The notes below the pieces were generated by a model, which did not search any database, was not told where the DNA came from, and saw only the letters and a list, made by a program, of their open reading frames with translations. Source: Chlorobiaceae bacterium (GTDB taxonomy: Bacteria > Bacteroidota > Chlorobiia > Chlorobiales > Chlorobiaceae). From it: DNA of 64,000 nucleotides. Of this stretch, positions 1-64,000 are shown in pieces. A program made the position numbers and the translations under genes. Every line of letters begins with the position of its first letter. Position 1 is the first letter of the stretch. The stretch spans positions 62,001 through 126,000 of the forward strand of contig JAAXWO010000004.1 in NCBI GenBank assembly GCA_013334965.1. The letters run 5' to 3'.

Positions 1-1158
1 CATACCTGCGTAGCAACGATCAGGCACCATGGCCTTGGTGTCGTGCAGCTTACCGTCCGGACCCCACATTTTGCCGCCGTCGCGAATGACGACCGGCATG
101 GATGCGTCAATGATGATGTCGTTCGGTACGTGAAGGTTGGTGATGCCCTTGTCAGAATCGACCATGGCCAAGGCAGGACGTGATGCATATACCGCCTGGA
201 TGTCAGCCTCGATCTCGGCGCGTTTTTCTTCAGGAAGGCTCTGTATCCTGTTGTAAACGTCGCCGAGGCCGTTGTTCAGGTTGACGCCGAGCTCTGCGAA
301 CAGGGCTGCATGCTTGTCGAGCGCCTCCTTGTAGAAGACAGCGACGGCATGGCCGAACATGACAGGATCGGAGATCTTCATCATGGTTGCCTTCAGGTGC
401 AGGGAGAGCAGGATTCCGCTCTCTTTGGCATCCGCGATCTGGGCTGCGTAGAAGTCGCGCAGGGCACGAACGTTCATGGCAGAAGCGTCGATCACCTCGC
501 CATCCTTCAGGGCGGTCTTCTCTTTCAGTACGGTCACATTGTTTGCGCCGTCCACATATTCGATCCTTACCGTGGTCGCCTTGGGAACGGTGACCGATTT
601 CTCGCTTCCGTAGAAGTCGCCTCCGGTCATGTGGGCGATGTGAGCCTTGGAGTCTGGACTCCATGCTGACATTTTATGCGGGTTCTTCTTTGCGAACTCC
701 TTCACGGACAGCGGCGCGCGACGATCGGAGTTGCCTTCACGCAGGACAGGGTTGACGGCGCTGCCGAGAACCTTGGCGAAACGGCTCTGGATCGCCTTTT
801 CAGCGTCGTTCGCGGGAGCTTCCGGGTAGTCGGGGATGTTGTATCCGTGATCCTGCAGCTCCTTGATGGCAGACTTGAGCTGTGGAATTGAGGCGCTGAT
901 GTTCGGAAGCTTGATGATGTTGGCTTCCGGCGTGAGAGCGAGTTCGCCCAGTTCGGCAAGATAGTCGGGAATCCTCTGGCTTACGGTCAGGTTCTCCGGA
1001 AAGTTGGCGATGATCCTGCCAGCGAGGGAGATATCACGGGTTTCAACCTCGACTCCGGTTCCCCTGGAAAATGCCTTGATGACCGGAAGCAGTGAGTAGG
1101 TCGCCAATGCCGGCGCCTCATCGATCTTGGTGTAGATGATGGTCGATTTGTTTGACAT
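1..1158 (-). CDS. icd: NADP-dependent isocitrate dehydrogenase, monomeric type (C-terminus beyond window)
   Basis: Reading back from ATG at 1156-1158 gives 386 uninterrupted codons running off the left edge, about half of the usual ~740-residue monomeric IDH. The N-terminus [20 protein letters not shown] is the typical start of this family, and the last visible residues (MVPDRCYAG) also match it. The family interconverts isocitrate and 2-oxoglutarate with NADP and a divalent metal in the cytoplasm. In green sulfur bacteria it is used in the carboxylating direction of the reductive TCA cycle (family knowledge). The gene is the last of a minus-strand series after fabI, but a hairpin terminator and 340 bp separate them, so it is probably transcribed from its own promoter. 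No strong ribosome-binding site is visible at this ATG. Confidence 0.93.
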
Positions 1159-1210
1159 ATCGGTGATAGTTTATGGTCTTGAATGAAAAATCAGATAAGA
1201 GAACGAAAAC

Positions 1211-1239
1211 CGGACACCCCGATCAGGAGCGGACACCCC
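1211..1239. promoter_or_regulatory. 10-bp direct repeat upstream of icd
   Basis: CGGACACCCC occurs twice, at 1211-1220 and 1230-1239, with a 19-bp period. It lies 53-81 bp upstream of the icd ATG in the otherwise empty gap 1159-1500. Spacing near two helical turns fits a tandem binding site for a transcription factor of icd. No protein can be named, and no convincing -35/-10 pair was found beside it. The rest of the gap holds only the fabI terminator. Confidence 0.35.
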
Positions 1240-1452
1240 CCTGTCAGGCCAAATAATCGGGCCGTCATGCAAAGCTCATATACCGGATCACGGTAAACGG
1301 CCGTTATCGATGCACTGATTGTGCCTCCGCAAACGCGCAAAACATAAATATCGCTGAACAGAGCCGTACATTTGCCCAATTTCAGCCACACCACGCAGGG
1401 CGTAATAAAATATCCAGACCTTTGCAGGAAAGGCCGGGCCTGCGTTATGGAT

Positions 1453-1490
1453 GGAAAAATAAACAGGAAGGCCGGCAGAACGCCGGCGCT
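1453..1490 (-). terminator. Rho-independent terminator after fabI
   Basis: On the minus strand GCCGGC (1482-1487), a 5-nt loop and GCCGGC (1471-1476) form a GC stem. A T-rich run (1455-1464 on the complement) follows. It starts 14 bp after the fabI stop codon. Confidence 0.7.
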
Positions 1491-1500
1491 CCCGAAACAC

Positions 1501-2382
1501 TTACTTGGATGGATAATACTCATCGAGCCCGACCCTCTGGGCAAGCTCTTTGTCATGCAGAACTTCATGCGCCAGCTTGATCATGGGAATGGTTGCCCCC
1601 ATGGAGCTGTAACCGCCGTCGTGGAAAAGGTTCTGCATGGTAACCTTGCGGGTCAGGTCGCTCAGCATGGTCATCGTGTATTCAGCACACTCCTCTGCGC
1701 TGGCATTGCCGAGCGGAGACATCAGGTCGCTGTATTCGTACATTTTCTCGAAACCGGGAATACCGCTTCCGGCCTTGGTGTAGGTCGGGCTCTGGGAAAT
1801 GGTGTTGATCCTGATTCCGCGGGAAGCGAGCCTTGGTCCGAAACTGCGGGCAATCGACTCAAGAAGCGATTTGGCGTCGCCCATGTCGGAATAGGTCCAG
1901 TAGTTCCGCTGCGATGCGATGTAGGAAAGCGCAAGGATGCTTCCGCCGTCATTGATCGCTTCGTTCTTGAGGGCATAGGCCACAAGCCTGTGGAACGAAA
2001 TGCCTGAAACGTCGAGCGTCCTCATGAACCATTCGTAGTTCAGATCCTCGTAAGGAAGCTGCTTGCGGATGTTCTGGGACATGCCGATCGAATGGACGAT
2101 GAAATCGACGGAACCCATGGTCTCCTTGAGCTCCTTGAAACAGTTGTCGACATCCTCGTTTTTCGAGGCGTCGCAAGTAAGAACCGGCGCGTTGCCGCAG
2201 GCATCGGCGAGTTCCTGAAGGTTGCCGAAACGAATAGCCGTCGCGATATTGGAAATCGCGATCTGGGCGCCTTCCTGGTAAGCATGCAAAGCTATCTGCC
2301 AGCCGATGCTGCTTTCATCGAGGGGTCCAAAAATAATTCCTTTCTTCCCTTTCAAAAGGCCATAGTGCGCTTTCTCGGGCAT
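1501..2382 (-). CDS. fabI: Enoyl-[acyl-carrier-protein] reductase FabI
   Basis: This 293-residue short-chain dehydrogenase fold protein performs the last reduction of each fatty-acid elongation cycle (trans-2-enoyl-ACP to acyl-ACP, NAD(P)H). The FabI catalytic pattern is present: Tyr154, Tyr164 and Lys171 in YSDMGDAK, i.e. Y-x6-K with the second Tyr ten residues upstream. A nucleotide-binding N-terminus (GKKGIIFGPLDESSIGW) precedes it, more divergent than the usual GVAxxxSIA. The protein is about 30 residues longer than E. coli FabI, mostly at the C-terminus. ATG at 2380-2382 is the only sensible start. It is followed by a terminator and preceded by a perfect 15-bp palindrome. Confidence 0.92.
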   Translation of the reverse strand: MPEKAHYGLLKGKKGIIFGPLDESSIGWQIALHAYQEGAQIAISNIATAIRFGNLQELADACGNAPVLTCDASKNEDVDNCFKELKETMGSVDFIVHSIGMSQNIRKQLPYEDLNYEWFMRTLDVSGISFHRLVAYALKNEAINDGGSILALSYIASQRNYWTYSDMGDAKSLLESIARSFGPRLASRGIRINTISQSPTYTKAGSGIPGFEKMYEYSDLMSPLGNASAEECAEYTMTMLSDLTRKVTMQNLFHDGGYSSMGATIPMIKLAHEVLHDKELAQRVGLDEYYPSK

Positions 2383-2410
2383 GGTATAATCTGATTCTTT
2401 TCAGAAATAG

Positions 2411-2425
2411 GGGTATTGAATACCC
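2411..2425. promoter_or_regulatory. Perfect palindrome upstream of fabI, candidate operator
   Basis: GGGTATTGAATACCC is a perfect 7+1+7 inverted repeat ending 28 bp before the fabI ATG. Upstream on the minus strand lies a weak promoter-like pair (TTTAAG, 17 bp, TATCTT, about 2446-2474). The palindrome would then sit in the 5' leader, where a repressor or an RNA hairpin near the ribosome-binding site could act. The regulator is unknown. Confidence 0.4.
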
Positions 2426-2534
2426 GTTTGATGATCATTCAAAGCAGTCAAGATACAAGTTTCCCACGAAAACTTAAACTGCTCCCACTAAATTTATACT
2501 TACCGCCCTGTCGGGAGCGAGCTGTGGAAACCCT

Positions 2535-3836
2535 TTATATCTTCAGGCGACGCATCGAACGGAGCTTGTCGAGAACATTCTTGTTGACGTTGAGCTCCAT
2601 GCTCTCATTCTCCACCGGAACCTCCTTGAAGACCACCTTGAGCAGGTTGTCCTCCCTGATGAAGCGCTCCATATCGAGGCTGTAGAGAGCCCTCGGAAGG
2701 GTGATGATCCTTTGTGCGCGATCGACGGTGACGATGATATCGGTGCCCATACGCTCAACCTTGACCTCTTCGGCATCCTTGAGGAAAGGCACCTTGATGC
2801 ACAGAATCTCCCGATGGTCCGCAGTAACCTGGTTCGTCTTGCTTTCGATCCAGAAGTTCTTGCCCGAATAGAAAATGGTGTCGGCTTCCTGACCGGGAAA
2901 AACCAGCTGACTTATCTGGTACAGTGCATCGGGACCGATAGGCTCCGTGCGTTGCAGGTGACACCTGAAAACCGGGGTCGGATAGAACGAGTTGTCGATC
3001 TCCATCAGATACTTGCTGTGCAGATCGGCCCAGAACTCGAAGTATTCGCCGACCGTCTTCGTGGTCGGCAGGATTTTGTTGATGACGATACCGTCGATGT
3101 TGATACCGTAAAGGTGTACGAAGGTGTAGGCTCTCTTCGTTTCAAGAATCGACAGCTTCTCCGGATTCAGCACAAGCCTGAAGGTGACCTCAGGGCTCAG
3201 GATGAATCGGTTGATATCCTCCATCTGCTTGAGCAGCACGTTGATCTCGTTGAAGAAATCGTCGTCGGGAATGGAGTTGCCTGAAAGCGGCCTGGCCAGC
3301 GACGACATGCTCTTGTAGAGCTTGAAAAACTGCTTGCCCATGTTGCCGCCGATAATGATCTCGGGATAGGCCAGGAGGCGAAGCGTATTGCCGGTCGGGG
3401 AGGTATCGAGCACGACGACGTCCCACTTGCCTGACTGGGCTTCGTCGACCAGCCTGCTCAGTGCGAAGATTTCATCGAGGCCCGGCTGGGTTGTCAGTTC
3501 CGATGCTATGCCGGTATCGAGCCCCTGGTTCTTGTAGGACGAATTGACGAACTTCTGGAAGCCCGACATGTTCTTCTTCAGCTCATAAATGGTATCGACC
3601 TCAAGTCCATAGAGGTTTTTTTCGATCTTCAAAGGGTCGTTCCTGCTGATCTGAACGTTGAATACGTCCGAAAGCGAATGTGCAGGGTCGGAAGACATAA
3701 TCAGAACCCTTTTCCCCTGACGTGCAAGGGAAACTGCCGTTGACGAAGAGATGGTGGTTTTACCCGTTCCGCCCTTCCCGGAATAGATGATGACCCGCGG
3801 CTTAGACTGGTTTTCCAATAAATCCCTCGAAAGCAT
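2535..3836 (-). CDS. ArsA/Get3-type ATPase with C-terminal HSP20-like domain
   Basis: This 433-residue protein has a deviant Walker A, GKGGTGKTT, at residues 20-28, and the ArsA/Get3 switch motif DTSPTGNTLRLL near residue 143. The last ~90 residues match the ArsA_HSP20 domain, a small beta-sandwich found on ArsA relatives of Chlorobi and some other bacteria. One ATPase domain is present, so a homodimer is expected as in Get3. No arsB, arsC or arsR lies nearby, which argues against an arsenite pump and for a protein-handling or membrane-targeting role (inference). ATG at 3834-3836 has a good site, AAAGGAG, 9 nt upstream. The gene lies 77 bp behind aat. The 152-bp gap to fabI carries a GCTCCC...GGGAGC inverted repeat with a long loop. 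Confidence 0.85.
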   Translation of the reverse strand: MLSRDLLENQSKPRVIIYSGKGGTGKTTISSSTAVSLARQGKRVLIMSSDPAHSLSDVFNVQISRNDPLKIEKNLYGLEVDTIYELKKNMSGFQKFVNSSYKNQGLDTGIASELTTQPGLDEIFALSRLVDEAQSGKWDVVVLDTSPTGNTLRLLAYPEIIIGGNMGKQFFKLYKSMSSLARPLSGNSIPDDDFFNEINVLLKQMEDINRFILSPEVTFRLVLNPEKLSILETKRAYTFVHLYGINIDGIVINKILPTTKTVGEYFEFWADLHSKYLMEIDNSFYPTPVFRCHLQRTEPIGPDALYQISQLVFPGQEADTIFYSGKNFWIESKTNQVTADHREILCIKVPFLKDAEEVKVERMGTDIIVTVDRAQRIITLPRALYSLDMERFIREDNLLKVVFKEVPVENESMELNVNKNVLDKLRSMRRLKI

Positions 3837-3913
3837 TACTTGTGCTCCTTTTGATGCAGCATTGAAAACTGAACCCGATAATACAGAATTAACATAGTAC
3901 CACTTTTCCCTTG

Positions 3914-4498
3914 TTAGATAAAGAGAATCTTTTTTGCCAGGGCCGTTTCGAGTTGCTCCATGTACCGTTCATGATCGATCTCGACCGCGCCGAGCATCTC
4001 CAGGTGAGGGTTCATGATCTGGGCATCGAGCAGAAGGTACCCTTTTTGCCTGAGATGGGCGACGAGATAGGCGAAAGCGACCTTGGAGGCATGAGGCCTC
4101 AGGAAAAACATCGATTCGCCGAAAAAGGCGCCGCCCATGGCGATACCGTAAAGTCCCCCGACAAGCTCGCCATCCTGCCAGCTCTCGACGCTGTGTGCGA
4201 CACCGAGTTGATGAAGCTTTATGTAGACGTCGATAATCTCTTCGGAAATCCAGGTATCCTGCTCTCCGGACCTCGGCATCGAGCAGGCCCTGATCACACC
4301 TTCGAAATCGGTATCGATCCTTATGGTGAAGCGACCGTCGCCGATTATGCGCCTGATGCTCCTCGGCGGACGGAAGGAGTCGATCGGAAAGACCGCCCGG
4401 CGATACGGCTGGCACCAGCTGACCGTCCCCTCACGGGAGTCGGCCATCGGAAAAAAGCCATGTCGATAGGCGCGAAGGACATCTTCGACATTTATCAT
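3914..4498 (-). CDS. aat: Leucyl/phenylalanyl-tRNA--protein transferase
   Basis: This cytoplasmic enzyme transfers Leu or Phe from aminoacyl-tRNA to proteins with N-terminal Lys or Arg, marking them for ClpS/ClpAP (family knowledge). The 194 residues contain the family core SVESWQDGELVGGLYG followed by GGAFFGESMFF, and the early GFFPM and WCQPYRRAVFP segments. Length is close to the usual 190-240. Its ATG (4496-4498) directly abuts the TAG stop of the upstream nitroreductase gene (4499-4501), so the two are translationally coupled in one operon. Confidence 0.93.
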   Translation of the reverse strand: MINVEDVLRAYRHGFFPMADSREGTVSWCQPYRRAVFPIDSFRPPRSIRRIIGDGRFTIRIDTDFEGVIRACSMPRSGEQDTWISEEIIDVYIKLHQLGVAHSVESWQDGELVGGLYGIAMGGAFFGESMFFLRPHASKVAFAYLVAHLRQKGYLLLDAQIMNPHLEMLGAVEIDHERYMEQLETALAKKILFI

Positions 4499-5092
4499 CT
4501 ATTCACCCCGAAGGTCTTCGACTTTCACAAGAACATCGTCAACCCTCCTTTTCGGAACGTGATGGACGCCGTACCGGTCGCGCCAGTAACGGATGTCGCC
4601 CCCGGCATCTATAAGGTCGATCACGACACTCTCGACAGGCTTGCCGATAGCCATAACCATGAGCACTGTCCAGGAATCGGGAATATCGAGTGCCGACATC
4701 AGCCGGGCACGATCGAATGCGGCGATGATGCAGCCGCCCAGCCCCCTTTCCGTCGCCCCGAGCATGATCGTCTGGGCTGCTATGCCGCTGTCGCAGGCAG
4801 CACCTGCAGCATCCTCTTTGCGGCAGAGCATGATGAGAAAGGCCGATGGGCGCTCTCCCATCCCCGGCCCGGGCCACTCCGTCAGATACCCGGCCCAGCG
4901 CAGACAGGGGAACACCAGCTCCGTCGCTTCTGCTCCGGTAACCGCAAGATATTTCAATGGCTGGCGGTTTGCTGCAGAAGGGGTGAAGCACGCCAGCTCG
5001 ACCAGCTCCGCAAGCACTCTCCCGGCAACCTCGAACTGCTCGTCGAAGCGCCTGACACTGCGGCTTTTTGTCACCAGTTCCCTGAAGCCCAT
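4499..5092 (-). CDS. Nitroreductase-family FMN oxidoreductase
   Basis: This 197-residue protein starts with the FMN-phosphate-binding RSVRRF typical of nitroreductases. It continues with FTPSAANRQPLKYL (FMN contact) and a central DSGIAAQTIMLGATERGLGGC segment where the dimer and active site form in this family. Such enzymes use NAD(P)H to reduce nitro compounds, flavins or enones; the substrate cannot be read from sequence. ATG at 5090-5092 has GGAGG 7 nt upstream, inside the end of the glycosyltransferase gene, whose TGA (5097-5099) is 4 nt before it. The gene sits between that gene and aat in a tight operon with no obvious shared pathway. Confidence 0.85.
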   Translation of the reverse strand: MGFRELVTKSRSVRRFDEQFEVAGRVLAELVELACFTPSAANRQPLKYLAVTGAEATELVFPCLRWAGYLTEWPGPGMGERPSAFLIMLCRKEDAAGAACDSGIAAQTIMLGATERGLGGCIIAAFDRARLMSALDIPDSWTVLMVMAIGKPVESVVIDLIDAGGDIRYWRDRYGVHHVPKRRVDDVLVKVEDLRGE

Positions 5093-5096
5093 AAGC

Positions 5097-6140
5097 TCAT
5101 CCTCCCTCTGATCGATGATCTTTCCATGCTGCGTCGGTGAAGGTCTGCAGGTCGTCCCATCGACCCGAGGCGACCCACTCGGCGATGAAATCGACAGTCC
5201 TGGAGTAATTGAGCGGAGTGCCGCCCGGCTTGTCGAGCCAATCCTTCAGCACCTCCTGGTCAAGGCTGTGCATTGCCATTCCGTAGCCGAGTTCCACCAT
5301 GGCCAGAGCGTTCGACTCCTGCTCGATCTGGCCGTCGAGCGGCCTGAGAAGCAGTTTTTTCCCGAGGTGCAGCGCCTCCCCGGGAAGTTCGAACCCTGCG
5401 TTGCAGACCACGCCCGCACACTCCATGAGGTCGCGCAGGAAACCCTCCCTCGAATAGCTCCTGAACGAAAGATGGGCGTCGTCACGATCCTCCGTCACCT
5501 TGCCGTAGATGAAAAAACGGTAATCGTCGTATGGCCGCAGGAACTCGTCGATATCCTCAACCTCCTCGAAAGGAAGGTAGACGAGGATCTTCTTCGGATC
5601 TTCGTCCGGCCGGGCTGCCCGATAAAGCGTCTCGGGAATGACCGGAGGAAAGATCGGCTGGTTGAAATGGTGCCAGTGCAGACCGGCATTGTAACGCGCA
5701 GGTGCGAAATTGAGCAGGGTGTACTTTTCGAAAATGTTTCCCCTGGCTATCGGAATGTTGAACGGAAAGGCGTACTGGTGGCCGAACCCCATGCTGACGA
5801 TCCCCTTCATCCGGGCCGCCATGGAGGTGACGGGCTCGAAATCCGTGATCACCAGATCGACGCCGGAGGTGTCGAGCGTCAACACATCGGTCGTCAGGCG
5901 GATGAGATCGATCTGGAGCATGGTATCGACGTAGTTCATCCGGCCGCGACGCGTCGCCAGGGTGAGCCCTTTCAGGATCGTGTAGGGAGCAAAAACCTCG
6001 ATCTCCCTGAGCTCGCTCTCCTTCCTGCCGCTGATGACGACATGGAGGTCGTGGCCATCCTCCCTGAGCTTCCTGACCAGCTCCCTGCTCCGGCTTATAT
6101 GGCCGTTTCCTGTTCCCTGGACACCGAAAAGGATCTTCAT
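5097..6140 (-). CDS. Glycosyltransferase, MJ1255/VC2487 family
   Basis: The 347 residues have a GT-B-type start (MKILFGVQGTGNGHISRS) with a GxGHxxR loop like MurG and GT28 enzymes. The C-terminal half has a donor-site-like stretch, GVVCNAGFELPGEALHLGKKLL. This matches the uncharacterised MJ1255/VC2487 family. No membrane segment or signal peptide is evident, so it probably acts at the inner face of the membrane on a lipid or glycan acceptor (inference). ATG at 6138-6140; it follows the helicase gene by about 92 bp and is tightly coupled to the downstream nitroreductase gene. Confidence 0.75.
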   Translation of the reverse strand: MKILFGVQGTGNGHISRSRELVRKLREDGHDLHVVISGRKESELREIEVFAPYTILKGLTLATRRGRMNYVDTMLQIDLIRLTTDVLTLDTSGVDLVITDFEPVTSMAARMKGIVSMGFGHQYAFPFNIPIARGNIFEKYTLLNFAPARYNAGLHWHHFNQPIFPPVIPETLYRAARPDEDPKKILVYLPFEEVEDIDEFLRPYDDYRFFIYGKVTEDRDDAHLSFRSYSREGFLRDLMECAGVVCNAGFELPGEALHLGKKLLLRPLDGQIEQESNALAMVELGYGMAMHSLDQEVLKDWLDKPGGTPLNYSRTVDFIAEWVASGRWDDLQTFTDAAWKDHRSEGG

Positions 6141-6232
6141 TCACTGCGCTGTTTAAAACCTTGTGCCGAACCACCCGTCCATCAACAGCAACGGTCGATG
6201 ATCAGGCGCTCCTTAGCGGTAAAATACGATTT

Positions 6233-8470
6233 TCACTGCACAATCTTAAGGTTGGCGTACTGGACCATGAGCGTCTTTTCACCTGCGGTGCGAAACCCGA
6301 TTTTGACTTTCTGCTGCGCGCCGCTCCCCTGAACCTCAAGCACCGTGCCCGGTCCGAAAATTGCATGATGGACCCTGCTTCCTACGCGAAACGCGCTTTT
6401 CGGGGCCGAAGACGATCCCTGCGACTGGACCGGTCGCTGTGCAGGCGCGCCGCCTGGGCGCGGAGCCGGAGGCGCTCCGTAAGATGGCCTGCCGGTCATT
6501 GCAGCCGGAGCCTGCGTTTTACGGGGGCTCTCCGAAAGCTTCCGTCCCCCTTCGGTGAGGATGATGTCCGGGTCGATCTCGTTGATAAAGGTCGACCGCA
6601 GGCACATCTGCGGCTGACCGTACTGGTAGCGGCTCTGGGCCCAGGAGAGGAAAAGCTTCTCGCGGGCCCTGGTGATGGCGACATAGAACAGCCTCCGCTC
6701 CTCTTCCAGCTCGCTGGGTTCATGGCAGTTCAGCGGAAACAGCTTCTCCTCCATTCCGGTCACGAACACCACAGGGAACTCAAGTCCCTTGGCGGCATGG
6801 ACCGTCATGAGCGACACGTAGTTGTCCGAGTCCTGCACCTCTTCGTAATCGGAGGCGAGCGATATGGTCGAAAGAAAATCGCCGAGCGTGGCGGCATCGG
6901 GATTGTGGTCCGAGAAATCCCTCGCCATCGACAGCAGCTCCTGGAGGTTCTCGTTGCGTGCGAGGGCTTCGGGGGTATTTTCAGCCTGGAGTAGCGAGGT
7001 GATGGAGGTCATGTCGAACAGCAGCGAGAGCACCTCGTAAACCGTACCCTCCGATGCCCTGACCTTGAGGGTTTCGATGAGGGTGGCGAACTCCTTGAGC
7101 GCATGGACGAGCCTCGACTGGAACCCGCCCTCATCGGCGCGGCGGATAGCCTCGTAGAGCGTGATTCCCGATGTTTCGGCAAACTCCTTCAGCTTTGATA
7201 TGCTGACGTCGCCGATCTTCCTCGGGGGAAAATTGATGACCCTGAGCAGCGACTCCCCGTCGCGGTCGTTGAGCACAAGGCGCATGTAGGCCACTGCGTC
7301 CTTGATCTCCTTGCGCTTGTAGAAAGAGACGCTGCCGAAAATCCTGTAGGGAATCCGGTTGAGGCGCATGACATCCTCAATCACCCTGGACTGGGCGTTG
7401 GTCCGGTAGAAAATCGCGAAAGCGCGGTAATCGATCCCCTTGGAAAGCCGGATAGAGCTGATGTATTCAGCGACCTTTTCTGCTTCACGCCGCTCGTTGT
7501 ATGCTTCGATGAGCGTCAGCGGGTCACCGGTGCCGGCCTTGGCGACAAGCTCCTTTTTTATCTGGCGCTGGTTGTTCCTGATGACGTCGTTGGCCGCCTG
7601 GAGGATGGTTTTCGTGCTTCGGTAGTTGTCGACCAGCTTGAACACCTGGGACTCATGGTAGTCGTCCTGGAAGTTGAGCATGTTGCTGATGTCGGCCCCG
7701 CGCCATGAGTAGATCGACTGGGCGTCGTCGCCGACCACGAAAATGTTGCGGTGTGACGCCGAAAGCATCTTTGCCACAAGGTACTGCGCCTTGTTGGTGT
7801 CCTGGTACTCGTCGATGAGGAGGTAACGGAAATATTCCTGGAGCTGTTCGAGCAGGGCCGGCTGCTCCCCGAAGAGTTCGATGGGCTTGATGAGCAGGTC
7901 GTCGAAATCGAGGGCGTTGTTTTCGCGGAGCTTCTGTACATATCGTTCGTAGACCAGCGCCGACTTCTGCTGCTGGTAATCCGCAGCCTTGCGGTGAAAC
8001 TCGGGAGGAAGTACGAAACTGTTCTTGGCTTTGCTGATCATCGAATGGACCAGGTTGACCGGAAGCGTATCGGGAGAAAGGTTCAGCTCCTGCATCGACT
8101 GCTTGATGACGCTCTTGCTGTCGTCTGCATCGAAGATCGAAAAATTGCGGTCGTAGCCGATAAGGTGGATGTAGCTTCGCAGGAGCCTTGCGAACACCGA
8201 GTGGAACGTACCGATCCAGAGGTCGGCCGAGCTTCCGCGTTCGAGGATACCGTCGATCCTGTGGCGCATCTCCTTTGCCGCCTTGTTGGTGAAGGTCAGG
8301 GCCAGGATGTTCTGGGCCGGCACCTGGACGTTCTTTATGAGATGGGCGATGCGGTAGGTGATCACCCTGGTCTTGCCTGAGCCTGCGCCCGCGAGCACCA
8401 TTACCGGCCCTTCCGTGGCAAGGACCGCTTCGCGCTGGACGTCGTTGAGTTCCCGGAGAAAATCTGTCAA
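6233..8470 (-). CDS. pcrA: UvrD/PcrA-type superfamily 1A DNA helicase
   Basis: This 3'-5' DNA helicase family works in nucleotide-excision and mismatch repair and in removing blocked polymerases. Visible motifs in order: Q-motif LNDVQREAV, Walker A GAGSGKT, DEYQDTN (motif II), VGDDAQSIYSWRGA (III), TVHAAKGLEFPVVFVTG (V) and LFYVAITRAREKLFLSWA (VI). A proline/glutamine-rich linker leads to a C-terminal GSRVHHAIFGPGTVLEVQG segment, the Tudor-like domain that contacts RNA polymerase in PcrA/UvrD. The start is uncertain. TTG at 8468-8470 places the Q-motif 8 residues in, as in relatives; GTG at 8546-8548 would add 26 residues of unlikely sequence. Neither has a good ribosome-binding site. Confidence 0.92.
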   Translation of the reverse strand: MTDFLRELNDVQREAVLATEGPVMVLAGAGSGKTRVITYRIAHLIKNVQVPAQNILALTFTNKAAKEMRHRIDGILERGSSADLWIGTFHSVFARLLRSYIHLIGYDRNFSIFDADDSKSVIKQSMQELNLSPDTLPVNLVHSMISKAKNSFVLPPEFHRKAADYQQQKSALVYERYVQKLRENNALDFDDLLIKPIELFGEQPALLEQLQEYFRYLLIDEYQDTNKAQYLVAKMLSASHRNIFVVGDDAQSIYSWRGADISNMLNFQDDYHESQVFKLVDNYRSTKTILQAANDVIRNNQRQIKKELVAKAGTGDPLTLIEAYNERREAEKVAEYISSIRLSKGIDYRAFAIFYRTNAQSRVIEDVMRLNRIPYRIFGSVSFYKRKEIKDAVAYMRLVLNDRDGESLLRVINFPPRKIGDVSISKLKEFAETSGITLYEAIRRADEGGFQSRLVHALKEFATLIETLKVRASEGTVYEVLSLLFDMTSITSLLQAENTPEALARNENLQELLSMARDFSDHNPDAATLGDFLSTISLASDYEEVQDSDNYVSLMTVHAAKGLEFPVVFVTGMEEKLFPLNCHEPSELEEERRLFYVAITRAREKLFLSWAQSRYQYGQPQMCLRSTFINEIDPDIILTEGGRKLSESPRKTQAPAAMTGRPSYGAPPAPRPGGAPAQRPVQSQGSSSAPKSAFRVGSRVHHAIFGPGTVLEVQGSGAQQKVKIGFRTAGEKTLMVQYANLKIVQ

Positions 8471-8613
8471 AGGTACTGCTGCTAATGTTGAGTTTAGGCT
8501 CCTGGAGTAAGGCTGGAACCGGGAAAATTTCCGGGGTAAAGTTCGCACAATTTCGCCGTATTACAAACCCCCGCAGGAAGAACCGCGAAACAGGATCCGG
8601 ACGACCCGAAAAT

Positions 8614-8946
8614 TCAGAGGCGGTCGGTTTTTGAGGCCATGATGAGGTCGTTGAGATGAATCCCCCCCGAGGCGTGCGTCCACCATGAGACCGTCACCTT
8701 TCCCCACTCGGTGAGGATTGCCGGGTGATGCCCCTCGGACTCGGCAAGCTTGCCGACTTCGACCGAAAATCCTATGGCCTTGTTGAAATCGCTGAAGGTA
8801 AAGACCTTCACCAGCTTCCTCGTCCCCCCATCTTCGACGATATTCCAGCCGTTCAGGTACTGGAGCTGCCGCTGGAGCTCATCCTCGGCCATCGGCGCCT
8901 CCGCCCCGGAGCAGGCCACGCAGTGCCGGTTATGCAGATCTGTCAT
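8614..8946 (-). CDS. phhB: Pterin-4a-carbinolamine dehydratase
   Basis: This 110-residue protein has the PCD active site [19 protein letters not shown] followed by [14 protein letters not shown], with His-His-Pro and the later His and Asp in the expected order. PCD dehydrates 4a-hydroxytetrahydropterin, recycling the cofactor of aromatic amino-acid hydroxylases. No hydroxylase lies nearby, so its role here may be in molybdopterin or other pterin metabolism (inference). ATG at 8944-8946 is chosen over an upstream ATG because GGGGGA lies 4 nt before it and the longer form only adds a Lys-rich tail. The next gene on the other strand starts at 9172. The 225-bp gap must hold both promoters, but none is clear. 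Confidence 0.88.
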
Positions 8947-9171
8947 TGAAGTTCCCCCGTTCTGTTTCAATTGATTCTTTTTCTTCCTCTCTTTCAACCG
9001 CCGGTTCTGACCGGTTCACCTGTCCCCGGAACATAACAGCACGGAGCCTGCAAGAGTTGCAGCTCCCAACCGGAGAATACGTTAAACCCGTATGTTTTGT
9101 CTTTTCATTACTATATTTGACTTAGAAATCAAGATCTGGTCAGCTCGACCCATAAGTTCAACAGGCCTCCA

Positions 9172-10623
9172 ATGTTTCCTCTTGTTTACGAAATCAACAC
9201 GCGAGTCTGGCTGAAAGAGCTTTCCACGAAGCTTGGGCATACGATCACACTCGAAAATGTCCCGGATGAGGAGTTCGGGATTATAAGCGAAGGCGGATTC
9301 ACGATGGTCTGGCTCATGGGAGTCTGGAAGCCCAGTCGCTACAGCGAGGCGATCGCCGCTGCCCATCGTGGCCTGAGATCGGACTTTCTCGACCACCTGA
9401 AAGAGCTGCATCCGGAAGATATTGTGAGCTCTCCCTATTCGATTCCCTCTTACGACGTGAGCGAAAGTATCGGAGGAAACGCCGGATTGCTGGCATTCCG
9501 CAAACGGCTGGCCGACATTGGCATCCGGCTGATGCTCGATTTCGTGCCCAACCATATGGCGCTCGACAACAGATGGCTGCCCGAGCACCCCGAGCTTTTC
9601 ATCTCCATATCCAGGCACGAACAATGCCAGGACCCGCGTTCCTCGTTCGAATATACCAGGGGCAAGTTTCTTGCACACGGCAAGGACCCCTATTTCCCGC
9701 CGTGGACAGACACCCTCCAGCTCAATTACGCCAATCCGGCTACCCACGAGATGATGATCCACAACCTGCTGCACATCAGCGACATGTGCGACGCAGTGCG
9801 TTGCGACATGGCGATGCTGGTGCTCAGGGACATCTACAACACCACCTGGGAAAACCTCGGCGGATCGATGATCGGCGAGTTCTGGCCGAACGCCATACAG
9901 ACCGTGAAGAAAAAGCATCCCGGCATCGACTTCCTGGCAGAATCGTACTGGAACCGTGAATGGGAGCTCCAGCAGGCGGGGTTCGACTTCACCTACGACA
10001 AACCCTTTTACGACTACCTCGGCAGCGCTCCGGTCAACGTACCGATGCTGAAAAACCATCTGCTTTCGGACTGGAATTACCAGAAACGGGTTTGCCGGTT
10101 TATCGAAAACCATGACGAAATCCGGGCATCCGAACGTTTCGGGTCGAACCATGCCGTTGCGGCGCTCGTCATGCTCACCTCGCCGGGAATGCATCTGATC
10201 CACCAGGGACAGATGCTCGGACTGAAGAAAAAAGTGCCGGTGCAGCTTATCAGGCATGCCAAGGAACCTTCCCACAAGGCGCTGCTGCACTTTTACCTGA
10301 AGCTGCTGGCCCTGCATACCGATACCGTGTTCCATGAAGGTCGAACTGAGTGGCTTGAACTGAACGTCGACGGAGAGTCGCTTTGTTTCGGTTACTGCAG
10401 GTCCATACCGGGAAGCCTTGCGTTCGTGCTCGCCAACTTCTCGGTTACAGGCATCGACACACACTTCAGCCATCCTGCACTATCGTTTCTTGACCATTCG
10501 AGCCTCAGGGTACTGTCGACCCGTTATCCCGAAGCGCCACATGAACGTGTAATTCGTGGCTCCACCATGAACATACGGCTTGCCCCCCATGAAGGAGTGA
10601 TCATCATGACTCAAGCCAACTGA
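9172..10623 (+). CDS. GH13 alpha-amylase-family glycosidase
   Basis: This 483-residue protein has the four GH13 regions: LDFVPNH (I), AVRCDMAML with nucleophile Asp212 (II), FLAESYW with acid/base Glu257 (III) and FIENHDE with Asp315 (IV). All three catalytic acids are present, so an active alpha-glucan hydrolase or transferase is expected. There is no signal peptide, which points to internal glycogen or maltooligosaccharide handling (inference). The substrate cannot be assigned. A short beta-domain probably closes the C-terminus. It heads a plus-strand run with yjbQ and dxs, with 94 bp to the yjbQ start. Confidence 0.85.
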   Translation: MFPLVYEINTRVWLKELSTKLGHTITLENVPDEEFGIISEGGFTMVWLMGVWKPSRYSEAIAAAHRGLRSDFLDHLKELHPEDIVSSPYSIPSYDVSESIGGNAGLLAFRKRLADIGIRLMLDFVPNHMALDNRWLPEHPELFISISRHEQCQDPRSSFEYTRGKFLAHGKDPYFPPWTDTLQLNYANPATHEMMIHNLLHISDMCDAVRCDMAMLVLRDIYNTTWENLGGSMIGEFWPNAIQTVKKKHPGIDFLAESYWNREWELQQAGFDFTYDKPFYDYLGSAPVNVPMLKNHLLSDWNYQKRVCRFIENHDEIRASERFGSNHAVAALVMLTSPGMHLIHQGQMLGLKKKVPVQLIRHAKEPSHKALLHFYLKLLALHTDTVFHEGRTEWLELNVDGESLCFGYCRSIPGSLAFVLANFSVTGIDTHFSHPALSFLDHSSLRVLSTRYPEAPHERVIRGSTMNIRLAPHEGVIIMTQAN

Positions 10624-10717
10624 ATAACGGAACCACTTCCCGAATCCGGCGCAGAAATACATTTCCAGCTTGTTTCGAACTCTTTTTTCAATCATCCCGT
10701 CCATACCGATTGCCGTC

Positions 10718-11143
10718 ATGAAGTACCATATCTCTACAATCTCATGCGCGACGAACCAGCCGATCGATATCATCGACATCACCGGAGAGGTGCGTTCGGC
10801 ACTCGAAGCCACAGGCCTGCGTGAAGGAACAGTCACCATTCTCAGCCGCCATACGACCGCGTGCATCAACATCAACGAAAAAGAGCCGCGACTTGTGCAG
10901 GACATGACCACCTTCCTGAAAAGGCTCGTACCGAGGGACGGAGACTACCTGCACAACCTTGAACCGATCGACGGAAGGGACAACGCGCACTCCCACCTTC
11001 TCGGCCTGTTCATGAACAGCACAGAGACCATCCCGTTCTCCGAAGGAAACCTGCTGCTTGGCGAATGGCAGTCGATCTTCCTGATAGAGCTCGACGGGCC
11101 GAGAAATCTCCGGCAGGTACTGGTGCAGATCCAGGGTGAATGA
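10718..11143 (+). CDS. yjbQ: YjbQ/UPF0047 family protein
   Basis: This 141-residue protein contains the UPF0047 hallmarks SRHTTACININE and DNAHSHLLGLFMNSTETIPF and ends in LDGPRNLRQVLVQIQG. The family is a small trimeric metal-binding fold; E. coli YjbQ has weak thiamine-phosphate synthase activity (family knowledge), but its real role is unclear. ATG at 10718 is chosen because family members begin close to this point. An in-frame upstream start at 10670 would add 16 hydrophobic residues. It ends 40 bp before dxs. Confidence 0.85.
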   Translation: MKYHISTISCATNQPIDIIDITGEVRSALEATGLREGTVTILSRHTTACININEKEPRLVQDMTTFLKRLVPRDGDYLHNLEPIDGRDNAHSHLLGLFMNSTETIPFSEGNLLLGEWQSIFLIELDGPRNLRQVLVQIQGE

Positions 11144-11183
11144 CCCAACCGCGGAACCGTAAGCAGTTCCAGGCGGTTAAAGT

Positions 11184-13151
11184 ATGATATATCCCCCTGA
11201 ACCTCCATTCATTTCATTACCTATGGCAGATCCCGTTTCCACTCCGGCAGTACAGGATTACCCCCTGCTCTCTAAAATACACTCCCCGGCAGACCTCAAG
11301 AAGTTGAGCATCCATGACCTGGAGCTCGTGGCCTCCGAATGCAGAAAAAAGATCATCGAACTGGTTTCATTGAACGGAGGCCACTTCGGGTCAGGCCTCG
11401 GCGTCGTGGAACTGACCGTTGCGCTGCATCACGTCTATAACAGTCCGCAGGACAGGATCATCTGGGACGTCGGCCATCAGGCATATGTCCACAAGATCCT
11501 CACCGGCAGGATGTCGGAGATGGACACCAACCGCCGCTACCATGGCCTGGCCGGATTTCCGAAACGCAGCGAAAGCGACCATGACGCCTTTGATACGGGA
11601 CATGCGTCGACCTCGATCTCTGCCGCAGCAGGACTTGCCGCGGCACGTGACCTTGCCGGACGGAAGGAGAAGGTCATCGCCATTATCGGAGACGGCAGCA
11701 TGACCGGAGGGATGGCTTTCGAAGCCATGAACCACCTGGGCGACATCAAATCCGACGTGCTCGTGATCCTGAACGACAACCAGATGGCCATCTCGCCGAG
11801 CACCGGCGGACTGAAAACCCACCTGGTCAACATCACCCTCAACAAGACCTACAACAAACTCAGGAAATTCGTCTGGGACAGCATCTCCATGATGAACAAC
11901 GAGTTCGGCGACACGGCCAAAACAGCCGTTCACCGCCTTGAAGACGGCTTCAAGGCGGCCTTCACTCCCGGAGCCTTTTTCGAAGCCCTCGGGCTCAGGT
12001 ATTTCGGGCCGATCGACGGACACAACATGGAGCAGATGGTCAAGGCGTTGCGCGAAATGCAATCACTGCCCAATCCGAAGCTCCTGCACGTCGTCACCAC
12101 CAAGGGAAAAGGGTTCAAACCGGCCGAGGACAACCAGCCGAAATGGCATGCGAGCAGCGGAGGATTCGACATCGAAACCGGCAAAAACATCGCCGTGGCA
12201 GGCAAACCGTCACCCCCGAAATACCAGGAAGTGTTCGGTGAAGCCCTGGTCGAGCTTGCCCTCAAGGACAAAACCATCACGGCGATCACGGCGGCGATGC
12301 CGAGCGGAACCTCACTCGACCTCTTCCAGAACGCGATCCCGTCACGGTTCTACGATGTGGGAATCGCCGAGCAGCACGCCGTCACCTTTGCTGCCGGCCT
12401 GGCTGCAGGGGGATTCAAGCCGGTATGCGCCATCTACTCAACCTTCCTCCAACGCGCCTACGACCAGCTCATTCACGACGTCGCCCTGCAGAACCTCCAT
12501 GTAGTCTTCGCCATCGACAGGGCCGGGCTGGTGGGAGAGGACGGGCCGACCCATCACGGAGCCTTCGACCTCTCCTACCTGCACTCCGTGCCAAACCTGG
12601 TGATCATGGCCCCGGGCGATGAGCAGGAGCTTCGCGACATGCTCTACACGGCACTGTACGAAGTTAAGGGACCGGTAGCCATCCGCTACCCGAGGGGCAG
12701 CGGCAACGGAACGCTGTTGCGAAAGGAGTTCACCCCTGTCCCGATCGGCAAGGGACGCCTCCTGAGGGACGGGGACTCCATTGCGCTGTTCGCCATAGGC
12801 ACCATGAGCATAAGGGCATCAGAGGTAGCCGCCAGGCTCGAAGCGGAAGGATTGAACCCGATGGTCTGCGACATGCGCTACCTGAAGCCTCTGGACACGG
12901 ATATGATCGACACTGCGGCATCACGCTGCAACTGCATCGTGACCATCGAGGAGAACAGCATTATCGGAGGTCTTGGCAGCGGCGTCGTCGATTACCTGAA
13001 CCGGAAACATCCGGGTGTACGATGCATCTCTTACGGACTGCCGGACGCCTTCGTAACGCACGGAAGCATGGAAGAGCTCTACCGGGAGGTGGGACTGGAC
13101 GCGCAGACGCTTTCAGAAAAGATCCTTGATTTCTACAGGGAGAAGCCGTAG
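11184..13151 (+). CDS. dxs: 1-deoxy-D-xylulose-5-phosphate synthase
   Basis: Dxs condenses pyruvate and glyceraldehyde 3-phosphate with thiamine diphosphate, the first step of the MEP isoprenoid route that feeds carotenoids, quinones and the chlorophyll tail. The 655 residues show HFGSGLGVVELTVALHHV, the TPP motif GDGSMTGGMAFEAMNHLGD...NDNQMAIS, the transketolase-type GIAEQHAVTFAAGLA, and HHGAFDLSYL. Length is slightly above the usual 620-640. ATG 11184 has AGGCGG 8 nt upstream; ATG 11223 is an alternative without a visible site. The 3' end overlaps the convergent pgpA gene by 19 bp. Confidence 0.95.
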   Translation: MIYPPEPPFISLPMADPVSTPAVQDYPLLSKIHSPADLKKLSIHDLELVASECRKKIIELVSLNGGHFGSGLGVVELTVALHHVYNSPQDRIIWDVGHQAYVHKILTGRMSEMDTNRRYHGLAGFPKRSESDHDAFDTGHASTSISAAAGLAAARDLAGRKEKVIAIIGDGSMTGGMAFEAMNHLGDIKSDVLVILNDNQMAISPSTGGLKTHLVNITLNKTYNKLRKFVWDSISMMNNEFGDTAKTAVHRLEDGFKAAFTPGAFFEALGLRYFGPIDGHNMEQMVKALREMQSLPNPKLLHVVTTKGKGFKPAEDNQPKWHASSGGFDIETGKNIAVAGKPSPPKYQEVFGEALVELALKDKTITAITAAMPSGTSLDLFQNAIPSRFYDVGIAEQHAVTFAAGLAAGGFKPVCAIYSTFLQRAYDQLIHDVALQNLHVVFAIDRAGLVGEDGPTHHGAFDLSYLHSVPNLVIMAPGDEQELRDMLYTALYEVKGPVAIRYPRGSGNGTLLRKEFTPVPIGKGRLLRDGDSIALFAIGTMSIRASEVAARLEAEGLNPMVCDMRYLKPLDTDMIDTAASRCNCIVTIEENSIIGGLGSGVVDYLNRKHPGVRCISYGLPDAFVTHGSMEELYREVGLDAQTLSEKILDFYREKP

Positions 13152-13609
13152 GGAAGTAGGGGAAGCAGGAGCATCAGCGCCCTGAGCGACAGGTTGGCGA
13201 ATATTCCTGCGAGCACATCGTCGGCCATGATGCCCCACCCTCCGGGCAAACGCTGCGCCCGGTCGACCGGGCCGGGTTTGAGGATGTCGAACACCCTGAA
13301 CAGGACGAAAGAGAGCGCCACCACCAGCGGATTGGCCGGGAGGGCGAGCAGGGCGAGCCACTGTCCCGCGACCTCGTCGATGACCACCGAAGAGGGATCC
13401 TGTCCGTACTCCCCTTCCATGACCCCGCCTGACCACACGCCAAGCGCAATCGAAAGCGCGATGAGGGGCAGCAGAAGCTGGAGATGTTGCGTAACGGGGA
13501 CGAAAAAGTAAACGAGGGCGGCAGCGAGACTCGCGAAAGTTCCGGGAGCAAACGGCAGGTATCCTATGCCGAAGGCGCTTCCGACGGTTTTCGCCAAACC
13601 TCTGGCCAT
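13133..13609 (-). CDS. pgpA: Phosphatidylglycerophosphatase A
   Basis: This 158-residue membrane protein belongs to the PgpA family, which removes the phosphate of phosphatidylglycerophosphate to give phosphatidylglycerol. Family segments are GIGYLPFAPGTFASL near the start, DPSSVVIDEVAGQWLAL, FRVFDILKPGP and GGWGIMADDVLAGI. ATG at 13607-13609 is used: it lies 4 nt after the pgsA stop (13614-13616), with a G-rich site upstream. The preceding enzyme of the pathway, PgsA, is the upstream gene, so the operon encodes two consecutive steps. Its stop lies inside the end of convergent dxs. Confidence 0.9.
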   Translation of the reverse strand: MARGLAKTVGSAFGIGYLPFAPGTFASLAAALVYFFVPVTQHLQLLLPLIALSIALGVWSGGVMEGEYGQDPSSVVIDEVAGQWLALLALPANPLVVALSFVLFRVFDILKPGPVDRAQRLPGGWGIMADDVLAGIFANLSLRALMLLLPLLPYGFSL

Positions 13610-13613
13610 CCGG

Positions 13614-14210
13614 TCAGCGCCCCCCTTCGGGGTTCCGGAGACCGACATTCCAGTTGCTGACAAGGTATGATATGCCGGTATAGACCGTGAAGATCGTGAT
13701 GGCCAGCATGACGTAATCGAGATAGCCGGAAACCAGGATGGCATTCATGGAAGCAGAGACCTCCCTGCCGAAAAAGAGATCCTCTTTCAGCAGGATCAAG
13801 AGCATGATGATGTAGGCGAAAAGGTTCTGGGCAAGGGTCTTGTACTTCGCCTCCCTGCTGGTCACGACGGGACGGTTCCTGAACTCGGCATAAACCCTCA
13901 GCCCGGTGATGAGGATGTCCCGTGCAGCAACGAGAAGCACCATCCAGAGAGCCAGGTATCCCTGCCAGACGTAAAAAAGAAAAGCTGTTGTGATCAGGAA
14001 CTTGTCGGCCAGGGGGTCGAGAAACGCACCGAGCCGTGTTATCTCTCCATACTTCCTCGCGTGGTACCCGTCATAGATATCGGTAAGGGAGGCTACGGCA
14101 AAAACAATGACGCCGACCAGCTTGAGGTAGGGGTCTTTCTGCATGAGCAGCACGACAAAAACAGGAACAAGGATGATCCTGAGTGTCGTCAGCTGGTTGG
14201 AAAAGGTCAT
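13614..14210 (-). CDS. pgsA: CDP-diacylglycerol--glycerol-3-phosphate 3-phosphatidyltransferase
   Basis: This 198-residue integral membrane enzyme contains the complete CDP-alcohol phosphatidyltransferase signature, DG-x2-AR-x8-G-x3-D-x3-D (DGYHARKYGEITRLGAFLD then PLAD). Several hydrophobic segments surround it. It makes phosphatidylglycerophosphate, the substrate of PgpA, whose gene begins 4 nt downstream. ATG at 14208-14210 has no clear ribosome-binding site. mutS2 lies 122 bp upstream on the same strand. Confidence 0.93.
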   Translation of the reverse strand: MTFSNQLTTLRIILVPVFVVLLMQKDPYLKLVGVIVFAVASLTDIYDGYHARKYGEITRLGAFLDPLADKFLITTAFLFYVWQGYLALWMVLLVAARDILITGLRVYAEFRNRPVVTSREAKYKTLAQNLFAYIIMLLILLKEDLFFGREVSASMNAILVSGYLDYVMLAITIFTVYTGISYLVSNWNVGLRNPEGGR

Positions 14211-14332
14211 TTGAGTTAGGATACCTGTTGAAAGCAGCGCTCCGCCGAAACGCTTGACGGCTTAAGATAAAATATTACGTGCTCTTTTTCAACGGGCCCG
14301 GCAGGCCATATCCAGAGATAATATCTTTTTCC

Positions 14333-16714
14333 CTACTGAATTTCCACAACCGTCACACCGGCACCGCCCTCGGACCAATCTCCGAGACGAAAATTTTTCA
14401 CATGCCTGTGCTGCTGGAGGAACTCCGCAGTGCGCGCCCTGAGAGCTCCGGAACCTTTGCCGTGAATGATCGTTCCGGAAGGCATCCGGTGCATCACCAA
14501 TGCGTCGATGAAACGCCCGATCTCGGCGATAGCCTCGTCACCGGTCATTCCGCGCAGGTCGAGCCTTGTCGAATCGAGCTGGGAGGAGTGAACGGACCAG
14601 CCCTGTTTTTTCACCGGCGCCGGTTCGTCTTTCCTGATTTTCCGCTCCTTTGACTTCGAAATCTTTTCCAGCCCCCGGAGTAAGGTGGTCAACCTGAAAT
14701 TGCCGCACCGGACGACGACCGAATCGCCCTGAACCGACTCGACCTCCCCAGTAGTATTGGTGTCTGCGAGGCGCACCAGGTCTCCCGGACGGATGCTCAT
14801 ATCTGCTGCCGGCGACACCTCCCGCTCCAGGGCCTCCTCCTTCGAGGCCGTATCCTTCTTCATCCCTGCAATCTTTTTCCGTGCACGGAGCAGCACCTCC
14901 TGGTCGGCAGGCTTTTCCCTGACCTCGCGCACCAGGTCGCGTATCTCGTTGCGCGCCTGCTCGAACTCCCTGTTGAGGTCCCGGAACCCTCGCGTCTTGA
15001 GCTCCTGCTTCAGCTTCCGGGCTTCGGCCATTTCGGCATTGACCGACTCGCGAAGGCGATCGATCTCCTTTCGCGCCTGCTCGAGGCTCTCTCCCAGCGA
15101 GCGATTGCTCTCCACGCCCGCCCTGAAATCCTCGATCATCTCCTCGAGCCCGGTATGGCCGGACGTCAGGAATCCGGAAGCCTTGCGGATGACCGAATCC
15201 GAAAAACCCATGCGCTGCATCATCGCGAATGCGAAGCTGTTGCCGGGAACCCCCTTCAGGAACCTGAAGGTCGGCATGAGGCCGGTACGGTCGAACTCCA
15301 TGGCGCCGTTGACAACCCCCTCACGACGGTGGGCATAGAGCTTGAGTTCACCGAGATGGGTGGTCACGATGGTTTTGACGCCCCGTTCGAGAAGCTCCTC
15401 GATCACCGCACGTGCAATCGCGCTGCCCTCTTCGACGTCGGTGCCTGAACAGAGCTCGTCGATAAGGGCAAGGCTTCCCGAAATGGCATGTTCTAGGATA
15501 TGGCGGATGGCAGACAGGTGCGAACTGAAGGTAGAAAGGTCGTTCTCGATCGACTGTTCGTCGCCGATTTCGATGAACAGGCCGTTGAAATGGGGAAAAA
15601 CGGAGCTTTCGCTGCATGGAACCAGAAACCCGTGCTGCAGCATGCTTACCAGAAGTCCGACGGTCTTCATCGCCACAGACTTGCCGCCAGCGTTCGGTCC
15701 TGAAATCACCAGCACATGTTCGGAAGGATCGAGTTCCATATCGAGCGGAAAAACCTTCTCCTTCGAAAACTTGTGTGAAATCAGAAGCCACGGATGGTAT
15801 CCTTTCACAATTTTCAGCCTCTGGCCGGACGAAAGCCCGGGAAGGTTGGACCCTGTCTGCACGGCGAGCCTCGCCCTGGCATAGAGCGTATCGAATCCGG
15901 CCATGATCTCCTGGTTGTGCCTGACGTTGGGAAGCTCCTGCCTCACACCGTCGGATATCGCCCTGAGGATTCGCTCGATCTCCCGGCGCTCGGCGATTTC
16001 GAGCTCCTGCAACCGGTTGCTGATCTCCAGCGTCTCCGCAGGTTCGATGAACACCGTCTGCCCGGTCTGCGAGTAGTCCTGGATGTATCCGGGGATACGG
16101 TACTTGTACTCGACCCTCAGGGCCAGCACCTGGCGTCCGTTCTTGAGCGCCACCGTATCCTCCATGAGCCAACCCTCCCCCTGGCATCGCCTGAGGATGC
16201 GCTCCATCCTGCGCCTCAACGAACTGCGCGCCTCATCGAGCTCCCTCCGGATCGTGTAGAGGCCGTCGCTGGCGGTATCCCTCACCTGCCCCTGCTCGTC
16301 AAGGGCCTGCGTGATGGAGTACTGGATGCTCTTTTCGAGCCAGAGCCTGATGGTGAACTCGTTCAGCTCCGGATAAATCCCGCGATTGCCGAACATGAAC
16401 CGGCGAAGAAGTACGGAGCCCTGCAGCAGGAAAAAGATATCGAGCAGTTCGTCAGGCTCGAGCCAGCTGTCCAGCACTTCGAGCTTGTCGAGCAGACGGC
16501 GCGTATCGGGCAGCATGGAAAACGGAAGAGGGCTGCCTTCAAGCAGGAAATTCTTCAGTTCCAGCACACGCACAAGCTCGCGTGCGAGCTCTTCCCTGCC
16601 CTCGATGGGGCGCAAGGCGAGCATGAGGTCCCTGCCCATCGACGAAATGCAGAAGCCTGCCGCATGCGAAGCGACCTTGTCGAATTCCAGCTTTTTCAGT
16701 ACAGAAATGTCCAT
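14333..16714 (-). CDS. mutS2: MutS2 family ATPase/endonuclease
   Basis: This 793-residue MutS2 starts [14 protein letters not shown]. It has core helices, a Walker [18 protein letters not shown], Walker [18 protein letters not shown], a long charged coiled coil and a C-terminal Smr domain with [12 protein letters not shown] and [11 protein letters not shown]. MutS2 proteins restrain homologous recombination and, in some bacteria, split collided ribosomes (family knowledge). The N-terminal mismatch-recognition domain of MutS1 is absent, as expected. ATG at 16712-16714 is preferred, with GGGAAAAGG just upstream; a longer form from 16771 adds 19 unrelated residues. It is divergent from pdxJ across 207 bp. 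Confidence 0.94.
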
Positions 16715-16921
16715 GATCCTTTTCCCTTTGATGTCCTTCCGGCTCCACGTCCCCGCCGCCGGTGCCCGCACAAGATAAAAGATAATCCGGAAATCGGCAT
16801 AACCTGCAGCTCCGCCATGGGCGTTTGGCCCCCATCTCCTTTTATTTTCGCATTTTTTGCCCGATCTTTCGAGTACATGGCAAAATTAATAACCACCAAT
16901 TTTCGAAACTCCCCCAGCACA

Positions 16922-17635
16922 ATGCGATTAGCCGTAAACGTCGACCATATAGCCACACTGCGTAACGCCAGGAACGAAGGAAGCCCTGATCCCGTCGAAG
17001 CTGCGCTGCTTGCCGAACAGAGCGGAGCATCCGGAATCGTCTGCCACCTTCGCGAAGATCGCCGACACATCCGCGACAACGATCTGGCGAGGCTCAGGGA
17101 GTCGATCGCAACGAAACTTGACCTTGAGATGGCCATGACGCCGGAAATGCAGTCGATCGCCCTGGCGACCCGGCCCGAACTGGTGACCCTGGTACCGGAA
17201 AAACGCGAGGAGCTGACCACCGAAGGGGGGTTTGCGATCAAGGCGCACCATCCGCAGCTCGTTGAGTTCATCAGACCGCTCAGGGAAAACGGCATCGGGG
17301 TCAGCATGTTCATAGAACCGGAAAACGAAGCGATCGAGCTCTCGTTGGCTGCCGGAGCGAACATGGTCGAACTGCATACAGGCCGCTACTCCCTGGTCAC
17401 GGACAACGATCAAAGGTCAAGGGAGCTCGAACGGATCCGCTCGGCGGCGCAATTCGCCAGAAGCGCCGGGCTCGCTGTGGTCGCAGGCCACGGACTCACG
17501 GTATCGAACATCGCACCGTTCAGGGATATCCCCGAAATCGAGGAGGTGAGCATCGGCCACGCCATTATGGCCCGCGCCATTCTGATCGGGCTGCCTGCCG
17601 CCATCCGTGAAATCCTCGACCTCATCGGGCGTTAA
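16922..17635 (+). CDS. pdxJ: Pyridoxine 5'-phosphate synthase
   Basis: PdxJ closes the pyridine ring from 1-deoxyxylulose 5-phosphate and 3-amino-2-oxopropyl phosphate; Dxs encoded about 5 kb away supplies the first. The 237-residue barrel begins [16 protein letters not shown] and contains [31 protein letters not shown] and the late AGHGL and EVSIGHAI segments. ATG 16922 matches the family start; the frame stays open far upstream, but that stretch is antisense to mutS2. rdgB begins 4 nt after its stop. Confidence 0.94.
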
Positions 17636-17639
17636 CGGC

Positions 17640-18338
17640 ATGAACCTGCAACCCTCAGGAACGGATCGGCCATCGTCGATTGACGTCGTATTGGCCACCG
17701 GCAACCGGGACAAGGTACGTGAACTGCAGCCCATGCTCGGCCGCGTATCCCCCCTGCTCAAGGTATGGTCGCTGACTGACCTTTCACTCTCGCCGGAGAT
17801 CGAGGAGACCGAACCGACCCTCAAAGGCAATGCCTGGCTGAAGGCCGAAGCGGTCTTTTCCCTTGTTGAGTCCCGGTTTGAGTGGCTGATCGTGCTGGCC
17901 GACGACACCGGCCTGGAGGTGGACGCCCTCCAGGGGGCGCCCGGCGTCCGCTCTGCACGGTTTGCGCCCGCACCGGCAGGTTGCCAGCCGTCGTACGATG
18001 ACAACGTAAACCACCTCCTGCGGCTGATGTCGGCGACCATCGACCGGACAGCCCGTTTCAGGACCGTGATCGCCATGAAGGGGCGATTGCCCTCGCCCGA
18101 AGGCGAGTCCATTGCAATTGAGGAAACGCTCGAAGGTAAAATCGAAGGGACGATCACTACCGAGCGTCACGGCAGCGACGGGTTCGGTTATGACCCGGTC
18201 TTCATGCCTTCCGGCCTTGTGAAAACATTTGCCCAGATCAGCCTCGAAGAAAAAAACAGGATCAGCCACCGTGCACTGGCAGTTGCAGAAGCCGCCAGAA
18301 GCATTCGTGAGCTCCTGGTGGGCCACGGCATATCATAA
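17640..18338 (+). CDS. rdgB: RdgB/HAM1-type inosine/xanthosine triphosphate pyrophosphatase
   Basis: This 232-residue house-cleaning enzyme hydrolyses dITP, XTP and related non-canonical purine nucleotides to monophosphates. Motifs: ATGNRDKVREL near the start, ADDTGLEVDALQGAPGVRSAR, HGSDGFGYDPVF and ISHRALA. It is some 30 residues longer than the 197-residue E. coli protein, mainly through a polar N-terminal tail and a central insert. ATG 17640 lies 4 nt after the pdxJ stop; an upstream in-frame ATG at 17607 would overlap pdxJ. uppP follows by 20 nt, making a three-gene operon. Confidence 0.92.
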   Translation: MNLQPSGTDRPSSIDVVLATGNRDKVRELQPMLGRVSPLLKVWSLTDLSLSPEIEETEPTLKGNAWLKAEAVFSLVESRFEWLIVLADDTGLEVDALQGAPGVRSARFAPAPAGCQPSYDDNVNHLLRLMSATIDRTARFRTVIAMKGRLPSPEGESIAIEETLEGKIEGTITTERHGSDGFGYDPVFMPSGLVKTFAQISLEEKNRISHRALAVAEAARSIRELLVGHGIS

Positions 18339-18358
18339 ACTGAAACCGGAACACACCC

Positions 18359-19207
18359 ATGAACCTTTTCCAGGCGATCGTCCTCGGCATTGTCCAGGGT
18401 CTTACCGAATTCCTCCCCATCAGCAGCTCGGCGCACCTGCGAATCGTTCCCGCGCTCTTCGGATGGGAGGACCCCGGCGCTGCATTCACGGCCATCATAC
18501 AGATCGGCACCCTTGCTGCGGTGCTGATCTATTTCGCCAAGGAGATCGTATCGATCACAACAGCCGTAATATCAGGGCTCCTGAAAAGAAAACCCTTCGA
18601 GACGCACGAAGCGAAAATGGGATGGATGATCGCCGTCGGCACCATACCGATCGTTTTTTTCGGACTCCTCCTCAAAAAGGACATTGAAACGACCTTCAGA
18701 TCGCTCTACTGGGTATGCGGTGCGCTGATCACCCTCGCCGTCGTTCTTTCGCTGGCCGAACAGCACACCAGGTCGCGGCAGCGACAGGGACGGAGAGGCA
18801 AATCGATCGCAGAAACCGGCTGGAAGGAGGCCATCGTCATCGGTCTTGCCCAGAGCATCGCGCTTATCCCCGGCTCATCCCGCTCCGGAGTGACCATAAC
18901 CGCCGGCCTGTTCAGCAACCTCGATCGTGAAACGGCCGCCCGATTCTCCTTCCTGCTCTCCCTTCCCTCAGTCTTCGCCGCCGGCATATACGAACTCTAC
19001 AAAACCTGGCCCCACATATCGGCGTCCCCTGCCAACATGACGAACATCGCCATAGCCACCCTCTTCTCGTTCGTCTCCGGCTACCTGTCGATCGCGTTTC
19101 TCCTCAATTACCTGCGGCGTCACACCACGAACCTGTTCATCGCCTACAGACTGCTGGCAGGCTTCGGAATCCTGGCAATGATCGCGACCGGCAAACTTCT
19201 TCCCTGA
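18359..19207 (+). CDS. uppP: Undecaprenyl-diphosphatase
   Basis: This 282-residue membrane phosphatase (BacA/UppP) recycles the lipid carrier of peptidoglycan and surface-glycan synthesis by removing one phosphate from undecaprenyl diphosphate. The two active-site stretches are present: LTEFLPISSSAHLRI near residue 20 and LIPGSSRSGVTITAGLF in the second half, with about eight hydrophobic segments. Overexpression in other bacteria gives bacitracin tolerance (family knowledge). It is the last gene of the pdxJ-rdgB-uppP run; no hairpin terminator was found in the 135 bp that follow. Confidence 0.95.
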   Translation: MNLFQAIVLGIVQGLTEFLPISSSAHLRIVPALFGWEDPGAAFTAIIQIGTLAAVLIYFAKEIVSITTAVISGLLKRKPFETHEAKMGWMIAVGTIPIVFFGLLLKKDIETTFRSLYWVCGALITLAVVLSLAEQHTRSRQRQGRRGKSIAETGWKEAIVIGLAQSIALIPGSSRSGVTITAGLFSNLDRETAARFSFLLSLPSVFAAGIYELYKTWPHISASPANMTNIAIATLFSFVSGYLSIAFLLNYLRRHTTNLFIAYRLLAGFGILAMIATGKLLP

Positions 19208-19279
19208 CCTCGGTTTTCCTGCGGAATTCGACCGTTTCCTGCAACTTTCAGCCTGAAAAAAATATTGTCATTTCTGTGA

Positions 19280-19308
19280 TCGACGAGGGAATTTTTATTA
19301 TATATGAT
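19280..19308 (+). promoter_or_regulatory. Possible sigma-70 promoter before the PHP gene
   Basis: TCGACG (19280-19285), a 17-bp spacer and TATGAT (19303-19308) form a plausible promoter in an AT-rich stretch 35 bp upstream of the ATG at 19343. The -35 box matches only four of six positions. Confidence 0.35.
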
Positions 19309-19342
19309 CATAAAGAATACACATTAAACTAAACCTTGGGCC

Positions 19343-20209
19343 ATGCCATACAGCTCGTCAGGTGTAGGGCATAATGGCTTTGATAAAGCAGACTTACACA
19401 TACACACCAAATGTTCGGACGGTCTCTTCACTCCGGAAGATATCATCCGTAAGGCGCTTCGTGCCGGACTGAAAGCGATCAGCATAACTGATCACGATTC
19501 CGTTGCGGGTATCGACCAGGCAAAGCCATTAGCAAACGAAACAGGCGTTGAGCTTATTCCCGGTGTAGAAATGAGCTCGGCCTACAAGGGATATGACATT
19601 CATATCCTCGGTTATTTCTTCGATTATCAGCACTCCGAGCTGAAACGGTATCTGGACCACTGCCGCCATCTGCGCACCGAAAGGGCAGAAAGGATGGTCC
19701 AGAAACTTGCAAAAATGGGCGTCAAGATCGAGATCGAACAGATCATCATGAAAGCCCAGAACGGCAGCGTTGGGCGCCCGCATATCGCTGCGGTGCTTCA
19801 GGACGGAGGCTTTGTCAAAAGTTTCAGCGAAGCGTTCAGCAAATACCTCGGTTCGCACAGCCCGGCTTACGTCAAGAGCATCGAGACGCATCCCGGTGAA
19901 GTCATCAGGCTGATCAACGAAGCGTCCGGACTCTCTTTCCTGGCCCATCCTGCCCAGAACGTACCCGATGAAATCCTCAAGCAACTCATCTCATTCGGGC
20001 TCGATGGACTTGAGATCATCCACCCTTCTCATGACACTTACCGCCAGAACTATTACCGGGAGATCGCCAATGAGTACTTCCTGCTCTTTTCAGGCGGGTC
20101 TGATTACCATGGCCTCAAAGACCATGAGGACACCTTCGGCAATGTCTGGATACCCTATGAATGGGTCACCAAGATGAAAAGCCGTCTCTTCCCGGCCAAT
20201 AAGGAGTGA
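19343..20209 (+). CDS. PHP-domain phosphoesterase
   Basis: This 288-residue protein carries the metal-binding PHP motifs: DLHIHTKCSDG (I), ITDHDSVAG (II), LIPGVEMSS (III), a central GRPHIAAVL, LSFLAHPAQ and a final GGSDYHG. It resembles the YciV/RnaAM (3',5'-nucleotide bisphosphatase and 5'-3' RNA-trimming) group rather than DNA polymerase-linked PHP domains. Substrate is not certain. It appears to be transcribed alone, with gaps of 135 and 198 bp on its two sides; neither gap shows another gene. Confidence 0.8.
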   Translation: MPYSSSGVGHNGFDKADLHIHTKCSDGLFTPEDIIRKALRAGLKAISITDHDSVAGIDQAKPLANETGVELIPGVEMSSAYKGYDIHILGYFFDYQHSELKRYLDHCRHLRTERAERMVQKLAKMGVKIEIEQIIMKAQNGSVGRPHIAAVLQDGGFVKSFSEAFSKYLGSHSPAYVKSIETHPGEVIRLINEASGLSFLAHPAQNVPDEILKQLISFGLDGLEIIHPSHDTYRQNYYREIANEYFLLFSGGSDYHGLKDHEDTFGNVWIPYEWVTKMKSRLFPANKE

Positions 20210-20407
20210 TGCCTATGTTATGTCATTCCATGCATGGTCCGATACCGGCACACGCCGGAAGATTTAACCGAAGCTGGCGATGACAAGGCCGATCCCCGAA
20301 CAATTTTATATATAGTCCCTGTAGAATGCTTCAAGTTTTGCTATACTTGCCACACCGAAACAGCGCGATAACCGGGAATGATTTTTCGACGAACTGATGC
20401 CTAACAA

Positions 20408-21202
20408 ATGCCACTGACCTTCATCAGAACCCTGGGCAACCGGACGACCCTGCAGCTGAAAGAGTTCCTGCTGACCATGCAGGAGTTCTTTTTTTTCTCG
20501 ATCCGGGCCTTCACGACCATGCCGAAACTCAGGAAATACTGGCGGGATTTCCTTGATCAGGCCACTATCTGCGGCGCTGATTCGATACCGATCGTACTGG
20601 TGAGTTCGATCTCCATCGGCTCGCTGCTTGCAATAGAGGTCGGCAACCTCCTTGAAGAGTTCGGCGCCAAAACCATGCTCGGACGCTCCACCGCCCTTTC
20701 GGTCATCAGGGAGCTCGGCCCGCTGCTTATGGGCCTCATGCTGTCTGCGCGATACGGTTCGCGAAACGGCGCCGAGCTCGGCGCAATGAAGATATCCGAA
20801 CAGATCGACGCGCTCCGCGCTTTCGGTACAGACCCTGTCGCCAAGCTGGTCATGCCTCGCCTCGCCGCCGCGCTCGTGATGTTCATTCCGCTGACCGCGC
20901 TTGCCGACTTTTCCGGCCTTCAGGCTGCTGCGCTTCTTGCCCAGCACTATCACAAAATCGACCCCGGCATATTCTGGAACGCGGTCTATCCCAGGCTGGT
21001 AGCCAAGGATTTTGTCGTCGGATTCCTCAAGGCGCCGGTCTTCGCCATCATCATCACCCTCGTCAGCAGTTTTAACGGCTTTTCTGCCCGCGGGGGAACT
21101 GCCGGCGTCGGACGTTCTACCATCAAGGGAATCGTCGTTTCGTCCGGCCTTGTGCTGATTGCCAATTTCTACGTCTCCAAGATCGTCCTGGAAAACATGT
21201 AG
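20408..21202 (+). CDS. mlaE: MlaE-type phospholipid ABC transporter permease
   Basis: This 264-residue permease of the MlaE/YrbE family has five or so hydrophobic segments and the family stretches STALSVIRELGPLLMGLMLS and ARYGSRNGAELGAM. With the next two genes it would form an inner-membrane complex moving phospholipid between inner and outer membrane in this diderm cell. The ATPase gene starts 4 nt after its stop. The N-terminal ~35 residues (MPLTFIRTL...) are an amphipathic extension seen in many MlaE proteins. Confidence 0.9.
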   Translation: MPLTFIRTLGNRTTLQLKEFLLTMQEFFFFSIRAFTTMPKLRKYWRDFLDQATICGADSIPIVLVSSISIGSLLAIEVGNLLEEFGAKTMLGRSTALSVIRELGPLLMGLMLSARYGSRNGAELGAMKISEQIDALRAFGTDPVAKLVMPRLAAALVMFIPLTALADFSGLQAAALLAQHYHKIDPGIFWNAVYPRLVAKDFVVGFLKAPVFAIIITLVSSFNGFSARGGTAGVGRSTIKGIVVSSGLVLIANFYVSKIVLENM

Positions 21203-21206
21203 CCGT

Positions 21207-21941
21207 ATGATCGAACTCAGGAACGTCACGCTGAAATACGGCGAAAAAATTATCCTTGACAAGGTATCGATCGAGATCAAGGACAACACGATCAAGGCGA
21301 TTCTCGGCCCGAGCGGCGTGGGGAAAAGCACGATCCTGAAGCTGATGCTCGGGCTTATCAAACCGAACAGCGGACAGGTGTTTGTCGACGGGGTTGACAT
21401 CACCAACTTCAAGGAGCCCGAACTTTACCCGATAAGGCGCAAAATGGGCATCGTGTTCCAGGGGAACGCACTGTTCGACTCATTGACCATCGGCCAGAAT
21501 TTCAGCTTCTTCCTGCGCGAAAACCTGCGCCTCCCTGAAGATGAAATTGAACGTAGAGTCTGTGAACAGATCAAGTTCGCAGGCCTCGAAGGTTACGAAG
21601 ACCAGCTTCCCGAAAGCCTCAGCGGCGGCATGCGCAAACGCGTCGCCATCGGCAGGGCGCTGATCTTCAATCCGAAAATGATCCTTTTCGACGAACCTAC
21701 GGCGGGACTGGATCCGGTGAGTTCGAAAAAGATCCTTAACCTGATCACCGACCTGCGCAACAACAGCGGCCTCGGCGCAGTGTTCGTCACGCACATCATC
21801 GACGACGTGTTCGCCATAGCGGATCGGGTCGCCGTGCTCTACCAGGGTAAGTTCATCTTCGACGACGTCACCGAAAAACTGCATGAATCCGACCACCCGT
21901 TCATCAGATCCATCCTGTCAGATAAAATTCTTGAACTTTAA
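21207..21941 (+). CDS. mlaF: MlaF-type ABC transporter ATP-binding protein
   Basis: This 244-residue ATPase has Walker A GPSGVGKST, the signature LSGGMRKRVAIGRAL and Walker B MILFDEPTAGLDPVSS, then the switch His in VFVTHIIDDV. It energises the lipid transporter formed with the MlaE-like permease and the MCE protein. ATG at 21207 is chosen because the ABC domain begins at once (MIELRNVTLKYGE); an upstream start would lie inside the permease gene. The MCE gene follows by 21 nt. Confidence 0.92.
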   Translation: MIELRNVTLKYGEKIILDKVSIEIKDNTIKAILGPSGVGKSTILKLMLGLIKPNSGQVFVDGVDITNFKEPELYPIRRKMGIVFQGNALFDSLTIGQNFSFFLRENLRLPEDEIERRVCEQIKFAGLEGYEDQLPESLSGGMRKRVAIGRALIFNPKMILFDEPTAGLDPVSSKKILNLITDLRNNSGLGAVFVTHIIDDVFAIADRVAVLYQGKFIFDDVTEKLHESDHPFIRSILSDKILEL

Positions 21942-21962
21942 TACCATCGATCCAGACGCTGT

Positions 21963-22841
21963 ATGAAAAACCCGAAAGAACTTAAATGGAGTGACCTTAA
22001 AACCGGCATCTTCTTTGTGCTCGGCCTGGGCTTTGCTGCATATCTCGGCATTGTCATCGGCAAGAACACGAGCGTATTCACCGGCGTCACCACCATCAAG
22101 GTCATGTCGAAAAATGTGGACGGTCTGGCCGAAAACAATTTCGTTGCCGCGTCAGGCAAAAAAATCGGCACCGTCTCCAAACTCGACTTTGTAACCGAGA
22201 AAAACACGCTCTACGTCATCGCCCAGCTTAAGCTACGCAACGAGTTCGCACACCTGATAACCAAGGACTCGAAAGCCTCAATCCGCTCGCTCGGCATTCT
22301 CGGCGACAAATATATAGACATCGTGACCGGCACCGGAGCCCCCGTCAAGGAGGGGGATTTCATAAAGCTGGAAGAGGAAGCCGGCATGGCCGGGCTGACG
22401 TCGAACGCCACGAAAACGGTAGAGAAACTCAACACGCTCCTCGATCAGCTCAACGGCGGCAAAGGGCCTGCCGGAAGGCTCATATCGGACGAGCAGATGG
22501 GCGCCGACCTTCAGGAAACCGTGGCGAACCTGCGTAAAACATCGACGGAGCTGAACAGGCTCAGCAATGACCTCTCGAACGGCAAAGGGCTCCTGCCGAA
22601 ACTGCTGAAGGACAAAACCATGGCTGACGACACCGAGCAGACGATCGTGAACCTGAAAAACGCCGCCGCGCAGACAGAAACGCTGATGAAAAAGCTCAGC
22701 GACGACAAGGGATCCTTCGGAAAGCTCAACTCCGACCCTGCGCTCTACAACAACCTGAACCGGACCATGGTATCTCTCGACTCGCTCCTGATCGACCTGA
22801 AAAGACAGCCCGGCAGATACGTCCGCTTCACCCTGTTTTAA
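21963..22841 (+). CDS. mlaD: MlaD-type MCE-domain lipid-binding protein
   Basis: This 292-residue protein has one N-terminal membrane anchor (about residues 14-32). A single MCE domain follows (about 38-125, with SLGILGDKYIDIVTGT), then a long helical tail with repeated LxNGKGxxxKLLxD and LSDDKGSFGKLNSDP units. In Mla systems the MCE ring sits in the periplasm against the permease and passes lipid through its pore. The tail repeats are typical of MCE proteins from diderm bacteria without a separate MlaC, where a helical needle may span more of the periplasm (inference). The serine-hydrolase gene starts 17 nt downstream. Confidence 0.9.
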   Translation: MKNPKELKWSDLKTGIFFVLGLGFAAYLGIVIGKNTSVFTGVTTIKVMSKNVDGLAENNFVAASGKKIGTVSKLDFVTEKNTLYVIAQLKLRNEFAHLITKDSKASIRSLGILGDKYIDIVTGTGAPVKEGDFIKLEEEAGMAGLTSNATKTVEKLNTLLDQLNGGKGPAGRLISDEQMGADLQETVANLRKTSTELNRLSNDLSNGKGLLPKLLKDKTMADDTEQTIVNLKNAAAQTETLMKKLSDDKGSFGKLNSDPALYNNLNRTMVSLDSLLIDLKRQPGRYVRFTLF

Positions 22842-22858
22842 CCTTTTTCGCCGGGCCG

Positions 22859-24007
22859 ATGAGAACTTTTCGCAGCATCGTCGCCACACTCCTTGCCGTA
22901 GCCGCCCTGTCGGCTGCGGCGCAGGAAAGCCTCCAGGCAAGAGACTTCTCGCAACTTGAAAAGCTGATGAACCAAGCCGTGAAAGACAGCGTCTTTCCTG
23001 GAGCCAGCCTTGCCGTTCTTTATCGCGGCGACATTGTCTATCACCGGGCTTTCGGCCACCTGACCTACGATCCGAAAAGCGCACCCGCCGACACATCGAC
23101 CATCTACGACGCTGCATCCCTTACCAAAGCGATCGTGACGACGAGCATCGTCATGCAACTGGTCGAACGTGACTCCCTCGACATTCATGCACCCGTCGCA
23201 CGTTACCGTCCGGCCTTCGCCGCAGAAGGCAAGGGAAGGATAACCGTCGAACAGCTCATGAGGCACCATTCGGGGCTCAGGGCCCACAGCTTTTTTTCCA
23301 AATCCTGCCGGACGCCGGAAGAGGTATTCAGCGCCATCGAGAAGGACTCGCTCAACTATCCGACCGGTACGAAAACCGTCTACAGCGACCTCGGGTTCAT
23401 CCTGCTCGGACGTATCGTCGAGACCCGGACAGGCAACTCCCTTCCGGCAAACTTCAATGCCCGCTTCGCAGCCCCCCTCGGCATGCGCTCGACGATGTTC
23501 AATCCGCCTTCGGAACTCCTGTCACGCATAGCGCCGACGGAACCCGATCATCAATGGCCGCTCAGCACGCCCCGACCGCTGGTCAACGACCAGAACGCGG
23601 CCCTGATCGGCGGGGCAGCAGGTCATGCCGGGCTATTCACGACGACCGGCGACCTCTGCAAGATGGTCCGTATGCTCATGAACGGCGGGACGTTCGGAGG
23701 CAAGAGCTTCATGCGGCCGGAAACGGTCGGGAAGTTTCTGAAGAAAACAGGTTCACCAAGGGCGATAGGCTGGGACATGGTCACCCCTGGCGGAAGCTCC
23801 TCGGCAGGAAGCCGTTTTTCAGGGTCGTCATGGGGCCACCTCGGCTACACCGGCACGAGCATATGGGTCGATCCAGAAAAGGAGCTGGCCGTCATCCTGC
23901 TCAGCAACAGGGTCTGGCCGTCGTCCGAAAACATCAGGATACGAAAGTTCAGGCCGATGCTCCACGATACTGTCGTCGAGTGCATCGAAGCTGACGGAAA
24001 ACATTGA
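22859..24007 (+). CDS. Periplasmic serine hydrolase of the beta-lactamase (class C) family
   Basis: This 382-residue protein starts with a signal peptide (MRTFRSIVATLLAVAALSAAA, cleavage probably after AAA-Q). A class-C penicillin-binding-protein-like domain follows, with the SxxK catalytic pair in DAASLTKAI and a Tyr motif, TVYSDLGF. The third motif near the C-terminus appears as HLGYTGTSIW. Members are esterases, D-amino-acid peptidases or PBPs; beta-lactam resistance is not implied. It is the last gene of the Mla operon and may act in the envelope. Its end is 30 bp from the convergent carotenoid-type gene. Confidence 0.82.
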   Translation: MRTFRSIVATLLAVAALSAAAQESLQARDFSQLEKLMNQAVKDSVFPGASLAVLYRGDIVYHRAFGHLTYDPKSAPADTSTIYDAASLTKAIVTTSIVMQLVERDSLDIHAPVARYRPAFAAEGKGRITVEQLMRHHSGLRAHSFFSKSCRTPEEVFSAIEKDSLNYPTGTKTVYSDLGFILLGRIVETRTGNSLPANFNARFAAPLGMRSTMFNPPSELLSRIAPTEPDHQWPLSTPRPLVNDQNAALIGGAAGHAGLFTTTGDLCKMVRMLMNGGTFGGKSFMRPETVGKFLKKTGSPRAIGWDMVTPGGSSSAGSRFSGSSWGHLGYTGTSIWVDPEKELAVILLSNRVWPSSENIRIRKFRPMLHDTVVECIEADGKH

Positions 24008-24037
24008 TGGATCTTACTGAGACCGGCTGCAGCGTTC

Positions 24038-25987
24038 TCAGGCGAAAATACCCTCCATGGGAACGATCGGGAGAGGAGTCCTGCGCAGCGACTCCTTTGA
24101 CGCAATCGCATTGGCCGCCATGCGGCCGGTGAACGCCGCAGCCTCCATCAGGAAAACCGGCGCCTCTGTCGAAACCCAGTCACCGGCAAGGAAAAGATTG
24201 CTGTAAGGTGTTTCGATACCGGGCCTTGACGCGTGGTCTCCCGGCGCCCAGCGGGTGAAGTTTGACTGCATCATGAACAGTTCGTGCATGATCGTCGCCT
24301 GCCGCGTTTCCGGAAACATGTCGTGCAGCTCCTTCAGCATCGTGTCCCTGATCTCCTGTTCCGGCCTTATCTGTTCCGGTGCCACGGCGTAGGCGTGAAG
24401 CTCCACGACGCAACCTCCGCTCTTTCGGGCCCAGCCGATGAAGGGCTCCTGGAAGCTCGAATAGATGCTCACCGAATCGGTATAGGTGTAACCGGAAACC
24501 GTGTAGAACGGATAGGTCGCCGAACTGAGGGGACGGTCGAGCCATACACGCCAGACCGCATAGGGATCGGCTTCGCCAAGCGAAGCCACACGCCGTGCGA
24601 ATTCAGGGCTGACAGAGGGCATGTTCGCAAACAACTCACGGGTACCCCGAACGTTCGAAGCTACGACGCAATAATCGCAAGACAGCGGGCCTTCCGCAGG
24701 GGCACTCGACAACGAAGCTCCGACCGCATGCGCAAGGTGCAGGTTCGCCCCCTCTTCCCTGACCTGAAGCCTCGCAAGCGGAGCGCCCGGAGGGCCTCCG
24801 ACCGGACGCCCCTCTTCGTCGAACTGCCCTGCATGGCAAGGGCACAAAAATCCCGGTGATCCGTCCGCGGGCCTTACAGGGCATCCCATATGGGTGCATC
24901 GGGCATCATAGGCCACCCATCCGCTTCCGCGCCGTGCGACCAGAAAAGGCATCCCCTCCGCAGACTGCCTTACGAGCCAACCCGATTCCGGCACATCGCT
25001 CCTGGGAAGTGTGGCGACCGACGCCTGACCGGCAACTCCGGAACCGTCGAGGTGCACCGCGGTGACCCGTCCATCCTGCACCGCAAGCCCGGAGGCCTTC
25101 CGCCCCTTCAGCACCCTGACCCCGGACGCCTTGAGTTTCCGTTCGAGAGGATCGATCAGGGCGCTCATGCAGTCCCGGGTCGTGATCCTGAAGGCGAGCC
25201 CCTCCGGGCTGCCCATGAAATAGAAATGGAAGTAGCGCATGGCTTCTGCGGCAGAGAGCACCTCCATGCGGTTCATGGTAGCGTCGGAGAACGGATGCAG
25301 CACGGTATCGATGAACGCCGGCAGCACCTCGCCCCGACGGCAATAGGTCATGAAATCGATATGGTCATGGTCGCGGAACGTCCGGTCATACCGGTACCGG
25401 AACATCCCTATGACCGGCAGAAGGCCCGGATAATCCTTAAGGAAAGAGGCGATATCGAGCCGCCTGGACTGCTGCACGACCGACATGATGTTGAACGGAA
25501 ACAACTTCGGGGTCTGGCCGAACACTTCCAGGGCCTTGCCGTTGAACAGCACCGGATAGCCGGGGGAAGGCATGAACGCATCAGCGCCTACGCCCGCAGA
25601 GGCGAACATCTCGTTCAGGTTGTAATACTGGTCGAAAAAACCGTGAAAGCCATGCTCGACCGGAAACCGCTGGCCGAGGGCGTCGATCTCCCATCCGGTC
25701 AGCTTGCCGCCAAGCGACGCGGAAGCCTCGACAAGCGTAACCTCGAAATTCCTGTTTGCAAGCTCCAGGGCGGCACTGATGCCGGCAAGTCCGCCACCGA
25801 CGACCACGGCTTTTTTGGGAGTCTTGAGCTTTTCAGCAAGCGCCTCATCCCCACTCCATTTCGAAGGGCCGTAGTACTGCTTCCGCGGCTGGTAATACCC
25901 GACGAACCCCGCAGCGGCAGCCGTCATGACACCGGCGCCAGCACCGGCGCGCCTGAGGTAATGCATGAGAAACTCGCGTCGCTGCAT
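24038..25987 (-). CDS. crtU: FAD-dependent carotenoid desaturase-like enzyme with Rieske [2Fe-2S] domain; candidate CrtU
   Basis: This 649-residue protein has a Tat-like N-terminus (MQRREFLMHYLRR followed by an Ala/Gly hydrophobic run). An amine-oxidase/desaturase FAD motif, AVVVGGGLAGISAALELA, comes next, then GFHGFFDQYYNLNEM. A Rieske centre is inserted about residue 363-390 (CTHMGC and CPCHAGQF), and a flavoprotein C-terminal segment (FLAGDWV) closes it. In green sulfur bacteria the carotene desaturase/methyltransferase CrtU, which makes aromatic rings of chlorobactene or isorenieratene, is of this type. That assignment is inference, and another carotenoid oxidoreductase is possible. ATG 25987 is preferred over a TTG at 26041. 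It is divergent from queG. Confidence 0.7.
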   Translation of the reverse strand: MQRREFLMHYLRRAGAGAGVMTAAAAGFVGYYQPRKQYYGPSKWSGDEALAEKLKTPKKAVVVGGGLAGISAALELANRNFEVTLVEASASLGGKLTGWEIDALGQRFPVEHGFHGFFDQYYNLNEMFASAGVGADAFMPSPGYPVLFNGKALEVFGQTPKLFPFNIMSVVQQSRRLDIASFLKDYPGLLPVIGMFRYRYDRTFRDHDHIDFMTYCRRGEVLPAFIDTVLHPFSDATMNRMEVLSAAEAMRYFHFYFMGSPEGLAFRITTRDCMSALIDPLERKLKASGVRVLKGRKASGLAVQDGRVTAVHLDGSGVAGQASVATLPRSDVPESGWLVRQSAEGMPFLVARRGSGWVAYDARCTHMGCPVRPADGSPGFLCPCHAGQFDEEGRPVGGPPGAPLARLQVREEGANLHLAHAVGASLSSAPAEGPLSCDYCVVASNVRGTRELFANMPSVSPEFARRVASLGEADPYAVWRVWLDRPLSSATYPFYTVSGYTYTDSVSIYSSFQEPFIGWARKSGGCVVELHAYAVAPEQIRPEQEIRDTMLKELHDMFPETRQATIMHELFMMQSNFTRWAPGDHASRPGIETPYSNLFLAGDWVSTEAPVFLMEAAAFTGRMAANAIASKESLRRTPLPIVPMEGIFA

Positions 25988-26096
25988 AATGGTCGTCAGA
26001 GGGGATTGCTGGCGGATCAATCGGTTAATAAAGATGCCCAATAGCTATATTTAACAAAATAAATGGAGGTTCCGCCAACCTTTCCCCACGGTCGCG

Positions 26097-27065
26097 ATGG
26101 ATTACGAGACAGCAACACTGAAAGAATCGATCAGGGAAAAAGCCCGAGGGCTCGGGTTCCTTGATGTGGGATTCGCATCGGTCAAGCCTCAAGGCGCGGC
26201 AATGGATCACATCAGGAAAATGGTCGCTGAAGGACGGCACGGCGAAATGGGCTACATCGAATCCGGAATGAATGAGCGTGAAAACCCTGCGATGCTCTTT
26301 CCAGGAGCCAGGACGATCATCTCCGCTGCCCTTCCGTGGCCCGAACGACAGATACCCTACGATCCTCGTGGAACTGTTTCGAGCCATGCCGTCATCCCCG
26401 ACTACCACAAGACGGTCCGCGACCTCCTGCTGGAGCTTCTTGAATACATCAGCCTGCAGCACGACGCCCGGGTCAACGGCATGGTTTGCGTCGACAGCTC
26501 TCCTGTACTCGAAAAAGCGTGGGCTGAAGCGGCAGGCATCGGAAAGACAGGGAAAAACACCCTGCTCATTGTTCCCGGAGGAGGTTCACGCATCTTCCTC
26601 GGCGAACTGCTGCTCGACATCGCCATCGAACCCGACGAGCCGCTTGACTGGGAGCCATGCGGCAGTTGCAGGGCGTGCCTGGAAAGCTGCCCGACAGGCG
26701 CGCTGATACAAGCCGGGATGCTTGACGCGACCAGATGCATCTCCTATCTGACCATCGAACTGAAACGTGAATTTACCGGGCAGGAAGCCTCAATGACCGA
26801 AGGATGGCTTTACGGCTGCGACCGATGCACGGAGGTCTGTCCGCACAACGAGGTGAGGCCTGGAAGTCGCCGAAGCGTGTTCACCCCCATTGAGCCGCTG
26901 GTGAACCTGACCGCAAGAAATGCCATGGAGCTTACCGGCTCGGGATTCAGGAAGCTATTCGCCGGTACTCCCGGTATGCGTCTTGGGCTCCGCCGACTGA
27001 AACGCAACGCCCGGGCTGTACTGGGGAACGAGGGAAAAAAAAGGGCCCAGACAGACAAAAGTTAA
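26097..27065 (+). CDS. queG: Epoxyqueuosine reductase
   Basis: QueG reduces epoxyqueuosine in tRNA to queuosine with a cobalamin and two [4Fe-4S] clusters. The 322 residues contain the family N-terminus (ARGLGFLDVGFASV), the cobalamin-domain stretch VDSSPVLEKAWAEAAGIGKTGKNT and both ferredoxin motifs, CGSCRACLESCP and CDRCTEVCPHNE. The protein is shorter than the ~380-residue E. coli form, lacking the HEAT-like C-terminus, as in many bacteria. QueE of the same pathway is encoded at 42.5 kb. The gene is cytoplasmic and appears monocistronic; a repeat copy begins 17 bp after its stop. Confidence 0.93.
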   Translation: MDYETATLKESIREKARGLGFLDVGFASVKPQGAAMDHIRKMVAEGRHGEMGYIESGMNERENPAMLFPGARTIISAALPWPERQIPYDPRGTVSSHAVIPDYHKTVRDLLLELLEYISLQHDARVNGMVCVDSSPVLEKAWAEAAGIGKTGKNTLLIVPGGGSRIFLGELLLDIAIEPDEPLDWEPCGSCRACLESCPTGALIQAGMLDATRCISYLTIELKREFTGQEASMTEGWLYGCDRCTEVCPHNEVRPGSRRSVFTPIEPLVNLTARNAMELTGSGFRKLFAGTPGMRLGLRRLKRNARAVLGNEGKKRAQTDKS

Positions 27066-27081
27066 GATCGATGCTGCGCAA

Positions 27082-27118
27082 AAACCTTCTTGATCTTCGT
27101 CATTTCGCTCCTTTTCTT
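27082..27118 (-). repeat. Purine-rich intergenic repeat, copy 1
   Basis: On the minus strand this stretch reads AAAGGAG...GACGAAGATCAAGAAGG and directly follows the methyltransferase stop codon at 27119. The 20 bp at 27082-27101 recur at 30248-30267 with one mismatch and in the same orientation. Confidence 0.6.
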
Positions 27119-27829
27119 CTATGCTGTCACCCGATCTTCCTTCTGAGCAACCACCTCCATGCACACCCTGTACCTTTCGCTGATACCGTAACGTCTTGGC
27201 TTGAAACCGTATTCTGACAGCAGGGAATAAAGCCTTGTCCGACTGAAATTATGATAGTGCTCCAGTTCACCCCAGTAGGGATTGCTGTTCTGCCTGTTCA
27301 TGGTCTCCCAGAGGATATTTTCGGAGTTAGGCATTGAAATCAGAAGAACTCCACCGCTCCTGAGCAATTTGCTGGCGGCGAGCAATGACTCTGTTGGATA
27401 AGGGATATGCTCCAATACGTCCGCCATACTGATCACCGAACACTCCTCACGAAGCTCAAGTTCAGTGATGTTTTTCTGATGAGCCTCAACTCCGAGCGAG
27501 TTCAACATCCTGACGTTATCAGGCCGCAAATCTGTCCCGACGGGAGTGAATCCATATTCCTGGGCAGTAAACAGCAAAGACCCGTTACCGAATCCGACAT
27601 CGAGCCAAAGCCCTTCAGAGGTGTAAGGCAAAACCTTCTCAACCATTCTTGAGGAGATCAGCCTGTTTTTTTCAATATCTGCGCCTACCTTCTGGTTATC
27701 ATGCGTTTTACTGAAAATAATGCCGCAGGCCTCATCTGTGTAATAACCCTCTGTGAAAATATGATTGCACTCCGAGCATTTATTCCACTGAATCGTCGGC
27801 TGCAGCTGACTGTTATAAAGACGATGCAT
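27119..27829 (-). CDS. Class I SAM-dependent methyltransferase, 5' end interrupted by a stop codon
   Basis: The open part codes 236 residues with a Rossmann SAM site (LWLDVGFGNGSLLFTA), an acidic DLRPDN strand end and the motif ADVLEHIPYP, i.e. a Methyltransf_23-type enzyme. It opens with MHRLYNSQLQPTIQW and then a lone CSECNHIF, half of a zinc ribbon. Upstream codons continue in frame to an ATG at 27910 and supply the missing half (YDGCPLC), but a TAA at 27869-27871 lies between. The shown start (27827-27829) is therefore the first ATG after the break and has no clear ribosome-binding site. A CAA to TAA change would explain it. The likely ancestral role is methylation of a sugar or glycan, given its glycosyltransferase neighbours (inference). 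The protein may be inactive or made by re-initiation. Confidence 0.75.
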   Translation of the reverse strand: MHRLYNSQLQPTIQWNKCSECNHIFTEGYYTDEACGIIFSKTHDNQKVGADIEKNRLISSRMVEKVLPYTSEGLWLDVGFGNGSLLFTAQEYGFTPVGTDLRPDNVRMLNSLGVEAHQKNITELELREECSVISMADVLEHIPYPTESLLAASKLLRSGGVLLISMPNSENILWETMNRQNSNPYWGELEHYHNFSRTRLYSLLSEYGFKPRRYGISERYRVCMEVVAQKEDRVTA

Positions 27830-27910
27830 CGAACAGTCCGCGGTCAGGTGCAGGAATATGTTATCCGATTAACAAAGCGGGCAGCCATCGTAAAGCACTC
27901 GTTCTTTCAT
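27830..27910 (-). pseudogene. Cut-off 5' fragment of the methyltransferase gene
   Basis: From ATG 27908-27910 the frame encodes MKERVLYDGCPLC, then TAA (27869-27871). It continues open as SDNIFLHLTADCS straight into the methyltransferase frame at 27829. Cys-Pro-Leu-Cys is the first knuckle of the zinc ribbon whose second knuckle is CSEC in the downstream part. The frame is kept and only one codon is wrong, so a recent nonsense change or a sequencing error is likely. Confidence 0.65.
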
Positions 27911-27990
27911 CTGTAGCTCATGCCGGTTAATCAGTTGAATCAACTCGATACATTACCAATAGTCCTCACCCCCGAACAGTCGGCTATCGC

Positions 27991-30225
27991 CTAAGGATGA
28001 ACATCAATGCATTCCGGCGGCAATCCGGACTGGCTTCTGGCATACATGGCTTCAAATGCCGACTCGATATGCCTTGCGAACGACTCTGCATTAAAAAGAG
28101 GGGTCGTCAACCTGTTCTTTTCGAGTTTGCGCCTGATGATATCCAGTTTGGCAACATCCGTCGCCAACTCAACGGCTTTTGCTTCGAACTCCTCCTGGCT
28201 GCAGGTGATGAGCTCAGGCAACTCCACTGCCCTCAGCAAACTGGCCGCCACCCTGCCCGCGAATGATTTTCCCATAAGGGTAAGCACAGGCAACCCCGCC
28301 CAGAGCGCGTCACTCGACGTTGTGTGAGCGTTATAGGGTAAGGTGTCGATGAACAGGTCGGCAAAACGATGCCGGGCCAGATGTTCATGCAATGGCATAC
28401 GTTTCGCGAAAACCAGGCGGGAAGCGTCCACTCCCCTCGCTTCAGCCTCTTTTCGAAGGTTCTTCCCGGCTGTCGGATTTTCCTCAAACAGCCACAACAC
28501 GCTGCCGTCAACGGCCTGAAGAATTCTCATCCAGCCGTCAAACGTCGCTGGCAGAATCTTGTAATTATTGTTGAAACAGCAAAATACAAAACCTGACTCT
28601 GGGAGGCCGAGCTCTTTCTTCGTAAAGACACGCCCTGAAATAGTCCGCTTTGAGTCATTCACCTGGTAGCTATAGGGAAGATAAACCACCTTCTCGATGA
28701 AGTCCGACTGACTCTCCCTCGGTATCACCGTTTCATCCGCAATAATGTAATCCATGTATGCGGCCCCCATGGTTCCAGGATACCCAAGATAGCTGACCTG
28801 AACCGGAGCACATCTTTCAGCGAAGATGCCTGGCCTTGAATCCTGGGTAAACCCTTTCAGGTCAACGGCGATGTCGATACCCAGCTCCCTTGATCGCACT
28901 GCGACTTCTCGATCGCTCAAATTTCTGACATCAATGAATCTGTCGAATGCGGAAGCGACCCTTCTGCTCATCTGATCCTGCGTATCGGGCCCGAAAGAAA
29001 ACCCGTAGAACTCAAACTTTTCACGGTCGTGCGACTCGAACAGCTCTGCCATCAGATAAGCCGTGGCATGATTGTAAAAATCTGCCGAATAATACCCGAT
29101 GCGGATCTTTCCACCCTCCGCACACCCCTTTACCTCACAGGGAGTTCCCTTCGGCGGATATTTAGCATCAACATAAACGCCGGCAGCCTTTTTGTGAAGC
29201 TCTGGCATATCCGAGACCCCAAGCGCCATAAATGGTGTAGCCGCTTTCCTGAATGCGGCGATAGCAGCCTCCTGCTTCCCCAGATTTTCGCTGAATCCTC
29301 TCCAGTCGCACATCTTCATCCTTAAATGCAGTATCGTCCCGGACAAAAATTCGTAATCGGGACAGCTCGCGTATGCCGCTTCATAAGAGGCCAGCGCAGC
29401 CTCAAACTGCTTGAGCGCCTGTAACGCATTACCCCGGTTAAAATTGGCGTCGGCATAATCGGCATTGATGGCTATCGCTTTATCGCAACTTGCGACCGCC
29501 TCTTCATACCGTTTAAGGGAGCTCAGCGCATTACCCCGGTTGGACCAGGCTGTGGCATAATCGGGCTTGAGGGCCAACGCCTTGTCATAACAGGCCAGGG
29601 CGGATTCAAGCTGTTTGAGCTCCTGCAAAGCGTTCCCCCGGTTGGACCACGCTTCAGCGATATCAGGATTGATGGCCATTGCCTGATCATAACTGCCCAG
29701 CGCAGCCTCAAACTGCCTGGCCGCAAACAATGCGTTGCCTCGATTGGAATAGGCCTCGGCAAAAACTGGATTGAGGGCTATCGCTTTGTCATAGCTCTCA
29801 ATAGCTGCATCAAGCTGTTTGAGCTCCTGCAACACGTTCCCGCGGTTAGACCACGCCAGGGCAAAGCCAGGACAGAGAGCGATTGCCCGGTCGTAACTCG
29901 CCAACGCCGCCTCATACAGGTTGAGATCCTTCAGTGAATTGCCACGGTTGGACCAGGCGATAAACAATTCAGGATTGATTGCGATTGCCCGGTCGAAGAG
30001 TTCGATCGCCAACTGGTGTTTTTGCACCTGGGATGCGATAACGCCAAGCAGGTGCAGGGCATCGAAGCTTCCTGGATTGATTCGCAGTATCTCCCGATAC
30101 AAGGCGTCAGCCTTTGCAAGCTCCCCCTTTTTGTGGAAATCCAAAGCTTCCGACAAAAGCCTTTTAGCCCTGTCAACCGAAGGCTCAATGACAACGTTTC
30201 CCTTGGACTCGCGCTCTGTAGGCAT
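27991..30225 (-). CDS. TPR--GT41 (OGT/SPINDLY-like) glycosyltransferase, copy A
   Basis: This 744-residue protein starts with about eight 34-residue TPR units (residues ~20-300, consensus AWSNRGNALxELKQLEAALxSYDKAIALxP). A GT41 catalytic region follows (~365-735): KIRIGYYSADFYNHATAYLM, VDLKGFTQDSRPGIFAERCA, YLGYPGTMGAAYMDYIIAD, FCCFNNNYKI, and YNAHTTSSDALWAGLPVLT with SFAGRVAASLL. GT41 enzymes put GlcNAc, fucose or other sugars on Ser/Thr of proteins; the TPR superhelix binds the target (family knowledge). No signal peptide is present, so it acts in the cytoplasm. It is paralogous to the protein at 32070-34385, with purH between them. The ATG at 30225 has no close ribosome-binding site. Confidence 0.9.
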   Translation of the reverse strand: MPTERESKGNVVIEPSVDRAKRLLSEALDFHKKGELAKADALYREILRINPGSFDALHLLGVIASQVQKHQLAIELFDRAIAINPELFIAWSNRGNSLKDLNLYEAALASYDRAIALCPGFALAWSNRGNVLQELKQLDAAIESYDKAIALNPVFAEAYSNRGNALFAARQFEAALGSYDQAMAINPDIAEAWSNRGNALQELKQLESALACYDKALALKPDYATAWSNRGNALSSLKRYEEAVASCDKAIAINADYADANFNRGNALQALKQFEAALASYEAAYASCPDYEFLSGTILHLRMKMCDWRGFSENLGKQEAAIAAFRKAATPFMALGVSDMPELHKKAAGVYVDAKYPPKGTPCEVKGCAEGGKIRIGYYSADFYNHATAYLMAELFESHDREKFEFYGFSFGPDTQDQMSRRVASAFDRFIDVRNLSDREVAVRSRELGIDIAVDLKGFTQDSRPGIFAERCAPVQVSYLGYPGTMGAAYMDYIIADETVIPRESQSDFIEKVVYLPYSYQVNDSKRTISGRVFTKKELGLPESGFVFCCFNNNYKILPATFDGWMRILQAVDGSVLWLFEENPTAGKNLRKEAEARGVDASRLVFAKRMPLHEHLARHRFADLFIDTLPYNAHTTSSDALWAGLPVLTLMGKSFAGRVAASLLRAVELPELITCSQEEFEAKAVELATDVAKLDIIRRKLEKNRLTTPLFNAESFARHIESAFEAMYARSQSGLPPECIDVHP

Positions 30226-30247
30226 TGGTATAAACTTGACTCTCCGT

Positions 30248-30316
30248 AAACCTTCCTGATCTTCGTCCTTTAAGTCCCTGATGTCCCCTTGGGCCCTTGA
30301 GTGTTCCCCTTCCCGC
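30248..30316 (-). repeat. Purine-rich intergenic repeat, copy 2
   Basis: Minus-strand reading after the purH stop (30317) gives units such as AAGGGGACATCAGGGAC, TTAAAGGAC and GAAGATCAGGAAGG. Its distal 20 bp (30248-30267) match 27082-27101. It fills most of the 91 bp between purH and the GT41 gene. Confidence 0.65.
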
Positions 30317-31891
30317 TCAGTGCTTGAAATGCCTCATCCCTGTGAACACCATCGCGAGGTTGTTCGCATCGGCAGCTTCGATCACCTCGTTGTCCCTGAT
30401 CGAACCGCCCGGCTGTATGACCGCGGTCACACCGGCTTCTGCGGCAGCGAGCAGGCCGTCTGCGAACGGGAAGAAGGCATCGGAAGCGACCACCGAGCCC
30501 CTGAGGTCAAGAGCAACTTCAGATGCTTTCCAGCGAGCGATCTTTGACGAGTCCACTCGCGACATCTGGCCGGCGCCCACGCCGAAGGTCTGGCGGTTCT
30601 TGACATAGAGAATCGTGTTCGACTTGATGTGCTTGCAGATCTTCCAGGCAAACATGAGGTCTGAAAGCTCCTCTTCGGTCGGCTGGCGCCTGGTCACCAC
30701 CTTGAGGTCATCCCTCGAAACGGTCTTGCTGTCACGATCCTGGACCAGCATGCCGAACGGCGTCGACCTGAACTCCCAGCCCTCTTTGGGCAGGGCCTTC
30801 TTCTGGAGCACAAGACGGCGGTCCTTCTTTTTCATGAGCAGATCGAGGACACCATCCTCAAACGCAGGAGCGATGAGAATCTCAGTGAAAATCTCGTTGA
30901 CGACCGTGGCCGTCTCCATGTCGAGCGGGCGGTTGAAGGCGATAATCCCGCCGAAGGGGGCCTGCGTATCGGTCGAGAAGGCCCGGCGATAAGCCTCGGC
31001 AAGGGTCGGAGCCTGAGCGACGCCGCAAGGGTTGGTGTGCTTGACGATCACCACCGAAGGATCTTCGCCACGGAACTCCTCGATAATGCCGGTCGCGGCT
31101 GCGATATCGAGCATGTTGTTGTAGGAAAGCTCCTTTCCGTGCAGCTTGTCGAAAATGTCGGCAAACGAACGGGAACCTTCGCCGTCGTTCATGCTGTAGA
31201 ATCCTGCATTCTGGTGAGGGTTCTCGCCATAACGCATATCAAGCTCCCTCTCAAGTTTCACGGTCAGGGTGGCTGATGCCTCCCTTGCGGTACCGGCAGC
31301 GTTGGCCATATAGGAAGCGATGGCCGTATCATATTTCGAGGTCAGGGCGAACACCTTGGCGGCAAGCGTGAGCCTGGTCGACCTGGTGGTGGCGCCACCG
31401 TTGGATCTCATCTCCTGAAGCACGGTCGCGTAATCGGCCGCATCGGTGATAACGGTCACCGACTCGTTGTTCTTTGCCGCACTGCGAAGCATCGACGGGC
31501 CGCCGATATCGATATTTTCGATGGCATCCTCGAAGGTCACATCAGGCCTGGCAACCGTCGCCTCGAAAGGGTAAAGGTTGACCGCCACAAGGTCGATGAA
31601 CTCAATGCCGTTATCCTGTGCCGCTTTCTGGTGCTCCGGGTTTTCGCGGACTGCCAGCAGGCCGCCATGGATCTTCGGGTGAAGTGTCTTGACCCTGCCG
31701 TCCATGATCTCAGGAAACCCTGTGATCGTGGAGATCGATGCCGCATCGATACCTGCGTCCTGAAGGGATTTGAGCGTCCCGCCGGTCGAAAAGATTTTGA
31801 CGCCCATCGAGGCAAGTTCCCGGCAGAAATCGACAATACCGGTTTTGTCGGAAACAGAAACAAGAGCCCGCTTGATGACAGGATCGGACAT
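30317..31891 (-). CDS. purH: Bifunctional AICAR transformylase/IMP cyclohydrolase
   Basis: PurH carries out the last two steps of IMP synthesis. The 524 residues begin with the cyclohydrolase domain ([28 protein letters not shown]). They continue into the transformylase domain, with KHTNPCGVA, the catalytic Lys-His pair in VIVKHTN, and a late [11 protein letters not shown] segment. Length is normal. It is a housekeeping gene placed between two paralogous TPR-GT41 genes of the same orientation, so the accessory genes seem to have been built around it. The 178 bp upstream contain two short inverted repeats (32046-32064 and 31993-32009) without a U-tract, and an AT-rich stretch that may hold its promoter. 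Confidence 0.96.
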
Positions 31892-32069
31892 GGGTAAAAA
31901 ATTTATTTGAAAATTTGTGTCGCTTTGCTAAAGGCGGAATTTATAAAATAATCCCCAAATATTTGAGGTGATTCAGCTCGGGCAGGGCAACGCTGACCTA
32001 CCCGGTCAGTGCATGCGGCTTCATGACAATGCTCCCTGATCCAGTTCAAGGAAAGCCTCCTTGACGGAT

Positions 32070-34385
32070 TTACGAAGGCCTGATATAAATATGATCCGGA
32101 GCAAGATTCAGGCGATGACGTTCGTACATCTCCGTGTAGGCGGCTTCGATATGCCTTGTGAAGCGTCCAATATCGAACAGAGGGGTGGAAAGCCGGTTTT
32201 TCTCCAGTTTTCGACGAATCCCTGCAAGCTTATCCTGATCGGTCGCAAGCTCTATCGCCAAAGCTTCATACCCTTCCTGCGAAAGGGTGATGAGTTCAGG
32301 TAATTCGATGGCGTTCAGCAAACTTGCCGCGACTCTTCCCGCGAACGACTCTCCCATACAGGTCAGCACGGGCAAACCCGCCCACAAGGCATCACTTGCC
32401 GTCGTATGGGCGTTGTAAGGAAGGGTATCAAGAAAAAGATCGGCAAGCCGGTGTCTCGCAAGGTGCTCCGGAAGCGCCATCCTTTGGGCAAAAACAAGCC
32501 TGCCCGGATCAACTCCCCGTCGAACAGCCTCTCTATGGAGATTGGCTGAAGCTTGCGGGCTGTCTTCAAAAAGCCACAGCACACTCCCCTCGATGCTTTT
32601 CAAAATCCTCATCCAGCAATCGAAAGTCTCCGGCGTTATCTTGTAGTTGTTGTTGAAACAGCAGAACACAAATCCTGTTTGAGGAAGCCCCATATCTTCC
32701 CTGCTGAAAATCTTGTCGGCTATCCTGCGTTTTGCGTCGTTCACCTGATAGGTGTCCGGCAGATAAGCTATTTTTTCCGTGTAGTACGGCTGAAGCCGCT
32801 CGGGTATAAGTGTATGATCAGCAATGAGATAATCGATATATTCGGCAACCATGGTCCCGGGATAACCGAGATAGTTGACCTGTACGGGAGCTGCGCGAAA
32901 TGCGAATATGTCTGTACGGGCATCCTTTGTAAAACCTTTCAGATCGACCGCGATATCGATCTCCAGCTCCCTTGACAATGACGCAACATCCCTGTCCGAT
33001 ATTGCCCTTACGTCAATGAACCTGTCGAAAGCCAGTAAAAGCCTTTTTCTCATGTCGTCATTCTGGGGATCCGGCCCAAAAGAGAAGGCTATAATCTCGA
33101 ACCTTGATCGATCATGCATCTCAAACAACTCAACCATCAGTTGGGCGGTGGCATGATTATGAAAATCCGCAGAGTAGTAGCCAATACGGATCTTGCCGCG
33201 CCTCTCCCGTTGTATGTTTTCGTAACCCTGTGGAGGCTCAGCATGCCTGTTCCCGACATAATTCGAAGCTGCCTGTTGTATCATTACGGGCGAATCTGTG
33301 AGAGCCAGAACGGGAAAAGGGTTACAGGCCCGTTCCTCCTGCATGATATTGATCGCCAGTTGATCCGAAAGCTCCCCGAAAGACGACCAATCGCAGATCA
33401 CCATTTTTATATGGAAATATGCCACCAGCCAGAATTCACCCTCCGGATTTATCGATAACGCCTGGCCATAGCTCGCCAATGCGGCCTCGAACCGTCTGAG
33501 CTCCTTTAACGCTGCTCCACGATTGGAATAGGCAGATGCATAATGGGGATTTATCCCTATCGCCCTGTTATAATTGATCAGTGCATCTTCAAACTGCCCG
33601 ATGTCAAGAAAAACATTCCCGCGATTTAAATATGCTTCGGCATAATCGGGCCTGATCGTTATCGCCCTGTCATAGCTTGCCAAAGCCATGGCCGAATGCC
33701 TGAGCTCCTTCAACACATTCCCCCTGTTGTACCAGGCTTCAGCATATTCATGCCTGATTTCCAGGGCCTTGTCATAACTCGCCAAGGCTGCTTCAAACCT
33801 TTTCAGCTCCTGCAACGCAAGTCCTCGATTTGACCATGCTTCCGCATAATCGGGCTTGATCGTTGTGGCCTTGTCATAACAGGATATCGCCTCTTCAGGA
33901 CGCGTCAGCTCCTGAAGCGTAAATCCAAGATTATAATAGGCCTCGGCATACTCCTGGTTGATCGCTATCGCCTTGCCATAACTCGCCAACGCGTCATCAA
34001 ACCTTTTCAGGCCATGCAACGCAAGTCCTCGATTTGACCATGCTTCCGCATGGTCCGGCTTGACGCCTATTGCCTTATCGTAGCTGGATATGGCCTCTTC
34101 CAGCCGGACAAGCACCTGCAAGGCGACCCCTCTTCGGAAATGTATGACAGCATTATACGGGCTGATGGCAATAACCCGATCAAACCATTCAACAGCACGG
34201 AGAAGATTCTGCTCATATAACGCGATCACACCGAGCAAAGTGAGCGCATCAACGTGGTCCGGCAGGATTTCGAGGATTTCCAGACAGTGCCGTTGAGCCT
34301 GCGCAAGCTGTCCTTGCTGGCAAACCAAGTGCGCCTGCGTCAACAGCTCTTCTATCCGGGACTGTTCGTGAATTGACGTCATCAT
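32070..34385 (-). CDS. TPR--GT41 (OGT/SPINDLY-like) glycosyltransferase, copy B
   Basis: The 771 residues comprise about nine TPR units (~15-330) and a GT41 catalytic part (~390-765): KIRIGYYSADFHNHATAQLM, VDLKGFTKDARTDIFAFRAA, YLGYPGTMVAEYIDYLIAD, FCCFNNNYKITPETFDCW, YNAHTTASDALWAGLPVLT. It is collinear and clearly homologous with copy A, but the TPR part differs more than the catalytic part, suggesting different protein targets. Its ATG (34383-34385) overlaps the TGA of the giant upstream gene (ATGA), so the two are translationally coupled and probably work in one pathway. It is cytoplasmic. Confidence 0.9.
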   Translation of the reverse strand: MMTSIHEQSRIEELLTQAHLVCQQGQLAQAQRHCLEILEILPDHVDALTLLGVIALYEQNLLRAVEWFDRVIAISPYNAVIHFRRGVALQVLVRLEEAISSYDKAIGVKPDHAEAWSNRGLALHGLKRFDDALASYGKAIAINQEYAEAYYNLGFTLQELTRPEEAISCYDKATTIKPDYAEAWSNRGLALQELKRFEAALASYDKALEIRHEYAEAWYNRGNVLKELRHSAMALASYDRAITIRPDYAEAYLNRGNVFLDIGQFEDALINYNRAIGINPHYASAYSNRGAALKELRRFEAALASYGQALSINPEGEFWLVAYFHIKMVICDWSSFGELSDQLAINIMQEERACNPFPVLALTDSPVMIQQAASNYVGNRHAEPPQGYENIQRERRGKIRIGYYSADFHNHATAQLMVELFEMHDRSRFEIIAFSFGPDPQNDDMRKRLLLAFDRFIDVRAISDRDVASLSRELEIDIAVDLKGFTKDARTDIFAFRAAPVQVNYLGYPGTMVAEYIDYLIADHTLIPERLQPYYTEKIAYLPDTYQVNDAKRRIADKIFSREDMGLPQTGFVFCCFNNNYKITPETFDCWMRILKSIEGSVLWLFEDSPQASANLHREAVRRGVDPGRLVFAQRMALPEHLARHRLADLFLDTLPYNAHTTASDALWAGLPVLTCMGESFAGRVAASLLNAIELPELITLSQEGYEALAIELATDQDKLAGIRRKLEKNRLSTPLFDIGRFTRHIEAAYTEMYERHRLNLAPDHIYIRPS

Positions 34386-37300
34386 CGCATCCCCTGTTTC
34401 TGCAAGAGGGAGATCAGATCAGCCCTGACCCGTTCAAATACGCTCGTCCAGTCGCCGATCGAGTCCTGCCGATACAGACTGACGCTTTCGTACCAGGGGC
34501 TGTCCGTCCTGTCGAGAAGCCAGCGCCAGTCAGGGCTGCAGGGAATCATCACCCAGGTCGGCCTGCCCAGCGCCGCACCCAGATGGGCGATGCCCGTATC
34601 GACGCTGATGACAACATCCATCAGTTCGCAAAGGGCCGCCGTGTCGGTAAAGTCTTTCAGCTCATCGCCGAAGTGACGGATGTCCGACCGGGACTGAAGC
34701 TTTGCCAAATCAACGCTCCTCACCTCTTTCTGCAGGCTCACGTACTGAAACCCCGAGGGAAGCGCATTGAGCAGTGAAGACAGAAGAACGCTGCGATTAC
34801 CGTCATTTTTATGCGTGGTGTCGCCACTCCAGACCAGCCCGATCCTTGGCGTTTTCTTCGTGCCTAAACGGTGGGACCAATCTCTCACCCTGCCCCTGTC
34901 GACCGACAGATATTTTGAAGCGGAGGGAATGGTTTCAAGGGTCGTCCTGAATGCCAGCGGTAAACTCATCAAGGGGCAATGGCAGTCAAAGTCGGGAAGT
35001 GTCTCCCCTTTTACGACAAACTCCGCCACTCCGTCAAGCTGCCTGAGCAAACCGATCAGCGGGCGCTGAACCTCCAGGAGCACCCTGGCTCCGAGAGCAG
35101 CGACAGGTTTCACATAACGGCAGAACTGGATCGTATCCCCAAACCCCTGTTCTGCATGCAACAGAATGGTTTTACCCTTTATGGAGTCACTGCCAAGCCA
35201 GAGGTTCCGGTTAAAATTGCGTATGGGTAAACGAAAATCGTTTGTTTTCCATCGCCACTCGTAGAGTTCCCATCCCTTGAGATAATCTCCGCTTAAAAGC
35301 AGGACGATCGATTTGCTTAAACATGCGAGGGGAAAATCGGGTTTAAGCGCGATCGCCCGATCATAATCGGCTCTCGCCTCATCAAGCCTGTTGAGCCTGT
35401 GCAGCGCAAGCCCCCTGTTGGCCCAGGCTTCAGCCAAACCGGGATTGATCGCTATCGCATCGTTATAACTGGCCAGCGCTGTTTCATACTGATGAAGCTC
35501 AAAAAGCGCGTTGCCCCGGTTTGAATACGCAACGCCATAGTCAGGTCTGATGGCGATGGCCCTGTCGTAACTGGTAACCGCTTCCTCATGATTGTGGAGT
35601 TCCTTCAATGCAAGCCCCCTGTTGGCCCAGGCTTCGGCAAAACCGGGATTGATCCCTGTCGCGCAATCATAACTGGCCACAGCCGCGTCATACCGATGCA
35701 GTTCAAAAAGCGCATTGCCCCGATTGTAGTATGCCTCGCTGTAATCAGGCTTGATCGCTATTGCGCGGTCATGACTGGCCACCGCTGCTTCATACTGATT
35801 GAGATTCTTCAGCGAAAGGCCGCGGTTGCTCCATGCTTCGCTATGATCAGGCCGTAGCCTCGTCGCCTCATCATAGCTCGCTATTGCGGCCTCATTCTGG
35901 TTGAGCCCATACAGCGCATTACCGCGATTGAAATAGAACTCTGCGTTACAGGGATAAAGGATGATCGCCTGATTGATCAGCTCCACAGCCCGGAGGTAAT
36001 CCCGGTCTCCCAGGGCGATGACGCCAAGAAGTTGGAGGGAATCAAAATGATCCGGCAGGATTTCAAGAATCTCGGCATACAGCACTTTTGCCTCGGCATG
36101 TCGTCCGCCCTGATGGTATGACAACGCTCTCCGGAAAAGCTCATCTACCGTGCCAGTGACCTGATCAGGAAGCGGTTTGGCGCCGGACTGGGGTAGAAAC
36201 AGGGAGACCAGATCCCTTCGGACATCTTCAAACACGCTCGTCCAATCGCCAACCGACTCCTGGCGATAGACTCTGACGCTCTCATACCAGGGCGAGTCCG
36301 TCCTGTCAAGAAGCCATCGCCAGTCTGGACTGTAAGAGATCATCACCCAGGTCGGCCTGCCCATCGCCCCGCCCAGATGAGCGACGCTCGTATCGACGCT
36401 GACCACAACATCCATCAGTTCGCAAAGGGCGGCAGTGTCGGTAAAGTCCTTCAACTCTTCGCCGTAATGGCTGATATTCGACCGGGAGAGAATCGTTTCC
36501 ATGTCAACCGCCCTGACCTCTTTCTGCAGGCTCACGTACTCAAACTCCGGAGGAAGCGTATTGAGCAGTGAGGAGAGCAGAACACTACGATTACGGTCAT
36601 TTTTATGTCGTGTTTCACCACTCCAGACCAAACCGATTCTCGGTCTTGTTTTCTGGCCCAACCGCTGGGACCACTCTGTCACCTTGAAACTCTCGACCGA
36701 CAGATATTTCGACGCGGAAGGAATGGTCTCAAGGGTCGTCCTGAACGCCAGCGGCAAACTCATCAAGGGGCAATGGCAGTCAAACTCGGGATGCTCGCCG
36801 CCTTTGACGACTAACTCCGCAACTCCCTCAAGTTGCCTGAGCAGGCCGACCAGGGAGGGCTGGACCTCCAGAACGACCCGCGCTCCAAGTTCCGCAGCCG
36901 ACTTCACGTAACGACAGAGCTGGATCGTGTCGCCGAGCCCCTGTTCACTATGCAACAGCACGCTCTTTCCGGCGATGGAGTCATCTCCAAGCCAGAGCTT
37001 CCGGGCAAAAATCCGTTCAGAATCAGGAAAATCCTCTTTTTTCCATCTCCACTCGTACAACTCCCATCCTCTTGAATAATTTCCGGCTAAAAGCAATGCC
37101 AGGGATTTATTCCAGTAAGCGTCCGCATAATCGGGCTTGAGCGCTATTGCCCGGTCATAATCCGCCAAGGACTCATCCAACCTCCTGAGCCCCTGAAGCG
37201 CTACTCCCCGGTTGGAATAAGCGACGGCATAATCTGGTTTGAGCGCGATCGCCTCGTCATAACTCGCCAGGGCATCATCCAGCCTGTCGAGCATCTGCAA

Positions 37301-39754
37301 TGCAATTCCGCGGTTCGAAAAGGCGACGGCATAATCAGGCTTGAGCGCGATCGCCTCGTCATAACTCGCCACTGCCTCTTCAAACCGGTTGAGCTCTTTC
37401 AGTGAAAGCCCTTTGTTGGACCAGGCTTCGTATGCATAAGGGTTGATGGATATCGCATGATCATGATCCGCTATCGCACTCTCGAACTTTTTGAGATCAT
37501 GCAGCGCTACGCCCCGGTTTGAATAGGCATCCGTATAAGCAGGATTGATGGCGATCGCCCGATTGTAGCTCTCAACTGCCGCTTCAAGCTGGTTGAGCTC
37601 CTGCAACGCAAGCCCCCTGTTGTAATGAAATGCGGCACAATCAGGGTTGAATCTGATAGCCTGGTCCTGACTGGCTACCGCTGCATCGAACTGTTTGAGA
37701 TCCTTGAGTGCGTTGCCCCTGTTTGACCAGGCATCGGCATAATCGGCCCTGATGGCTATCGCCTTGTCGTAAGCCTCGACCGCCGCTTCAAACTGCCCGA
37801 GCCCATGGAACGCAATGGCCTGGTTGTAATGAAAAGCCGCATTATGGGGGTATATCTCAATGGCCCGACTTATCAACTCGATTGCAAGCCGGTGGTTTTG
37901 CCTTTGGCTGGCAATAACCCCCAGCAGGTGAAGGGAATCAAAATGATCCGGCTGAATTCGCAGTATCTGCTCATAGCGCAGTCGGGCCTGATCGAGTTGT
38001 CCCATCTGGTGCAGGGCCAGCGCTTGCCGAATGAGATCCCGGGGCTGGTCAAGCGCCTCTTCCGGAGACAGGGTCCGATTCATGAGACGACCAAAAGCAG
38101 CCAGATCGCCGCTGATCTTTTCCAGCACGCCCGCCCAATCCCCGATAGCATCCTGACGATACAATTTCATTGCTGGATACCAGGGCGTGTCCGCCCTGTC
38201 AAGCAACCAGCGCCAGTCGGGAACAAACGGAATAAGCACCCAGGTCGCCTTGCCCATGGCGGCGGCCAGATGAGCGACGCTCGTATCGACACTGATCACC
38301 AGATCGACCAGTTCACAAAGGGCTGCCGTATCGGAAAAGTCGTTCAGTTCATTCCCGTAATCGGAGATCTCCGGATGTGATGCGACGGTTGCCCTGTCAA
38401 CATCACGCACCTCCTTCTGGAGGCTCACATACTGAAACCCGGAGGGCAACTGGCTGATCAGTGTCGAAAGCTGAAGACTCCGGTTGGCGTCCTGATTGTG
38501 GGTTATGTCGCCACTCCATGCCAGACCGATTCTCGGCATCGTCCTCGGGCCCAGCCTGCGGCTCCAGGCAGCCACTTTTTCCGGTGTGGCAGACAGGTAT
38601 TGTCGTTCTGAAGGAATGGTTTCAAGGATCGTTCTGAATGCCAGGGGCAAACTCATCAAGGGGCAATGGAAATCAAACGCAGGTAGCGGACGACCTTTTT
38701 CAACAATCACGGCAACACCCTCCAGTTGCCCGAGCAGAGCCAGGAGAGGTTGATGAATTTCCAGTATCACCCGGGCTCCGAAGGCCGCCACAAGCTTCGC
38801 ATAACGGCAGAACTGGATCGTGTCGCCGTAACCCTGCTCTCCGTGCAAAAGTATGGTCCTGCCCTGTATGGATTCGTTGCCGAGCCATAGCCGCTGGCTG
38901 AAGTTGCGTATGGGCAGGCGAAAGTCACCCGTTTTCCATCTCCACTCATACAACTTCCAGCCATTGCAGAAATCCCCTTTCAACAGCAACGCCATAGCTT
39001 TGTTCAGATAGGCCAGGGCGAAATCCGGGTTGATCGCAATTGCCTGGTCATGGCTGCCGATGGCCTCATCGATCATTCCGAGGCCCTGCAGCGCGACTCC
39101 CCGGTTGAACCAGACGTCCGCATAATCCGGATTGATCGATATGGCCCGATCATAACTCGCCAACGCTGCTTCCTGCAGGTTGAGATCCTTCAGGGCATTG
39201 CCACGATCAGTCCATGCCGCATAAAAATCCGGTTTGCACTCTATTGCCCGCCCATAACTCACTACCGCCTCTTCAAACCGCTTAAGTTTATGCAAAACCA
39301 GCCCCCGGTTATACCACGCCACGGCATAATCAGACTGAGCCTGCAATGCCTGGTCATAACTCGCCAACGCAGCCTCCAGCTGATCGAGCTCCTTCAGCGC
39401 GTTACCCCTGTTGGACATCGCTTCGGCGTAATCGGGCTTGATCGATATCGCCTCATCATAGCTGCTGACAGCTTCCGCATACAGTTTAAGCCCCTGCAGT
39501 GCGAGACCCCTGTTGAAATAAAAAAGCGCCTTGCGAGGGGAAATCGCAATCGCCTGATTGATCAGCTCCAGCGCATGACGGTATTGTTTCGTCTGGTTGG
39601 CTATGACTCCCAGCAAATGAATTGAATCGAAATGTTCCGGCTCCATTCCAAGTATCTGCTCATAGAGCACTTGAGCTTGAGCGAGTTGGCCCTTCTGGTG
39701 CAGGTCCACTGCTTGCCGTAGCAGATCTTTGAGCCGGTCAGTCACAGGCCTCAA
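34382..39754 (-). CDS. Giant protein with three tandem TPR + GT9-like glycosyltransferase modules
   Basis: This 1790-residue protein consists of three copies of one module, at residues ~1-560, ~560-1188 and ~1188-1790. Each has 7-10 TPR units, then GWxLYEWRWK, LLHxEQGxGDTIQFCRY, FDCHCPLMSLPLAFRTTLETIP, PRIGLxWSGDTTHK and VDTSVAHLxxAMGRPTWVMI, the last resembling the donor site of GT9 (heptosyltransferase-like) enzymes. All three donor-site motifs are intact (VDTSVAHL, VDTSVAHL, VDTGIAHL). DNA of the modules is very similar in places, e.g. about 34920-34985 against 36720-36785, pointing to internal duplication. The start codon is non-ATG (TTG 39754, or GTG 39745). The gene lies 36 bp after a methyltransferase gene and overlaps copy B. 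A processive or multi-acceptor role is possible; the substrate is unknown. Confidence 0.88.
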   Translation of the reverse strand: MRPVTDRLKDLLRQAVDLHQKGQLAQAQVLYEQILGMEPEHFDSIHLLGVIANQTKQYRHALELINQAIAISPRKALFYFNRGLALQGLKLYAEAVSSYDEAISIKPDYAEAMSNRGNALKELDQLEAALASYDQALQAQSDYAVAWYNRGLVLHKLKRFEEAVVSYGRAIECKPDFYAAWTDRGNALKDLNLQEAALASYDRAISINPDYADVWFNRGVALQGLGMIDEAIGSHDQAIAINPDFALAYLNKAMALLLKGDFCNGWKLYEWRWKTGDFRLPIRNFSQRLWLGNESIQGRTILLHGEQGYGDTIQFCRYAKLVAAFGARVILEIHQPLLALLGQLEGVAVIVEKGRPLPAFDFHCPLMSLPLAFRTILETIPSERQYLSATPEKVAAWSRRLGPRTMPRIGLAWSGDITHNQDANRSLQLSTLISQLPSGFQYVSLQKEVRDVDRATVASHPEISDYGNELNDFSDTAALCELVDLVISVDTSVAHLAAAMGKATWVLIPFVPDWRWLLDRADTPWYPAMKLYRQDAIGDWAGVLEKISGDLAAFGRLMNRTLSPEEALDQPRDLIRQALALHQMGQLDQARLRYEQILRIQPDHFDSLHLLGVIASQRQNHRLAIELISRAIEIYPHNAAFHYNQAIAFHGLGQFEAAVEAYDKAIAIRADYADAWSNRGNALKDLKQFDAAVASQDQAIRFNPDCAAFHYNRGLALQELNQLEAAVESYNRAIAINPAYTDAYSNRGVALHDLKKFESAIADHDHAISINPYAYEAWSNKGLSLKELNRFEEAVASYDEAIALKPDYAVAFSNRGIALQMLDRLDDALASYDEAIALKPDYAVAYSNRGVALQGLRRLDESLADYDRAIALKPDYADAYWNKSLALLLAGNYSRGWELYEWRWKKEDFPDSERIFARKLWLGDDSIAGKSVLLHSEQGLGDTIQLCRYVKSAAELGARVVLEVQPSLVGLLRQLEGVAELVVKGGEHPEFDCHCPLMSLPLAFRTTLETIPSASKYLSVESFKVTEWSQRLGQKTRPRIGLVWSGETRHKNDRNRSVLLSSLLNTLPPEFEYVSLQKEVRAVDMETILSRSNISHYGEELKDFTDTAALCELMDVVVSVDTSVAHLGGAMGRPTWVMISYSPDWRWLLDRTDSPWYESVRVYRQESVGDWTSVFEDVRRDLVSLFLPQSGAKPLPDQVTGTVDELFRRALSYHQGGRHAEAKVLYAEILEILPDHFDSLQLLGVIALGDRDYLRAVELINQAIILYPCNAEFYFNRGNALYGLNQNEAAIASYDEATRLRPDHSEAWSNRGLSLKNLNQYEAAVASHDRAIAIKPDYSEAYYNRGNALFELHRYDAAVASYDCATGINPGFAEAWANRGLALKELHNHEEAVTSYDRAIAIRPDYGVAYSNRGNALFELHQYETALASYNDAIAINPGLAEAWANRGLALHRLNRLDEARADYDRAIALKPDFPLACLSKSIVLLLSGDYLKGWELYEWRWKTNDFRLPIRNFNRNLWLGSDSIKGKTILLHAEQGFGDTIQFCRYVKPVAALGARVLLEVQRPLIGLLRQLDGVAEFVVKGETLPDFDCHCPLMSLPLAFRTTLETIPSASKYLSVDRGRVRDWSHRLGTKKTPRIGLVWSGDTTHKNDGNRSVLLSSLLNALPSGFQYVSLQKEVRSVDLAKLQSRSDIRHFGDELKDFTDTAALCELMDVVISVDTGIAHLGAALGRPTWVMIPCSPDWRWLLDRTDSPWYESVSLYRQDSIGDWTSVFERVRADLISLLQKQGMR

Positions 39755-39790
39755 TGAATTTTTGGGATGTATGACACATTAGCGTAAAGC

Positions 39791-40570
39791 TTAAGAGGGA
39801 TTTACGGGATAAAACGCCGGCCTGGCCCAATCAGGAAGTTCCCTGAAAAACGCATGCATTCCCTGCGAAAAACTATGAAACTCAAATCCGTAACAAGCTC
39901 CCAGCATACGCAGGCTTTTGGTTGTATACAGTGAAATATGACCGTTTCGGGGAGAAGCGTACCACCAGGTCAATCGACCGTTTTCCAGAATCTGTCCGTC
40001 CGACACAACTGTGGAAAAGAGAAAAACGCTCTCCTTGCCAAGAAAACCTGCAACCTCTTCCATCATTCTGCGCGGCGCAGCGGCATGCTCAAAAACCTCA
40101 AATGCAGTAACCAGATCAAAATCCGAATGTTCCGGAACTGAACCCTCGTCATAATATGGATCATAACTGACAGCGTTGAATCCCGCATTTCTCAGCAATG
40201 AGACCATCTGACCCTGGCCGCCTCCATAATCAAGTATTTTCAGATGCTCCCGATATCCCTGAAACACCGCTGTAATGATATCGGCATGCAATTTCGGACG
40301 GGCTTCGACAAAATCCGGATCAAAATTCACATAGTCACCATTATAAATCAGGTTTCCGAATTGCTGTTTTGTCCATGAACAGAGTTCGGGAGAAAAAACA
40401 AAACCACACTCGGCACACCGGTAATAATAGACCGGCTTCAAGGATAAGGGAACAAACTTTCCGCGAACCTCCTGGCAGTTCTTCATGAAATCACAACAAT
40501 CATAAGGAGTGGCGATGTTGCCGCACACGAGACATACGCTACGCGCCATGAAAACCCCCAATGTTCTCAT
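39791..40570 (-). CDS. Zinc-ribbon class I SAM methyltransferase
   Basis: This 259-residue protein has an N-terminal zinc knuckle (CLVCG near residue 13 and CAECGFVF near 52). A Methyltransf_23 domain follows with LDYGGGQGQMVSLL, FDLVTAFEVFEHAAAP and FLFSTVV. Related enzymes with this layout methylate nucleotide-linked or glycan sugars. ATG at 40570 has AGAGG 7 nt upstream, so the MRTLGVF start is preferred over the ATG at 40549. It stands between the FkbM gene (76 bp upstream) and the giant TPR-GT gene (36 bp downstream), presumably in one transcript. It has the same domain plan as the interrupted gene at 27.1-27.9 kb. Confidence 0.82.
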   Translation of the reverse strand: MRTLGVFMARSVCLVCGNIATPYDCCDFMKNCQEVRGKFVPLSLKPVYYYRCAECGFVFSPELCSWTKQQFGNLIYNGDYVNFDPDFVEARPKLHADIITAVFQGYREHLKILDYGGGQGQMVSLLRNAGFNAVSYDPYYDEGSVPEHSDFDLVTAFEVFEHAAAPRRMMEEVAGFLGKESVFLFSTVVSDGQILENGRLTWWYASPRNGHISLYTTKSLRMLGACYGFEFHSFSQGMHAFFRELPDWARPAFYPVNPS

Positions 40571-40646
40571 TAGTTACCTCTTTATAAAGGCCGGGATCAG
40601 CGATACAGGTCTAACCACGACCACATGCCCCCGGGCACCCAACCCG

Positions 40647-41471
40647 TCAACGCTTGACAAAAGGGTGTTTTGTCGAGTCGCTGATCGGCTGCTCGCCCAA
40701 CTGAATCCGCTGGTTGTCGGAGTGCACACAGATCATGTTGACCGCCACCTGATTCGGATACAGATTTTCCTCACACCCGAAATAATTACCCTTGTTGAAA
40801 TACGGCACGCTATGCCACCAGCAGCGATAACCGTATGACCATAACAACTCAATGAGTTCCTGCGATTTCTCCAGGCGGTCGTTTTCAACATACAGCACCG
40901 GTTTTTTGGACTTGAGCACACCGGCCATACCGCGCAAGGCATCGCACTCCATGCCTTCCACATCAATTTTGACGAAATCGGGCGCCGGAATGATGCGCGC
41001 CATGTCGTCGCCTGTCCGACACTCAACCCTCGCGCCTCCGCCTGGGGAATTGACAAGGCTGATGCCCCCGAAATTCCCGGAACATCCGTACGAGATTTTA
41101 GGCAGCTCCAGTATCTCCGTCTTCTCTCCGAGCGCATAAGGGAAGGCCCGGGCCCAGCCAAATCCATTAAGGGCAAGATTTGCCGCCAGATTATTGAATA
41201 CCTCGGGTTGGGGCTCGAAGGCTATAAAATTTCCTTCGCTTCCCACCATTTTTGCAAGAGGAACCGCCAGCACTCCAATATTGGCGCCAACCTCCCATAC
41301 GGTGTCTCCCTTCCGTACCAGTTGACTGAACACCACAGCCTCAAGCTCGCTGCATTCACCATACAGTTCCAGCGCACGTCCGCAATAAAAGCAATGAAGG
41401 TTGTAGACAAACACACCGTGTTTTGCGTTCACCATCCTTTGATGCCCGGATAGCTGAGTAATCGTTCTCAT
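40647..41471 (-). CDS. FkbM-family methyltransferase
   Basis: This 274-residue protein has the FkbM layout: VWEVGANIGVLAVPLAKMVG (SAM site), FIAFEPQPEVFNNLAANLALNG, and DFVKIDVEGMECDALRGM. The domain typically O-methylates sugars or glycolipid and glycan residues. The last ~60 residues (YRCWWHSVPYFNKGNYFG) are aromatic-rich and common in family members near TPR-glycosyltransferases (family impression, not tested). It is the first gene of the minus-strand island operon and has a candidate promoter 45-73 bp upstream. The AT-rich leader shows no ribosome-binding site. Confidence 0.85.
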   Translation of the reverse strand: MRTITQLSGHQRMVNAKHGVFVYNLHCFYCGRALELYGECSELEAVVFSQLVRKGDTVWEVGANIGVLAVPLAKMVGSEGNFIAFEPQPEVFNNLAANLALNGFGWARAFPYALGEKTEILELPKISYGCSGNFGGISLVNSPGGGARVECRTGDDMARIIPAPDFVKIDVEGMECDALRGMAGVLKSKKPVLYVENDRLEKSQELIELLWSYGYRCWWHSVPYFNKGNYFGCEENLYPNQVAVNMICVHSDNQRIQLGEQPISDSTKHPFVKR

Positions 41472-41515
41472 GGCATTATTTTTAATTATTCTTCAATCGG
41501 CAGGCCATATGCCGG

Positions 41516-41544
41516 AGTATCAGTCACGAAGTTATCCAGGACAA
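41516..41544 (-). promoter_or_regulatory. Candidate promoter of the glycosylation island
   Basis: On the minus strand TTGTCC (41539-41544), a 17-bp spacer and GATACT (41516-41521) precede the FkbM start at 41471 by about 45 bp. Four of six bases match in each box. Confidence 0.4.
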
Positions 41545-41870
41545 GAAGCCTGACTATGGACTGGAGAGAGATGTAACAATGAGATCAACGGCAGCAATGC
41601 GCTCCCGGACGGCTTTGGGCTTTGCCAGAACGACGTAAAACTAAATATCACAGTTAATGCAGGAAGAAACAAGCGAAGCGAGGCCATATTGACACTGAAG
41701 CGATATGGAGGATATCGTCCATGAGCAGTGCCTGCCGAAGCATCAGGGCGTCTGAATGACCGACAGGCCATGATTCCCGTCGACGGCGCATTGAGCCATG
41801 CTAAACTTTTGAAAAAAGGATGCGGTGAGTGCATATTAAAGGAACACTCTTTAGTCGGCCCCTGAACAGA
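41545..41870 (+). other. Gap of about 430 bp with possible gene remnant
   Basis: No intact gene is convincing between the FkbM gene and purN (41472-41904). On the plus strand one frame reads like a coding remnant. Codons from about 41571 give NEINGSNALPDGFGLCQNDV and continue to a TGA at 41719-41721, after which the same frame stays open (VPAEASGRLNDRQAMIPVDG) to another TGA near 41866. A minus-strand frame (41532-41960) is open too but looks random and runs into purN. The stretch may be a decayed gene left where the island joins the core genome. Confidence 0.25.
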
Positions 41871-41904
41871 GCTGCCCTTTAAACGTGACAAGTAATTGAA
41901 CCCG

Positions 41905-42507
41905 ATGGTTATCGACAATAAAAAACGACTGGCTGTTTTCTGTTCCGGAACAGGCTCCAACTTTCGGGCTCTGTTCTATGCCATAATCGAACGCGGCCTG
42001 CAGGCCGAAATCGTCCTGTGCCTTTCCAACCGATCCCAGTGCGGCGCGATCGAGTTTGCAAAGGAGCAGAAAATGGAGACGATCCACCTCTCCGAAAAAC
42101 AGTTTGATTCCTCCGGGAACTATGCCGGAGCCATGTTAAAGGCCCTGCAGGATCACCGGATCGACTTCGTCCTGCTTTGCGGCTACTTGCGCAAGGTACC
42201 TGACGCTGTCGTGGCTGCATATCCCGAGCGGATAGTGAATATCCACCCGGCGCTGCTCCCGCAATTCGGAGGAGAGGGAATGTACGGCATCAATGTCCAC
42301 AGGGCGGTCATCGATTCGGGAGAAACGGTATCCGGCGCAACCGTTCATATGGTGAACGAAGAGTATGACAAAGGCAGGATCGTCATGCGGCGCAAGGTGC
42401 CCGTACTGAAAAGCGACACGCCCGAGATTCTCGCGGCAAGGGTGCTCGAATGCGAACATACGCTCTATCCGGACGCCCTCGAAAAACTGCTCGACGAACA
42501 TCCATGA
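41905..42507 (+). CDS. purN: Phosphoribosylglycinamide formyltransferase
   Basis: PurN transfers a formyl group from 10-formyltetrahydrofolate to GAR in purine synthesis. The 200 residues show LAVFCSGTGSNFRAL, the catalytic Asn-His region IVNIHPALLPQFGG, a following GMYGINVHRAVIDSGE, SGATVHMVNEEYDKG and the catalytic Asp in that last motif. ATG 41905 is used; a TTG at 41896 is the only upstream option. Its TGA overlaps the queE ATG (42504), so they are coupled. Other purine genes (purH, purF) are elsewhere in the window rather than in one operon. Confidence 0.94.
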   Translation: MVIDNKKRLAVFCSGTGSNFRALFYAIIERGLQAEIVLCLSNRSQCGAIEFAKEQKMETIHLSEKQFDSSGNYAGAMLKALQDHRIDFVLLCGYLRKVPDAVVAAYPERIVNIHPALLPQFGGEGMYGINVHRAVIDSGETVSGATVHMVNEEYDKGRIVMRRKVPVLKSDTPEILAARVLECEHTLYPDALEKLLDEHP

Positions 42508-43166
42508 CCATGGGGACACATATCCTCGTCAGTGAGATCTTTCACTCCATACAGGGGGAATCATCCTTCGCCGGCTGGCCCTGCGCATTCATACGCCTTG
42601 CCGGATGCGGCCACGGATGCAGGCACTGCGACACGGCTTATGCCGAAGAAGAGGGGATCCTGATGCCGATCGAAGAGGCAGTTCGCCAGGCACTGTCGTT
42701 CGGGGCGCCATGCGTTGAAGTCACCGGCGGCGAGCCGCTCCGACAGCCCGGCGTCTACCCACTGCTCAAAGCCCTGTGTGACGGCAGCCCTCATGTGCTG
42801 CTCGAAACAGGCGGATTCCTTCCGGTCGACCGGGTAGATCCCCGCGTCCTGTCCATTATCGACATCAAGCCTCCATCGTCAGGAGTAGCGGAAGACAACT
42901 GCATCGAAAACATCCCGATTGCGCAACGGACGCCAGGGAAGTTCGAATTCAAGTTCGTGCTGGCATCCCGTGCTGACTATCTCTGGGCGAAATCCTTCAT
43001 CACCGTGCACGGCATGGCCGGAACCTGCACGATCATCTTCGGAGCTGTGTTCGGAGAACTCGATCCCCGGTACCTTGCCGAATGGATTCTCGAAGACCGG
43101 CTTCCCGTAAGGATGCAGCTGCAGTTGCACAAGTATATCTGGAAACCCGATACAAGGGGTGTGTAA
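42504..43166 (+). CDS. queE: 7-carboxy-7-deazaguanine synthase
   Basis: QueE is a radical-SAM enzyme that contracts the pterin ring to make the 7-deazaguanine core of queuosine. The 220 residues carry FHSIQGESSFAGWPCAFIRL and a CxxxCxxC cluster motif (CGHGCRHCDTAY), then VEVTGGEPLRQ and DIKPPSSG. ATG 42504 overlaps the purN stop; ATG 42510 is an alternative. The next gene begins directly after its TAA (43164-43166). QueG at 26 kb completes a later step of the same pathway. Confidence 0.94.
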   Translation: MTMGTHILVSEIFHSIQGESSFAGWPCAFIRLAGCGHGCRHCDTAYAEEEGILMPIEEAVRQALSFGAPCVEVTGGEPLRQPGVYPLLKALCDGSPHVLLETGGFLPVDRVDPRVLSIIDIKPPSSGVAEDNCIENIPIAQRTPGKFEFKFVLASRADYLWAKSFITVHGMAGTCTIIFGAVFGELDPRYLAEWILEDRLPVRMQLQLHKYIWKPDTRGV

Positions 43167-44153
43167 ATGACCTCTCTCTCCGTCATCGTGCCCCTGTTCA
43201 ACGAGCAGGAATCGCTTCCCGAGCTCTGCAACCGCCTCCTCGGGGCGCTTGCGGATCCTGGCCTGCACCGTTGCTTCCCCAACGGGTTCAGCTTTGAAAT
43301 CATCATGGTCGACGACGGCTCGACTGACGGATCCGTGAGGCTCATCAGGCAGATGATCGCTGAAAGGCCCGAGATCCGCCTCATCTCCTTCAGAAGGAAC
43401 TACGGAAAGACCGCCGCGCTCTCGGCAGGCTTCAGGGCCGCTTCCGGAGAGGTCGTCATCACGATCGACGCCGACCTGCAGGACGATCCGGAGGAATTTC
43501 GTCCGCTCGTCATGAAAATCCAGGAGGGTTTCGACATGGTGAGCGGCTGGAAACAGCAGCGAAACGACCCGATCAGCAAAACCCTGCCATCGAAAATCTT
43601 CAACCTGACGACCCGCATGTTCAGCGGAATTCCGCTGCACGACTTCAACTGCGGCCTGAAAGCATACCGTTGCGAACTGGCCGCATCACTCGACCTGCAC
43701 GGAGAGATGCACCGGTACATCCCTGTCCTGGCGAAATGGAAAGGGTTCAGGGTCACGGAGATCCCGGTGAAGCACCATCCGCGTAAATACGGGAAAAGCA
43801 AGTTCGGCTCTGCAAGGTTTTTTGCCGGCCTGTTCGACTTTCTGTCAGTCATGTTCATCACGCGCTACCTGAAGCGTCCGATGCACTTTTTCGGCATGAT
43901 GGGGCTCTGCAGCTTTATGACCGGACTCATCATCAGCCTCTATGTAACAGCCGACAAGCTGATGAATCACAAGCCGGTAAGCAACCGGCCGATCCTCTTT
44001 CTCGGCATCCTGCTGATCATCCTCGGGGTTCAGCTCTTCTCGACCGGACTGCTCGGCGAAATGCTTTCGACCCGTCCGACGCATGAGGCGGGCTGGGCCG
44101 TCCGTGAGACAGGCAACATTCCGGAAGAGAGCCTTGAAAAACTGAAGGAATAA
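43167..44153 (+). CDS. Family 2 glycosyltransferase (dolichyl/undecaprenyl-phosphate sugar transferase type)
   Basis: The 328 residues have a GT-A domain with LSVIVPLFNEQESLPEL, IIMVDDGSTDGS, the metal site ITIDADLQDDPEEF and a DFNCGLKAYR motif. Two C-terminal membrane helices follow (about 233-255 and 268-290). This is the DPM1/ArnC/GtrB plan: transfer of a sugar from a nucleotide to a polyprenyl phosphate at the inner membrane, giving lipid-linked donors for periplasmic glycosylation. The sugar is unknown. Its ATG abuts the queE stop, so expression is linked to queE without an obvious functional tie. Confidence 0.9.
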   Translation: MTSLSVIVPLFNEQESLPELCNRLLGALADPGLHRCFPNGFSFEIIMVDDGSTDGSVRLIRQMIAERPEIRLISFRRNYGKTAALSAGFRAASGEVVITIDADLQDDPEEFRPLVMKIQEGFDMVSGWKQQRNDPISKTLPSKIFNLTTRMFSGIPLHDFNCGLKAYRCELAASLDLHGEMHRYIPVLAKWKGFRVTEIPVKHHPRKYGKSKFGSARFFAGLFDFLSVMFITRYLKRPMHFFGMMGLCSFMTGLIISLYVTADKLMNHKPVSNRPILFLGILLIILGVQLFSTGLLGEMLSTRPTHEAGWAVRETGNIPEESLEKLKE

Positions 44154-44210
44154 GCCTGACTCGACCGGCTTGCTCAACCTGCATCACACCAAAACTTCGA
44201 AGAAGCAATC

Positions 44211-45056
44211 ATGAAACGTATCGGCGCACATGTCAGTATTGCCGGCGGCGTCGAAAACGCGCCGCTGAACGCACGGGAGATAGGAGCCACGGCATTTGCC
44301 ATGTTTACCAGGAACCAGCGCCAATGGCACTCACCGGAGCTCTCTCAGGGTTCGATAGAGGCCTTCAGGCATAACTGCCGGGAAGCAGGGTTCCTGCCGG
44401 GCCACATCCTGCCTCACGACAGCTACCTCATCAACCTCGGCCACCCGGAATCAGACAAACTCGACAAATCACGCCAGGCCTTCATCACCGAGATGAAACG
44501 CACTGAAGCGCTCGGGCTTGCCATGCTGAACTTCCATCCCGGCAGCCACCTCAACCTCGTCGACGAAGAGGAGTCACTGAAGCTCATTGCCGAATCGGTC
44601 AACCTGTCGCTTGAGGCAACCGGTGGCGTCACGGCAGTCATCGAAAATACCGCCGGCCAGGGAAGCAACCTCGGCTGGAAGTTCGAGCACCTTGCCATGA
44701 TCATCGAACAGGTCGAAGACAAAACGAGGGTCGGCGTCTGCCTCGACACCTGCCACCTTTTTGCGAGCGGTTACGACCTCCGGACTCCGGAGTCCTTCGA
44801 TGCCATGCTTGCGGAATTCGACCGTACCGTAGGGTTGAGCTACCTGAGGGGCATGCACCTGAACGACGCCAAACAGCAGCTCGGCAGCCGCGTCGACAGG
44901 CATGCATGCATCGGAAAGGGGATGATCGGCATCGATGCCTTCGCGCACATCATGCGCCACCCCGCACTTGACGAGCTCCCACTGATCCTCGAAACACCGG
45001 ACTCCGAAGGATGGCCTGAAGAGATAAGGATGCTGTATGGATTTACAGGGGAGTAA
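44211..45056 (+). CDS. nfo: Endonuclease IV (AP endonuclease)
   Basis: This 281-residue TIM-barrel enzyme cleaves the DNA backbone 5' of abasic sites in base-excision repair. The zinc ligands lie in the usual motifs: NFHPGSHLN (His), [13 protein letters not shown] (Glu), [13 protein letters not shown] (Asp, His), [16 protein letters not shown] and [10 protein letters not shown] (Glu). Length is typical. The 57-bp gap from the glycosyltransferase gene shows no terminator. It ends facing ftsX, with an inverted repeat between. Confidence 0.95.
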
Positions 45057-45165
45057 GAAAGGGACTTAAAGAAATGGACCAAAAGGACTTAAGGGACCAG
45101 AAAGACATATGGGTTAAGATCACCGCCAGCAGGGCTCTTCCTTATGTCCCTTTGGTCCCTTTCCC
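45057..45165. repeat. Purine-rich repeat pair forming an inverted repeat between nfo and ftsX
   Basis: The plus strand after the nfo stop reads AAAGGGACTTAAAG, GGACCAAAAGGACTT and AAGGGACCAG. The minus strand after the ftsX stop reads AAAGGGACCAAAGGGACATA. The facing copies make 22-nt arms (45091-45112 and 45140-45161) that match at 18 positions, with a 27-nt loop. The hairpin could terminate both genes, although it lacks a long U-tract. Confidence 0.6.
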
Positions 45166-46038
45166 TTATTTTTCCTTAAGAAACCTCGTCACAGACAGCA
45201 AACTGCCGAAAACACCGAGAGTGAGACCGAGCAGTACAAGACCGGGGTAAACGATCAGGGCTGAGGGGTGGAGGATCTGGTAAATGTTCGGTTCATGGCG
45301 CAGCAGGCCCTGTTCGAAAACCAGATAGACGCCGAGTGCGGCCAGCCCTCCCGAAACCAGCCCCTGAACGGCGCCTTCGATGAGATACGGAGCGCTGATG
45401 AACCGGCGGGTCGCCCCGACGAGCCTCATGGTCTTGATCATGTCGCGCCGGGCGTACATGGCGAGCCTGACGGTATAGGCGTTCATGACGATGGTGCCCA
45501 GGGCGATCACGCCTCCGACGACTGCGGTAATCAGGGTGAACAGACGCGCGTTCCGCTCTATTCCCGACAGATACTCCCTGTTGTACCTGATATCGAGGCC
45601 GTAATCAAGCTGGCTGATCTGCTTGCCGATCTGCGTTATGCTTTCGGGGCTTGTATAACCCGGCTTGAACTTCAACTTCACAGACCTCGGCAATGGATTC
45701 ACGCCGAGGATTCCTACGACATCCTCTCCAAAATCGCGGGAAAATCTCGATGCAGCCTCGCTTTTGGAGATATAGTCAACCTCCTTGACGCCAACGATCG
45801 ACTTCATCTTCAAAGCCAGCGTCTCTGCCTGGGAGTCGTTCATACCTTCACTGAAAAAAACCTCCAGTTCAACGCGCGACCGGACATCCTGGATCAGATC
45901 ATAAAAACTGAGCGAAACCGTACCGAACAGCCCAAGCAGAACCAGTGAAAAAAAACCGACGGTCATGGTCACGACGGCGGGCAGCTTCGCCCGTCCCATG
46001 CCGGAAAACCCTTCCTTGATACTGTATGTAAAATCCAT
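45166..46038 (-). CDS. ftsX: Cell-division protein FtsX
   Basis: FtsX is the membrane part of FtsEX, which controls peptidoglycan hydrolases at division. The 290 residues have a short cytoplasmic start, a first membrane helix (~22-45) and a periplasmic domain with VELEVFFSEGMND and SKSEAASRFSRDFGED. Three further helices carry the FtsX motif RLVGATRRFISAPYLIEGAVQG. No ftsE is next to it, so FtsE must be encoded elsewhere. An extended -10 promoter precedes it. Its 3' end faces nfo across an inverted repeat. Confidence 0.93.
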   Translation of the reverse strand: MDFTYSIKEGFSGMGRAKLPAVVTMTVGFFSLVLLGLFGTVSLSFYDLIQDVRSRVELEVFFSEGMNDSQAETLALKMKSIVGVKEVDYISKSEAASRFSRDFGEDVVGILGVNPLPRSVKLKFKPGYTSPESITQIGKQISQLDYGLDIRYNREYLSGIERNARLFTLITAVVGGVIALGTIVMNAYTVRLAMYARRDMIKTMRLVGATRRFISAPYLIEGAVQGLVSGGLAALGVYLVFEQGLLRHEPNIYQILHPSALIVYPGLVLLGLTLGVFGSLLSVTRFLKEK

Positions 46039-46068
46039 GTAGGCACGTATTTATTGGCTTCACTAAAA

Positions 46069-46077
46069 ATTATACCA
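46069..46077 (-). promoter_or_regulatory. Extended -10 promoter of ftsX
   Basis: The minus strand reads TGGTATAAT, a TGn extended -10 with a perfect TATAAT (46069-46074), 31 bp before the ftsX ATG. No good -35 is present, as expected for this type. Confidence 0.5.
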
Positions 46078-46095
46078 AAGAATCAATAAAAGCTG

Positions 46096-46124
46096 TTGCA
46101 AAAACAAGTTTTTTTTCTGATAAT
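46096..46124 (+). promoter_or_regulatory. Promoter of tRNA-Ala
   Basis: TTGCAA (46096-46101), a 17-bp spacer and GATAAT (46119-46124) end 14 bp before the mature tRNA 5' end. Confidence 0.6.
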
Positions 46125-46138
46125 TACACCTACTTAAT

Positions 46139-46211
46139 GGGGCTATAGCTCAGTTGGTAGAGCATTTGCATGGCATGCAAAGGGTCAGGAGTTCGAATCT
46201 CCTTAGCTCCA
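46139..46211 (+). tRNA. tRNA-Ala (anticodon GGC)
   Basis: The 73-nt cloverleaf has acceptor stem GGGGCTA/TAGCTCC with the G3-U70 alanine identity pair, D-loop AGCTCAGTTGGTAGAGC, anticodon stem-loop TTTGC-ATGGCAT-GCAAA (anticodon GGC), T-arm GGAGTTCGAATCTCC and discriminator A. CCA is not encoded. Confidence 0.97.
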
Positions 46212-46213
46212 CA

Positions 46214-46253
46214 GAAACAGAAAAGCGCAGATCACCTGCGCTTTTTCTGTTTC
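46214..46253. terminator. Terminator shared by tRNA-Ala and the convergent membrane-protein gene
   Basis: GAAACAGAAAAGCGCAG (46214-46230) pairs with the complementary arm at 46236-46253 around a 5-nt loop. A- and T-runs at the base suit termination in both directions. It starts 3 bp after the tRNA and ends 14 bp from the stop of the opposite gene. Confidence 0.8.
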
Positions 46254-46267
46254 AACTCCCTCCCATA

Positions 46268-46795
46268 TCATCGCTGAACGGTAATTCCCGCCGCCCTTGC
46301 GATGATGAATATCGTCCCGACAAACAGCGATGCCGCAAGACCGGCGGCAATGTTCAGCAAAGCGCCCGTAATAACCATCGTGGGGGTCATGCTGATGAGC
46401 GCTCCGGTCAGCGGCGAAGAAACTGCATATGCACACGCCGTGAGTACCGAAAACAGAAAACTGGTTGCAATGCTGCCAGCGAAAGAGACGAATAATTGCT
46501 CGCGACTTCCCTCCTTCACTGCCTTCTGCCTGCTGAGCTGCTTGACCGACCCCGGATCGAGCCTTTTCTTTACCGCCATCGCAACAAGGGCGATCAGGAG
46601 GAGTACGGGAACAAAAAGAGCATACACGGCAATCGACACGCTCCGGTCAGGGCTGAAAGTTCCTTGGCCTGTCATAACTGCCGCTTTGGTAAGCGTCCAG
46701 GAGGAACTGGCAAAAAATACGGTACCCCACAGAAGGGTAATCAATATCCATGTCCATACCGATTCAGGAAAAGGTTTCTTTATAGATTTTGCCAT
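46268..46795 (-). CDS. Hypothetical four-helix membrane protein
   Basis: This 175-residue protein has no family I recognise. It shows four hydrophobic segments: WTWILITLLWGTVFFASSSW near the start, AVYALFVPVLLLIALVAMAV, then after a basic loop (KKRLDPGSVKQLSRQKAV) LFVSFAGSIATSFLFSVLTA, and finally ALLNIAAGLAASLFVGTIFI. ATG 46793-46795 (MAKSIKKPF) is chosen because the positive N-terminus suits a first helix; the frame is open to 46861. It lies between tRNA-Ala and purF, convergent with the former. Confidence 0.6.
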   Translation of the reverse strand: MAKSIKKPFPESVWTWILITLLWGTVFFASSSWTLTKAAVMTGQGTFSPDRSVSIAVYALFVPVLLLIALVAMAVKKRLDPGSVKQLSRQKAVKEGSREQLFVSFAGSIATSFLFSVLTACAYAVSSPLTGALISMTPTMVITGALLNIAAGLAASLFVGTIFIIARAAGITVQR

Positions 46796-46918
46796 ATTTG
46801 ATCGTGTTTGAATGTTTTGACTGAAGATGATGTTTACATGTTTAACAGAAAGAAATGGCATTCAATTCCTGCATGATGAATTATGATGATGATTTTACAG
46901 GCCTGCGTCACGGGGGAC

Positions 46919-46973
46919 GCTGGCAGCATGAAGCTGGAAGGTGTTTAATGGTTATGGTGGCACCTTCCAGCGT
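46919..46973 (+). promoter_or_regulatory. Mutually exclusive hairpins in the purF upstream region
   Basis: GCTGGAAGGTG (46933-46943) can pair with CACCTTCCAGC (46961-46971). The upstream ACGCTGG (46919-46925) can pair instead with CCAGCGT (46967-46973). The two folds exclude each other. They lie 95-150 bp before purF; whether they are transcribed with it is unknown. Confidence 0.3.
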
Positions 46974-47066
46974 CGATTAAAATATTTCATTTTTCGCTTG
47001 ATATATTATCTTCATTTACCCATTTTTTGGTGCAAAGATTTTACATAATCTTAAGTTTTTACCAAT

Positions 47067-48560
47067 ATGTGCGGAGTTTTCGGCGTATTTAATTCTAAAA
47101 CTCCAGCCGAAGATACCTTCTATGGTCTGTACTCGCTGCAGCACAGGGGACAGGAAGCGGCAGGCATCGTGGTAGCAGAATACAACAAGGCCAAAAAGAA
47201 AACGCTGTTCAAACAGCATAAGGGTTCAGGACTTGTTTCCGAAGTGTTCAGGGACGAATCGATATTCGAGAACCTGACGGGATATGCAGCCATAGGCCAC
47301 AACCGCTACTCTACTTCCGGCTCTTCAAAATCTATCAACAACATCCAGCCTTTCTCGCTCACCTACCGCTCCGGCAGTCTCGCAATCGCCCATAACGGCA
47401 ACCTGACAAACGCCAGGACGCTTCGCAAGGAACTGACCGAGCAGGGAGTCATTTTTCAGGCATCTTCCGATACAGAAATCATTCCGCACCTTGCTGCACG
47501 AAGCAAGGAAAAAGAGCCGCTTCACCAGATTTATGACGCCCTGAGGCAAGTCGAGGGAGCTTACTCCATGGTCATACTGGCCAACAACCAGATGATCGCC
47601 GCGAGAGACCCTTTTGGAGTCCGGCCGCTGGCTCTCGGCAAGAAAATTGACCCCGCCACTGGGGAACTCGCCTATATCGTAGCCAGCGAAACCTGCGCAT
47701 TCGACATCATCAAGGCTGAATACATCCGAGACATCGAACCCGGTGAAATCCTTCTGATCGACCACCTGGCCATCACCAACGAAAAACCGGTATCGATCTT
47801 TCTGCCGCCTACCGAACGCAAGGCACGATGCATCTTCGAATACGTCTATTTCGCAAGGCCGGACAGCTTCATCTTCCAGCACTCCGTCGACAAGGTTCGC
47901 AGGAACCTCGGCAAGAACCTTGCCAGGGAATCCACCTATGAACAGAAACCCGAAGCCAAGGAACTGACTGTCGTCAGCGTCCCTGACTCTTCAAACACGG
48001 CTGCCCTCGGTTTCGTCAGGGAGAGCAACAAGATGGGCAAACCCGCCCGCTTCGAGCACGGACTGATCCGCAACCATTATGTAGGCAGAACGTTTATCCA
48101 GCCAGGCATCCACAGCCGCGAAATCAAGGTCAGATCGAAATACAATATTGTAAGGGGCGTGATGCAGAACAGGCCGATCATCCTTGTTGACGACTCCATC
48201 GTTCGCGGGACGACTGCCAAAATGCTGATCAAGCTGGTGCGCGAAGCAAGCCCGAGCGAGCTTCACCTGCACATCAGCTCACCACCGATCACCAACCCCT
48301 GTTTTTATGGAATGGACTTCCCCACCAAACGTCAGTTGCTGACGCACATGCTCGCCGATGCTGAAAATGAGCTTGGCAACATCGAAAGAATCCGTGAGTA
48401 CATCGGTGTCGACTCCCTGAGGTATCTCTCCATGCAGGGATTGCTGAACAGCGTGCCATCCTTCGAAAACGAATCCTGCAGCTACTGTACGGCATGCTTC
48501 AGCGGCGATTACCCCATCAGGGTGACCGACGCAACCACCGACAAGGAAGAGAACGATTAA
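47067..48560 (+). CDS. purF: Amidophosphoribosyltransferase
   Basis: PurF commits PRPP to purine synthesis. The 497 residues begin MCGVFGVFNSK, so Cys2 is the glutaminase nucleophile after Met removal, with no propeptide. Other features are YSLQHRGQEAAGI, the IGHNRYSTSGSS loop, the PRPP motif ILVDDSIVRGTTAKML and a C-terminal cysteine set (ESCSYCTACFSGDYP). That set suggests the Fe-S-containing Bacillus-type enzyme (inference). The ATG sits in an AT-rich leader with a possible -10, CATAAT, near 47045. A long hairpin terminator follows. Confidence 0.95.
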   Translation: MCGVFGVFNSKTPAEDTFYGLYSLQHRGQEAAGIVVAEYNKAKKKTLFKQHKGSGLVSEVFRDESIFENLTGYAAIGHNRYSTSGSSKSINNIQPFSLTYRSGSLAIAHNGNLTNARTLRKELTEQGVIFQASSDTEIIPHLAARSKEKEPLHQIYDALRQVEGAYSMVILANNQMIAARDPFGVRPLALGKKIDPATGELAYIVASETCAFDIIKAEYIRDIEPGEILLIDHLAITNEKPVSIFLPPTERKARCIFEYVYFARPDSFIFQHSVDKVRRNLGKNLARESTYEQKPEAKELTVVSVPDSSNTAALGFVRESNKMGKPARFEHGLIRNHYVGRTFIQPGIHSREIKVRSKYNIVRGVMQNRPIILVDDSIVRGTTAKMLIKLVREASPSELHLHISSPPITNPCFYGMDFPTKRQLLTHMLADAENELGNIERIREYIGVDSLRYLSMQGLLNSVPSFENESCSYCTACFSGDYPIRVTDATTDKEEND

Positions 48561-48590
48561 GAGAAAGAAAGGGACCTGAGGGACTTGCAG
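48561..48590 (+). repeat. Purine-rich intergenic repeat, copy after purF
   Basis: AGAAAGGGACCTGAGGGACT lies directly after the purF stop, in the coding orientation. It resembles the repeat copies after nfo, ftsX, purH and the methyltransferase gene. Confidence 0.5.
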
Positions 48591-48595
48591 GATAT

Positions 48596-48657
48596 AATGA
48601 CCGAGATGTAAAGAGAGGCGATGTGCTCTCTTTGCATCCCGGTCATTTTCTTTTTCC
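48596..48657 (+). terminator. Rho-independent terminator of purF
   Basis: Arms of 22 nt at 48596-48617 and 48626-48647 pair at 21 positions, counting one G-U, around an 8-nt loop. TTCTTTTT follows. Confidence 0.8.
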
Positions 48658-48674
48658 ACTTCCACATCACCCAA

Positions 48675-48717
48675 TAAAAAAGCCGTCTCGACTTGAACAA
48701 TCGAGACGGCTTTTTTT
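48675..48717. terminator. Bidirectional terminator between purF and the adhesin gene
   Basis: AGCCGTCTCGA (48681-48691) and TCGAGACGGCT (48701-48711) form a perfect 11-bp stem. An A-run lies before it and a seven-T run after it, so it can work on both strands; the minus-strand client is the adhesin gene. Confidence 0.85.
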
Positions 48718-48733
48718 CATTCCACGTTGCGCT

Positions 48734-48767
48734 GACTACCGGGTTCCCACAAGGAATCCCGGTAGTC
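48734..48767 (-). terminator. Hairpin just after the adhesin stop codon
   Basis: GACTACCGGG (48734-48743) and CCCGGTAGTC (48758-48767) form a 10-bp stem 13 bp past the stop codon. There is no U-tract, so it may protect the 3' end while the next hairpin terminates. Confidence 0.45.
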
Positions 48768-48779
48768 AAGCTGCTTCGA

Positions 48780-51700
48780 TTACCAGCTGAAGGAGGCTCC
48801 GATAGCACCTGCAGAAGGAGTACCGGTACCTACGCCGAGGCTTGCACCGATCGTGATGTTATCCGTCACGATGGCTTTACCGCCGATGGCGAATGCCTGC
48901 TCACCACCATAAGTACCAGCGCCTGCACCAATCGAGAACTGGTGTCCGGGCATTGGAGCCGGGATGGTAGCCATTGCCGCAACCTGAGCGATACCGCTGT
49001 AAGCCTTCTTCGATACCCTGTTCATCTGCTGCACGTTGACGCCATCGTAGTTGTCTACGCCATCCGCAACACCGGTCAGACGAGCAGGACCACCGTTATT
49101 TTCAAGATGTACTCCTGAATTGTTGACCGTTATGTTGGCGCTGCTGACATCTCCGATACGAACCTGGGGATTCGTCGAGTTGGCTGCAGTGGTTGCCTCG
49201 ATAAGCTCCCTTGGCGTTCCGGATGTTCCGCCTACATCAAGAGTTGCTGAACCGTCCGTCAGGGTCCAGGTTGAGGTATTGCTGCCTCCGGAGACCTGTG
49301 TCGTGCTGCCTGCCACCACAAGGCCATGTCCACCTGCATTGGTCAACTGGGCGTTTGTCGCACTGACTGACAACGTACCATTCGAAGAGACCGGATCAAC
49401 AACATTGCCTCTCAGAACCACATCGTTGTTTGCCGTCAGCGTTCCGGTGACCGTCGTGCCGTTTCCATTAACAACCACGCTGTTCGTTCCGTTCGTGATC
49501 GTCGTGGTCACACCGGTAATGGTGTTGGTCGTACCAGTGATGTTGTTGGCTACGCCATTAATGTTGTTGGTCGTACCATTAATGTTGTTCGTCGTACCGG
49601 TGATCGTGTTTGTCGTACCGCTGATCGACGTTCCGCTTGCGTTAACCGTCAGACCATTGTTGTTCACGGTTACCGATGCGACAGGGTTACCGCCTGCATT
49701 GCTCACCGTGACGTTGGCTACGCCGGTGCTCGTCGGTGCAAGTAGGTTGGTCGTCAGACCGGCGCTGTTACCCAGCCTGTCTACATAGACCGCTTCAGAA
49801 CCGTCAGTAATGCTTGCAACCACGTGTCCGTTGTAACCACCCAGCTTGTACGCCGCGTTCTGGTCGATGCCGACGCTGTACCCGTAAACGCTCTCATTCA
49901 GGGTAGACTGCGTTGAGCTGACCGTTGAGCTGTAGTTACCGCTCGTAGCCTTGATGCCTGTGCCGCTCACCACAAGGTTGTTTGCACCGGCAGCGTCAGA
50001 AGCCTGTAACGTTGTAGTACCAGTCAGGGTGTTCTCCGATCCGTTCACACCGATCTCGTTCACATCACCCCTGGCATACATGTTGTTGTTAACGGTCAGT
50101 CGGGTATTAACAGTCGTGTCAGTTCCGTTAATATTAAACTCATTGACACCAGAGTTGTCGGCATTGACCGAGAATGAACCACCCTGCACCAAAGTAGAAC
50201 CGTTAATCGTCGTTCCGGTAGCAGTGTTCACGACCACCCCATTGAAGCCGGCGACAATTGAGTTCCTTGTCGTCGTGTAACCGCCGATGAGGTTATCATC
50301 GCCGGATGCCGTAAGGTTGCCGTCCACATTAAGCGTACCAGCTACAGTTGTCGGCGTGTTAACTGTTCCGAGGGTAAGGGAAGTAACCCCGGCGTTGTTA
50401 ACTGCGGTAATCAGGCTTACTCCCGATCCGATCGCACCAGTTCCAACCGTCAGCGTTGCCGAATTCTGACCCAGGGCAAACGTCGTGCTGCTGCCGTTCA
50501 TAAGGGTCGTTGTAAGAATGTCTGACGTGACGCCATTCAACTGGCCGTTGGCATTCTGCACCCCAAGCGAAGCTGCACCTGTTGCGACATTCACGAGCGC
50601 CGTACCTGTAACGTTCGCAGCCGTACCGTTGGTATCCACCGACAGCGAACTGTTCAGGGTCGTCGGGCCTGCAACCGTAAGAGAGTTGTTCAGCGTCGTT
50701 GCGCCGTCTACCGTCAACGTTCCACCCAGCGTCGTATTACCGTCTACGTTCAAGGTACCGGTAACATTGGCATTGCCGTTGATTGTGGCATAACCATCGC
50801 TGACCACCAGGCTTACACCGTTTCCGACAAGGGTCGTGCTTGAACCAGGGGCTGTGCTGCCGATAACGTTCGTGTAACCAGTTGCAGTCAGATTACCCGT
50901 AACAGCCAGGGTATTGTTGATGACCGTCGGACCATTCAGCGTCGTGGGGCCAGCTACCGTCAGCGAACCGCCGATCGATGTATCTCCTGCAACAGCCAAT
51001 GAACCGCCAATCGATGTGTCTCCTGCGACATCCAACGTGCTGTTCAGTGTCGTTGCACCTTCAACTGTCAGCGTACTGTTCAGCGTCGTCGCACCTGCTA
51101 CCGTCAGCGTATTGCCGAGGGTGGTCGCGCCTGCCACGTCCAGTGTGCTGCCCAGCGTCGTCGCTCCGTTCACGTTCAGGGTGCCAGTGACATCCTGATT
51201 GCCGTTGACAGTTACAGTACCGTTGCTTACGACCAGGCTGACACCGCTGCCAACAATGGTCGTGCTCGTATCAACATTGGTATTGCCAATGACGTTGGTA
51301 TCACCAGTCGCCGTGAAGTTGCCGGTAACGTCCAGCGTATTGTCTACCAGCGTCGCGCCGTTCAGCGTCGTCTCGCCCATCACCGTCAGGGTGTCGGACA
51401 GCGTCGTTGCGCCGACAACATCCAGCGTATTGCCAAGCGTCGTCGCGCCAGTCACACCCAACGTGTTGTTGATCTGGGTCGCACCGTTCAGCGTCGTCGC
51501 GCCTGCTACCGTCAGCGTATTGCCGAGGGAGGTCGCACCAGCAACGTCCAGTGTGCTGCCCAGCGTCGTCGCCTCGTTCACGTTCAGGGTACCGGTAACC
51601 AATGCGTTGCCGTCAATCGTCGTACCTGTCGTGCTGGAAACTTCGATGCTGTTTGCTCCTGCTGCAATCGTGTTCAGGGTCGTGTTGACGCCACCTATGG

Positions 51701-54700
51701 TGTTCACATCACCAGTTGCCGTGAAGTTGCCGGTAACGTCCAGCGTATTGTCTACCAGCGTCGCGCCGTTCAGCGTCGTCTCGCCCATCACTGTCAGCGT
51801 GTCGGACAGCGTCGTTGCGCCGACAACATCCAGCGTATTGCCAAGCGTCGTCGCGCCAGTCACACCCAAGGTGTTGTTGATCTGGGTCGCACCGTTCAGC
51901 GTTGTCGCGCCTGCTACCGTCAGCGTATTGCCGAGGGAGGTCGCACCTGCAACGTCCAGTGTGCTGCCCAGCGTCGTCGCTTCGTTCACGTTCAGGGTAC
52001 CGGTAACCAATGCGTTGCCGTCAATCGTCGTACCTGTCGTGCTGGAAACTTCGATGCTGTTTGCTCCTGCTGCAATCGTGTTCAGGGTCGTGTTGACGCC
52101 ACCTATGGTGTTCACATCACCAGTTGCCGTGAAGTTACCGGTAACGTCCAGCGTGTTGTCTACCAGCGTCGCGCCGTTCAGCGTCGTCTCACCCATCACC
52201 GTCAGCGTGTCGGACAGCGTCGTCGCGCCGACAACATCCAGTGTGTCACCAAGCGTCGTAGCACCACTTACACCCAGGATATTGTTGATCTGCGTTGCGC
52301 CGTTCAACGTCGTTGCGCCAGTTACAGTCAGCGTATTGCCGAGGGAGGTTGCGCCTGCCACGTCAAGTGTACTGCCGAGTGTCGTCGCACCAGTCACATC
52401 AAGGGTACCGGTGACAGCAGAATTGCCGTTTACGGTTGCGACGCCATCACCAACCACAAGGCTGACTGCATTTCCGAGAAGAGTAGTCGTGGTCCCGGCA
52501 GTTGTATTTCCAATGACGTTATCATTACCCGATGCCGTCAGGTTGCCGGTAACATCCAGCGTATTGTCCACCAATGTTGCACCGTTCAGCGTCGTCGCCC
52601 CATCAACCGTCAGCGAACTGCCGAGAGATGTCGCACCAGTCACACCAAGGGTGTTGTTGATCTGCGTTGCGCCGTCCAATGTCGTTGCGCCAGTAACAGT
52701 CAGCGTGCTACCGAGTGAGGTTGCGCCTGCCACATCAAGGGTGCTGGCGAGTGTAGTCGCTTCATTTACATCCAGCGTACCGGTGACCAGTGCGTTGCCG
52801 TCAATCGTCGTACCCGTCGTGCTGGATACTTCAACACTGTTCAGCCCGGCTGTAATCGTATTGGTGGTCGTATTGCTGTTTCCAATAGTGTTTACAGTAC
52901 CATTGGCCGTCAGGTTGCCGGTAACGTCCAGCGTTCCTGCGACTGTTGTTGCCGTTGTAGAGACACCAAGCGTGATTGCTGTTGTACCTGCGTTGTTGGT
53001 CGCATTGATCAATGTAACGTCTGATCCAGGGGCGCCTGTACCGACCTGCAAAGCCGCAACCCCATCTGCCAGGCTCAGGTTCGTGGAGTTGGTGCCGCCG
53101 CTCAGGGTAGTAATACCTGTTGTTCCATCAATGGAAAGACCGTGGCCATTCGAAAGCAGGTCAACAGAATTACTCGTTATGGACAGGGAACTTGAGTCAC
53201 CAAGCAGTGATGATGATATCGTAGCGCCTCCTGTGCCGAGGATGCTTCCGGAACCTGCATCGAGACCAACACCGGTGATGAGACCAGTAGAGGTAATCGC
53301 ACCACTATCGATTGTCCCTGTGCCCAGATCAAGGCTTGTGCCGCTGATCGCGCCGCCGCTGATGCCGCCGCTGCCTACGTCAAGGCTCGTTCCAGTGATT
53401 GTGCCACCGCTGATCGAACTGCTGGTAATCGTGCCTACGTCAATAAGATTCCCACCGTTCAAGTCGGCGTTGCCGCTCGAAAGAGCAAGACCTGCACTGG
53501 TCATCAAGCCGCTCGATGTGATCGCGCCACTGCTGATTGTGCCAACTCCGCTCAGGTTTCCACCCGTTAACGTAGCAACGCCATCAGTAATAGTTCCGCC
53601 ACTCACTATACCGGTAGTCTCGATCGTACCTGCACCTGCATCCAAACTGGTGCTCGTGATTGCACCACTGCTGATCGTGCCTGTCGTGCTCAAGTTACCA
53701 GCTGTCAATGTCGCCGTGCCATCCGTGAAGCTCGTACCCGTAACTGCGCCTGTCGATGTGATCGCGCCACTGTTGATTGTGCCTACGTCAATAAGATTGC
53801 CACCGTTCAAGTCGGCGTTGCCGCTCGAAAGAGCAAGACCTGCACTGGTCATCAAGCCACTTGATGTGATCGCGCCACTGCTGATTGTGCCAACTCCGCT
53901 CAGGTTTCCACCCGTTAACGTAGCAACGCCATCAGTAATAGTACCACCACTCACTATACCGGTAGTCTCGATCGTACCTGCACCTGCGTCCAAACTGGTG
54001 CTCGTGATTGCACCGCTGCTGATCGTGCCTGTCGTGCTCAGGTTACCAGCTGTCAATGTTGCCGTGCCATCCGTGAAGCTCGTACCCGTAACTGCGCCTG
54101 TCGATGTGATCGCGCCACTGTTGATCGTCCCTACGTCAATAAGATTGCCACCGTTCAAGTCGGCGTTGCCGCTCGAAAGAGCAAGACCTGCACTGGTCAT
54201 CAAGCCACTCGATGTGATCGCGCCACTGCTGATTGTGCCAACTCCGCTCAGGTTTCCACCCGTTAACGTAGCAACGCCATCAGTAATAGTACCACCACTC
54301 ACTATACCGGTAGTCTCGATCGTACCTGCACCTGCGTCCAAACTGGTGCTCGTGATTGCACCGCTGCTGATCGTGCCTGTCGTGCTCAGGTTACCAGCTG
54401 TCAATGTCGCAGTGCCATCGGTGAAGCTCGTACCCGTAACTGCGCCTGTCGATGTGATCGCGCCGCTGTTGATCGTGCCTGTCGTGCTCAGGTTACCAGC
54501 AGTCAATATCGCCGTGCCATCGGTAATCGTACCACCGCTGATCGTGCCCGTCGTGGTCAGGTCGTTGGCGCCCATTTGAACGTCGCCATTAATGTCAACC
54601 CCACCCCGAGCATTACCGATACTGACAAGACCAGTGCCGCTTCCGTTGCCGATGTTTGTCTGGTCTGCCGTGGTGGTATTGATGTTCGTTGTTCCCGTTA

Positions 54701-55508
54701 TCGTTGCACCTTCTGTGATAGTCGTGCCACCTGCGATCGATGCACCCCCTGCGGATACCGTCAACGCACCATTCGATGTTATGCTGTCTGCAGTAACACT
54801 ACCGGCGTCAACGGTACCGGTAGCTGTAATATTATTTGCATTGGTTATGCTTCCGTTGGTCATGTCCAAATCACCGGTAATGCTCGCATTACCGCCGATG
54901 CTCGCATCGCCGCCAGTCGTCAATGTGCCGCCGCTCAAGGCAACACCGCTGACCGTTCCGCCGATCGAGGTGATATTCCCCGTGGAGTTGATCGTGCCGC
55001 CATTGATCACAGCGCCACTTACCGATCCGTTGGCGGTGGAGATGTTGCCAACCGCAGTGATGTTCGTTGCGGATGTGACGCCACCAGCTCCGGTTGCCGA
55101 TACCGTGGAACCGCTGACCGTACCTCCGGTGGTGATAATATCACCTGTAAGGGAGGTAATGTCTCCAGATGTTGTCGAAACGCTGCCTCCAGTGATTGTG
55201 GTGCCTGCACCATCGGTGATCGTGCCGCCAAGCAACGTTCCGCCGGTGACCGTACCGGTAGCATTTATGTCGCCGGGAGTTGAGATATCATTTGCAGCTG
55301 GTCCTACAAGCCCAATAGTTACGCCTGTAGGCGTATTTACAGTGCCACCTAAACCTTCTACCCAAACATCTCCAACCGCAGCTTGCGCCACGTTGGTGAT
55401 CGTAACGGCGCCTGCACCGGTAATCATGCCATAAATCATGGCCAGGCCAAGGGTTCTCTTGTAAAAATGTCCGCGAATTCGAGGACGGCGTGATCTTGAG
55501 ATCTTCAT
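48780..55508 (-). CDS. Giant YadA-type trimeric autotransporter adhesin
   Basis: This 2242-residue surface protein begins with a long basic signal peptide (MKISRSRRPRIRGHFYKRTL, hydrophobic run, VAQAA; cleavage near residue 44). A huge Gly/Thr/Ser/Asn-rich passenger follows, built of short beta-roll-like units (e.g. GATTLGSTLDVAGATSLG). The last ~95 residues are a YadA anchor: GVNVQQMNRVSKKAYSGIAQ, then IPAPMPGHQFSIGAGAGTYG and a strand set ending ASFSW with the terminal aromatic residue. Trimers form a 12-stranded barrel that exports the stalk (family knowledge). Tandem repeats lie at residues ~343-691 (116 aa, three copies) and ~1039-1398 (136 aa, about 2.6 copies). ATG 55508 has AAAGGAG 6 nt upstream. 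Binding target unknown. Confidence 0.9.
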   Translation of the reverse strand: MKISRSRRPRIRGHFYKRTLGLAMIYGMITGAGAVTITNVAQAAVGDVWVEGLGGTVNTPTGVTIGLVGPAANDISTPGDINATGTVTGGTLLGGTITDGAGTTITGGSVSTTSGDITSLTGDIITTGGTVSGSTVSATGAGGVTSATNITAVGNISTANGSVSGAVINGGTINSTGNITSIGGTVSGVALSGGTLTTGGDASIGGNASITGDLDMTNGSITNANNITATGTVDAGSVTADSITSNGALTVSAGGASIAGGTTITEGATITGTTNINTTTADQTNIGNGSGTGLVSIGNARGGVDINGDVQMGANDLTTTGTISGGTITDGTAILTAGNLSTTGTINSGAITSTGAVTGTSFTDGTATLTAGNLSTTGTISSGAITSTSLDAGAGTIETTGIVSGGTITDGVATLTGGNLSGVGTISSGAITSSGLMTSAGLALSSGNADLNGGNLIDVGTINSGAITSTGAVTGTSFTDGTATLTAGNLSTTGTISSGAITSTSLDAGAGTIETTGIVSGGTITDGVATLTGGNLSGVGTISSGAITSSGLMTSAGLALSSGNADLNGGNLIDVGTINSGAITSTGAVTGTSFTDGTATLTAGNLSTTGTISSGAITSTSLDAGAGTIETTGIVSGGTITDGVATLTGGNLSGVGTISSGAITSSGLMTSAGLALSSGNADLNGGNLIDVGTITSSSISGGTITGTSLDVGSGGISGGAISGTSLDLGTGTIDSGAITSTGLITGVGLDAGSGSILGTGGATISSSLLGDSSSLSITSNSVDLLSNGHGLSIDGTTGITTLSGGTNSTNLSLADGVAALQVGTGAPGSDVTLINATNNAGTTAITLGVSTTATTVAGTLDVTGNLTANGTVNTIGNSNTTTNTITAGLNSVEVSSTTGTTIDGNALVTGTLDVNEATTLASTLDVAGATSLGSTLTVTGATTLDGATQINNTLGVTGATSLGSSLTVDGATTLNGATLVDNTLDVTGNLTASGNDNVIGNTTAGTTTTLLGNAVSLVVGDGVATVNGNSAVTGTLDVTGATTLGSTLDVAGATSLGNTLTVTGATTLNGATQINNILGVSGATTLGDTLDVVGATTLSDTLTVMGETTLNGATLVDNTLDVTGNFTATGDVNTIGGVNTTLNTIAAGANSIEVSSTTGTTIDGNALVTGTLNVNEATTLGSTLDVAGATSLGNTLTVAGATTLNGATQINNTLGVTGATTLGNTLDVVGATTLSDTLTVMGETTLNGATLVDNTLDVTGNFTATGDVNTIGGVNTTLNTIAAGANSIEVSSTTGTTIDGNALVTGTLNVNEATTLGSTLDVAGATSLGNTLTVAGATTLNGATQINNTLGVTGATTLGNTLDVVGATTLSDTLTVMGETTLNGATLVDNTLDVTGNFTATGDTNVIGNTNVDTSTTIVGSGVSLVVSNGTVTVNGNQDVTGTLNVNGATTLGSTLDVAGATTLGNTLTVAGATTLNSTLTVEGATTLNSTLDVAGDTSIGGSLAVAGDTSIGGSLTVAGPTTLNGPTVINNTLAVTGNLTATGYTNVIGSTAPGSSTTLVGNGVSLVVSDGYATINGNANVTGTLNVDGNTTLGGTLTVDGATTLNNSLTVAGPTTLNSSLSVDTNGTAANVTGTALVNVATGAASLGVQNANGQLNGVTSDILTTTLMNGSSTTFALGQNSATLTVGTGAIGSGVSLITAVNNAGVTSLTLGTVNTPTTVAGTLNVDGNLTASGDDNLIGGYTTTRNSIVAGFNGVVVNTATGTTINGSTLVQGGSFSVNADNSGVNEFNINGTDTTVNTRLTVNNNMYARGDVNEIGVNGSENTLTGTTTLQASDAAGANNLVVSGTGIKATSGNYSSTVSSTQSTLNESVYGYSVGIDQNAAYKLGGYNGHVVASITDGSEAVYVDRLGNSAGLTTNLLAPTSTGVANVTVSNAGGNPVASVTVNNNGLTVNASGTSISGTTNTITGTTNNINGTTNNINGVANNITGTTNTITGVTTTITNGTNSVVVNGNGTTVTGTLTANNDVVLRGNVVDPVSSNGTLSVSATNAQLTNAGGHGLVVAGSTTQVSGGSNTSTWTLTDGSATLDVGGTSGTPRELIEATTAANSTNPQVRIGDVSSANITVNNSGVHLENNGGPARLTGVADGVDNYDGVNVQQMNRVSKKAYSGIAQVAAMATIPAPMPGHQFSIGAGAGTYGGEQAFAIGGKAIVTDNITIGASLGVGTGTPSAGAIGASFSW
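51313..52390 (-). repeat. 408-bp tandem repeat inside the adhesin gene
   Basis: Units begin at 51313, 51721 and 52129 (period 408 bp = 136 codons). The first two are nearly identical; the third decays after about 260 bp. Confidence 0.85.
53434..54480 (-). repeat. 348-bp tandem repeat inside the adhesin gene, three copies
   Basis: Units begin at 53434, 53782 and 54130, exactly 348 bp (116 codons) apart. They differ by only a few bases, so they are recent or homogenised. Confidence 0.9.
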
Positions 55509-55815
55509 GTTTTGCTCCTTTATGGGGTATTGCAATTAGTTAGCGGATAATTACTTAACAGGTTTATCGAAATACTCAGGGTTACTGATTATCACGAGAG
55601 GAAAAGCTTTGTTCAACGACTTACGACAGTTTCTGAATCATCATCAATCCGAAAGGCAGAAATACCCGGCTTCACTCACTCAATACATCGCCAGAGTACT
55701 CTCATCTTGTCATTACATGAACATCACTTCACACAAATCCTGCATCATAGTATCAATCCGTACCAATCACGTCAGGAGCATATCGAAGGGTATACGCCTA
55801 ATATGCACACTGAGT

Positions 55816-55844
55816 ATTATAAGTATATTTTTTTCATAAGTCAA
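55816..55844 (-). promoter_or_regulatory. Near-consensus sigma-70 promoter upstream of the adhesin gene
   Basis: On the minus strand TTGACT (55839-55844), exactly 17 bp and TATAAT (55816-55821) match the consensus at 11 of 12 positions. The start site would be near 55809, leaving a 5' leader of about 300 nt before the adhesin ATG. An inverted repeat CTTAAA-A-TTTAAG (55873-55885) lies 28 bp upstream of the -35. The 55509-56235 region is otherwise AT-rich and holds no gene I can support. Confidence 0.65.
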
Positions 55845-56237
55845 CGCAGTTCAAAAAATACATGTGACTTCGCCTTAAAATTTAAGCGTATCTTTATACT
55901 TCAAATCACAGTAAACGGCTCAAAAAGAAAACCCGAAAACCCTATGAATAGAGGTTGTGACGCACAATTCCAGTAACTTCTCTTCTTCGACAGCACGAAT
56001 TTTCACAGATGATGCATTTTTGTAACAAGTCACCATTATCGGATTCCATATTCCGCAATCTGCTCCGGTCCGCCGCGTCAAAATCCTCTCAATTGAAATT
56101 CGGATTGAGGTAACAGCAGACAGATGGTCTCGTTCAATGTGGGTGGGGAAATACCTTTGCCGTTCCGTTTTTCGGTCGCGGCAAAGACGTGGCAGGAGAG
56201 TCGAAAAAGAGCGTTGCTTCCGGAGCTTTTCGTCAAC

Positions 56238-56271
56238 AAAAAAAGGCCGCCATTTCTGGCAGCCTTTTTTT
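56238..56271. terminator. Terminator after the dksA-like gene
   Basis: AGGC-c-GCCA (56244-56252) pairs with TGGC-a-GCCT (56257-56265). An A-run on one side and a seven-T run on the other make it usable on both strands. It lies about 40 bp past the stop at 56309. Confidence 0.75.
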
Positions 56272-56308
56272 GCGCCTGCCCTTTCGGGTCAGGCCATGTT
56301 CATGAGGC

Positions 56309-56743
56309 CTATTTCTTGACCTGCTTGCACTCGATCCTCACGGAGGTGTGGGGAACGGCTTCGAGACGTTTTTTCGGAATCGGCTTGCCTGTTTTGACGC
56401 AGATGCCGTAGGTCCTGTTCCTGATCCTTTCGAGCGCCTGGTCGATGTAGTGCAGATAGCGTTCGTCACGGGCGATAAACATGAAACGCTGTTCGCGATC
56501 CATGGTTTCCGTGCCGTGATCGGCCATATGCATGGAGTAGTTGGAGTTGATAGAGTCCTCGACGCTCTCTTCTGAAAGGGAGGAGCGCAGGATGTCGAGG
56601 TCTCGGAGAACCTCCTCACGCCGTTTCAGCAGAAGCTGCCTGAAATGCTCGAGCTCCTCGTCAGTCAGGTATGTTTTTATCAGTTTCGTCTCCTCGGAAA
56701 CGTCTGCTGAACTCTTCGGAGCACTGCTGGTTTTCTTCGACAT
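56309..56743 (-). CDS. DksA/TraR-family protein with degenerate zinc finger
   Basis: This 144-residue protein has a Lys/Ser-rich start and a coiled-coil hairpin (about residues 28-75, LTDEELEHFRQLLLKRREEV). It ends in the DksA C-terminal fold RTYGICVKTGKPIPKKRLEA then VPHTSVRIECKQ. Canonical DksA has CxxC...CxxC; here only the first and last Cys remain. The family binds the RNA polymerase secondary channel and adjusts initiation with ppGpp. Zinc-free variants are known in related phyla, so function may be kept (inference). The gene follows ileS by 59 bp, where a TATAAT on the minus strand (56791-56796) could give its own transcript. Confidence 0.8.
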   Translation of the reverse strand: MSKKTSSAPKSSADVSEETKLIKTYLTDEELEHFRQLLLKRREEVLRDLDILRSSLSEESVEDSINSNYSMHMADHGTETMDREQRFMFIARDERYLHYIDQALERIRNRTYGICVKTGKPIPKKRLEAVPHTSVRIECKQVKK

Positions 56744-56802
56744 GATGTTCTTAGGTTACAGGTTCTAACGGTAAACCGTAAAAATGCACGATTATAATAA
56801 CA

Positions 56803-59800
56803 TCAGGAACGCGATTTTTCAAGCGCGAGTCGACACAATTCGCCATTGACCTGATCTGATTCTTCGCCGCCCGACGATAAGTCAAGCGTTTCAAGCGAAA
56901 TACCGGTCGCAAGCGTCTCTTCCATAATATAAGCTTCGCTTGACCTGACAGCTTCGAGAAGTTTTTCAGTGCCCATCAGAGAGAGTTCGATCCTGTCGGT
57001 GATCTCCAGGCCGCTCTCTTTCCTGAGAGTCTGGATTTTACTTACAAGTTCCCGGGCAAGTCCGAGCATTTCTAGTTCCGGCGTCATTTCGGTGTCGAGA
57101 GCGACCATGATGCGGTGGGCGTCGTCTGCGGCCACAAGCCAACCTTCGATGTCTTCGTGCACGATATCGACATCCTCCCTGGTGAGGCTGAACTGCCTGC
57201 CGTCGAGGTCGATTTCAAGCGTTCCCTCCTTTTCAAGGCGCGAGATCTGCTTGTGGCTCATGACGCGGATAGCTTCGGCGAGGGCTTTCATATCCTTGCC
57301 GAAACGTGGCCCGAGGGTCTTGAAGTTCGGCTTGGCTTTCTTGCTGATGACCGAGCCTTCGTCCTCGATGTATTCGATCTTCTGGATATTGACCTCTTCC
57401 ATGATGATCTCTGCGACCTGCTCGTAGGCCTCCCTCGACAGCGAGTCGTCCACGGCGAGAAGAATCCTCTTGAGCGGCTGGCGCACCTTGATGGATGCCT
57501 TTTCGCGCATGGTGCGGACAAGCGATGTGATGATCTGCGCCTTTTTCATCCGCTCTTCGAGCGGGCGGTCGACCAGGCCGGGATCCGCCTGCGGCCAGTC
57601 AGCCAGGTGCACCGATTCGGCCTCTTCCCTGCCGGTCGTGCCGTTGAGGTCGAGATAGATCCTTTCGGCGATGAAGGGCGTGAACGGCGCAAGCAGTTTC
57701 GCGAGCGTCATGAGCACCGTGTAGAGCGTCTGGTAGGCCGAAAGCTTGTCGGGGCCCATGGCGCCTTTCCAGAAACGCTTGCGTGAGCGGCGGATGTACC
57801 AGTTCGACAGGTCGTCGACCGTGAAGTCGTTGATGAGCCTCGACGCACCGGTCAGGTCGTACTGCTCCATGCGGGTCCGTACCTGTTCGACCAGGGTGTT
57901 GAGGCATGAGAGTATCCATCGGTCGAGTTCGGAACGCTCCTGGACAGGGATCTCCGGATCCTGGAACCTGAAGCCGTCGACGTTGGCGTACAGGACGAAA
58001 AAGTTATAGCTGTTGACGTATGCCCTGAAGAACTTGCGCTGCTCCTCCTCGATCTCGTCCGCGTTGAACAGTTTCGGACGCCACGGGGGGCTGGTGACCA
58101 TGAGGTACCAGCGGATCGCGTCGGCGCCGTACTTGCCCATCGTCTCGAAGGGATCGACCACGTTGCCTTTCGATTTTGACATCTTCTGGCCGCTCTTGTC
58201 GAGGATATGGCCGTTGACGATCAGGTTCTTGTATGCCGGACGGTCGAAGATCAGCGTTGCGATGGCGTGCAGGGTGTAGAACCAGCCCCTCGTCTGGTCG
58301 ACGCCTTCGGCGATGAAGTCGGCCGGGAAGGTTTTGTCGAAAAGCTCCCTGTTCTCGAAGGGGTAGTGAAGCTGTGCAAACGGCATGGAACCGCTGTCGA
58401 ACCAGACGTCGACCAGTTCGGGGGTGCGATTGAAGCGCTTGCCGTCCTTTATGAAATAGACGCGGTCGACGAACGGCTTGTGCAGGTCGAGCTCCACGAG
58501 CCCCTTGTCGAGCGCTTCGCCGAGATTCATGGCCGTACCGTCGATGTCGATCAACCCTTCGCGAAGTTCGGCGATTGACCCCACGGCGAAAAGCTTGCCG
58601 GAAGAGGCGTCGTCGCCTATGGAGAACTCCTCGGCGACCCAGATCGGCAGGGGTGATCCCCAGAACCGTTCACGGGAGAGCGCCCAGTCCTTGTTCTCTT
58701 CGAGCCAGTTGCCGAACCGGCCCGAACCGATCTCCGGCGGATTCCAGTTGATGGTCCTGTTCAGTTCCACCATGCGTGCGGCAATGCTGGTCGTGCGGAT
58801 ATACCAGGATTCGCGGGCATAGTAGATCACCGGTACGTCGTAACGCCATGAGAAAGGATAGGTGTGGGTAATGGTCTCCCTGCGGTAGAGCTTGCCCTCC
58901 TCCTTGAGGCGGCGCATGATCAGGGGATCGGCATCCTTGAAGAACATGCCTTCGTATTCAGGGACCTCGGCGGTGAAGCAGCCGTTGCGTGCGACCGGCT
59001 GGAGCATCGGAAGGTCGTACCTCTTCGCCTGCTCGTAGTCGTCCGCGCCGAAAGCCGGTGCGAGGTGCACGATGCCCGTGCCGTCTTCGGTGGAAACGAA
59101 ATCGCCCGCCGTAACGTACCAGGCCCGTTTTTCGGGAGTGAAATATGAGAAGAGCGGTTCGTAGTCGCGCCCTTCAAGGTCACGGCCCTTGAGCTCCCCG
59201 GTCACCTGCCATGCGGACTCTTCGCCGATCTTTTCGACGAGCACCTGGAGGCGTGATTTTGCGAGGATCAGCTCTTCGCCGGTCTCTGCGTGGCGAACGT
59301 TCACGTAGTCGATGTCGCTGCCGACGGCGAGCGCCACGTTGGAAATGAGCGTCCACGGCGTCGTGGTCCAGACCAGCAGGCTCTCGGTCGAGCCTTTCAG
59401 GCGGAACTTAACGTAGATGCTCGGGTCCTGGACCTCCTTGTATCCGAGCGCCAGTTCATGCGAGCTGAGCACCGTTTCGGACTTCGGGTCCTGCGGCACG
59501 ATCTTGTAATCCTTGAAGATCAGCCCTTTGTCGAAAATAGTCTTCAGGGCCCACCATACCGATTCGATGTAGTTGTTGTCGCAGGTGATGTAAGGGCTGT
59601 CCATGTCGACCCAGTAACCCATCTGTTCGGTCAGCTTGCCCCACCCTTCGCGGTTGTCCTCGATGTGGTGATAGACCAGCTCCCGGGCCTCCTTGTTGAA
59701 CTGCCCTTCGCCGTAGTCAAGGACCTGCGACTTGTTTTTCAGGCCGAGCTTCTTTTCGACCGATATCTCGACTGGCAGGCCGTGGGTGTCCCATCCTGCC

Positions 59801-60054
59801 TTGCGGGGCACGTTGTAGCCCTGCATGGCCTTGTACCTGCAGACGACGTCCTTGATGGTGCGGCTGAAAACGTGGTGTACGCCAGGCTTGCCGTTGACCG
59901 TCGGAGGCCCTTCGTAGAATGAAAAGATTCCGTTCGGCGCATCTTTTTCGAGGCTTTTCCTGAAAATTCGGCGGTCGGCCCAGAACTGCTGGATCTCGGC
60001 CTCCATGGCGCTGTATGGGAGATTCGAAGGGTACTCGCGATAGGTATCGGGCAT
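56803..60054 (-). CDS. ileS: Isoleucyl-tRNA synthetase
   Basis: This 1083-residue class I synthetase charges tRNA-Ile. The HIGH-type motif appears as [13 protein letters not shown] (residues 49-61), followed by [20 protein letters not shown], an editing domain with [14 protein letters not shown], and KMSKSKGNV near residue 625 come next, with a long C-terminal extension. The length and the PGVHH form match the eukaryote-like (type 2) IleRS common in Bacteroidetes/Chlorobi, a class that often resists mupirocin (family knowledge; not tested here). ATG 60054 (MPDTYREYP) is preferred; ATG 60084 is possible, and neither has a good ribosome-binding site. Confidence 0.95.
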
Positions 60055-60141
60055 GGCTGTCAGAATGTCAAACTGGAAGTTCATGTGCAGAGCAGGACCG
60101 GCCCGGCTCTGCGGAAAAGACTGAATATACGAGAATCGGCA

Positions 60142-60182
60142 GGAAAAGAGAAAGGCAGGCTCTTTTGCGGAGACCTGCCTGT
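60142..60182 (-). terminator. Terminator after the 79-residue gene
   Basis: Minus-strand AGGCAGG (60174-60180), a 14-nt loop and CCTGCCT (60153-60159), then TTCTCTTTT. It separates the small gene from ileS. Confidence 0.65.
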
Positions 60183-60226
60183 AACCCAAGAGGATGCTTC
60201 CCGGCAGGAGCCGGAGACGAAACCGG

Positions 60227-60466
60227 TTAACGACCTTTATTTTCGTTGATCGAGTTATTGATGCCGTCCAGGATCTGCTTGGCCACGACCGTCAGCGAAT
60301 CAAGCGTCGACGCCACTATTTTGCTCAATGGGGTAAGCGTACCGTCGAGCATGGTGCCCAACCCTACGAGGATGGTGGACAAATCACCTTTGACGACATC
60401 GCCAGTGCTCTGCTGCTGCGCCTGGGGCCGCTGCACCTGAAAGGGGGATTTCAATTCTTCAGACAT
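60227..60466 (-). CDS. Small hypothetical protein (79 aa)
   Basis: I recognise no family. The first ~30 residues are polar and Gln-rich ([19 protein letters not shown]). The rest is a likely amphipathic or weakly hydrophobic helix pair ([40 protein letters not shown]), with a charged end ([10 protein letters not shown]). No signal peptide or cysteine is present. It has its own candidate promoter and terminator, which supports a real gene. The composition, polar arm plus helix pair, recalls small self-assembling or membrane-surface proteins, but that is only an impression. Confidence 0.6.
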
Positions 60467-60515
60467 ATGGTACCGGAATTTGGTTTGAATCGGAATGGAG
60501 CGCCAGCAAAAATGA

Positions 60516-60543
60516 AATGTATCATAATAATCGGTGCCGTCAA
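60516..60543 (-). promoter_or_regulatory. Candidate promoter of the 79-residue gene
   Basis: TTGACG (60538-60543), a 16-bp spacer and TACATT (60516-60521) on the minus strand lie 50 bp before the ATG at 60466. Confidence 0.4.
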
Positions 60544-60589
60544 AATAGGGCGACCGCCTGAATCCAGTGTCGGCGCGGCCGGTTGGTGG

Positions 60590-62005
60590 TCACAGACGGC
60601 CGTAGTTGTCTTCGAGACGGATAATGTCGTCCTCGCCGAGGTATCCGCCCGACTGCACTTCGATAAGTTCCAAGGGGACTTCGCCCTGGTTTTCAAGCCT
60701 GTGGCTGGCCCCGACAGGGATATAGATCGACTGGTTCTCGATGAGCGCCACCCGCCTCTCTTCAACCGTTACAAGGGCCGTGCCCGTTACGACGATCCAG
60801 TGTTCGGCGCGGTGATTGTGCTTCTGGAGCGAAAGGGCTGCCCCGGCCTTTACCGTAATGCGCTTGACCTTGAACCGTTCGCCCTGGTCGACGGTTTCGT
60901 AGGAGCCCCAGGGCCGGTAGACTCGCCGGTGGATGAGCGGCTCTTCGCGATTTTGCATCTTGAGCTGGTCGACGATCGCCTTGACTTCGTGCACATGCTC
61001 TTTTGAGGCGACAAGAACGGCATCGGCTGTCTCGACGATCACGTGGTCGTCAAGACCTACCGCGGCCACCAGGCGGCTGGTGGCGTGCAGGTAACTGTTG
61101 TGGACTTCGTGCACCAGCACGTCGCCCCTGATGACGTTACCGTCACGGTCGCGATCCTGCACGTCCCAGAGCACCGACCAACCCCCGACGTCACTCCAGC
61201 CTGCATCGAGCGGAACGACGAAAGCGTTCGAGGTCTTCTCCATGACTGCGTAATCGATCGAATCGGAAGGACAGGCCGCAAAAGACTCTTCATCGAGCCG
61301 CAGAAAGTCCAGGTCACGTTTTGCAAGCCGCAGGGCGTTTCGACATGCTTCAAGCATCTCCGGATGAGCGGATTCAAGTTCCGCGAGATAGACTTCAGGC
61401 CGGAACAGGAACATGCCGCTGTTCCAGAAGTAGTCCCCCGATGCCAGATAGCTTTCGGCACGCTCCTGCGAAGGTTTTTCGACAAACTCGGTAACGCGCC
61501 TCTCCGCCCCGGGCTTCCAGGAACCCGATTCTGCCCGGATATAACCATAGCCCGTTTCAGGTGAACGCGGTTTGATGCCGAACGTTACGAGCCCTCCTGC
61601 ATCTGCTGTGCCGAGACCCGATTCGATCGAGTCACCGAATGCTTTCCGGTCAAGGATGACGTGGTCGGCGGGCATGACGAGCATGAGGGCGCCCGGTCTG
61701 CTTTCGACCAGCATGAGGGCGGCGATGGCTGCCGCCGGCGCAGTGTTGCGGCCGCAGGGTTCAAGGATGATGGTGCAGGTGTCGGCCTCAACCTCCCGGA
61801 GCTGCTCCGCGACAAGAAAGCGGTGCTCATCGTTGCAGACGCAGATGACCGGACCGATTCGCTCAATGCCCGACAGTCGCTGCACCGTATCCTGCAGCAT
61901 TGTCCACTCTCCGAAAATCGGAAGGAGCTGTTTCGGGTACAATGCCCTGGATAGCGGCCAAAGCCTGGTTCCTGCACCGCCACTGAGAATGACTGGTATG
62001 ATCAT
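60590..62005 (-). CDS. manC: Mannose-1-phosphate guanylyltransferase / mannose-6-phosphate isomerase
   Basis: This 471-residue type II bifunctional enzyme makes GDP-mannose. The N-terminal nucleotidyltransferase has LSGGAGTRLWPLSRALYPKQ and a FVEKP motif. The C-terminal cupin (isomerase) has RPWGSYETVDQGERFKVKRI, LSLQKHNHRAEHWIVV and YIPVGASHRLEN. ATG 62003-62005 fits the family start MIIPVILSGG; an upstream start at 62056 would overlap rmlB. It lies 47 bp after rmlB in a nucleotide-sugar operon, supplying mannose-derived donors for surface glycan. Confidence 0.94.
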   Translation of the reverse strand: MIIPVILSGGAGTRLWPLSRALYPKQLLPIFGEWTMLQDTVQRLSGIERIGPVICVCNDEHRFLVAEQLREVEADTCTIILEPCGRNTAPAAAIAALMLVESRPGALMLVMPADHVILDRKAFGDSIESGLGTADAGGLVTFGIKPRSPETGYGYIRAESGSWKPGAERRVTEFVEKPSQERAESYLASGDYFWNSGMFLFRPEVYLAELESAHPEMLEACRNALRLAKRDLDFLRLDEESFAACPSDSIDYAVMEKTSNAFVVPLDAGWSDVGGWSVLWDVQDRDRDGNVIRGDVLVHEVHNSYLHATSRLVAAVGLDDHVIVETADAVLVASKEHVHEVKAIVDQLKMQNREEPLIHRRVYRPWGSYETVDQGERFKVKRITVKAGAALSLQKHNHRAEHWIVVTGTALVTVEERRVALIENQSIYIPVGASHRLENQGEVPLELIEVQSGGYLGEDDIIRLEDNYGRL

Positions 62006-62052
62006 GGCTGAATCACGGGAAGTGGTTTTAATGGCAATATCGCAGGCAGGGC

Positions 62053-63102
<1,050 letters not shown>

Positions 63103-63128
63103 CTGGATGACGGGAGTCGAATTATGAG

Positions 63129-64000
63129 TTATGGGTGATCGGCAATGGGGGCGAGGCGTGAGAGCATTGCCTTCAGGGACTCTTCCCAGTGGGGAATGTC
63201 AAGGGCCCAGGCCTCTTTTATTTTCTTTTTGTTCAGTACGCTGAAATGGGGGCGTCTGGCCGGGGTCGGGTAGTCGCTGCTCTCGATCGGGGTTACCCGG
63301 CATTGCAGCCCCCCGATCTCCATGACTGCCCTTGCGACATCGTACCATGAGCAGACTCCCTCATTGGAGTAGTGATAGGTCTCTGCATACCGTTGTGCCG
63401 GTTCGCGCCGGTCGAGGATCGAAACAATGGCTGCCGCGAGATCGGCCGCCCAGGTCGGCGTGCCTGCCTGGTCGAACACCACTCCGATCGACTCTTTCTC
63501 GCTGCCGAGCCTGAGCATGGTCTTCATGAAGTTATGCCCGTGGATCGAATAGAGCCATGAGGTCCTTATTATTATATGCGACGGAGCTATCCTGCGGATC
63601 TCCTCTTCGCCCTCCCATTTTGATTGCCCGTAGACTCCGAGCGGCCGGGCCGGATCATCTTCCCGGTATGGCCGGCTGTTGCTTCCGTCAAACACGTAGT
63701 CGGTCGAAACCTGCACCAGCAAGGCATCAAGGCCCTTTGCAACCGTTGCCAGCACTGCTGCGCCGTCGCGGTTTACCCTGAAGGCTGTTTCGGCATCGCT
63801 CTCGGCACGGTCGACTGCCGTATAAGCGGCACAGTTGACGATCGCCTGTATGCCGTGGTCCCGGCAGAAACCCTCCACCTGCGCCGGGCTGGTGATGTCG
63901 AGTTCAGGCAGGTCCATGAAAAACCAGGTATGGCCGAGATGGGCTGGTTGCAGTTCCTGAAGTTCGGAGCCGAGCTGCCCCCGACTTCCGGTTACGAGAA
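63129..64000 (-). CDS. rmlD: dTDP-4-dehydrorhamnose reductase (N-terminus beyond window)
   Basis: The frame is open to the right edge and lacks only the first few residues: the edge reads LVTGSRGQLGSELQELQ, the NADP-binding GxxGQLG motif. Further on are VNCAAYTAVDRAE, VQVSTDYVFDG, YGQSKWEGEE (YxxxK) and RTSWLYSIHGHNFMKTM, all RmlD hallmarks. It catalyses the final reduction to dTDP-L-rhamnose. The window contains about 290 of ~295 residues. rmlB follows. Confidence 0.94.
   Translation of the reverse strand, partial: LVTGSRGQLGSELQELQPAHLGHTWFFMDLPELDITSPAQVEGFCRDHGIQAIVNCAAYTAVDRAESDAETAFRVNRDGAAVLATVAKGLDALLVQVSTDYVFDGSNSRPYREDDPARPLGVYGQSKWEGEEEIRRIAPSHIIIRTSWLYSIHGHNFMKTMLRLGSEKESIGVVFDQAGTPTWAADLAAAIVSILDRREPAQRYAETYHYSNEGVCSWYDVARAVMEIGGLQCRVTPIESSDYPTPARRPHFSVLNKKKIKEAWALDIPHWEESLKAMLSRLAPIADHP

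Follow-up and report, generated by a model that had tools for sequence, protein, structure and literature searches.

Most glycosyltransferases of family GT9 with a known acceptor are lipopolysaccharide heptosyltransferases, which, as is the case for WaaC and WaaF, consist of one catalytic head, lack TPRs and act on a lipid. Enzymes of family GT41 (OGT, SPINDLY and the bacterial TPR-GT41 proteins) combine a TPR superhelix with a GT-B head and act on proteins. FlmG of Caulobacter crescentus (596 aa) is a flagellin O-glycosyltransferase, which acts in the cytosol on an exported protein with pseudaminic acid as the donor; its TPR part (residues 1-313) binds flagellin, and its glycosyltransferase part occupies residues 309-596 (PMC7591256). 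TibC, one of the BAHT enzymes (TibC/AAH), achieves multivalency by forming a dodecameric ring and is characterized by an iron-finger and an N-terminal beta-barrel (PMC4358343).

The gene considered here lies in a window of 64,000 nucleotides (the whole stretch of DNA that was analysed) from a Chlorobiaceae bacterium. The first-pass annotation had claimed that it encodes three TPR + GT9-like modules in one chain of 1790 residues, and this is borne out by the open reading frame, the motifs, the profile comparison and the structural models. The plan of FlmG, an N-terminal TPR part followed by a C-terminal glycosyltransferase of about 290 aa, is present here three times, while FlmG itself has a single module; the likeness is drawn from its published description. 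With WaaC and WaaF the heads share a profile match and the positions of the catalytic Asp residues of the GD and VDT types, but their N-terminal lobe is shorter and diverged. The GT41 proteins have the same TPR superhelix and GT-B head arrangement and form chains of up to four heads in related genomes, but their catalytic domain belongs to another family. As to the BAHT enzymes, the common traits are the GT9-related fold logic and a multivalent action that hyperglycosylates an autotransporter adhesin prior to its export, which is a feature of BAHT and is proposed here; the difference is that the three-headed protein would obtain its multivalency within one chain, with the TPRs as the docking part.

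Organization of the locus

The genes and parts of genes discussed below are the following.

27119-27829, minus strand: SAM-dependent methyltransferase, adjoining the second GT41 gene
27991-30225, minus strand: second TPR + GT41 gene, 744 aa
32070-34385, minus strand: TPR + GT41 (OGT/SPINDLY-like) gene, 771 aa
34382-39754, minus strand: three-headed TPR + GT9-like gene, 1790 aa, stop codon at 34382-34384
38984-39754, minus strand: module 1 TPR scaffold, aa 1-257, about 8 TPRs (Pfam TPR matches and 34-aa length steps)
38087-38983, minus strand: module 1 catalytic head, aa 258-556; Asp codons equivalent to D13 (38822-38824) and D261 (38285-38287), WaaC numbering
38066-38086, minus strand: linker between head 1 and module 2, aa 557-563, from alignment
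37091-38065, minus strand: module 2 TPR scaffold, aa 564-888, 10 TPRs by length
36194-37090, minus strand: module 2 catalytic head, aa 889-1187; Asp codons equivalent to D13 (36929-36931) and D261 (36392-36394), WaaC numbering
36170-36193, minus strand: linker between head 2 and module 3, aa 1188-1195, pLDDT under 50 (model residues 589-599)
35297-36169, minus strand: module 3 TPR scaffold, aa 1196-1486, 9 TPRs, 18 helices in the model
34400-35296, minus strand: module 3 catalytic head, aa 1487-1785; Asp codons equivalent to D13 (35135-35137) and D261 (34598-34600), WaaC numbering
39791-40570, minus strand: SAM-dependent methyltransferase (Methyltransf_23), just upstream of the three-headed gene
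40647-41471, minus strand: FkbM-family methyltransferase
48780-55535, minus strand: trimeric-autotransporter adhesin with YadA anchor, candidate acceptor, 2251 aa

Translation of the three-headed gene contains no internal stops over 1790 aa; it starts with TTG at 39754 or with the in-frame GTG at 39745, neither being certain. The modules span residues 1-563, 564-1195 and 1196-1790, and each contains the motifs WxLYEWRWK, EQGxGDTIQ, GLxWSG, SLQKEVR, VDT(S/G)xAHL and PDWRWLLDR. The distance from the module start to WxLYEWRWK varies among the three by steps of 34 residues, which gives TPR counts of 8, 10 and 9 for modules 1, 2 and 3, respectively.

The ATG of the adjoining GT41 gene overlaps the stop codon of the three-headed gene (ATGA), and the two are therefore probably co-translated. 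Judging by their sequences, both GT41 neighbours carry a TPR scaffold of the kind seen in the heads' own gene but belong to a different catalytic family. The genes scanned around the island include no recognizable polymerase, flippase or other polysaccharide gene, and true GT9 genes are present separately in the host genome. The island between purH and queE was found only in the host contig and in the related genome G229, with three heads in the former and two in the latter; in the other genomes of the genus where the queG-purH-queE stretch was readable, no TPR-glycosyltransferase gene occurs there. In total, G229 yielded 23 head matches, mostly in separate tandem single-module genes, beside fused two-headed ones; in one of its contigs (G229:C63:1-20000) ten head-bearing TPR-GT9-like genes stand in a row on one strand within 20 kb.

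Family, fold and divergence of the modules

The Pfam GT9 model (PF01075), which matched 37 of the 40 diverse heads surveyed, covers only about 32 residues of the three-headed protein, near the VDTS motif, and with so short a span the label "GT9-like" has to be justified by comparing profiles. The head profile, set against that of 18 true GT9 enzymes of the host's own class, gave an hhalign probability of 96.4 (E 1.4e-9, 201 columns), with the invariant GD of EQGxGDTIQ falling on the invariant GD of GT9; head residues 228-249 match residues 256-277 of WaaC (2gt1) without gaps, which places the Asp of VDT on WaaC D261. Head residues D54 and D233, kept in all three heads, occupy the positions of D13 and D261 of WaaC, whose mutants D13A and D261A lose activity 4688-fold and 2027-fold, respectively (PMC5713226). 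In the region of WaaC Lys192 the two profiles align poorly, and an invariant Arg (R168) lies nearby. Membership of the heads in GT41 was also considered and is ruled out by an hhalign probability of 0.3 against the GT41 profile. An NCBIfam search returned only generic TPR names and weak heptosyltransferase matches. Taken by their profiles, the heads form a diverged GT9-related family.

Across the 40 heads, 21 columns are invariant, and all 21 are kept in each of the three heads of the protein. No Cys is invariant or nearly so, meaning that the four-Cys iron finger of BAHT is absent.

Structure prediction, suggested as a check by the first-pass annotation, gave a confident fold for module 3 (AlphaFold, pLDDT 94.7, pTM 0.90, 53 aligned sequences), with an all-helical TPR part where BAHT has its N-terminal beta-barrel. 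In the joint model of modules 2 and 3 (1191 residues) both are well-folded units (pLDDT 89.6), while the overall pTM is 0.51 and the linker, flexible in the model, has 11 residues under pLDDT 50; the natural reading of this model is that the modules would be flexibly tethered, with no fixed mutual arrangement. The top Foldseek matches of the whole module were SPINDLY and OGT, both TPR protein glycosyltransferases, but this search of solved structures was driven by the TPRs, which dominate both the module and the matches, and says little on the glycosyltransferase part. In BFVD the module matched phage proteins named family 9 glycosyl transferase (TM by target 0.76-0.78), which may be regarded as supportive only.

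Alignment of the three modules at the DNA and protein levels, likewise suggested earlier, showed them to be diverged: protein identity is 52-61% between the modules and 65-75% among the catalytic heads alone. The high DNA identity quoted for 34920-34985 and 36720-36785 is real (94% over 66 nt); the first stretch belongs to the catalytic region of head 3 and the second to that of head 2. Values of dS between the modules range from 0.68 to 1.77, so synonymous sites have diverged; for heads 2 and 3 they are 0.68 in the catalytic part vs 1.77 in the TPRs. The latter pattern fits gene conversion, which would homogenize the heads while the TPRs diverge, and it argues for the same chemistry combined with different docking. 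The dN/dS ratio is about 0.2-0.3 in both the TPR and the catalytic parts for all module pairs, as well as in comparisons with the two heads of one relative. Purifying selection thus acts throughout and no head looks dead, which, together with the invariant residues, confirms the earlier view that all three catalytic regions are intact.

The likeness among the modules greatly exceeds what chance would give, and by these values they are an old tandem duplication. Repeats classically cause misassembly, and one module could in principle have been misassembled into repeats; however, duplication in assembly is ruled out by the divergence of the modules, including their synonymous sites and unequal TPR numbers, and G229 carries a two-headed counterpart at the corresponding position, so that we give this explanation practically no credence.

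Multi-headed relatives in other genomes

A search for one- and two-module relatives, also proposed in the first-pass annotation, found both, including two-headed ones in Chlorobiaceae. The scan of genomes yielded at least 569 confirmed stretches, and single-module relatives are widespread (hundreds of plasmid records, many of these matches possibly being to the TPR part only). The union of TPRs with a GT9-like head, taken at first to be unusual, is therefore a common one, and its multi-headed forms recur. Heads per ORF were counted on the fetched loci only. At least four were found in a Rhodospirillales MAG (L080) and in Limnohabitans sp. JirII-31 (L089), both ORFs running into contig ends; three in the host gene and in three genomes of the same phylum (G224, G014 and G009); and two in Chlorobium ferrooxidans, G229, G079, G165, Microcoleus and others. 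Highly similar heads may break short-read assemblies, and the true numbers of heads are probably underestimated.

Chains of GT41 are also multi-headed, with four heads in a 3510-residue ORF of G040 and at least three in G094. The four-unit ORF of G040 (G040:C79:8370-18899) lies immediately downstream of an operon for the type I secretion of an adhesin. Mixed chains exist as well: one of the order GT9-like, GT41, GT41 in the Chlorobiaceae MAG Umea1_bin-1492, where the end of another GT41 stands at the contig start, and one of the order GT41, GT9-like in proteobacterial MAGs. The former locus (G181:C87:1-6091), read as GT41 end, GT9-like, GT41, GT41, thus unites two unrelated transferase families in one chain.

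In a quick tree of the heads (short search, SH-aLRT support only), the four Limnohabitans heads group together (100), as do the four Rhodospirillales heads (98); host heads 2 and 3 are sisters (99), and all three host heads fall inside a same-genus group (94). Such grouping by lineage means that multiplication of heads arose several times independently, and the recurrent forms, with two to at least four heads, come from Chlorobiaceae and further lineages of its phylum, from Limnohabitans and from Rhodospirillales. In the searchable papers, from which subscription journals are mostly missing, no published account of multi-headed TPR glycosyltransferases was found; the architecture extends a known kind of enzymes, the TPR-containing protein glycosyltransferases.

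Candidate acceptors and proposed function

The nearest candidate acceptor, the YadA-type protein (48780-55535), consists of Ser and Thr by 30% and contains five 136-aa and three 116-aa repeats; a GATase gene adjoins it, and this arrangement is conserved in G229. Its link to the three-headed gene is loose, as the two are 9 kb apart and separated by unrelated housekeeping genes (QueE, endonuclease IV, FtsX). Since the host and G229 share one syntenic arrangement, their co-occurrence with the YadA anchor was counted once. Elsewhere, in a closed genome, an intact YadA-type gene has a stop-riddled remnant of a GT9-like head (G060:C1:330632-330955) at a distance of about 3 kb, and G237 has a degraded YadA trace; co-occurrence of this kind is suggestive, not strong. 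Members of the family are also linked to flagellin: in Limnohabitans (G301:C12) one at 178627 is flanked by two flagellin genes (175978 and 180204), and a Caulobacteraceae genome (G300:C98) has one about 3 kb from a flagellin gene.

One class of type I secretion operon, coding for a large Ser/Thr-rich protein, TolC, PPIase, an ABC protein with C39 and cNMP domains, and HlyD, occurs in ten genomes of the host's bacterial family; in G044 it runs into a contig end, which leaves nine scorable genomes. TPR-glycosyltransferase genes are directly attached to it in five of the nine: three GT9-like genes in a row in G229, one TPR-GT9-like gene inside the operon of the host (G000:C6), where it neighbours an ORF at least 4900 residues long, and GT41 genes with up to four heads in G040, G094 and G213; the operons of G237, G036, G010 and G272 have none. 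Under random placement, the rough probability of such attachment is 2e-7, or 1e-4 if three alike genomes are merged, the clusters having been counted by hand. In the host region (G000:C6:196000-229000) the long ORF, of at least 4900 aa, is Ser/Thr-rich, and near the contig end it is followed by a second TolC copy of equal similarity and another cadherin/RTX-type ORF. Protein acceptors are hinted at most strongly by the attachment of two unrelated glycosyltransferase families to one and the same class of adhesin operon.

We consider it moderately probable that the product of the gene is a three-headed glycosyltransferase that modifies proteins in the cytosol, each of its heads catalyzing essentially the same reaction, with a Ser/Thr-rich surface adhesin as the likely acceptor; the protein acceptor and its identity, the cytosolic action and the same sugar for each head are what we infer from sequence and gene context. 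The TPR superhelix of each module would dock the polypeptide, and the compact GT-B head, related to GT9, would use a nucleotide-activated donor for sugar transfer, with the putative catalytic base being the invariant Asp of EQGxGDTIQ. Tethering of three equivalent heads could allow one molecule to modify many Ser/Thr sites on a long repetitive chain before its export. A probable role of the GT41 partner is the addition or extension of sugars; that of the methyltransferases may be to modify the sugar. As for the earlier suggestion that adhesin repeats are modified, gene context does provide plausible acceptors, and the modification itself should be read as a prediction.

Three other explanations bear on these data. 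The gene could be simply a fused array, which arose by tandem duplication and loss of stops and whose meaning is limited to dosage and TPR diversification. The prevalence of tandem single-module genes in G229, ten of them head-bearing within 20 kb, beside fused two-headed ones, the two heads at the syntenic locus of G229 as compared with three in the host, and the disorder of the linker in the model agree with such an origin; however, fusion recurs in several phyla and in two unrelated glycosyltransferase families, and the low dN/dS on all heads points to purifying selection, which makes this explanation rather unlikely. The presence of three intact active sites in one chain would also suit heads working in sequence, to build a trisaccharide or to add three different sugars, as had been suggested initially. 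This we regard as very improbable, considering that the heads are 65-75% identical, have all family-invariant residues in common and belong to one same-genus clade, with heads 2 and 3 being sisters (99) whose dS is 0.68 in the catalytic part vs 1.77 in the TPRs. The multi-sugar bacterial glycosyltransferases known to us are built of dissimilar domains.

Finally, the acceptor could be a glycolipid or polysaccharide (LPS, capsule), with the TPRs assembling a biosynthetic complex and not binding the acceptor, as might be expected from the predominance of LPS heptosyltransferases among GT9 enzymes of known function and from the adjoining methyltransferases, which occur in polysaccharide clusters too. 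Yet the host has its separate true GT9 genes, the genes scanned around the island include no recognizable polysaccharide genes, the co-translated partner is a GT41 protein, a class whose characterized members modify proteins, and the relatives are linked to flagellin and adhesin genes; we therefore hold a non-protein acceptor to be improbable.

Returning to the protein glycosyltransferase reading, gene context points to the giant adhesins of type I secretion and to an adhesin of the YadA type as the acceptors. Tentatively, covalently multivalent protein glycosyltransferases may represent a distinct, repeatedly evolved class, formed in either of two unrelated glycosyltransferase families, in which heads of identical chemistry are arrayed on TPR scaffolds and their number, from one to at least four in a chain, tracks the length or the repeat number of the giant exported adhesin; it is a possible generalization, if not yet a likely one, and, if it is true, the enzyme would walk or straddle along its acceptor. 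For OGT, SPINDLY and FlmG it is an open question how a glycosyltransferase docked through its TPRs picks and covers many sites per protein. Three equivalent, separately mutable heads in one natural chain, together with relatives having one, two and at least four heads, make a series in which valency could be set against site occupancy.
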